A stretch of 32,814 nucleotides of DNA from Candidatus Bathycorpusculum hydrogenotrophicum (GTDB lineage: Archaea; Thermoproteota; Bathyarchaeia; Bathyarchaeales; Bathycorpusculaceae), in assembly GCA_009783705.1 (NCBI GenBank), contig WRCX01000016.1, forward strand, positions 1 through 32,814, written 5' to 3'. The notes under the pieces were generated by a model. It searched no databases and was not told the DNA's origin. It saw nothing but the letters and a program-made list of their open reading frames with translations. Below are positions 1-32,814 of the stretch, one piece after another. Made by a program: the position numbers and the translations under genes. The first letter of the stretch is position 1; every line of letters starts with the position of its first letter.

Positions 1-123
1 ACGCACATCAGAGTCCGTAGCTTCCTTAGCAATATCAGCCAACAAAGCAGGATCTTCTAATTTTTCAACCGCCTCTTCACGCACATCAGAGTCCGTAGCT
101 TCCTTAGCAATATCAGCCAACAA
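1..123. repeat. Tandem 78-bp coding repeat (1.6 units visible)
   Basis: Bases 1-45 and 79-123 are identical, with a period of 78 bp (26 codons). The repeat lies inside the HEAT-like gene on the minus strand and encodes LLADIAKEATDSDVR-type units. More diverged units continue to about 480. The exact identity suggests recent unequal recombination or gene conversion. Further copies may lie beyond the left edge. Confidence 0.9.
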
Positions 124-525
124 TTTCTGGTCGTCTAGCTTTTCAAGTACGGCTACGCATACATCAAATATGGCGTTTTTTGCAATATCGGCTAATAATT
201 TGGGATCTTCTAATTTGTCTACTGCAGCTACGCATACTGGGAGGTATTTGGCATTTATGGCAATATCTGCCAATAATTTAGGAACAGATACTTTTTCTGC
301 TGCGGCTACGCAGACAGGGGGATAATTTTTGCCGTTTATGGCAACATCAGCCAGTAAGGTTTGGTCATCCAACCGTTTAACTGCTTCCATGCATACATCA
401 AAGTATTCGTTGTATTTGGCAAAATCAGCTAACTTGATTAAGTTGGTTTCTTTTTCAACAGCTGCTAATGCTTTGCCTTTTTCGCTACAATCGGCAGGGT
501 TCCAATCTGGGTTGAAATGGCTCAT
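1..525 (-). CDS. HEAT-like/leucine-rich-variant repeat protein, partial
   Basis: The minus strand is open from an ATG at 525 to the window edge, giving 175 codons with no stop, so the C-terminal part is missing. After a short N-terminal segment (MSHFNPDWNPADCSEKGKA) the protein consists of units of about 24-26 residues of the form (A)VEKL-D-LLADIAK-A-VR or VC. Such units form paired helices in HEAT-like or leucine-rich-variant solenoids, which usually bind other proteins. The two units nearest the edge are identical over 45 nt with a 78-nt (26-aa) period, so the array has expanded recently and probably continues outside the window. A TATA box 26 nt upstream of the ATG points to a leaderless mRNA. 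The partner is unknown. Confidence is high that it is coding and moderate on the exact repeat class. Confidence 0.85.
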   Translation of the reverse strand, partial: MSHFNPDWNPADCSEKGKALAAVEKETNLIKLADFAKYNEYFDVCMEAVKRLDDQTLLADVAINGKNYPPVCVAAAEKVSVPKLLADIAINAKYLPVCVAAVDKLEDPKLLADIAKNAIFDVCVAVLEKLDDQKLLADIAKEATDSDVREEAVEKLEDPALLADIAKEATDSDVR

Positions 526-543
526 GGCAGGTATAGTGTAAGC

Positions 544-557
544 ATATAAATATAAAG
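544..557 (-). promoter_or_regulatory. TATA box for the HEAT-like repeat gene
   Basis: On the minus strand the sequence reads CTTTATATTTATAT. Its centre is about 26 nt before the A of the ATG at 525, which is the usual archaeal spacing from TATA box to transcription start. Transcription would therefore begin at or beside the start codon (leaderless). No Shine-Dalgarno motif precedes the ATG. Confidence 0.65.
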
Positions 558-790
558 CATTTCTAACGACTCTCTCAGGCTATATTTTAAAAAATAGATA
601 GAACCCACAGGACAGACAACCAGAAACAATGGAAAGGAGTGCCAACGAAGCGCTTCACATACAGAAACAAATTGCCGTTATGTATACTTTGAGTATAGCT
701 ATTTGGAACTATTAGAACAAAATCGGTCTTAGGTCAAAAAGTCAAGGGTCGAGTTGTAGACCAACTTAACATTACACCATTTTTAATGAT
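558..790. other. Intergenic region between two divergent genes
   Basis: This AT-rich stretch separates the minus-strand repeat gene from the DUF4177-like gene. It holds a second TATA-like run (TATATTTTAAAAA near 582-594) and a 28-codon ORF at 629-715 that I do not call. No RNA gene or mobile-element end was recognised. Confidence 0.5.
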
Positions 791-791
791 A

Positions 792-805
792 CTTTTATAT
801 TTTTT
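792..805 (+). promoter_or_regulatory. TATA box for the DUF4177-like gene at 824
   Basis: The sequence CTTTTATATTTTTT is centred about 26 nt upstream of the ATG at 824, so the transcript is probably leaderless. No Shine-Dalgarno motif is seen before the ATG. Confidence 0.65.
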
Positions 806-823
806 ATTACGGTAAAAGATACT

Positions 824-1012
824 ATGCGAAAATGGAAATGTATACACCTCGACACTAACGAGCTTGTTAAAATTTCAGAAACTGAACATGAAATGATTGG
901 GGTAGAAAAAACAATTGAGAAGTATGAACAACAAGGATGGATACTCTTCTCTTACAACATGTACCATAATTATACGCTTCATCGGTTACTTTTTTTTAAA
1001 GAAATAGTATAA
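824..1012 (+). CDS. Small DUF4177-like protein
   Basis: This 62-residue protein begins MRKWKCIHLDTNE and contains KTIEKYEQQGWILFSYN followed by a closing strand, HRLLFFKE. That order (an N-terminal KWxY/C strand, a helix, a QGW turn and a hydrophobic last strand) resembles DUF4177, a family of very small proteins of unknown role. A second protein of this type is encoded at 24551-24757. The start is supported by a TATA box 26 nt upstream. It appears to be monocistronic, with two small hairpins downstream. Family assignment is by pattern only. Confidence 0.6.
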   Translation: MRKWKCIHLDTNELVKISETEHEMIGVEKTIEKYEQQGWILFSYNMYHNYTLHRLLFFKEIV

Positions 1013-1057
1013 TAGTTTAAAATCCCTACCAGAGTTCCAGAGCCATCAAGTAAAGCG

Positions 1058-1092
1058 GGCTAGCAGAGTAGCCAAACTGTGATTTTTCACAG
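1058..1092 (+). terminator. Two adjacent small hairpins after the DUF4177-like gene
   Basis: GGCTA (1058-1062) pairs with TAGCC (1069-1073). Immediately afterwards CTGTGA (1077-1082) pairs perfectly with TCACAG (1087-1092) around a TTTT loop. They lie 45-80 nt after the stop at 1012. They may end or stabilise the transcript, but no long T-tract follows directly, so the terminator role is tentative. The rest of 1093-1281 is non-coding and becomes strongly G+T-rich from about 1140. Confidence 0.4.
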
Positions 1093-1281
1093 AAACTAAA
1101 ATCACCAAAAAAGAAGAAGCAGATGCTAAGTGTTTTGTTGTTCTGCTATGGTGGTGTTCTTGTAGTGTTTTTTGTTGATTGTGGTTGGGGTTTGTTTGGG
1201 TTGGGCATGTTTTGTTTTTGTGTGTTTTTTGTAAAGCTTATAGCTTAGAGTGTTGAGCCTGTGAGGTAGGCGGGTAATTGT

Positions 1282-1953
1282 ATGTTGGTTGCGGGGGTTG
1301 ATGAGGCGGGTCGGGGTTGTGTGATTGGCCCGTTGGTGGTTGCGGGGGTTGTTGTTTTGGAGGAGAATTTGCCGGGTTTGTTAGAGTTGGGGGTTGCTGA
1401 TTCTAAGATGCTCTCTGCTAAGAGGCGTGAGACGCTCTATCCGGAGATTCTTCGTTTGGTTAAGAGTCATCATGTCATAAAGGTGCCGCCTTATCTTATT
1501 GATCGTGCAGTGAATAGTACGCGGGTGCTCTATAAACTCAATCATCTTGAGGCTCACACTATGGCAAAGGTTATTCAAGAGTTGGGGCCGGATAAGGCGT
1601 TTGTTGATGCGGCTGATGTGGTGGCGCAACGTTTTGGGAATTATATAAGGGAGTTTTTGGTGATGGCTCAACAACCCATAATTGTTTCAGAGCATAAAGC
1701 TGATAGGAATTATGCTGTTGTGGCGGCGGCTTCAATTATTGCAAAGGTTGAGCGTGATTTGGAAATTCAGCGTTTGCAAGAAAAATATGGGGATTTTGGG
1801 AGTGGGTATTTGGGTGATGGACGGACGTTGGTGTTTTTGAGGCGCTTGCTTGCTGAGGGGCATGGTGTTTATCCGAGTTGTGTGCGCAAATCCTGGGAGC
1901 CGGCTCGTCGGGTACGTGCAGAGTATGGTTCATCTCAAAAGTTGTTGGGTTAA
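1282..1953 (+). CDS. rnhB: Ribonuclease HII
   Basis: This enzyme cuts the RNA strand of RNA-DNA hybrids and removes single ribonucleotides from DNA. The 223 residues match the short archaeal RNase HII. The first catalytic pair lies in GVDEAGRG (Asp7, Glu8). Asp109 follows in FVDA, and Asp141 lies in EHKADRNY, completing the D-E-D-D set. The family motifs ADSKMLSAKRRE and AAASIIAKVERD are also present. The ATG at 1282 is fixed by the conserved motif starting only four residues later. A TATA-like sequence at 1236-1243 (GCTTATAG) would give a short leader. The first half uses markedly G/T-ending codons. It probably works with the other DNA-repair genes encoded here only in the general sense of genome maintenance. 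Confidence 0.97.
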   Translation: MLVAGVDEAGRGCVIGPLVVAGVVVLEENLPGLLELGVADSKMLSAKRRETLYPEILRLVKSHHVIKVPPYLIDRAVNSTRVLYKLNHLEAHTMAKVIQELGPDKAFVDAADVVAQRFGNYIREFLVMAQQPIIVSEHKADRNYAVVAAASIIAKVERDLEIQRLQEKYGDFGSGYLGDGRTLVFLRRLLAEGHGVYPSCVRKSWEPARRVRAEYGSSQKLLG

Positions 1954-1994
1954 CTTTTTTGTAGTTATTGTGTTTTGTTGCATCTTTAACGATA

Positions 1995-2007
1995 CATTTT
2001 ATAAAGA
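1995..2007 (+). promoter_or_regulatory. TATA box for the TrmB-CBS regulator
   Basis: ACATTTTATAAAG is centred near 2001, about 26 nt before the TTG at 2026. This supports either leaderless initiation at that TTG or a short leader to the GTG at 2071. Confidence 0.55.
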
Positions 2008-2025
2008 ACTTCAACGTAGATTATT

Positions 2026-4538
<2,513 letters not shown>

Positions 4539-4543
4539 ATCTG

Positions 4544-5425
4544 ATGAAGGTTGAGCCGGAATGTGTTTCTTGCCTGCTTTCTAGGGCGCAAATTCAGGTT
4601 TATCAAGCCACCACCAACCCTGCTCTGCGCTTTCGATGCTTAGATGAAATTGTCAAATTACTCAACCGAGAGTTCAAACCGACCGCAAATGCGGCAGAAA
4701 TCAGCACTAAACGTGACCGTATCATCCGTAAACTCACCAGCTGCGAAGACCCCTACAAACTTGTAAAGAAGCGGGCTAATGAAAAAGCACTCAAAATGTT
4801 GCCCCGGGCCAAAAAATATGTCGAGTCAGGATATAATCAGCAGGAGCGCTTCAAAAAAGCTTGTTTATGTGCTATTGTGGGAAATATCATGGAATTTGAC
4901 ATACCCGGACATAAATTTACCCTTGAGAGTTTAGCAGGACAACTAAGAGAAGCATCCAAAGATTTAGTCATAGATGATATTGATAAGGCCTATGAGTTAA
5001 CAAAAAAAGCGCAGGAAGTTTTGTTTTTGGCAGATAATGCAGGTGAGATCGTGTTTGATACGTTACTTGTTGAGCAACTCAAAAACATGGGATTAAAAGT
5101 TATCTATGGAGTGAAGGGTTCACCTGTTATGAATGATGCCACCCTAGAAGACGCCGAAATCAGCAACATTGATAAATTGGCTGATGAGGTCATAACCACG
5201 GGTTGTGATGCGGTGGGGTTACAAAGATCTGAGGCCTCTGCCGAGTTTCTCAAAGTCTATGATAGTGCAGAATTGGTATTTGCCAAGGGCATGGGATATG
5301 CCGAAACCCTAACCGAGTACAAACTCACCAAACCCCATTTACTGCTGTTTCGTACTAAGTGTGTGCCTGTTGCAAACTATTTTTGTGTTCCAAGAGACAA
5401 AAACATTGCAAAGCTGATGATGTAA
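4544..5425 (+). CDS. DUF89 (ARMT1-like) protein, putative metal-dependent damage-control phosphatase
   Basis: The protein of about 293 residues begins MKVEPECVSCLLSRAQIQ, the usual archaeal DUF89 N-terminus with a CxxC motif. It contains the core motif EVLFLADNAGEIVFDTLL, whose Asp and Asn are expected metal ligands, then KGSPVMNDATLEDAE. DUF89 enzymes are known or proposed to dephosphorylate damaged or excess sugar phosphates and related metabolites. Lying between triosephosphate isomerase and a glycogen debranching enzyme, a role in sugar-phosphate clean-up is a reasonable inference. An earlier GTG at 4535 would overlap the tpiA stop in GTGA; the ATG at 4544 matches the family start better. 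The stop shares one base with the next ATG (TAATG). Confidence 0.88.
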   Translation: MKVEPECVSCLLSRAQIQVYQATTNPALRFRCLDEIVKLLNREFKPTANAAEISTKRDRIIRKLTSCEDPYKLVKKRANEKALKMLPRAKKYVESGYNQQERFKKACLCAIVGNIMEFDIPGHKFTLESLAGQLREASKDLVIDDIDKAYELTKKAQEVLFLADNAGEIVFDTLLVEQLKNMGLKVIYGVKGSPVMNDATLEDAEISNIDKLADEVITTGCDAVGLQRSEASAEFLKVYDSAELVFAKGMGYAETLTEYKLTKPHLLLFRTKCVPVANYFCVPRDKNIAKLMM

Positions 5426-7515
5426 TGAAGTTACCAGCCATAACTTTTCAAAAAGACCGTCTTGCAGGATTTGAGGAAGTTATTGAAAAAGAATGGCTCA
5501 TAACCAACGGATTAGGTAGCTACGCTGCCACAACAGTACCAGGGATTAACACCCGCAAATACCACGGCCTACTAGTGGCAGCACTCAATCCACCCGGAGA
5601 CCGCACAATATGTCTTGCCAAACTCGATGAAGACATACTACTCACAGCCAACAACAATAACAATAACAATACCACCTATAGGCTGGGTTCCAATCAATTT
5701 CATGATCTGATTTTTCCTGACGGTTACAAATACATTAAACAGTTCACGCTCAATCCCTATCCTAGTTACCTCTATGGGGTAGGCGCTGTTGAAGTTGTGA
5801 AGACGATTTTTTTGCCTCAGCTCAAAAATGCTGTTGCCATAACCTATAATATAAAAAATCAGGGTGATACGGCGCTAAAGATGCGGCTCTACCCGCTACT
5901 GAGCTGTCGTTATTATCATAATGTTGTTGATCGGTTTCGGGTGCCTCTAAATTTTAGTCAAGAGAGCTGTAGTGATAAAGAGTTTCTGGTTAGTTTTATG
6001 CGTCCGGAGGCAACTGTTGGGTGTCGTATAACTGAGGGTGTTTTTGTTGAGGGGCTTAATTGGGTTGAGCGTCTGTATTATCGTGATGAGGCGCTTCGGG
6101 GTGAGGCGGATTTGGATGATCTTTTTCAGCCGGGTTATTTTGAGTTGCAAGTGCCTGCTAAGGCTGAGAAAGAGTTTGCAGTCACATGTGCCGCCAGCCA
6201 GAAAGAAAAAACTGCAGTGGAAACATTAGACGCTATTGGTGCCACCTATCAAGAAATAAAGCATAGCTTTACGGTGGAATTAAATAACAAGGCGGCTCTG
6301 CTTGCAGATTTCTATCGGATACATCCCGAGGTGGTGCAGAGTGAGTGGTTAAATATGATGTTGCTTGCCGCTGACGCATTTATTGTTCAAAACCACGCTG
6401 GACAAAAATCTGTTATTGCGGGTTATTATTGGTTTGAGCCGTGGGGTCGAGACAGCTTTATCTCTTTAGCGGGATTGATGCTGATTACGGGCCGGTTTGC
6501 TGAGGCCAAAGATACTCTGTGGAATTTTATGCGTTACTTTAAAGATGGGTTGATTCCCAACTTTGTTGCGGATAAAACAGGAGTCCCCATCTACAACACC
6601 GTTGATGGTACACTTTGGTATGTTAATGCGGTGCATCAGTACCTCAAATATACCCAAGACTACAACTTTGTTAAAACGGAATTGTGGGAGAATCTCAAGG
6701 GGGTAGTTGTGCATCATCAAAAGGGTACTCTCTTTGGAATTCAACTCGATAAAGATGGATTGCTTATGCATGGTCCGCGTCTTACTTGGATGGATGCAGT
6801 AGTAGAGGGCGATATGATTACGCCGCGGGCAGGCAAGGCAGTGGAAATTCAGGCGCTGTGGTATAATACACTCAAAATCATGGAACATCTAGCCGAAAAA
6901 TTTGAAGAACCAGCCTTAGCCAAACAATATGCAAACATGTCGGAGCATACCAAGAGGAGTTTTAATGAGAAATACTGGAATGCTAAACAGGGGTGTCTCT
7001 ATGATGTGCTTGAATCAAACGGTGTTGATGATGCCTCCATACGGCCCAATCAGATTTTTGCTGTTTCTCTTGATTATTCGATGTTAAATAAAGAAACCAG
7101 CCATCGAATCGTCGATGTAGTTAACAAAGAACACGTAACACCTCATGGACTGCGCACCCTATCAGTTGAGGACCCTAAGTTTTTAGATAAATGCGCAGGT
7201 GATCGGCGCAGTCGAGATTCCGCCTATCACAATGGCACCATTTGGCCCTGGCTATTGGGTCCATACATAACAGCCTATCTCAAAGTCAACAACTACTCCA
7301 GCCAAGCACGAAAACAAACCCTAGATACGCTCATCACACCACTATTCACAGAGGACATCTATCAAAATAGTCTAGGAACCATAAATGAAATCTATGACTG
7401 CAAACCTCCAAACACACCCAGAGGTTGCATCGCGCAAGCATGGAGCATAGCCGAACCCCTAAGAGCATACATAGAAGACATACTCCAAATCAAACCAACC
7501 AACCAACAACAATAA
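5425..7515 (+). CDS. Archaeal-type glycogen debranching enzyme (amylo-alpha-1,6-glucosidase, GH133-like)
   Basis: This 696-residue enzyme hydrolyses alpha-1,6 branch points of glycogen-like polymers. The N-terminal GDE domain shows LITNGLGSYAATTVPG and NTRKYHGLLVAA. The C-terminal (alpha/alpha)6-barrel domain begins near residue 310 and shows YYWFEPWGRDSFISLAGL, GVPIYNTVDGTLWYVNAV, RLTWMDAVVEGDMITPR and HNGTIWPWLLGP, with the acidic residues typical of the family. The frame is open from 5359, but the ATG at 5425 coincides with the end of the DUF89 stop and gives the normal N-terminus, so the two are translationally coupled. A short run of Asn codons (about 5650-5670) interrupts the N-terminal domain and looks like a slippage-prone insertion. 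It is probably in one operon with tpiA. Confidence 0.95.
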   Translation: MKLPAITFQKDRLAGFEEVIEKEWLITNGLGSYAATTVPGINTRKYHGLLVAALNPPGDRTICLAKLDEDILLTANNNNNNNTTYRLGSNQFHDLIFPDGYKYIKQFTLNPYPSYLYGVGAVEVVKTIFLPQLKNAVAITYNIKNQGDTALKMRLYPLLSCRYYHNVVDRFRVPLNFSQESCSDKEFLVSFMRPEATVGCRITEGVFVEGLNWVERLYYRDEALRGEADLDDLFQPGYFELQVPAKAEKEFAVTCAASQKEKTAVETLDAIGATYQEIKHSFTVELNNKAALLADFYRIHPEVVQSEWLNMMLLAADAFIVQNHAGQKSVIAGYYWFEPWGRDSFISLAGLMLITGRFAEAKDTLWNFMRYFKDGLIPNFVADKTGVPIYNTVDGTLWYVNAVHQYLKYTQDYNFVKTELWENLKGVVVHHQKGTLFGIQLDKDGLLMHGPRLTWMDAVVEGDMITPRAGKAVEIQALWYNTLKIMEHLAEKFEEPALAKQYANMSEHTKRSFNEKYWNAKQGCLYDVLESNGVDDASIRPNQIFAVSLDYSMLNKETSHRIVDVVNKEHVTPHGLRTLSVEDPKFLDKCAGDRRSRDSAYHNGTIWPWLLGPYITAYLKVNNYSSQARKQTLDTLITPLFTEDIYQNSLGTINEIYDCKPPNTPRGCIAQAWSIAEPLRAYIEDILQIKPTNQQQ

Positions 7516-7672
7516 CAACAAAATAACCCCACCAAGCAAACCTCAAACAGCTAAAACTAACAGGAAGCCGAGGAGTTTTTGAAGTTAGAGGAAACGCAGA
7601 AATCGCAGTTTGGTGTGCAGTAATTTGCAAAACTTTAAATGGCTACATTAGAATAGCACAAGGGGTTATCAA
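7516..7672 (+). promoter_or_regulatory. Intergenic region with promoter of the surface protein
   Basis: ACTTTAAAT near 7631-7639 is a TATA candidate about 38 nt upstream of the ATG at 7673. AGGGG at 7660-7664 is a weak Shine-Dalgarno motif eight bases before that ATG. The first part, just after the debranching gene, is A+C-rich. No gene or RNA was recognised. Confidence 0.4.
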
Positions 7673-8704
7673 ATGGTATCCTCTATGTCTAAGGTTAAAC
7701 TGTCAGGTTTACTTGTTGTAATGGTTCTTTTGGCATCACTTTGTTTGTTTTGGGGTTCCTCGGCAACGCCTGAAATAAACACCACTACCACCATGACAAC
7801 AAAACAAACCGATATCACAACAACAGCATCTATGTTGTCGATTAGTCCTCTCCAGGCTGAAACAGATGCAACGCCGACTCCAACCCCAACTCCCACGCCT
7901 ACGCCATCGCCTACTCCTGAGCCAACCGTAACCCCGACCCCGCCGCCTAGACCCGAACCTACTACTAAACCGAATTTAGAGCTCACATCCAAAAGTGCCT
8001 CTGCATCTAATCTAAGAGTTGAGGTGAGCGGTAGATTAAGCTACAATAATAGCGCCATCCCCAGTGCCAAAGTGTTCCTTAAAAGTAGCATCGATAATGG
8101 AAACACTTGGGAAGATTTCGCATTAGAACAAACCCGAGCCGATGGCAGTTTTAATATGATTTGGATCCCCAAAACCACAGGCAACTATTTACTTTGCGCC
8201 TACTGGGAAGGAAACAACACCCTGCGATGGATGAACACCACCCAAAGCCTCGCACTAACAACCGATTCCTCAGGCAAAGTCTCCTCAGCATCCTCAAACG
8301 CAACCATAACAGACCTAAAATATGATTCCGCAACCCAAACACTAAGTTTTAACACAAACACAACCCAAACCTCCACACCCATTACCATCACCATACCCAA
8401 AACACTTATCGACGATACCCAAACACTCCAAATAAAAATAGACGGAAAAACCACCACAACCTTTACCAGCAAAGCCCAAGATGACCTCTGGATCATAACC
8501 TGCCAAGCCGATCAAGGCAAACAAAGCATCACCATAAAAATACCCCAGCAATCAATTATGAGTCCAAACACAACACCTTGGCTATACATAGCCATAGTCA
8601 TCATAGCCCTAATCATTATTGTAGCCATAGTTACAACCATCCGCCGCAGACGCAAAACTGCCGCAACCGTAGCCGCCATCCTAAAAGAAACCCGCCAAAC
8701 ATAA
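7673..8704 (+). CDS. Secreted, C-terminally membrane-anchored surface protein with Pro/Thr linker
   Basis: The 343-residue protein begins with a signal-like segment (KVKLSGLLVVMVLLASLCLFW). A Thr-rich stretch and a Pro/Thr repeat linker follow (about residues 62-100). Next come an Ig-like beta-sandwich (about 104-180, with FLKSSIDNGNTWEDF and TTGNYLLCAYWEGNN, as in proteins that vary surface presentation) and a second beta-rich region with many N-glycosylation sequons. Near the end, WLYIAIVIIALIIIVAIVTTI is a transmembrane helix followed by Arg/Lys, so the bulk should face outside. The repeat reading PTPTPT on this strand also opens a frame on the other strand, which I regard as a shadow. The start is ATG 7673 or 7685. 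Function is unknown; a cell-envelope role is likely. The 3' two-thirds use mainly A/C-ending codons. Confidence 0.82.
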   Translation: MVSSMSKVKLSGLLVVMVLLASLCLFWGSSATPEINTTTTMTTKQTDITTTASMLSISPLQAETDATPTPTPTPTPTPSPTPEPTVTPTPPPRPEPTTKPNLELTSKSASASNLRVEVSGRLSYNNSAIPSAKVFLKSSIDNGNTWEDFALEQTRADGSFNMIWIPKTTGNYLLCAYWEGNNTLRWMNTTQSLALTTDSSGKVSSASSNATITDLKYDSATQTLSFNTNTTQTSTPITITIPKTLIDDTQTLQIKIDGKTTTTFTSKAQDDLWIITCQADQGKQSITIKIPQQSIMSPNTTPWLYIAIVIIALIIIVAIVTTIRRRRKTAATVAAILKETRQT

Positions 8705-8761
8705 AACCACAACCACAACAATAGATCAATCATTATTCTTTTTTTATCCTTTAGGCACTAC

Positions 8762-8771
8762 CTATAAGATA
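8762..8771 (+). promoter_or_regulatory. TATA box and Shine-Dalgarno for the ERCC4 nuclease
   Basis: CTATAAGATA is a TATA candidate that would start a transcript near 8793. AGGTGA at 8798-8803 is a Shine-Dalgarno motif five bases before the ATG at 8809, so this gene has a short leader. Confidence 0.5.
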
Positions 8772-8808
8772 GATTGTTGCTACCCATGTGTAGCCATAGG
8801 TGAGAGGC

Positions 8809-9552
8809 ATGTCTAAAGAGCAAACCCTGCTTCCATTCGTTAAAGAAAAAAACAAAGACGGCGAACCTACAATCATAATGGATAGCCGCGAAGCGTCCAG
8901 TGCCAAAAAAATCGCCACTGGCTTAATTGAGAAAGGCGCCCAAGTCAAAACCGAGATGCTAGAAAAAGGCGACTATATTCTAAGTGATCAATGTGCAGTG
9001 GAACGCAAAACCGTCAGCGACTTTGTCTACACCCTCACCCGACGCTTCCTCTTTGAACAACTCTACCGCCTAAGAGACGTCTACCCAAAATCCTTCATCA
9101 TCCTAGAAGGCTATATGCCCATCATCTACAAATACAGCAACATCCAACCCCAAGCTATCTGGGGAGCCATGTTCAACCTCGCCAAAAACGGCATCGCCAT
9201 AGTCAACACCGCAAGCCAAAAAGAAACCATAGACTTTCTCTACACCGCCGCACGCCAAGAACAAATCATAGAAAAACGCAACGCCATAGTCCACGCATTC
9301 AAAAAATGCGACACCCTCTCAGACGCACAAATATACTTCATCGCCAGCCTACCCAGCATCGGACGAGAAAAAGCCACCGCCCTCCTAGAAGCATACCAAA
9401 CCCCAATAAACGCACTCATAAACATAGACGACTGGGAAAAAACCGTACACGGACTAGGCCCAACCATAACAAACCGCGTCAAAGACCTACTAAACACACC
9501 CCACCAAAACAAAAAAGAAACCGAAGAAGGCCAAAACCCACAAACACCCTAA
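8809..9552 (+). CDS. XPF/ERCC4-type structure-specific endonuclease with helix-hairpin-helix region
   Basis: XPF-family nucleases cut branched DNA next to single-strand/double-strand junctions in repair and fork processing. The protein (247 aa) carries the nuclease signature: IIMDSREASS, then GDYILSDQCAVERKTVSDF, the family GDx(n)ERKx(3)D pattern with the metal-binding Asp and Glu. The C-terminal part (about 165-235) contains ASLPSIGREKATALLEAY and HGLGPTITNRVKDLL, two helix-hairpin-helix motifs for DNA binding. There is no N-terminal helicase domain, so this is the short crenarchaeal/thaumarchaeal-like XPF and not Hef. The N-terminal segment EQTLLPFV resembles a PCNA-interaction (PIP) motif, although those usually sit at the C-terminus. 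The start at 8809 is chosen over GTG 8800 because of the Shine-Dalgarno motif. Confidence 0.93.
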   Translation: MSKEQTLLPFVKEKNKDGEPTIIMDSREASSAKKIATGLIEKGAQVKTEMLEKGDYILSDQCAVERKTVSDFVYTLTRRFLFEQLYRLRDVYPKSFIILEGYMPIIYKYSNIQPQAIWGAMFNLAKNGIAIVNTASQKETIDFLYTAARQEQIIEKRNAIVHAFKKCDTLSDAQIYFIASLPSIGREKATALLEAYQTPINALINIDDWEKTVHGLGPTITNRVKDLLNTPHQNKKETEEGQNPQTP

Positions 9553-9609
9553 ACCGAAGCATTTTTCAGAAAATTGAGGCAACCTCGGCCTAGCAAGAGG
9601 ATCCCTAAA

Positions 9610-9618
9610 CCTTTAAAG
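9610..9618 (+). promoter_or_regulatory. TATA-like box for the cytochrome b5-like gene
   Basis: CCTTTAAAG lies about 30 nt before the GTG at 9645. This would place the transcription start within a few bases of the start codon. No Shine-Dalgarno motif is present. Confidence 0.4.
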
Positions 9619-9644
9619 CCACTCGCATTCAATATTTATTACAG

Positions 9645-9890
9645 GTGTATTTTTTGTCACAAAAAAAAGTAACCCGTCAAGAACTTGAAGCTAACAACGG
9701 CAAAGACGGTAAACCCGCCTGGATAGCCTATCAAGGCAAAGTCTATGATGTATCTGAGAGCAGTTTCTGGAGTGACGGCGAACATATGGGCATGCACAAT
9801 GCCGGCAAAGACTTAACAGAAGACCTCGACATGACACCCCACCAAGACGAAAACTTTAACAAACTCAAACTCATCGGCGAATTAAGCTAA
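9645..9890 (+). CDS. Small cytochrome b5-like heme/steroid-binding domain protein
   Basis: The 81-residue protein has the compact prokaryotic cytochrome b5 fold. It reads VTRQELEANNGKDGKPAWIA, then YQGKVYDVSESSFW, then GEHMGMHNAGKDLTEDL and TPHQDENF. The His residues in the HMGMHNAGKDLT segment and in TPH are the expected heme ligands or pocket residues of this subfamily. No membrane segment or extra domain is present, so it may be a soluble electron carrier or ligand-binding protein in the cytoplasm. The GTG at 9645 is taken as start; TTG 9654 is also possible. Its neighbours do not reveal a redox partner. Confidence 0.85.
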   Translation: MYFLSQKKVTRQELEANNGKDGKPAWIAYQGKVYDVSESSFWSDGEHMGMHNAGKDLTEDLDMTPHQDENFNKLKLIGELS

Positions 9891-10190
9891 CTATTAACCA
9901 ACTAAAACAGACAACAACAAACACTATCGACGCTACGCAACTCATCCAAACATTTTTTATTTTTCCAACCGCTAAAGCCTCATTGGACAATATTGAAAAC
10001 AGAAATGTTCTCGCCATACGGTATGTTGATAAGTAAAAAGGTTTGCAATGAACTAGTGTGATGACTTTGATCACGCTGAGACACTTATGGATAGTTGATC
10101 TATAACAAATTAGTCAACAACGAATTGGTAAACAATGAAGAGGTACAGCGTGATACTGTGACTAATGAATATTTGCGAGTTTGATCTGGT
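9891..10190 (+). other. Intergenic region with hairpin and possible remnant of a YL-repeat gene
   Basis: GTGAT (10058-10062) pairs with ATCAC (10070-10074) around a 7-nt loop and may mark the end of the cytochrome b5-like transcript. From 10095 to about 10180 one frame reads LIYNKLVNNELVNNEEV and then TNEYLRV before a stop. This resembles the repeat style of the next protein and may be a decayed part of it. ATTAGTC (10109-10115) and GACTAAT (10160-10166) form a loose inverted repeat. Confidence 0.3.
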
Positions 10191-10199
10191 TATTAAATG
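10191..10199 (+). promoter_or_regulatory. TATA-like box for the YL-repeat gene
   Basis: TATTAAATG is centred about 23 nt before the ATG at 10218, close to leaderless spacing. It favours 10218 over the internal ATG at 10248. Confidence 0.4.
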
Positions 10200-10217
10200 T
10201 GATGACATTGTTAGTCT

Positions 10218-10604
10218 ATGAGCGCAAAATACATACTGGAGCTGACAATGCGAACTTTTAACAATCTCGAGCCGGGTACATATACGGTAACTATCAGCGG
10301 ATGGTATTGTACCTATACTGAAACGGTAGTTGTTGTGGCCGGTGAAAATGCTAAAGTTGACTTTGAAACCGTAACCCTAACTGGTGTTGTGGACGATGAA
10401 GAGGAGTTTCTCCCTGTAAAGTATCTTGAAGATATCAAACTTGAGAAGGAATATCTTAAGGATATTGTCATCTTTAAACGATATCTTCCAAACAGTTACC
10501 TTGAGAAGGAATACCTTGACATCAAAAACTTAGACCCCAAATATCTTGGATCTGATGATCCTGATAGCGTCGAGTATGGTGTGTATACTACAGCTCGACC
10601 TTAA
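10218..10604 (+). CDS. Protein of unknown function: partial beta-sandwich plus YL-repeat tail
   Basis: I do not recognise this 128-residue protein as a whole. Residues about 14-52 (FNNLEPGTYTVTISGWYC, then ETVVVVAGENAKVDFE) look like the end of a Cna-B or carboxypeptidase-regulatory-like beta-sandwich. Such domains normally occur in large surface proteins, but here there is no signal peptide and only the last strands are present. Residues about 65-110 contain repeated YL units (KYLEDIKLE, KEYLKDIV, KRYLPNS, KEYLDIKN, PKYLG) with high charge. The frame is closed by a TAG just upstream of the ATG. It could be a genuine small gene, supported by a TATA box, or the surviving end of a larger gene. 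Confidence 0.5.
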   Translation: MSAKYILELTMRTFNNLEPGTYTVTISGWYCTYTETVVVVAGENAKVDFETVTLTGVVDDEEEFLPVKYLEDIKLEKEYLKDIVIFKRYLPNSYLEKEYLDIKNLDPKYLGSDDPDSVEYGVYTTARP

Positions 10605-10634
10605 ACAGCACCTGCGTTAGAACGGGTTTAAGTT

Positions 10635-10654
10635 AGAGAGGCTATCACCTCTCT
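10635..10654. terminator. Hairpin at convergent junction (bidirectional terminator candidate)
   Basis: AGAGAGG (10635-10641) pairs perfectly with CCTCTCT (10648-10654) around a 6-nt loop. On the plus strand it follows the YL-repeat gene and is itself followed by a T-rich tract at about 10685-10710. It lies before the ends of the minus-strand small genes. A related hairpin occurs at 14133-14148. Confidence 0.55.
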
Positions 10655-10739
10655 TAGTTCCCTTAGTGACGACGTTTAGCTGTCTTTCCTTTTTATTTTT
10701 TTGTTTTACCTATGTTTTGCATTTTTCCGTTATTTCGTG

Positions 10740-10835
10740 TTAATCAGCCTCAGTAAGTCTTGGTGGGGTTGGGGTTTTTTGGGTTTCTTGTAGGATAAGT
10801 TGTTTTACTTGGTTTACTACGTTTTTTGGGTCCAT
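10740..10835 (-). CDS. Possible 31-residue small protein downstream of the 57-aa gene
   Basis: An ATG at 10835 opens 31 codons (MDPKNVVNQVKQLILQETQK, then a Thr/Pro-rich tail) ending at a TAA at 10740. It starts 16 bases after the stop of the preceding minus-strand gene and shares its A/C-ending codon style. No Shine-Dalgarno motif is visible and the length is very short, so it may be a chance ORF in A+C-rich sequence. If real, it would be the third gene of the Pcc1-like operon. Confidence 0.3.
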   Translation of the reverse strand: MDPKNVVNQVKQLILQETQKTPTPPRLTEAD

Positions 10836-10851
10836 TAGGGTTCAGTGTTTT

Positions 10852-11025
10852 TTAGCAGGTTGCTTTGTCGTTGTTTTTTTCTGTGTTGTTTCGTCTCAGT
10901 AGTTCGGGGAGTTGTGTGGAAGCTTTTGAGAGGGTATCTTTAAAGACTTCCATTAATTCATCGTTAACTTCAAGATCGACAGTTACTCGCAGGTATCCTT
11001 TCTTTTCATACATCCGTTCAGTCAT
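10852..11025 (-). CDS. Small conserved-looking protein (57 aa) in Pcc1-like operon
   Basis: On the minus strand an ATG at 11025 opens a 57-codon frame beginning MTERMYEKKGYLRVTVDLEV and continuing NDELMEVFKDTLSKASTQLP to a TAA at 10852. A textbook Shine-Dalgarno GGAGGTG occupies 11031-11037, five bases before the ATG, and is the strongest such signal in the window. The start overlaps the end of the upstream Pcc1-like frame by 8 nt (ATGACTGA), so the two are probably translationally coupled. The predicted shape is one strand pair followed by an amphipathic helix. No family is recognised. The plus-strand ORF over the same bases is a shadow. Confidence 0.75.
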   Translation of the reverse strand: MTERMYEKKGYLRVTVDLEVNDELMEVFKDTLSKASTQLPELLRRNNTEKNNDKATC

Positions 11026-11311
11026 AATGCCACCTCCTAAAGATGCTTAGTTGGGTGGGTAGGAGGTTAACTGCAAGATGGGCTGCTTGGATGTTGGTTA
11101 GGTCCAGCTGGAGTTCTATTTGGTAGTGGTATCTGCCTAGTCGTTTGGTATGGGTTTTGTAGTTGTTGACTATGCCGCTTTCTTTGTAGCGGTGCAGTCT
11201 TTGGTTTATGAATATGGTTAGGATTGTGGGTGCTAGGGGTTCGAAGGTGAAGGCTACTTTGATTAGGACTTTGGCTGTGCTTTGGGAGAGTGATTCTAAA
11301 ATGGGTCTCAA
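11018..11311 (-). CDS. Pcc1-like small protein (candidate KEOPS subunit)
   Basis: The 97-residue frame starts with TTG at 11311. Its order of elements is a beta strand (AKVLIKVAFTFE), a helix (PLAPTILTIFINQ), two strands (GIVNNYKTHTK and YHYQIELQLDL) and a C-terminal helix (TNIQAAHLAVNLL). This is the fold order of Pcc1, the small dimerising subunit of the KEOPS complex that makes the tRNA modification t6A. The strand-then-helix end resembles the family's I-E-A-D-x-x-A-L-R-A-x-L-N motif, but the classical LNSYLRW ending is not conserved, so I am only moderately sure. An A/T-rich TATA-like sequence at 11324-11335 is close to the distance expected for a leaderless start. It overlaps the SD-led downstream gene. 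Pcc1 genes often sit with other small information-processing genes, which fits. Confidence 0.5.
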   Translation of the reverse strand: MRPILESLSQSTAKVLIKVAFTFEPLAPTILTIFINQRLHRYKESGIVNNYKTHTKRLGRYHYQIELQLDLTNIQAAHLAVNLLPTQLSIFRRWHYD

Positions 11312-11410
11312 TCAGCTATTCGTCCTTAAAAGTTTAGCAGTCGTTTCTGTTGCTTGCAGATAAGAGCTTGAATAAGAGTAGGCTGTAGGTTTTTTTAAGT
11401 CTGTGTGATT

Positions 11411-11418
11411 GTATATAC
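11411..11418 (+). promoter_or_regulatory. TATA box for the uracil-DNA glycosylase
   Basis: GTATATAC is centred 26 nt before the A of ATG 11440, a clear leaderless arrangement. The divergent Pcc1-like promoter shares this intergenic region (11312-11439). Confidence 0.7.
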
Positions 11419-11439
11419 CCAACAACAAGTGGCGTTTAT

Positions 11440-11940
11440 ATGATGGATGATCTTTACAGACGGGTTTGTGGTTGTAGGCGTTGTCAGCTTTGGGAGGGTA
11501 CAAAGCATGCAGTTCTTGGTGAGGGTCCTTTTGATGCTAAGGTTATGGTGGTGGGGCAGAATCCGGGTGCTGAGGAGGATGAGTCGGGTCGGCCGTTTGT
11601 AGGCCGGGCGGGTAAATATCTCAGTAAAACGTTTGCTGAATTTGGTATTTGTCGAGAGTTACTTTTTATTACCAATATCGTTAAGCATACTTCGCCTAAA
11701 AATCGTAAACCGTCTCCCGCTGAAGTTGCGGCCTGTTTGCCTTATTTGCAGGAGCAGATCTGTTTGATTCAGCCTAAAATTATTGTACTTTTGGGAGCTT
11801 CAGCTAAAGAGACACCGCGAGTTGAGGGGATTAAATATTTTGAGGTTGTGCATCCCTCAGCTGCGATGCGTTTTACCAAGATGCGTGAAAAATTCAGAAT
11901 GCAGATTGCAGAACTTGCAGAACAAATCAAACAAACCTAA
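11440..11940 (+). CDS. Family-4-like uracil-DNA glycosylase with altered Fe-S ligand set
   Basis: Family-4 glycosylases remove uracil from DNA as the first step of base-excision repair. The 166-residue protein has motif A in VVGQNPGAEEDESGRPFVGR (residues 38-56), LLFITNIVK, and the second motif HPSAAMR (138-144). Family 4 binds a 4Fe-4S cluster with four Cys. Here C12 and C15 (CRRC) and C99 (AACLPYL) are present, but the third position is His83 (VKHTSPKNR) where Cys is usual. Motif A has Gln40 where family 4 commonly has Glu (GE-PG). Both changes could alter the cluster or the base specificity. The start is fixed by the TATA box. Family assignment is firm at superfamily level, less so at subfamily level. 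Confidence 0.85.
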   Translation: MMDDLYRRVCGCRRCQLWEGTKHAVLGEGPFDAKVMVVGQNPGAEEDESGRPFVGRAGKYLSKTFAEFGICRELLFITNIVKHTSPKNRKPSPAEVAACLPYLQEQICLIQPKIIVLLGASAKETPRVEGIKYFEVVHPSAAMRFTKMREKFRMQIAELAEQIKQT

Positions 11941-12043
11941 CAACAATAATCAGCTAAGGTTTTAGCAGATATTTGTGGTTTTGATGTTTTGTAGCTTGTG
12001 AATGTTTTTTAGTTTGTTTAACGTATAATGTTTGGTAATAGTT

Positions 12044-12523
12044 ATGTTAAGAGCATCAGCTATGTTTCGAGTAGCATTTCTTTCAGTTTTTGTAGTTGTT
12101 TTGATGTTTTCTTTTGTTGGCGTAGCCAATACAGCTACCCCTGCTAAGGATGAGGGTCTATTAGTAGTTAATTCAAGTACAAATAATAGTGACTCGCCTT
12201 CATATTTTGGTGAGGGTGTGCGTGTAACAGTTTCAGCAGTCAAAAAAGATGATGGTATGCTCTATAATTGTAGTTGGAAGGTTGAACGATGGTCTGGATC
12301 AGATGTATTTGAGGGATGGCCTAGATCAGCAGAAGTCGACGGTAGCCTATGCATTACTCTATGGGCTGATGAATATGAAATGTTTGGTACGGTAACTGAA
12401 AATGTGTTTTACGGGTTTTCCTCTGGCCCCTTTACCAGTATAGGTGCTTCTGCAGGCAGCGGTTTCTATAGCTCAGATCTAGGGTGCACTAGCTGCAACA
12501 CGGGCAAAGCACAACTACCCTAA
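12044..12523 (+). CDS. Small secreted protein of unknown function
   Basis: The protein of about 159 residues starts with a hydrophobic signal segment (MFRVAFLSVFVVVLMFSFVGVANTATP) followed by a mature region of mainly beta character with aromatic residues (SWKVERWSGSDVFEGWP). It has four Cys, two of them in a terminal CTSC pair that could form disulphides outside the cell. No membrane anchor or known domain is seen. The frame is open from TTG 12032; ATG 12044 or ATG 12062 are likelier starts, and a TATA-like TATAAT lies at 12024-12029. It sits between a repair gene and a membrane TIM-barrel protein, and the context does not suggest a role. Confidence 0.6.
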   Translation: MLRASAMFRVAFLSVFVVVLMFSFVGVANTATPAKDEGLLVVNSSTNNSDSPSYFGEGVRVTVSAVKKDDGMLYNCSWKVERWSGSDVFEGWPRSAEVDGSLCITLWADEYEMFGTVTENVFYGFSSGPFTSIGASAGSGFYSSDLGCTSCNTGKAQLP

Positions 12524-12856
12524 AGATAAACACAAACAACACCCCACTTTATTTTAGGTATTATATATGGACAGGGTTGTTTGTTGTGTTCTCTGTGCGT
12601 TTTATTGTTATTGTTTGATGGAATCCAGTATTGCCTAATCTGTTATTTGTAACATCGGCAGGTTTTATCGTTAATTACATACAAGGTTATTTTTTTCTGG
12701 TTTATCTTGTGGTTTGTTTAGTTGGGGGTTTTGTGCGAAGGCTTTTTAACGATTAGGGGCATTTATTTGTAGATAAGATACAGGAGATTGGGGTATCTGG
12801 GCTGTTTGGGTGTTGAGAGTTTTTGCAGTGATGCATGGTTTAGGTGGGGTTATTTT
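12524..12856 (+). other. G+T-rich intergenic and leader region
   Basis: From about 12540 the plus strand is dominated by G and T and continues so into the next gene. CTTTTTAAC near 12742-12750 may be a TATA box. The frame of the next gene is open from TTG 12788, but a better start lies at 12857, so 12788-12856 is probably leader. No RNA gene was recognised. Confidence 0.4.
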
Positions 12857-14074
12857 GTGTCTAGATTCAAGGTGGGGTCGTCTGATTTTTTGGCGTCAGC
12901 GGGGCGGCATTTGGGTAAGGCTTTGGGTCTTTTTTTAATTGTTGTCATAGGGGTTTCGGGTGCAGTTGTTGTTTATAGTTTTCAGCAACAGCAAAGTGCT
13001 CAAGAACAAGGTGTTGATGAGTTTTATTTTGGGGTTTCTTTTGGGGGTCAGACGCCTGAGGAGGCCAAGGTTTTGGTTGATAAGGTGAAGGATTATACTA
13101 ATGTTTTTTTGATTAATTCGTATGATTTGTCGGTTAATGAGAGTGCGCTTAGTGAGGTTTGTGATTATGTGGCTCAATCGGGGTTAAAGTTTACGGTGTA
13201 TTTTGAGTTTGTTTCTCGGGTTACTTATCCGTGGCATCAAACTTGGCTGGATAGTGCTCCTGTTCGTTGGGGGGATAGTTTTTTGGGGGTTTATTTCTAT
13301 GATGAACCCGGAGGCAAACAACTCGATACCAAGCAAATGTTTAGTGAAGCGTCTAGTTATTGTGAGGCGGCAGATTTTTTTGTGCAAACCATCAGCCAAA
13401 CCAATAGTATGATAGATCTTAAAAACCGCTCAATCCCCGTGTTTACTTCGGATTATGTTCTTTATTGGTGGGATTATCTTGCTGGGTATGATGTGGTGTA
13501 TGCAGAGTTGGGCTGGGAGCTTGACTCCAGACAGCAGATTGCGCTCTGCCGCGGAGCCGCAACCACACAAAACAAAACCTGGGGCGCCATAATCGTTTGG
13601 AGCTACTATGAACCACCCTACATGGCCAGCGCCCAAGAAATCTACCAAGAGATGCTGTTGGCATATGAGGCTGGAGCAAAATATGTAACGGTCTTTAACT
13701 ACCCAACCTACCCCGAAGATAACCCCTACGGCGTACTCTCAGAAGACCACTTTATAGCCATGGAAAACTTTTGGAACCATACCAAAACAAACCCAAGACC
13801 AAACCCAACAACAGCAGCCAAGCAGGCTCAAGTGGTGCTGGTTTTGCCTCCCGATTATGGCTGGGGCATACGGCGCAACAAACACTTAGCACAAGACAAC
13901 ATCTGGGGTCTTTGGCCCGAAGACGAAAAAGCACCCCCTATCCTAGAGAACCTATACGAACTCATAGATCGGTATGGGTTAGATTTAGATATAGTCTTTG
14001 ATGATCCAGCATTTGATTTCAACAACATCTACCACCAAGTGTACTACTGGAACCAAACAAAACCCAACCCATAA
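12857..14074 (+). CDS. Membrane-anchored TIM-barrel protein, glycoside-hydrolase-like
   Basis: From GTG 12857 the protein has 405 residues. An N-terminal signal-anchor (GKALGLFLIVVIGVSGAVVV) places the rest outside the cell. The outer domain reads as a TIM barrel: FYFGVSFGGQTPEEAKVLVD, TNVFLINSYDLSV, LKFTVYFEFVSRV, FLGVYFYDEPGGKQLD, VYAELGWELDSRQQ, WGAIIVWSYYEPPYM and AKYVTVFNYPTYPED. The strand-end acidic residues in YDEPGG and SYYEPPY are candidates for catalysis, but I cannot assign a GH family. A second alpha/beta segment with YGWGIRRNKHLAQDNIWGLW and YGLDLDIVFDD closes it. AGGTGG at 12842-12847 supports this start over TTG 12788. It may act on extracellular polysaccharide, as may the GH5 enzyme at the other end. 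Codons change from G/T-ending to A/C-ending around 13300-13550. Confidence 0.78.
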   Translation: MSRFKVGSSDFLASAGRHLGKALGLFLIVVIGVSGAVVVYSFQQQQSAQEQGVDEFYFGVSFGGQTPEEAKVLVDKVKDYTNVFLINSYDLSVNESALSEVCDYVAQSGLKFTVYFEFVSRVTYPWHQTWLDSAPVRWGDSFLGVYFYDEPGGKQLDTKQMFSEASSYCEAADFFVQTISQTNSMIDLKNRSIPVFTSDYVLYWWDYLAGYDVVYAELGWELDSRQQIALCRGAATTQNKTWGAIIVWSYYEPPYMASAQEIYQEMLLAYEAGAKYVTVFNYPTYPEDNPYGVLSEDHFIAMENFWNHTKTNPRPNPTTAAKQAQVVLVLPPDYGWGIRRNKHLAQDNIWGLWPEDEKAPPILENLYELIDRYGLDLDIVFDDPAFDFNNIYHQVYYWNQTKPNP

Positions 14075-14132
14075 ACAGGGCTAAATCAGCCGAAGAGTCA
14101 AAATCAATTTTTGAGTTTATGGAAAAAATAAG

Positions 14133-14148
14133 AGAGGCTAATGCCTCT
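14133..14148. terminator. Hairpin at convergent junction (terminator candidate)
   Basis: AGAGGC (14133-14138) pairs perfectly with GCCTCT (14143-14148) around TAAT. The preceding AGAGAGGCTA decamer is identical to that of the hairpin at 10635, and both elements have GACGAC about 33-40 nt downstream. It lies between the convergent TIM-barrel and CBS genes. Confidence 0.5.
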
Positions 14149-14285
14149 AGAGAGTTTGTTGTCTATTTTTGACGACTGTTTTGTTGTTATGACAGAATCT
14201 TTCTCGATGTCAAGCAGATGCCTTACGATGGTTTTGGAGGCGGTGTCTGTGTATTTGCAAAGTATCCCTTAGCAGCAATTCCAAG

Positions 14286-14442
14286 TTAACTACAAAAAAC
14301 CCCACCCCAAAACAACTCACACTACAAATCTACACAAAAACATAAAAACACAAAACAACAACCACACACGACTTAAAAAGCACAAAACAAACCCCAAATC
14401 AACACAAAAACCAACTAACCCAACATAACAACTAACAAACTC
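14286..14442. other. A+C-only low-complexity tract in convergent intergenic region
   Basis: In 157 bases of the plus strand there are only two G (14370 and 14380) and few T, so the other strand is almost free of C. It follows the TIM-barrel gene and precedes the end of the CBS gene. No reading frame, repeat unit or RNA gene was recognised. It is the extreme case of the strand-composition pattern seen through the window. Confidence 0.7.
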
Positions 14443-14557
14443 AGTACAACAAGTATGAAAGGTTATGAAAATAAAATCTAAAGGGCACAACAGGCAAAAG
14501 CTTCCCAGCTATGAAACGACCCGAAATCTGCCCAGAGATTATAAAATAAGGGAAGAG

Positions 14558-15739
14558 TTATTGCTCTTCTGAGGGCAATCCTATTTTGCGCAGGTAATCG
14601 CGTGCAAAGCGCGGGTTGTAAGATAAGAGTTCTTTGCTTCGTAGCAGGCGTCGTTCGAGTCGGTCGAGTGCAACTTTGAAAGTGGGTTCTGCACCCCAGC
14701 CCTCACCAGCAGCAACAAAACTACCCTTGGTTGTTCGAAATTGCAGACGGCAATGAACCATAGGGGTGTCGCGTGTGTTGGTACCACGATGGGTTTTCAT
14801 GTAGACAAATAGTGAACCCCGCTCAAAAGCTCCTTGAAAACGGCGGGCAAACGAATCAAATTCAGCCATCATAAATTGCTGCTGCTCAGGATTAATTTCT
14901 AGATCTTTGGTACTAAACTGAAGCGTTAGACGATGCTCAGCTGTCTCCATTTGACTTATAGGCTCTAAGAAATCAAGTTTAGTAACAACCCCAGTTAGTC
15001 GCTCAGCATCAACTATACAAAGACAAGATATGTCATGATAGTGCATCAAAGCCTCACAATCATGAAGAGATTTTTTGGGATCAACAATTATGACGGGCTG
15101 TCGCATGATAGCTTTAGCGGCAATGCCCAAAGTGGCTATGCGGTCACCTGCAAAGTCAGTGTTTCCCATGCGCTTAGGGGGGAAGTAGAGACTTTCAAAG
15201 ATGTCTTGTATGCTGATCATACCTGCAAGACGACCGCGTTCTAGGACGGGAACATGAGATATGCCGTATTCGCGCATCAAACCCAAAACAGCGCCAACAC
15301 TGCGATTTGTTTCAACGGTGTGGGGTGCGCGGGTCATAACGGTTTCGACATGTGCATTGCCCCAGGGAGCTTCAGCAAAAGCGTGAATTACGTTTTCATC
15401 AGTGACAAAGCCAATTATTTTGTTTTTTTCAAGCACCGGAAGTTGACGTACACCGCTGCCAATCATTAGTTTTGCTACACGACTCAACGAGTCATCTAAA
15501 CTAATTTTGGAGGCACCGGTCATTATATTTTTGACTTTGAGTCGGGTTAAGTCTAGGCGGCTGCGTATAACGGCGCGACGGCTCACCATCCCTGCATAGT
15601 TGCCTTTGTCATCTAAAACGGCCAGGACAGGAGGCATGTCTTTTTTGAAACCCTCTAAGCATTTTGATGCGCTATCGTTTTCGAAAACTGCGTTAAATTT
15701 CTCTGAGTAGATATCCTTAACAGTAACGGATACTGCCAT
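14558..15739 (-). CDS. Four-CBS-domain protein with C-terminal HPF/RaiA-like domain
   Basis: The 393-residue protein has four CBS motifs at about 5-60, 69-122 (VKNIMTGASKISLDDSL), 131-184 (ETVMTRAPHTVETNRSV, SHVPVLERGRLAGMIS) and 209-262 (DISCLCIVDAERLTGVVT). CBS domains often sense ATP, ADP, AMP or S-adenosylmethionine. Residues about 268-370 (LTLQFSTKDLEINPE, HCRLQFRTTKGSFVAAGEGW, FKVALDRLERRLLRSKE) have the strand-helix-strand-strand-helix order and final KLERQL-like helix of ribosome hibernation factors (Ribosomal_S30AE). Together they suggest a ribosome-binding protein gated by energy state; this is inference. The ATG at 15739 has a TATA box (CTTTAAATTC on the minus strand, 15771-15781) that implies an 8-15 nt leader without Shine-Dalgarno. 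Confidence 0.85.
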   Translation of the reverse strand: MAVSVTVKDIYSEKFNAVFENDSASKCLEGFKKDMPPVLAVLDDKGNYAGMVSRRAVIRSRLDLTRLKVKNIMTGASKISLDDSLSRVAKLMIGSGVRQLPVLEKNKIIGFVTDENVIHAFAEAPWGNAHVETVMTRAPHTVETNRSVGAVLGLMREYGISHVPVLERGRLAGMISIQDIFESLYFPPKRMGNTDFAGDRIATLGIAAKAIMRQPVIIVDPKKSLHDCEALMHYHDISCLCIVDAERLTGVVTKLDFLEPISQMETAEHRLTLQFSTKDLEINPEQQQFMMAEFDSFARRFQGAFERGSLFVYMKTHRGTNTRDTPMVHCRLQFRTTKGSFVAAGEGWGAEPTFKVALDRLERRLLRSKELLSYNPRFARDYLRKIGLPSEEQ

Positions 15740-15838
15740 TGAGAATCACAGCAAAACTAAGGTACAAGTTGAATTTAAAGGTTGTAAATCCACACATACA
15801 AATCCATCGTGACAAGTCAAGAGATAATATTTGATACA

Positions 15839-16193
15839 ATGTTGCAAAGAGAGAGTTGAATAACCGAAGCATTTGAGAGACGTTTAACAGTTTTTGGATT
15901 TAATCATCACTAATTTAAGGCACATACTAAACGGTCAATTCAATTAAAAAAAGCATGTGATGCAGAGGACAATAGTTTACGTGATCAATTACGGCGTTAA
16001 TTCAAAAAAATATGATTGAGGGAAACTATTAGCAAAAGTAGAAACTAAACTTACACAGCTACTAAATAGTAACAACGACTGATGAGGCACTTGCTAATCG
16101 AAACATTAAATCAATCAGAGTATCCTCAGATCTCTATCGAGAGATCACTGGTTTAACATATTTCCGTTTCACACTTCAGAAATCTTAAACCAT
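15839..16193 (+). pseudogene. Probable decayed gene remnant, function unknown
   Basis: Reading from ATG 15839 gives MLQRES, a stop, then ITEAFERRLTVFGFNHH, a stop, then FKAHTKRSIQLKKACDAEDN and SLRDQLRR before another stop, all in one frame. Further on, frame changes give KVETKLTQLLNSNND and DEALANRNIKSIRVSSDLYR followed by EITGLTYFRFTLQKS. The fragments look like helical, charged coding sequence broken by several stops and shifts. No domain is recognised. The stretch lies between the CBS protein and the GTPase gene. Confidence 0.4.
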
Positions 16194-16200
16194 CAGCCAC

Positions 16201-18327
16201 TTATAAGCCCGGTTGTAATGCTCGCGAAAGAACTAAACCGATGAAGTTTATTATTTTGCCGTTTCTTTCTTTTCGATCCTTTATTGCAGAAAAGTTATAA
16301 TCTTTGAGCAGATCATCTATACGTGCTTCCAACATATCTCGATATGCTTCTTTTTCTTCACCCCAAACAGTAATCTCTATACGTCTATTATGATAAATTA
16401 GTACAGTCGCACTTGCGTTGTTTCCCGCTAGAACCATGCCCTCCTGCCACACGGCAATTCTTTTTTCGCTTCCTTCTTCGCGCGTCGCTATATTATTTTC
16501 ATTTTTGCAAAGGTATCTGTTGAAAAAATCAGCAGGAATTTCATCTAGTGTATCTCGCTCTACATGCGTTATGAGACTATCGGGCTTTGCACTATTAATT
16601 ACATCCGTTGGCACAAACCTAGCAGCAGCACAAGGAACAAGCAACCCATAAATACCACCTTTATTGCGAAAACCTATTTTATGATGTTCCATCAAATCAA
16701 AAATATGCTCCCTTTCACCCTTTGGATAAATGCTACTCTCATCTGCAAACACTGCATCAAAAACGTCTTCTGAATATTTAATAAGCCCAGTCTTATTTTT
16801 CTGCAAATAATCAATAACCTTATAGACCCCGCGACTAATCCAACAAGGGTCAAGCACATAATCCTCCATAAAAGCATAACTCAGTGCGACACCCAAGGTA
16901 TCAAATAATTCCACTACACGTTTTTGGTCATGTTTTTTTATACCATTACTACTAAAAATTGCCTCTAACTCATTTTTTTTCAAAATTTTTTTATTTGTTT
17001 GTTTAAATAGATTTGTTACCTCACACATGGCGCGACTGTCATTTTTGCCAAAAGCTTGATGCCCAACGCTTTCTATATAAGCCGTAAGATCTTTCTTAAA
17101 AGCATCGAAACCAGCCACATCTTTGCAAATATTAAAACTATAAAACTTGTGGATAATAGATTTGTATTCACCTTCCATGAAAGAGCTAAAATCCTCAAGA
17201 TTTTGACTACGATTATCTGACTCATTGATGACAATAAACGCCTTTGCTTTGTTTTCTGAATAAATGCGAATGGTATCAAGCCAATAGTTGAGTCGACTAA
17301 TGTCGCGACATTCCTCCTCTCGAGCATTAACAACAAGAATGTATACACAGTTTGCCGACATAAAACACCTGTGGGATGCATGATATATCACTTGTCCACC
17401 AAAATCCCACACACGTGTTTTTACACCGTTAAAATCCAACTCAATTTCGGTGTTCACACCATGAGTTGATTCTTCAGGTGTAGGATCGCTATAAGTTCCG
17501 TTGAGACGTCTCGCCAACGTTGTCTTTCCCGCACTGGCCGAACCTAGAAGTATTAATCGCGTTTCCCGCTGAGCATAAACTAAACCTCCTTGTTTTTCTG
17601 CTTCCTTCAAATAGCGGGCAACTGCAGCCGCCCCTTGTTCCATAATTTCAGCTGGAACTTTAAGGCGCGCCTGAATTTCTTTATAGTCTTCATTATCCAG
17701 AACAAGACCTTTTTTAAATAAACTTGTGTACCATTTACCCCAATATTCACAACCTAACTTGCACAAAGCACTTTGAAAATTACCCCACAAGTCCCCATAA
17801 ACAGCAAGATTTCTCCTGAAAGCATTATTTCCAGACTTTATGCTTCTTAAATCTTCAATCAGGATCGCCTTTAAGTCGATTGTAGATCCACCGAAGGCGA
17901 ATGCTTCAACGGCTGCGTCAGCTGCATCGGTTGCGACTGTATCGGGTGCGTCGTAGGTAAATGCGAAGTCGTCAACTGTGGCTACGCGGACGGCGGCAGC
18001 AACGGCCCGAACAGCCGCGTCAATTGCACGAGTATCGGCATAGGCAGCGGTTGCGCGTACGGCAACGGCAACATCAACGCGGGTATCGGCAGATGCGGCA
18101 GTTTCGTAGTTATAGGCATTGGCGACGATATCTAGTGATTTTAATATCGTAAACAGATACTTTTGCCTTTGATCCCCGCGGTTGGTGTGCTTCCAGTAAT
18201 CAAAGTTTCCGCGTATTGCCAGAAAGGGCAAGGCTCGCACGGCACACAACCAAGCAAAAAAACAAACATCCTTAAGTGCAAAACCAGACAAACTTTCCTG
18301 AATTTTATCTAGGAATTCTTTGTCCAT
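16201..18327 (-). CDS. Roc-COR family GTPase (Roco-like) with Ala-rich N-terminal region
   Basis: The 708-residue protein has a Ras-like Roc domain at about 255-425: G1 LGSASAGKT (261-269), G2 Thr in ESTHGV (288), G3 DFGGQ (308-312) and HRCFMSANCVYILVVN. The fourth motif is NESD (368-371), where NKxD is usual. A COR-type region follows (about 430-700). Residues 1-75 form a helical domain (FALKDVCFFAWLCAVRALPF, GNFDYW) of a type I cannot name. Residues about 76-146 are an Ala/Val/Asp-rich array with two ADTR units 17 residues apart, in place of the leucine-rich repeats common in Roco proteins. Such GTPases act as large dimeric switches. No partner is adjacent. Codon use lacks the strong strand skew of neighbours, and decayed sequence lies on both sides, so it may have been acquired by transfer. 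Confidence 0.85.
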   Translation of the reverse strand: MDKEFLDKIQESLSGFALKDVCFFAWLCAVRALPFLAIRGNFDYWKHTNRGDQRQKYLFTILKSLDIVANAYNYETAASADTRVDVAVAVRATAAYADTRAIDAAVRAVAAAVRVATVDDFAFTYDAPDTVATDAADAAVEAFAFGGSTIDLKAILIEDLRSIKSGNNAFRRNLAVYGDLWGNFQSALCKLGCEYWGKWYTSLFKKGLVLDNEDYKEIQARLKVPAEIMEQGAAAVARYLKEAEKQGGLVYAQRETRLILLGSASAGKTTLARRLNGTYSDPTPEESTHGVNTEIELDFNGVKTRVWDFGGQVIYHASHRCFMSANCVYILVVNAREEECRDISRLNYWLDTIRIYSENKAKAFIVINESDNRSQNLEDFSSFMEGEYKSIIHKFYSFNICKDVAGFDAFKKDLTAYIESVGHQAFGKNDSRAMCEVTNLFKQTNKKILKKNELEAIFSSNGIKKHDQKRVVELFDTLGVALSYAFMEDYVLDPCWISRGVYKVIDYLQKNKTGLIKYSEDVFDAVFADESSIYPKGEREHIFDLMEHHKIGFRNKGGIYGLLVPCAAARFVPTDVINSAKPDSLITHVERDTLDEIPADFFNRYLCKNENNIATREEGSEKRIAVWQEGMVLAGNNASATVLIYHNRRIEITVWGEEKEAYRDMLEARIDDLLKDYNFSAIKDRKERNGKIINFIGLVLSRALQPGL
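17895..18110 (-). repeat. GC-rich degenerate coding repeat in the Roco-like gene
   Basis: This part of the GTPase gene encodes an Ala/Val/Arg/Asp-rich array (ADTRVDVAVAVRATAAY, then ADTRAIDAAVRAVAAAV). Its sequence is GC-richer than the surrounding gene and rich in CG dinucleotides. The degenerate 51-bp (17-aa) period suggests repeat expansion. The plus-strand ORF over it is a shadow. Confidence 0.6.
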
Positions 18328-19042
18328 AACATACCCACTTAAATTTATACTAACACATCTGTAATTATTAAATAATCATGTTATCGCAAAAGTTACTGCT
18401 CAACCAATTATGTGAATTATTTTTGATGCTTTTGATGCAACAAACATGATAGGGATCACATGAATATTTTGCCAGTATTTGGTGTTCGGAATATTGTCAA
18501 CATCGGAATAATGCTGGAGGTCGGAACCGGTCAGATAGTTAGGGAACAACAACTGAAGAACAAAACTTTGTTTTTATGGTTTATCCAAGTCCACGCCTAC
18601 AGGCGACTCAACAACTTGACAAACTTAAGGTTTGGCGTTTTCTGAGTTTAGGACCCACAATAGCACTTTTTTATACGATAGACTTCAGTTTCTGTTTTTG
18701 GAAACGGTCGCTCATGCGTTTGCGTGCGGCACAACTTTTGCAGAGAATCTATTTGTTTTTGCGTGTAATCCAATTTTGACATCGGATACTTATCCGATTA
18801 GCGGTCACGATGTTTAATATCATTGTTCTATGTCAAACAACAGGTTTACTCATTAAAAAATTGGACAAAATACAGAAAAATGGTCTAAATTCTAAATAAA
18901 ACTAGAACAGTATATCCTTGTAGTTTAAATAAATCTCTGCTTTCAAGTTATAGTCGAGGTTAGTTAAACCTCACCTTGTTTTGTTATTATTTTAAAAATA
19001 GTTTTTTCGGTCCGCTTCTGTCATGAAGGGAATTAGGTAGCT
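18328..19042. other. Intergenic region with possible degenerate coding sequence
   Basis: This divergent region separates the GTPase (minus) from the plus-strand gene at 19043. Between 18460 and 18817 three overlapping frames are each open for 60-67 codons but none has a promoter, Shine-Dalgarno motif or recognisable domain. They may be pieces of one frameshifted gene. 18820-19020 is AT-rich with a TATA-like run (ATTTTAAAAATAG, about 18990-19002) before 19043. No transposase end or attachment repeat was found. Confidence 0.35.
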
Positions 19043-19441
19043 ATGGTTCTAAAACAAAAAGAACTCGTTGATGAGTTGAAAATTGAGTGGAAACGGCTCT
19101 GGCGGGAAAGGGTAGATGATAGAGTTCGTGCTGAGGGTATTGCATGTGATGATTACAGTTCGCTTTTTATCGATAAGGGCACCATTATTCATGCGACTCG
19201 GGATTTTAAGGCCCTTAATTTTAAAGATATTCTCCATCAACATGAAGTCGCAGACCCTGAGCGCTATGTTGCCCCTGATCCACAGGTGGGTGGCTGGAGT
19301 AAATTTGTCAAAGATAACATCATTATGAAATCACAGAGCAAAAACGAAAAATTTGTAGAATACTATAGCAACAACAACCGTGGGGTTCATAGTGAGAAGC
19401 AGGCGCAACGGAAAAGTGGCCGAGGCTGGTTGCATATCTAA
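19043..19441 (+). CDS. Protein of unknown function, first gene of the glycan region
   Basis: I do not recognise this 132-residue protein. It is charged, with no signal peptide or membrane helix: an N-terminal helix (QKELVDELKIEWKRLWRERV), a central segment with DYSSLFIDKGTIIHATRDF, VGGWSKFVKDNIIM, and a basic tail (HSEKQAQRKSGRGWLHI). AGGT at 19035-19038 is a weak Shine-Dalgarno motif for ATG 19043. It is followed 21 bases later by a winged-helix gene, and the two may be a small regulatory pair preceding the surface-glycan genes. Confidence 0.6.
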   Translation: MVLKQKELVDELKIEWKRLWRERVDDRVRAEGIACDDYSSLFIDKGTIIHATRDFKALNFKDILHQHEVADPERYVAPDPQVGGWSKFVKDNIIMKSQSKNEKFVEYYSNNNRGVHSEKQAQRKSGRGWLHI

Positions 19442-19462
19442 TTTTGAGTAGAAGGCGTTTGT

Positions 19463-19825
19463 TTGGTTAATTATCGCGATAGGCTAGACATAATTGCTGA
19501 TATTCTTGTTGTGGTCAGCAGAGAGGCTAAAAAAACGCAGATTATGTATCAGGCTAATTTGAGCTACAAGGTTTTACAGCGTTATCTAAATGAAATTGCG
19601 GGTGCCGCTCTTATTCGATTTGAGGATGATCAGCAGATTTATCGGTTAACTGGCAAGGGGCAGAATTATTTGGATGCCTACAAAGAATATGCCCGGTGCA
19701 GCAAAAATATGGAAAAACGCCTCAATGATTTCACTGCTAAGCAAAAAATTCTCCAAGAACTCTGCCTCGCCCAAAGCGATTTTTCCAATCAACAATTCCA
19801 AACGGATGAACCAATTGAAACTTGA
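19463..19825 (+). CDS. Winged-helix DNA-binding protein (archaeal HTH_45-like)
   Basis: The 120-residue protein fits the small archaeal winged-helix family. RLDIIADILVVVSREAKKTQ is the first helix, IMYQANLSYKVLQRYLNEI the recognition helix pair, and ALIRFEDDQQIYRLTGKGQN the wing. The C-terminal half (about 70-110) is a helix suited to dimerisation. Such proteins bind promoter DNA as dimers, and it may regulate the following surface-glycan operon. The start is TTG 19463, with AAGG five to eight bases upstream. The DUF1616-like gene follows after 21 bases. There is no obvious ligand-binding domain. Confidence 0.85.
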   Translation: MVNYRDRLDIIADILVVVSREAKKTQIMYQANLSYKVLQRYLNEIAGAALIRFEDDQQIYRLTGKGQNYLDAYKEYARCSKNMEKRLNDFTAKQKILQELCLAQSDFSNQQFQTDEPIET

Positions 19826-19846
19826 AAATCAGAAGGTGAAAACCAG

Positions 19847-20428
19847 ATGAGCTCTCAGCGTAATATAGCTCTTATTGTTATCATATGTGTTGTGGGGGTG
19901 TTGCTTGTGGTTTCTCCATTTCTGCAACAGCTCACAATTGCACCGCAAAAGGAGTCTTTTAGTGAGATGGCTCTGTTTAGTTCCAATCATAGAACCGATT
20001 ATCCCTCAAATGCTACCTCGGGTGAAACCTATGAGCTGATTATAGAGGTTACTAATCAGCTGGGTTATGATGCGGATTATACCATTGAGGCGAAGTTCCG
20101 AAATACTACTCAGCCGGGACCAGATAGTTTTAACCATACAAGCAGTTCCCTGATAGCTTTGGAGAGCTTTAGAGTATCTGCAAATAATAATCAGACTGTA
20201 GAGGTGCCTCTTGAGGTGTCTTTTCAATTCAGCCCTACGGGGTATGTGGATTTGCTCACGCTTAACAACAAACCCTATCCCCTCAGTACACAATTAGAAT
20301 ATGATATAGAGAGAAACAATTACTATGGTAATTTGTTTTTTGAGTTGTGGGTTTATAATCAAACCACCAGCCGCTTAGAATATCATGAGCGGTATTTGAG
20401 TTTGTGGCTAAAAATGAACACCGAATAG
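19847..20428 (+). CDS. DUF1616-like membrane-anchored surface protein
   Basis: This 193-residue protein has an N-terminal transmembrane anchor (NIALIVIICVVGVLLVVSPF) and an extracellular beta-sandwich: EMALFSSNHRTDYPSNATSG, YELIIEVTNQLGYDADYTIE, then FFELWVYNQTTSRLEYHER. The pattern of a 'YP-N-SGE-Y-L-V-N-E/Q-YT' core resembles DUF1616, an archaeal family often found beside cell-surface glycan genes. Several N-x-S/T sequons occur in the outer part. AAGGTGA at 19833-19839 supports ATG 19847. Its role is unknown; it could bind or present the glycan made by the neighbouring enzymes. Confidence 0.75.
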   Translation: MSSQRNIALIVIICVVGVLLVVSPFLQQLTIAPQKESFSEMALFSSNHRTDYPSNATSGETYELIIEVTNQLGYDADYTIEAKFRNTTQPGPDSFNHTSSSLIALESFRVSANNNQTVEVPLEVSFQFSPTGYVDLLTLNNKPYPLSTQLEYDIERNNYYGNLFFELWVYNQTTSRLEYHERYLSLWLKMNTE

Positions 20429-20445
20429 TTTATGGAGGTTTTAGT

Positions 20446-21075
20446 TTGGTTTTTAGAGCAAACACGATTTTAGCTGTAGGTGCGCATCCTGATGATATAG
20501 AGTTAGGTTGTGGTGGGACTATCCAAGCGGCTTCCAAGCTGGGAAAAAAGGTTATTGCAGTTTTTATGTCCAAAGGCGAGCACAGCGGCAATCCTGAAGT
20601 TAGACCCAAAGAAAGCATTGAAGCGCTATCGGTGTTGGGTATAGATGAGGTGTATTTTGGGGATTTTCCAGATACCGAGATTCCCTGTTCAAGGCAGGCC
20701 ATAGATTTTTTGGAGGCTTTCTACATAGCTAACAAACCTGAAACTATTCTCACCCATACGGTAAATGATATTCATCAGGATCATCGTCAAGTTGGCTGGG
20801 TATCCATGTCTGCGTTTCGAAATGCGCCTCAGATTTTGGCTTATGAGACGCCTCGGGTTACTCAAAATTTTTCTCCTACCTATTTTGTGGATATAACGAC
20901 TAGTGTGGATGATAAGTGGACGGCTCTTAAGTGTCATTTTTCGCAGAAAACAAAACGCTACATCACCTATGAATCAATGGTTAATTTGGCTTCGTTCAGA
21001 GGAAGCCAGGTGGGTTTGCCAGCGGCTGAGGCTTTTGAAGTTGTACGCTATATTGAGCATTTAGGTGTACCTTGA
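20446..21075 (+). CDS. PIG-L/LmbE family N-acetylglucosamine deacetylase
   Basis: These zinc enzymes remove N-acetyl groups from sugars or sugar conjugates. The 209-residue protein has the zinc motif AHPDD (A13 H14 P15 D16 D17), part of AVGAHPDDIELGCGG, and the second motif HQDHRQVG (H110, D112, H113), which together supply the metal ligands and general base. The frame is open from GTG 20404, inside the DUF1616-like gene, but GGAGGT at 20434-20439 lies six bases before TTG 20446 and so decides the start. With the WbqC, DegT and methyltransferase genes downstream, it probably works in making or trimming an amino sugar of the envelope. Confidence 0.92.
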   Translation: MVFRANTILAVGAHPDDIELGCGGTIQAASKLGKKVIAVFMSKGEHSGNPEVRPKESIEALSVLGIDEVYFGDFPDTEIPCSRQAIDFLEAFYIANKPETILTHTVNDIHQDHRQVGWVSMSAFRNAPQILAYETPRVTQNFSPTYFVDITTSVDDKWTALKCHFSQKTKRYITYESMVNLASFRGSQVGLPAAEAFEVVRYIEHLGVP

Positions 21076-21084
21076 GGCTTAGAT

Positions 21085-21756
21085 TTGATTGCAGCGGGCC
21101 ACCAACCGAATTATTTGCCTTGGCTGGGATTTTTTGATAAAATGCAACAGGCCGATCTATTTATCATCGAAGATAATATCCAATTTGAGCGTCAAGGCTT
21201 CATAAGTAGAAATAAAATAATGACCGCCCAGGGAGTACGGTGGTTAAGTGTACCTATAGAGCACACCAACAATCCTCTGCTCATAAAAGATGCAAAAATT
21301 GCCAATCAGAGTAAACCGCGATGGAGACATAAACACTGGGCAACCCTAAAACACAGTTACTGCAAATCGCCCTACTGGGTAGATTTCGCTGATTTTTTTG
21401 AAGAAACCTACCAGCAAGAATGGACATATCTAATGGATCTAAACATGCACCTCATCAGGGGCATCATGGGATTTCTCAACATAGATAAACCGCTGGTTTT
21501 GGGGTCTTCTCTTTGTGCTGAGGGCAAAAAAACCGAGTTACTGGTCAACCAATGCAAACAAGTCGGCGCCAACATCCAACTAGCAGGTAAAGGCAGCAAA
21601 GACTACATCAACCAAACACTCTTTACAAAGCAGGGCATTGAGCTTATTTTCCAAGAATTCACCCCACCCAAATACTCCCAAACCACAACAGAGGGTTTTG
21701 TTGACAACCTCTCAGTTGTAGATTATCTATTTTGTACAGGTGGAAAACCCTGGTAG
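21085..21756 (+). CDS. WbqC-like family protein
   Basis: The 223-residue protein begins IAAGHQPNYLPWLGFFDKM, the characteristic WbqC start, and continues with FIIEDNIQFERQGFISRNKI, VRWLSVPIEH and LLVNQCKQVGAN. WbqC-like genes occur in O-antigen and other polysaccharide clusters. Their biochemistry is not firmly established, although a role in modifying an amino sugar has been proposed. The start is TTG 21085, with GAGG at 21074-21077 seven bases upstream. The stop lies 16 bases before the start of the aminotransferase, and an alternative start of that gene would overlap it. The 3' half uses A/C-ending codons. Confidence 0.9.
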   Translation: MIAAGHQPNYLPWLGFFDKMQQADLFIIEDNIQFERQGFISRNKIMTAQGVRWLSVPIEHTNNPLLIKDAKIANQSKPRWRHKHWATLKHSYCKSPYWVDFADFFEETYQQEWTYLMDLNMHLIRGIMGFLNIDKPLVLGSSLCAEGKKTELLVNQCKQVGANIQLAGKGSKDYINQTLFTKQGIELIFQEFTPPKYSQTTTEGFVDNLSVVDYLFCTGGKPW

Positions 21757-21772
21757 AGGAGGAGAGATAAAG

Positions 21773-22903
21773 ATGAGTGTTTCGTCGGCTTTGCCTTATT
21801 TTTCAAGTGATAGCTTAGAGGCTATTTTGGCTGATATGGCGCAGATGTTAAAGAGTGGGCAATTAACTGATGGACCGTTTAGCCAAGAATTCGAACATCA
21901 ATTTGCCGCCTATACGGGGGTTAAGTATGGTGTTGCGGTGAGTTCGGGTTCTGCGGCGCTAGATGTTGCTCTGCGATGTTTGGGGGTGCAGAACAAAGAA
22001 GTTATTGTTCCGACCAATACGTTTGTTTCAACGCCTAATAGTGTGGTTTTGGCGGGTGGCAAACCTGTTTTTGCAGATATGAATCCCCATACTCTCTGCA
22101 TTGACATAGATGATGCTAAACGTAGAGTTACTTCAAAGACCGTGGGGGTTATTGTGGTGCATATTGCGGGGTTGATTTGTCCTCAGATACAAGAACTCGC
22201 AGAATTTTGTAGAGAAAAAGGTCTGTTTCTTCTAGAAGATAGTGCGCATGCTCATGGAGCAACCCTTGATGACCAGAAAGCGGGGACATTTGGGGATGTG
22301 GGTTGTTTTTCGTTTTATCCCACCAAAGTTATGACATCATGCGAAGGCGGCATGATCCTAACAAATGATAAAGAATTAGCTGATGCCGCTCGGTGTATAC
22401 GTTCCTGTGGTCAAAATGCTGATCGGCAGATGGTGGTGTTGGGAGATAATTGGCGGTTAAGTGAACCTGCAGCCATTGTGGGTCTTCATCAGTTAGAACA
22501 TTTAGAAGAGTTTTTGCTAAAGCGCAACCAAATCGCTGTCTGGTATGAACAAGCCCTGCAAGATATCGAAGAGATTACTCTATTTAAGACTCCTTCAAAT
22601 ATTCGGCATAGTTACTACAAATATCCTCTAAAACTCTCAGAGAAAATTAATCGCCAAAAAGCTACAGTGACGCTTAAAGAGAAATTTGGAATTGAAACGG
22701 GGCATATCTACTATCCGCCCTGTCATCTTCACCCCTACTACATGGAGACCTATGGGACCCGTATGGGTGATATGCCCTCAGCTGAGCGGGTGCTAAAGCA
22801 GGTGATGTGTTTACCTATGCACTATCAGCTAACCAAACAGACCATCCAGCACATCTGTGAAGCCCTAAATGACACCCTCAAAATTGCGGCATCTAAGGTT
22901 TGA
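21773..22903 (+). CDS. DegT/DnrJ/EryC1/StrS-family sugar aminotransferase
   Basis: These PLP enzymes transfer an amino group to a keto-sugar nucleotide. The 376-residue protein shows VAVSSGSAALDVALR (cofactor phosphate), LLEDSAHAHGA (Asp of the PLP pyridine), and SFYPTKVMTSCEGGM, where Lys185 should form the Schiff base. NWRLSEPAAIVGLHQLE and YYPPCHLHPYY near the end are also family features. The frame is open from GTG 21740, but GGAGGAGA just upstream supports ATG 21773. It is in the same operon as PIG-L and WbqC. A keto substrate might come from the Gfo/Idh enzyme encoded further on, which is inference. Confidence 0.95.
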   Translation: MSVSSALPYFSSDSLEAILADMAQMLKSGQLTDGPFSQEFEHQFAAYTGVKYGVAVSSGSAALDVALRCLGVQNKEVIVPTNTFVSTPNSVVLAGGKPVFADMNPHTLCIDIDDAKRRVTSKTVGVIVVHIAGLICPQIQELAEFCREKGLFLLEDSAHAHGATLDDQKAGTFGDVGCFSFYPTKVMTSCEGGMILTNDKELADAARCIRSCGQNADRQMVVLGDNWRLSEPAAIVGLHQLEHLEEFLLKRNQIAVWYEQALQDIEEITLFKTPSNIRHSYYKYPLKLSEKINRQKATVTLKEKFGIETGHIYYPPCHLHPYYMETYGTRMGDMPSAERVLKQVMCLPMHYQLTKQTIQHICEALNDTLKIAASKV

Positions 22904-22916
22904 TTGGTTATTACTT

Positions 22917-23531
22917 ATGTCTCAAAACGAACAAAATAGGGTATCTCAGCGGTTTCCCATCCGTGAATCTGAGCTAGACCGCTTCAAATTAGGTAAACAA
23001 CAATTTCACCAAACCATAGGCTTTAACCCCACTGATTCAGTTCTTTGTTTAGACATAGCTTGTGGATCTAACCCCTTTCCCAAGGCCAATGTGCTCTGTG
23101 ACTTAAACGTTAAACCCGTGCCTGATCGAAATATGAGAAATTTAGTTACAAGCGGAAAACCGTTTGTTATGTGTAGCTGTACCGCATTGCCCTTTAGAGA
23201 TAAAACCTTTGATTTTGTAACCAGCTACTACCTAATTGAGCATATAGAGAACCCGGGAGGTTTGGTTAGAGAGTTAAAACGTGTCGCAAAACACGGCTAT
23301 ATCCAAAGTCCATCATGGCTAAACGAGCTACTCTATGGTGAAAAAGTGCATTTATGGGTCATTTTTAAAAATAAAGATAAACTTTATGTAAAATCCCTAA
23401 AAAAAGGAGCCCTGCCGCCATTTCGCTTCGGATTTTTCTTTCACCGCCTCTACAACCAACCCTCCTGGAAAATAATACATGCCATCCTCGACGAAAAATT
23501 CCACCTCTTCACCATAACCTATACCTTTTAA
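22917..23531 (+). CDS. Class I SAM-dependent methyltransferase
   Basis: The 204-residue protein has the SAM-binding loop VLCLDIACGSNPFPKA, an acidic strand end (VLCDLN) and the later motifs CTALPFRDKTFDFVTSYYLI and EHIENPGGLVRELKRV. This is the layout of methyltransferase domain 11, commonly found in sugar and lipid modification clusters. The C-terminal part (VHLWVIFKNKDKLYVKSLKK, FRFGFFFHRLYN) is less typical and may contact the substrate or membrane. The frame is open from 22869 inside the aminotransferase, but ATG 22917 gives a normal N-terminus. No clear Shine-Dalgarno motif precedes it. It probably methylates the sugar or carrier made by the cluster. Confidence 0.85.
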   Translation: MSQNEQNRVSQRFPIRESELDRFKLGKQQFHQTIGFNPTDSVLCLDIACGSNPFPKANVLCDLNVKPVPDRNMRNLVTSGKPFVMCSCTALPFRDKTFDFVTSYYLIEHIENPGGLVRELKRVAKHGYIQSPSWLNELLYGEKVHLWVIFKNKDKLYVKSLKKGALPPFRFGFFFHRLYNQPSWKIIHAILDEKFHLFTITYTF

Positions 23532-23711
23532 CATCGAACAAAATGCCTCTAAACCAATGTTTCCGGTAATCCATGAGATATCGTTGTTTTTTTGTTTTTT
23601 GTGGTAGTAGAACATTTGGGGTTTGTTCGGGATATCTTATCCTTAGAGCTTTAAAAGTTCGTTTCCCCGAGTAACTCTTAACGCCGGTCTGGGTTTTGGA
23701 GGACTTTTTCT
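23532..23711 (+). promoter_or_regulatory. Intergenic region with promoter of the DPM-like gene
   Basis: GAGCTTTAAAAG near 23645-23656 is a TATA candidate giving a leader of about 35 nt. GGAGGA at 23698-23703 is a good Shine-Dalgarno motif for GTG 23712. The glycosyltransferase may therefore have its own promoter besides read-through from the upstream operon. Confidence 0.45.
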
Positions 23712-24413
23712 GTGGTAACTGAACTAAGCTCAAGCATATCTGTGATTATTGCAACATTAAATGAGGAAGAAGGCATAGGGCCAACCATAGATGAGATGCA
23801 AAAAATTCTAAATAACCCCTACATGGTTGTGGTTGATGGCAACAGTGTGGATCGAACCATCGAGATAGCCAAAAACAGGGGCGCAGACGTTATGCTCCAA
23901 GAGGGCATAGGTAAAGGGGCCGCCATGTTTCAGGGTATTAAAACAATGGCCGCAAAAGTTCCATATATTGTCTTCACTGATGCCGACTATACCTACCCCG
24001 CACAGTACATTCCTCAGATGGTCGAGATCTTAGAAGCTAATCCACATGTGGGTATGGTTATTGGGAATCGTTTCAAAGGCCAATACAATCTCTCAAAAAC
24101 AATAACCAACCCCTTCTATGTGGGCAACAAACTCTTGGCTTTTGCTCAGCTGGTTATGAATGGAGTAAACCTAGGAGACCCACTCTCGGGTCTGCGGGTA
24201 GTGCGAACCGAAGCCTTAGACGGCTGGAAACCCAAAAGCAAGGGCTTTGATGTAGAAGCAGAAATGAACACTATTGTGGAGCGCAGAGGATATGGCATCA
24301 TGGAAGTGCCCATAGACTATCGAAACCGAATGGGAGAAAAAAAACTCAAACTCAGACATGGATTAGGCATAATGAAGCGAATTTTAACAGAAAGCTTTTC
24401 CCTTGAGACCTAA
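23712..24413 (+). CDS. GT2 glycosyltransferase, dolichol-phosphate-mannose-synthase-like
   Basis: The 233-residue protein is a GT-A fold family 2 enzyme. It shows ISVIIATLNEEEGIGPTIDE, MVVVDGNSVDRTIEIAKNRG (nucleotide binding), FTDADYTYPAQYI (DxD metal motif) and GDPLSGLRVVRTEAL, then DVEAEMNTIVERRG. Without membrane segments it resembles DPM1- or AglJ/AglD-type enzymes that load a sugar on to a polyprenyl-phosphate carrier at the inner face of the membrane. That would be the first transfer step for the glycan made in this region. GTG 23712 has a Shine-Dalgarno motif. The gene ends at a convergent junction with a hairpin. Confidence 0.92.
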   Translation: MVTELSSSISVIIATLNEEEGIGPTIDEMQKILNNPYMVVVDGNSVDRTIEIAKNRGADVMLQEGIGKGAAMFQGIKTMAAKVPYIVFTDADYTYPAQYIPQMVEILEANPHVGMVIGNRFKGQYNLSKTITNPFYVGNKLLAFAQLVMNGVNLGDPLSGLRVVRTEALDGWKPKSKGFDVEAEMNTIVERRGYGIMEVPIDYRNRMGEKKLKLRHGLGIMKRILTESFSLET

Positions 24414-24503
24414 CGGGCTACCGAATCATGTACGTTAACTGTGTAATTTGTGTGTATTTAGCTTGGTAAGTGTTTATGCAGGGTTGTAGTGGGTTGTTGT
24501 GTT

Positions 24504-24538
24504 TGGCCAAATGAGAGTAAATTTCATTTGCGTGGCCA
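24504..24538. terminator. Hairpin at convergent junction (terminator candidate)
   Basis: TGGCCAAATGA (24504-24514) pairs with TCATTT (24524-24529) and GGCCA (24534-24538), leaving a 4-nt bulge and a 9-nt loop. It lies between the DPM-like gene (plus) and the DUF4177-like gene (minus), 13 nt from the stop of the latter. Confidence 0.5.
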
Positions 24539-24550
24539 GAACTACATATG

Positions 24551-24757
24551 CTACTTTTCTTTTCTAAAGGTAATTAATATGGCGCTGTGTAGATGTGCAG
24601 TGATTCCATTTGCCATATAGGAATATGTGACAAGTTCCCAGCCTTCTTGGGTTCGTTTGTTGATTAATTCATCAAGGCGAGCTATGTCTGTCTCGTTAGT
24701 TTTGTCATCGACCCATTTTATGTTTGTTGTTAAAACTTCACTTTTATATTCAAACAT
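24551..24757 (-). CDS. DUF4177-like small protein
   Basis: From ATG 24757 the protein has 68 residues: MFEYKSEVLTTNIKWVD, then TDIARLDELINKRTQEGWEL, then VTYSYMANG and a final strand SAILITFRKEK. This is the typical DUF4177 pattern of a strand, a helix, an EGWEL turn and a last hydrophobic strand, and it is clearer than in the protein at 824. The frame is open to 24847, but AGAGGT at 24765-24770 and a TATA box (minus strand, about 24788-24800) fit ATG 24757. Function is unknown. It is on the opposite strand to the glycan genes and probably independent of them. Confidence 0.75.
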   Translation of the reverse strand: MFEYKSEVLTTNIKWVDDKTNETDIARLDELINKRTQEGWELVTYSYMANGITAHLHSAILITFRKEK

Positions 24758-24945
24758 CTGTCTTACCTCTTCCCATTTGAAACTGTCGATGGATAATAAA
24801 TTTTTTGGCTCACAGATCCATAGCTGACAGAGGTCCAGCCAAATCACAATACACTATCACAGGCACCAGTATCACTCAAAAATTGCCACCAGCTAATATA
24901 CTAAATTCAGATTTTATGTGGATATGCTTGGGGCTTTCAAGAGGG

Positions 24946-25659
24946 TTAGGCTTTTTTCATGGCTTGGGTTTTTTGTTCTTTGGGTAGTTTTTCAATTGCG
25001 TATCGCAGGGCTGTTCGGGGCATGGTTGATTTGTTTTTGATAACGTAGGCTAAGATTTCGGTGGGGTGTTTTTCTGTTTGGGCTTTTAGCAGCCAGCCAT
25101 ATCCTTTTTGTACTAAATCATCTGTGTCGGTTAGAAGCAGGTCGCTGATTTTAAGGGACTCATCTAAGAATAGACCTTTTTTTGCGGGGACGATGAGTGT
25201 TACTGCGGCGGCGCGTCTGAGCCAGCGGTTGGGGGATTTTGCCCAAACCATAAGGGTACCCACTTGTTGGGGGAATTTCATCATGAAATCGCCCACGGTG
25301 TGGTTGCAAAAAGTGTCACATTTAGCCCAATTGTCGATATAGGTATCAATCCAGCGTTCAAAAGTAATCAGGTCGTCTGGTTGGAATTGGTCAACGATTT
25401 TTGGCAACCACTCGGCGGCAACAAAGGCTTCTTCCATAACACCTGAGCTGAGGAGTGTTTCGCAGAGTGCAAAAATCTCGGGTTTGCTTAAATTTTTGAT
25501 GTTGTTTGTCCAGTTTTTGCAACTGATTTGGTGTGTGGTAGAATTTTTGACCCCATAGGTGATTATGGGTTCTTTGAAGTAACGTTTAGCTCCTTCTTGG
25601 GTTTGGGGGTCGGCGTTGGCTTTTAATTCTTCACGAAGCTGCGCTATGATTTGGCTCAT
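24946..25659 (-). CDS. AlkD-like DNA alkylation repair protein
   Basis: AlkD-type proteins are HEAT-repeat DNA glycosylases that remove alkylated bases. The 237-residue protein matches the family throughout: KRYFKEPIITYGVKNSTTHQ, IDNWAKCDTFCNHTVGDFM (the WD-CD region, whose Asp is the presumed catalytic residue), SPNRWLRRAAAVTLIVPAKK, LVQKGYGWLLKA and MPRTALRYAIEKLP. TTG 25665 and ATG 25659 are both possible starts; a TATA-like ATTTTATTCA on the minus strand (25681-25690) lies about 26 nt from the ATG, favouring a leaderless start. It sits inside the glycan region with no visible functional link. Its coding strand is A/C-rich. Confidence 0.92.
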   Translation of the reverse strand: MSQIIAQLREELKANADPQTQEGAKRYFKEPIITYGVKNSTTHQISCKNWTNNIKNLSKPEIFALCETLLSSGVMEEAFVAAEWLPKIVDQFQPDDLITFERWIDTYIDNWAKCDTFCNHTVGDFMMKFPQQVGTLMVWAKSPNRWLRRAAAVTLIVPAKKGLFLDESLKISDLLLTDTDDLVQKGYGWLLKAQTEKHPTEILAYVIKNKSTMPRTALRYAIEKLPKEQKTQAMKKA

Positions 25660-25680
25660 AGTCAAAAATACGGATGCAGA

Positions 25681-25690
25681 TGAATAAAAT
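25681..25690 (-). promoter_or_regulatory. TATA box for the AlkD-like gene
   Basis: On the minus strand this reads ATTTTATTCA, centred about 26 nt from ATG 25659. It implies a leaderless or nearly leaderless transcript. Confidence 0.5.
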
Positions 25691-25695
25691 TGTTA

Positions 25696-25707
25696 TGCAT
25701 ATATGCA
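25696..25707. promoter_or_regulatory. 12-bp palindrome in the divergent AlkD/oxidoreductase region
   Basis: TGCATATATGCA is a perfect palindrome directly upstream of the AlkD-like TATA box. ATGCACAG (25722) and ATGCATATGTG (25764) nearby carry related half-sites. This could be an operator for a dimeric regulator of the divergent genes, but short AT-rich palindromes also arise by chance. Confidence 0.35.
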
Positions 25708-25869
25708 CAATAAGAACTGAGATGCACAGTAATAATTGAGCAGACAAAATGTGTTGCGGTAATAATGCATATGTGTTTGTGTAAGATTTTAATGAGCTGA
25801 CCAGCGTCCTTTTGTTTAGTTTTGAGGTTACTGATTTTTTTGTGTGATAATTTGGTAGTGAGTGATTCT

Positions 25870-26859
25870 ATGGTTAGGGTTGGTGTTGTGGGTTTGGGTA
25901 AGATGGGTATTATGCATGCTTGTCTGTTAAGCACGTTTGCTAATGTTGAGGTTGGGGCTTTGTGTGATAAGAGCCGCTTAATGCGCAAAATAGCTAAGGG
26001 GGCTTTTCGGGGGGCTCAAATCACCGATACTTTGGAGGGGTTTTCGGGGTTGGATCTTGATGCCATCTATGTTCTAACACCCATACCGTCACACTATAGC
26101 ATAATTAAGCAGATTTATGATGCGGATCTTGTGAAGAATATATTTGTTGAAAAAACGCTCACCTCTAACTATAGTCATTCTGCTGAGTTGTGTGCGCTCT
26201 CTGAGCAACATCAGAAGGAGGGCATCACCATGGTGGGCTATATGAAGCGCTTCGGAGTTACTTTTAATCAAGCTAAACAGCTCTTAGAAAAAGAAGTGCT
26301 AGGTGAGTTGGAGAGTTTTGAGGCCTATGCGTTTTCCTCAGATTTTGCCGATGCACCCTCAGGTTCTACGTTATCAAAGGCGCGGGGCGGGGTTATTGAG
26401 GATCTGGGTTCGCATGTGGTTGATTTGGCAGAGTGGCTTTTTGGCGACCTCAAAGTCACAGAAACAAAAGTCAACTCACAGATTTCGCTTGGTTCAGAGG
26501 ATGATATAGGTTTTAGTGTTACCAACAAAGAGGGCTTAGTGGGGCATTTTGAGGTTTCTTGGCGCAAAAACAATTATCGTATGCCTGAATTTGGGTTATC
26601 AATCCAAGGCACAAAAGGCACCTTGGATGTTAATGACGACGTGGTTAAATTAACTCTTAGTGGTTCTGTGCCAAAGAGGTGGTATCGTCATGATATGGCT
26701 GATAATGTGGGTTTTCTCTTAGGTGGACCGGAATATTACCGTGAAAACCAGCAGTTCATCCATGCTCTAATCAAAGGAGAACCCACTGAATCAAGTTTCA
26801 AAAACACTCTCAAGGTGGATTATATTTTAGAGCAGGTAAGGCAGCAGGCAAATGAGTAA
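25870..26859 (+). CDS. Gfo/Idh/MocA-family oxidoreductase
   Basis: These NAD(P)-dependent enzymes oxidise or reduce sugars, often at C3 of nucleotide sugars. From ATG 25870 the protein has 329 residues. The Rossmann motif is GVVGLGKMG, the second domain opens near VEKTLTSNY (the EKP-like Lys), and GGVIEDLGSHVVDLAEWLFGD carries the usual Asp and His. LDVNDDVVKLTLSGS belongs to the C-terminal sheet. The frame is open from 25822. GTGAG upstream is a weak Shine-Dalgarno motif. It overlaps the next gene by 8 nt. It may make the keto-sugar used by the DegT aminotransferase, as in other envelope-sugar pathways; that link is inference. Confidence 0.93.
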   Translation: MVRVGVVGLGKMGIMHACLLSTFANVEVGALCDKSRLMRKIAKGAFRGAQITDTLEGFSGLDLDAIYVLTPIPSHYSIIKQIYDADLVKNIFVEKTLTSNYSHSAELCALSEQHQKEGITMVGYMKRFGVTFNQAKQLLEKEVLGELESFEAYAFSSDFADAPSGSTLSKARGGVIEDLGSHVVDLAEWLFGDLKVTETKVNSQISLGSEDDIGFSVTNKEGLVGHFEVSWRKNNYRMPEFGLSIQGTKGTLDVNDDVVKLTLSGSVPKRWYRHDMADNVGFLLGGPEYYRENQQFIHALIKGEPTESSFKNTLKVDYILEQVRQQANE

Positions 26860-27769
26860 ACAGCTAAGTTTGTTTGTCGGGGATAATCCCTTTCATGGTA
26901 TTAGCCATCTTTCTCAGCAGAAAGCAAGAGAACGCAGTTTGGATCAATCTCAAAAAAGTGCTCAGCAACAGGCAGCTCGTATAGTTGAGCGTGCTGTTGA
27001 GTGTGGTGCAGAGGGGTTTATGTTTAGTGTCGATGAAGTCACCCTTTCAATAATCAAGCAGCTTCAAAAAAACCCCAACGCCTCCAAGGTGCGTCTATAC
27101 GCTATTGCGCCTTATGCTTATGAGTATGTTCGAAAAGCTACTCAGACAGGGGGTGTGTCGGGGTTAGCTATGAATTTGGCTAAAGAGATGGTTTTCTCAT
27201 CCAACGCCAAAGTCCTTGCCTCAAATATAGGCGGGCTTGCACGCTTTAACCTCTTAGCGCTACTCAAAACCTATACAGCCTACGAGTTATCACGCATAAA
27301 AAATGCTTCTTCAGCCAACAACAACAGTAACGTAAAGTTGGAGGCGTTTATGCTTCATGAGATTGTTACTGATATGGCCTTAGCGCTCAATATGGAGACG
27401 CTTTTTAGGGGTTATATAGATTTTCTTGAGAGCCGCCATATTCGTCCTGGGTTTGAGACACGTAACTTTTCGATTTTGGTTGATAAATTTAGGGATTGGG
27501 ATATTGATTTAGGCAAGTTAACGTTAACGGCTTCATTTAACAAGGTGGGGTTTCAAATGTGTCCCACAAAGCAACAATGTGAAGAGGCGCTCAAACGTGC
27601 CAGCGGTGCGGAGGTTATAGCTATGAGTGTTTTGGCGGCGGGATATCTCAAACCAGCCGAAGCTGTTGGCTACTTGGCAAATCTAGATGGGTTAAGTGGG
27701 GCGGTTATTGGCGTCTCGGGGGAACAGCAGGCAACAGAGACGTTTCGAGTTTTCCGAGAAGGCCGCTAA
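26852..27769 (+). CDS. TIM-barrel-like protein of unknown function, coupled to the oxidoreductase
   Basis: I do not recognise a named family. The 305-residue soluble protein starts SLFVGDNPFHGISHLSQQKA and runs as alternating strands and helices: AEGFMFSVDEVTLSIIKQL, VRLYAIAPYAYEYVRK, AKVLASNIGGLARF, LEAFMLHEIVTDMALAL, TLTASFNKVGFQMCP, AEVIAMSVLAAGYLKP and LSGAVIGVSGEQQATETF. This fits an (alpha/beta)8 barrel with a phosphate-binding-like glycine turn near the end. No cysteine cluster suggests a radical enzyme. The 8-nt overlap with the Gfo/Idh gene points to a joint step, perhaps aldol or isomerase chemistry on the same sugar; this is inference. Confidence 0.75.
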   Translation: MSKQLSLFVGDNPFHGISHLSQQKARERSLDQSQKSAQQQAARIVERAVECGAEGFMFSVDEVTLSIIKQLQKNPNASKVRLYAIAPYAYEYVRKATQTGGVSGLAMNLAKEMVFSSNAKVLASNIGGLARFNLLALLKTYTAYELSRIKNASSANNNSNVKLEAFMLHEIVTDMALALNMETLFRGYIDFLESRHIRPGFETRNFSILVDKFRDWDIDLGKLTLTASFNKVGFQMCPTKQQCEEALKRASGAEVIAMSVLAAGYLKPAEAVGYLANLDGLSGAVIGVSGEQQATETFRVFREGR

Positions 27770-27782
27770 CGGGGGTTTAGGT

Positions 27783-28967
27783 TTGGTTTGGCTACTACTG
27801 CCACTATTGTTTGTTTGGGTGGGAGTGGGGATAGTGTTTTTTGGTGTTCCAGGTCTCTATTTTTTGTATATGAGGCAATGTTCGCAGAGAAAATGGGATC
27901 TTGACATCGACTCTGATTTTTTGCCCTCGGTGTCTATTCTTATTCCGGTTTATAATGAGCAACAGATTATTGGTTTAAAACTTGAAAATCTTGCCAAAGT
28001 AGTCTATCCAGCTGAAAAGATGGAAGTTATTGTTGTCAATGATGCCTCATCCGATGACACGCTAAAAATTGTAGCGCAGTACATCTCAGAACACCGTTTG
28101 CAATTTAGAGTTAGAGTTTTTGATAGTCAAGAGCATCTGGGAAAAACAGGGTGTTTAAATCAAGTTCTAAAAACTATTCAATCCGAGATTGTTATAATTT
28201 CTGATGCGGATTGTTTTTGGCCCAAAGATATACTCCAAAAATCGCTTGGCTATCTCTCCGATCCAAGCGTTGGCGCCATAACTGCACGTGAACAGCTTCT
28301 AAACGCCGGTGACACCTGGGTAACACGGGGCGAGCAGACCTACAATAACACTGTTCAGGCAATACGTATAGGCGAGTCAAAACTGTACTCGACGCTTTTC
28401 TTTCAAGGCGGCTTTGCAGCCTACAAAAAAAGTCTGCTAAACAAATTCAATCACGCTACTGATGACTCGGGAACCGCTCTGGATATAATCCAAACCAATA
28501 AACGTACCCTGCTGATTCCCGAAATTGGCTTTTTTACCATCAGCCCCACAGCTTGGCAAGACAAATTCACCATAAAAATTCGACGCGCAAGCCATCTCCA
28601 ACAACTCTGGGCAAGATGCCTCAACCTGCTAATTCAGGGTAAGCTTTTGATGCCCAAACGCATCGCCATACCTGAGATCATTCTGCACCTGTTCAACCCT
28701 TTGCTCTTAGTTGTGTTGGTGGCGTTAACAATAGCAGTTATGGTTAGCTATCCTTTTTTGGCGCTGGGTATACTTGTAGTGCTTGGGGTGGTGTTTGCGG
28801 TTAAAAAAACCCAAACAACCGCAATAGAACTGATTCAAAACAACATTATTTTGTTGACTGCATTGATGTCTTTTTTGGCAAAACGCAAATTTAGATTCTG
28901 GAAACCCGTTGAGGGCGCCCGCTCTGCTCTAAACAAACAAATGCTCCAAGAAAAACAACTAATCTAA
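27783..28967 (+). CDS. Membrane-bound GT2 glycosyltransferase
   Basis: The 394-residue protein has one N-terminal transmembrane segment (WLLLPLLFVWVGVGIVFFG), a cytoplasmic GT-A domain and two C-terminal hydrophobic segments near 305-350 (LLLVVLVALTIAVMV, LALGILVVLGVVFAV). The catalytic domain shows SVSILIPVYNEQQIIGLKLE, VIVVNDASSDDTLKI, ISDADCFWPKDI (DxD), FFQGGFAAYKKSL and TDDSGTALDII. The last element resembles the TED region, and RASHLQQLW takes the place of the QxxRW motif of processive synthases. It could elongate the lipid-linked glycan. The frame is open from 27696 inside the upstream gene, but TTG 27783, 14 bases after that stop and close behind a GGGGG run, is preferred. Codons shift to A/C-ending towards the 3' end. 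Confidence 0.88.
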   Translation: MVWLLLPLLFVWVGVGIVFFGVPGLYFLYMRQCSQRKWDLDIDSDFLPSVSILIPVYNEQQIIGLKLENLAKVVYPAEKMEVIVVNDASSDDTLKIVAQYISEHRLQFRVRVFDSQEHLGKTGCLNQVLKTIQSEIVIISDADCFWPKDILQKSLGYLSDPSVGAITAREQLLNAGDTWVTRGEQTYNNTVQAIRIGESKLYSTLFFQGGFAAYKKSLLNKFNHATDDSGTALDIIQTNKRTLLIPEIGFFTISPTAWQDKFTIKIRRASHLQQLWARCLNLLIQGKLLMPKRIAIPEIILHLFNPLLLVVLVALTIAVMVSYPFLALGILVVLGVVFAVKKTQTTAIELIQNNIILLTALMSFLAKRKFRFWKPVEGARSALNKQMLQEKQLI

Positions 28968-29032
28968 CAACAACACCAACACCAACCAAGCAAGCGTGTA
29001 ATTTTGAGTTTATTTGAATTTGAGGGGATAGT

Positions 29033-29944
29033 TTGGATTCGCAGATTGGGGTTACGGTGGGGCTGTGTGTAAAAAATGGTGCCGCAATCATCAAAACAGC
29101 GCTGGAGAGTCTTTGTATGCAGACGTTTCCATCACACAATATTGAGGTAATTGTGGTTGATGGTAACAGTAAAGATGGTACTTTGCAGATAATTAAAGCC
29201 AAGCTCAAATCGGGTTTTGGTAAGATACAGATTTTTCGAGAAACTCAGGGGTTAGGTATTGCTCGTCAGATGGTTATAGAGAAAGCCAGCGGTAAATACA
29301 TTGTTTGGCTTGATGCGGATATGATTCTTGCGCCTGACTATTTGGAGAATCAAGTTTTGTTTATGGAACAAAACCCAGACGTTGGAATTGCCGGTGGAAC
29401 CTATACACTCCATATTGGTCATGGATTAGCGGCGGATCTGGAAAATGTTGCTTATGCGGTGGATTCGGTTTTTGGCCGTCCTGGCAGGGCATCTAAATAT
29501 GGTTTTTTACCGGGAGCTGAGGGCGCAATCTATCGCGTGGAAGCCGTTCGTCAAGTCGGCGGCTTTGACACCAAAATAAATGGTGCTGCTGAGGATACTG
29601 ATTTAGCTTATCGCGTTAGAACAAAGGGCTGGCAGTTAGCAATGACTCAGGAGAGATTCACTGAGTCCACTCGGGCTTCTTGGCAGTCGCTTTGGAACCA
29701 ATATGTTTGGTATGGGCGCGGCGGACACTACATCTACCACAAAGACCCATGCTCGGTAAATCTTTTACAAATGACCCCTATGGCAGGGTTTATAGCAGGC
29801 ATACTGCGCGCTCCTGGCGCGTATCTGTTAACGCATAACAGTGCGTTTTTCTTGCTGCCGATGCACTATACCTACAAGCGTATAGCTTGGTTTTACGGTT
29901 TTTGTAATGCGCATCTAAACGGATATGGCCACAAACTCAACTAG
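29033..29944 (+). CDS. GT2 glycosyltransferase (paralogue 1)
   Basis: This 303-residue protein has a GT-A domain with VTVGLCVKNGAAIIKTALES, IEVIVVDGNSKDGTLQIIK, YIVWLDADMILAPDYLE (DxD) and GGFDTKINGAAEDTDLAYRV (the ED acceptor region). The C-terminal part (about 245-295) has two weakly hydrophobic segments (MTPMAGFIAGILRAPGAYL and SAFFLLPMHYTYKRIAWF) that probably lie on the membrane. GAGGGG at 29022-29027 supports the TTG start at 29033. It is clearly paralogous to the next gene over its whole length, so the pair arose by duplication. The two may add successive sugars of the surface glycan. Confidence 0.93.
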   Translation: MDSQIGVTVGLCVKNGAAIIKTALESLCMQTFPSHNIEVIVVDGNSKDGTLQIIKAKLKSGFGKIQIFRETQGLGIARQMVIEKASGKYIVWLDADMILAPDYLENQVLFMEQNPDVGIAGGTYTLHIGHGLAADLENVAYAVDSVFGRPGRASKYGFLPGAEGAIYRVEAVRQVGGFDTKINGAAEDTDLAYRVRTKGWQLAMTQERFTESTRASWQSLWNQYVWYGRGGHYIYHKDPCSVNLLQMTPMAGFIAGILRAPGAYLLTHNSAFFLLPMHYTYKRIAWFYGFCNAHLNGYGHKLN

Positions 29945-30053
29945 CCCTTAGCATATTTTGGTATGTCTGCTTGGCAGTTAACTGGTTGGCTGATCGGTCT
30001 ATGGGACTTGTGGTTTGTTGTGGTTTGTTTTTTGAGGTTGGTTAGGCGATTGC

Positions 30054-30953
30054 ATGGATCCGCTTTTGACGGTGGGTATTTGTGTTCGTAATGGTGAGGC
30101 TTTTCTCTCAGATGCTGTGGAGAGTATTCTTGTGCAGGATTATGCTCAAGAAAGGCTTCAGATTATCTTTGTTGATGATGGCAGTCAAGATAGAACGCCT
30201 GAGATAATTAGCCGCTATAGGGTTATGTTGGGTAGCAGAGTAAAGGCGTTTAGAACTTCTGGTCAGGGTTTAGGGCATGCGCGAAACTGTATTGTGAAAA
30301 ATGCTGATGGGGAATTCATTCTCTTTGTTGATGCCGATGAGATCCTAACGCCTGGTTATGTAAGAGTGCAAGTTGGAGTTATGCAGAAGAATCTCAAGGT
30401 GGGGATAACTGCTGGGGTCTTCAAGCTGGTTTTGGGCAATAGTATTTTAAATCTTGAAATTGCGCCTCATATTGTTAATCAGAAGAGTTTTGGTAGGCCC
30501 AAGAGTTTTCTTTGGAAAACAGATAAGCTTGTGGGTACAGGCGGCACGACTTTTCGCACTCTTGCTGTGCTGCAGGCTGGGGGGTTTGATGAGAGCATCA
30601 AAGGTGCGGGGGAGGATACGGATTTAGTTTTGCGTATAAGAAAGGCGGGGTGGCAGCTTGAGGCTAATGCTGCAGAATTCTATGAGCTACATGGCGGCTT
30701 ATCTACGCCTAGAGATCTTTGGAGGAAATATTTTTGGTATGGGTATGGTTGTCAAAAAAGTTTTGTGCAGACTCGGGAGGGTTTTTCTTTTCCGCGGATG
30801 TCACCTATGGCGGGGTTAGTTACTGGGGTGCTTTATTCGTTTGCGGCGTATAGGTTTTTGCGCCAAAAACAGATGTTTTTATTGCCATTGCATTTTGGGT
30901 TTAAGCATACCGCTTGGGCAACTGGGTTTATGAAGGGTCAACTTGAAAAATAA
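30054..30953 (+). CDS. GT2 glycosyltransferase (paralogue 2)
   Basis: This 299-residue GT2 enzyme shows LTVGICVRNGEAFLSDAVES, IIFVDDGSQDRTPEIISRY, FILFVDADEILTPGYVRV (DxD) and GGFDESIKGAGEDTDLVLRI. It ends with SPMAGLVTGVLYSFAAYRF and FLLPLHFGFKHTAWATGF, matching the end of the upstream paralogue. Substitutions around the nucleotide and acceptor sites (VDDGSQD against VDGNSKD) suggest a changed substrate. ATG 30054 has only weak upstream signals (GAGGTTGG, 12 bases before). It is the last plus-strand gene of the glycan region and runs towards the GH5 gene with 31 bases between stops. Confidence 0.93.
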   Translation: MDPLLTVGICVRNGEAFLSDAVESILVQDYAQERLQIIFVDDGSQDRTPEIISRYRVMLGSRVKAFRTSGQGLGHARNCIVKNADGEFILFVDADEILTPGYVRVQVGVMQKNLKVGITAGVFKLVLGNSILNLEIAPHIVNQKSFGRPKSFLWKTDKLVGTGGTTFRTLAVLQAGGFDESIKGAGEDTDLVLRIRKAGWQLEANAAEFYELHGGLSTPRDLWRKYFWYGYGCQKSFVQTREGFSFPRMSPMAGLVTGVLYSFAAYRFLRQKQMFLLPLHFGFKHTAWATGFMKGQLEK

Positions 30954-30976
30954 ATAGAGTTAAACAAAAGGGAAAA

Positions 30977-30992
30977 GATGGTGTTTACCATC
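30977..30992. terminator. Perfect hairpin at the GT2/GH5 convergent junction
   Basis: GATGGT (30977-30982) pairs perfectly with ACCATC (30987-30992) around GTTT. It begins 23 bases after the GT2 stop and overlaps the stop codon of the GH5 gene on the other strand, so it could end transcripts from both sides. Confidence 0.5.
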
Positions 30993-32685
30993 GGGATATA
31001 TACCATGCGTTGTTTTGGGGCCAGTAGAAGATTAGCCAGTGTCTGTAGAGGTATCCCCAGATGATGTTTTGAATTGGGTTCTCTAGGGGTACAGGGGTAG
31101 TTGAGGAGGCTGGGGTTGGGGTTGTTTGTGGTGATGTTGAGGCTGGGGGTTGGGGGATAGCTGCTGCGGCTGGTGTTTGGGTTGGTTGGGGGAGCAGTGA
31201 GGGTATTGTTGGAATAGTTAGTTGGGGTTGTTGGGAAGTTGGCTGAGGGGTAGTTGTTGCGGCGGCGGTGGGTTTGGGTGTTTCAGTTGGTTTTGTGGGT
31301 GTTTCGGTAGGTTTTATTGTTGTTGGTGGTGGGGTGGTGGTGGGTTTGGTGTTGTATGTGTTGATGTATGTTTGGCCCATGGTGTTTGGGGTGTAGTGGT
31401 TTGTGAGCATGGTTTCGCCGGAGTAGATGTTGCCTAGGCCTGTGTCGCTTAGCCAGTAGTATGCGCCTGCGCCGATGTTTAGGTCGTATTGGGCTTTTAG
31501 GAGGTTTTGCCACCAGGTGTAGTCGTTTTGTTTGTTGTTTGATTTTGTTAGGCAGGAGCCTTGTTCGTTTATGACTAGGGGTGCGTTGACGCCCATGGTT
31601 TTGATTGCAGTGGTTAGTTGGGTTTTGAGTCCGTCGTAGTCTGTTTTCCAGTAGGCTGTAAGATCAGTGGGTGCGTAGTAGTAGAGGTGAGTTGTGAACA
31701 CTAGATTTGTTGCTTGGGGTATGGCGGTTGTGATTTGGTTTGTCCAGCTTAGGTCGTTGCCCCAGGTGTTTGGGTGCCAGCCCATGTGCCACTGCATCAT
31801 GATTAGATTTGTGGCGCCTGTTGTGCGGATAGCGCTGTACATGGTTTTGAGGTATTGCATGTAGCCTTGGGGTATGGCGTCGTTGTCAGTGCCTAGGTTG
31901 GGTTCGTTCCAGGCTTCAAAGATGACGTTGGGGTAGTTTTTGTAGGTGTTTGCTATATCGGTCCAGAACCAGTGCCAGAATTCAAGTTCTTTGCCGTTGC
32001 TGTAGCCTGCATCGGTTAGGAAGCGTTGTGCGGGTTCGTCCCAGCCTTCTAGGGGTAGGCCTTGCCAGCCGTATCCTTGGCTTGCGTAGGGGTCTCCACC
32101 GAAACTGCTTGCGGAAGGTGTGAGCATGTAGGGGACAAGATCAACATATAGACCGTATTTGTCTGCAGTTTGAATTAGGGTGTGGAGATAGGCTTTGATG
32201 CTAATGGGGGTTGTTTGAGCGGAGTAGCTGATTGGGTCTTCTTGGGAGGGGGTGATGTTGTCGCGGTAGTACCAGCTGGGGTAGATAAAGACGCGGATAT
32301 AGTTTAGGTGCCATTGGTCTTTTAGGGTTTTAAAGGTTTGTTCCATGGTTTCTTGGGGGTGGTAGTTCCATTGGTTACTCCAGCTATCAGTTGTGTCTTG
32401 GTCCCAGAGGATAAGGTTTGGTGCAAATCCAGCAAGACCCATACCACGCAGATAAACCGAGTTTCCGTTAGTATCAAGAATATAGGCTCCGTTTGTATGC
32501 AGAGCCGATGCAACCCCTGCCGCTGTTGCTGTTGATGATGATGTGGATACCGTGACCTGTGCTTGGGTTAGAGAAACCGCTGCGAACAGGTTTAGGGCCA
32601 TTAATGCGATTATGATAAAAGCATGGTGTTTGGTGTGTTTTTTGGGGTTTAGGTTGAGGGTCTTTGCTAAATGGTGTGTATTCAT
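30985..32685 (-). CDS. Secreted GH5-like beta-glycanase (cellulase/mannanase type) with Pro/Thr linker
   Basis: GH5 enzymes cleave beta-glycans such as cellulose or mannan with a retaining mechanism. The 566-residue protein has a signal peptide (HAFIIIALMALNLFAAVSLT, cleavage near QAQ), a catalytic (alpha/beta)8 barrel at about 60-445, a Pro/Thr/Gln-rich linker (about 446-540) and a short aromatic C-terminus (WGYLYRHWLIFYWPQNNAW). The general acid/base is Glu261 in IFEAWNEPN, the nucleophile is Glu374 in VINEQGS, and THLYYY supplies the conserved His and Tyr between them. RGMGLAGF and IRVFIYPSWY are also typical. The signal peptide and linker suggest cell-surface or secreted action on plant or microbial polysaccharide. 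ATG 32685 is supported by an AT-rich TATA candidate. The coding strand is strongly A/C-rich. Confidence 0.93.
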   Translation of the reverse strand: MNTHHLAKTLNLNPKKHTKHHAFIIIALMALNLFAAVSLTQAQVTVSTSSSTATAAGVASALHTNGAYILDTNGNSVYLRGMGLAGFAPNLILWDQDTTDSWSNQWNYHPQETMEQTFKTLKDQWHLNYIRVFIYPSWYYRDNITPSQEDPISYSAQTTPISIKAYLHTLIQTADKYGLYVDLVPYMLTPSASSFGGDPYASQGYGWQGLPLEGWDEPAQRFLTDAGYSNGKELEFWHWFWTDIANTYKNYPNVIFEAWNEPNLGTDNDAIPQGYMQYLKTMYSAIRTTGATNLIMMQWHMGWHPNTWGNDLSWTNQITTAIPQATNLVFTTHLYYYAPTDLTAYWKTDYDGLKTQLTTAIKTMGVNAPLVINEQGSCLTKSNNKQNDYTWWQNLLKAQYDLNIGAGAYYWLSDTGLGNIYSGETMLTNHYTPNTMGQTYINTYNTKPTTTPPPTTIKPTETPTKPTETPKPTAAATTTPQPTSQQPQLTIPTIPSLLPQPTQTPAAAAIPQPPASTSPQTTPTPASSTTPVPLENPIQNIIWGYLYRHWLIFYWPQNNAWYISRW

Positions 32686-32702
32686 TTATTCTGTCTTGTC
32701 CC

Positions 32703-32712
32703 AAAATAATTT
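32703..32712 (-). promoter_or_regulatory. TATA-like box for the GH5 gene
   Basis: On the minus strand AAATTATTTT is centred 22-23 nt before ATG 32685, close to leaderless spacing. No Shine-Dalgarno motif precedes the ATG. The remaining 100 bases to the window end show no gene. Confidence 0.4.
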
Positions 32713-32814
32713 CCCACCCGAGTTATCTTACGACACACTACCTCACCACCCAAACTCTGCAAAACACCTTTCCAAAAATACCGCACCCACCCAACTAAAA
32801 ACATGGTCAAAATC

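Follow-up and report, generated by a model that had tools for sequence, protein, structure and literature searches.

Introduction

Strand asymmetry in DNA composition is usually taken as the trace of replication or transcription. Leading strands are often keto-rich in bacteria, and the coding strand carries an excess of G+T in vertebrates. In kataegis, strand-coordinated clusters of deamination arise around break ends, and GC-biased gene conversion produces a local, tract-scale bias that resembles weak selection. Published work describes transcription-associated mutation bias (PMC2927911), opposite GC skews at the 5' and 3' ends of genes in unicellular fungi (PMC3315797), and the G+T-rich leading strand of bacterial chromosomes (PMC3269016).

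Here we show that the DNA of a termite-gut archaeon is a mosaic of ~1-kb patches in which one strand is biased toward G/T and the other toward A/C. Like the vertebrate transcription-associated asymmetry, these patches combine an excess of A-to-G and C-to-T on one strand in coding and non-coding DNA, but they are ~1 kb long, occur with both signs, follow the DNA strand and not the gene, and have a mean coding-strand offset of opposite sign. Like the fungal GC skews, they vary within genes, at 4-fold sites and outside coding DNA; the fungal skews, however, are tied to gene position, on which the archaeal patches hardly depend. They share a keto/amino strand asymmetry with bacterial replication skew, in domains about three orders of magnitude shorter and with no arm-scale component seen. 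Kataegis also mutates opposite strands on the two sides of a break over kilobase tracts, whereas the archaeal patches resemble a slow equilibrium and not bursts, and involve both A and C. GC-biased gene conversion likewise acts on tracts of coding and non-coding DNA, but here the axis is keto/amino and strand-asymmetric, and GC content is far less variable than keto skew. We found no earlier description of kilobase keto/amino patches in the literature searched.

The 32,814-nt stretch analyzed here (the window) is contig C16 of a 107-contig, 2.24-Mb MAG. Its closest named genomes are those of the Bathyarchaeia member Nitrososphaerota archaeon Coa324_bin13 (99% protein identity in one gene) and of Candidatus Bathycorpusculum species. 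That Bathycorpusculum isolates originate from termite guts is in part general knowledge. Their source has also been described in the literature (PMC10684969).

Results

Keto skew alternates beyond the range of codon choice

We defined keto skew as G+T minus A+C. In 300-bp windows its standard deviation (SD) is 0.195; that of purine skew is 0.077 and that of GC content 0.085, and binomial noise would give 0.058. When only coding windows are considered the SD is 0.201, against a mean of 0.101 and a maximum of 0.110 in 200 draws from a synonymous-codon null, and across the whole genome it is 0.175 against 0.097 for the null. The alternation of G/T-rich and A/C-rich segments that a sequence-only reading had claimed for this DNA therefore lies outside the synonymous-codon null, and all nine intervals that it named have the sign it assigned. 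The G/T-rich intervals are 1140-1400 (keto +0.65), 10740-11300 (+0.37), 12540-13300 (+0.41), 25000-25900 (+0.23) and 31000-32500 (+0.38); the A/C-rich ones are 3360-3780 (-0.47), 7260-9560 (-0.32), 13550-14450 (-0.24) and 21340-21690 (a weak -0.19). GC skew and AT skew contribute equal shares to these values. An HMM assigns ~21% of the sequence to a GT state, ~16% to an AC state and ~62% to a neutral state.

Genes with a higher T fraction among pyrimidine-ending codons also have a higher G fraction among purine-ending ones (r=0.82 over 1,054 genes), and this coupling of the T/C and G/A axes persists in 2-fold codons only (r=0.78). Codon positions 1+2 track keto skew at 4-fold sites (r=0.64). 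The two axes are also coupled in intergenic DNA (r=0.54), where keto SD is 0.173 and purine SD 0.108, indicating that the pattern is more than codon choice.

These data bear on translational codon selection, in which strongly selected genes would adopt A/C-ending codons, which form Watson-Crick pairs with U34/G34 tRNAs, and other genes would adopt G/T-ending ones. Such selection would fit the mean A/C offset of coding strands, and some very A/C-biased genes resemble central metabolism by sequence (TrpB-like, -0.92; GlnA-like, -0.89). However, the same bias is found in intergenic DNA and at codon positions 1+2, ribosomal protein genes lie at -0.14 to -0.31 or at +0.44, many genes are past neutral toward G/T, C34 tRNAs occur, and the sign switches inside single genes. 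We consider this explanation improbable. The intergenic signal led us to reject codon optimality as the main cause, although it may explain the mean offset.

If selection favored transcripts that fold weakly, and each mRNA became keto-only or amino-only at random, both the arbitrary sign and the coherence within genes would be explained. In predictions for two gene sets, however, real genes fold no more weakly than the synonymous-codon null (mean -38.7 versus -38.2 kcal/mol), and G/T-rich genes fold more strongly. We rejected this candidate, which seems barely credible.

Patches along the window

A GT patch at 1051..2100, with its sign read on the DNA strand, covers the upstream region and body of an RNase HII gene (1282-1953, plus strand) whose 4-fold keto skew of +0.65 is among the most GT-biased in the genome. 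Two plus-strand genes change from GT to AC internally. The first, a TrmB/CBS-type regulator gene (2026..3780), has 4-fold keto skews of +0.46, +0.13, +0.03 and -0.82 in successive quarters, and its 3' end forms an AC patch (3300..3780). The second, a gene without a Pfam family (12788..14074), switches near 13450, with quarter values of +0.75, +0.56, -0.33 and -0.35. Its 5' half belongs to a GT patch (10650..13400) that also includes non-coding DNA (10650-10950) and a UDG-family gene (11440-11940), and its 3' part to an AC patch (13500..14550) that runs beyond the stop codon into a convergent intergenic region (14251-14550; keto -0.61 and -0.43). In-gene switches had been proposed for these two genes, where they are confirmed, and for 27783-28967, where the quarters (+0.20, -0.05, -0.23 and +0.22) show no clean switch.

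A small GT patch (5896..6146; keto +0.38) lies inside a glycogen-debranching gene. At the corresponding position keto skew is +0.33 in the sister genome (L028); the patch is absent from two other relatives (L034, -0.02; L029, -0.04), and a third has the opposite sign (L030, -0.19). These comparisons indicate a patch gained on one lineage. The 3' end of the debranching enzyme falls in an AC patch (7200..9960) that continues through a low-complexity protein gene, an intergenic gap and an ERCC4-domain gene (8800-9552; 4-fold keto -0.81). The low-complexity protein gene (7673-8704) is strongly A/C-rich, and its product is probably membrane-anchored and matches no family above cut-off.

The stretch from 14550..24400 is mostly neutral and provides an internal control; it carries CBS, Roc-COR, DUF1616, PIG-L, aminotransferase and glycosyltransferase genes, and is possibly more recently acquired DNA that so far is without marking. 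The Roc-COR GTPase gene (16201-18327, minus strand) lies in this nearly patch-free stretch. A moderate GT patch follows (24450..26000), in which ORFs on the minus strand and the beginning of a GFO/IDH/MocA gene on the plus strand have one DNA-strand sign despite their opposite orientations. A long GT patch (30000..32685; peak +0.76 at 31201-31350) contains a plus-strand glycosyltransferase-like gene (30054-30953; 4-fold keto +0.56) and a minus-strand GH5 gene (30985-32685). The latter, a cellulase-type gene in a termite-gut archaeon, has an unusually A/C-rich coding strand.

Patches of ~1 kb follow the DNA strand

The correlation length of the patches is ~1 kb. In a distance-decay analysis of 1.54 Mb of the genome, with genes called by a simple greedy longest-ORF method, the correlation of 4-fold residuals dropped, between distances of <=500 bp and 3 kb, from 0.75 to 0.05 inside genes, from 0.57 to 0.04 for pairs of same-strand genes, and from 0.31 to ~0 for opposite-strand pairs with signs read on the DNA strand. 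Adjacent opposite-strand genes have the DNA-strand sign in common and not the coding-strand sign (r=0.32, 95% CI 0.16-0.47, n=135). Together, the decay with distance and the agreement of opposite genes show that the skew is organized in ~1-kb patches of the DNA strand, with looser continuity at gene ends. That segments cross gene boundaries, as had been claimed, is thus borne out, though the signal is attenuated there. We rejected a signal strictly bounded by genes or transcripts, which initial correlations of 0.70 within genes and 0.28 across them had suggested, when crossing was seen with windows set 100 bp inside genes and twice the sequence.

A fragmented replication skew, resulting from rearrangements or from many origins, would draw on the keto-rich leading strands common in bacteria. 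Autocorrelation of keto skew, however, vanishes by 2-3 kb and means over 10 kb lie close to zero; on these grounds we rejected replication domains, in agreement with the proposal that the pattern does not follow replication. In addition, the sign switches inside single genes, and the weak polarity of patch walls (below) is opposite to that of origins. A replication origin of the pattern is very improbable.

The accompanying suggestion that the pattern may follow transcription proved mostly wrong. Only 15% of the variance is attributable to gene strand; it takes the form of an even A/C offset of coding strands (mean -0.20 at 4-fold sites), which soil relatives with weak patches share. This genome does have a 5'-to-3' trend from G/T to A/C, one that relatives lack, but it is very small: gene halves differ by 0.050 +/- 0.011, and the between-gene SD is 0.31. 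Profiles around the starts and ends of transcription units are nearly flat. Transcription-associated mutation or repair, with sense and antisense transcription exposing one strand and giving each unit its own skew, would account for the coding-strand offset. It would also fit the closer agreement of same-strand neighbors with gaps of <=20 bp (r=0.61) than of those with gaps of >80 bp (r=0.24), and the enrichment of patch switches within 100 bp of gene ends (44% versus 27.5%). Yet both signs occur in all kinds of genes, position in the gene or unit matters little (the half difference of 0.05), opposite-strand neighbors agree on the DNA strand, ribosomal protein genes are not extreme, and the offset extends to the weak-patch soil relatives. 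We judge this explanation rather unlikely. The 15% share of gene strand, the ~1-kb scale and the shared DNA-strand sign argue that neither replication arms nor transcription produces most of the pattern.

Walls from GT to AC reach further than walls from AC to GT (0.135 versus 0.084 at 800 bp, with the gap kept to 2.4 kb). A third-moment test of this polarity at 1 kb, one of several window sizes tried, gave p=0.02 on residuals and p=0.002 on raw skew. The polarity is reverse-complement-symmetric and weakly suggests two-sided resection, in which 3'-ended strands are modified on either side of a point. We also rejected a polarized short motif as driver: among G/T-only 6-mers, none showed a conspicuous excess in GT patches.

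Substitutions within patches run in one direction

The aligned skew profile correlates with that of the sister genome at r=0.96 (85.5% nucleotide identity), and the correlation falls to 0.70 at 76% identity and 0.56 at 72%, with local sign changes. In patches that differ, changes are nearly all one-way, with up to 48:0 transitions in 250 bp. We polarized substitutions in the genome itself and in G028 by parsimony, with classes taken from local composition, which yields rates that are approximate at such divergence. In GT patches the rates per site are 0.115 for amino-to-keto and 0.056 for keto-to-amino changes, implying an equilibrium of +0.34 next to a standing skew of +0.37; in AC patches they are 0.054 and 0.097, respectively. 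Because equilibrium skews lie near standing skews, the pressure is current: a direction-biased process, probably chiefly of transitions, is ongoing and near-stationary, and the patches are no decaying relic.

A-to-G and C-to-T changes are biased equally, and raw A-T/C-G transversions are as one-sided as transitions. At codon positions 1+2, changes run 2:1 in the patch direction, with raw transversions at 646:314. We initially held that transversions rule out deamination, and withdrew this after likelihood fits with repeated hits. Four-fold sites are close to saturated (identity 0.43-0.61), and an earlier fit at these sites was split between transitions-only and transversion-sharing bias. With repeated hits and invariant sites included, transitions-only is better at position 3 (~9 log units) and equal at positions 1+2. 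Both deamination-like and mismatch-like chemistry remain compatible with the substitution data.

A mismatch-based explanation is offered by NucS/EndoMS, which is specific for G/T, G/G and T/T mismatches and blocks homeologous recombination (PMC7736090, PMC8228993). In a keto/amino-biased gene conversion, the enzyme would cut keto-keto mismatches and spare amino-amino ones (A/C, A/A and C/C), so that keto-keto heteroduplex is rejected, amino-amino heteroduplex is accepted, and the usual invading strand turns toward A/C over conversion tracts. The reported specificity fits this model, as do the ~1-kb tract scale, the equal imbalance of raw transversions and transitions, and the repair gene content, with NucS present in 58 of 61 relatives and MutS absent from 31 of the 32 genomes of the genus, which depends on NucS instead. 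Against this, the likelihood prefers transitions-only at position 3 and is indifferent at positions 1+2, weak-patch relatives have NucS just as often, and the model requires a hypothetical locus-specific invading strand. We regard the NucS model as tentative and, on balance, unlikely, second to the deamination reading discussed below and ahead of transcription; that strand-asymmetric conversion of this kind moves synonymous sites, protein sequence and non-coding DNA alike is decidedly unlikely. Loss of NucS as the cause was rejected given its presence in nearly all relatives. The genus' only MutS-type matches are two adjacent MutS_V-domain ORFs in a soil relative (G006, C13:124816-126803).

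Strong patches occur in two termite-gut clades

Patches are strong in one outgroup genome and in each of two distinct termite-gut clades, and weak in soil relatives; codon-axis covariance is 0.008-0.028 in termite genomes versus <=0.006 in the soil genomes measured. A tree of two genes places the termite genomes in two distinct clades nested among soil lineages. A pooled between-species correlation had suggested that soil relatives are unaffected, which we rejected as confounded by species GC content; per-genome values describe a graded trait. Distant Bathyarchaeia loci (L050-L096) invert the relation seen in termite-gut genomes: most have larger purine skew (SD ~0.08-0.14) and smaller keto skew. 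One locus contains a dispersed repeat-bearing region (L025, 13497-14697) with dozens of partial matches across related genomes.

Neither termite clade has an intact copy of endonuclease V (EndoV, PF04493), which is present in most soil relatives. One member, G012, retains EndoV only as overlapping fragments with an in-frame TGA (C26:7790-8342), and its sisters are without EndoV. Median patch strength is 0.27 in genomes without EndoV and 0.17 in those with it (p=0.002, uncorrected for ancestry). Three genomes without EndoV have weak patches (G016, G017 and G024) and one with EndoV has strong patches (G032), some genomes being represented by only 10-40 kb of sequence. From these gene contents, EndoV loss appears neither sufficient nor necessary and its match to patches imperfect, and EndoV status is confounded with habitat and ancestry. 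Of 32 genomes, 31 retain a TIGR00375-like protein that scores under the family cut-off and is possibly EndoQ, and the UDG-family gene noted above lies in the window.

Discussion

What is observed, and what an explanation must account for, is a pattern of ~1-kb patches that follows the DNA strand, extends beyond codons, is active at present and differs among clades. We favor, with a probability of roughly 0.35, strand-biased transition mutation in tracts that repair or recombination repeatedly renders single-stranded. The segments would have built up under a strand-asymmetric substitution pressure that still acts on ~1-kb DNA tracts, in which one strand undergoes A-to-G and C-to-T changes and drifts keto-rich while its complement becomes amino-rich. 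The chemistry would be A/C deamination or G.T mispairing on the recurrently single-stranded strand, most likely exposed in DNA break, gap or recombination repair, with resection baring 3'-ended strands. Repair of deaminated bases would be weakened in the termite-gut lineages, and tracts would keep their sign if the places of exposure persist over long evolutionary time.

We base this reading on the coupled C-T and A-G axes, the gene-independent ~1-kb decay, the one-way substitutions and the transitions-only fit, together with the two strong-patch termite clades without intact EndoV and, given modest weight, the polarity of GT-to-AC walls. Counting against deamination with EndoV loss, such loss alone would act on A-to-G, yet both transitions are equally biased, and UDG-family and TIGR00375-like proteins are kept. 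Counting against simple deamination, raw transversions follow the patch direction, unless repeated hits account for that.

The patches bias codon usage and amino-acid composition, and can mislead phylogenies, composition-based calls of horizontal gene transfer and measures of codon adaptation in this group. The two strong-patch termite-gut clades, one with a visibly broken EndoV in one member, offer a natural comparison. An active, largely gene-independent asymmetry at kilobase scale would suggest that DNA repair or recombination in archaea involves a further process that tells the strands apart, and the keto/amino patches would be a map of where that process acts.
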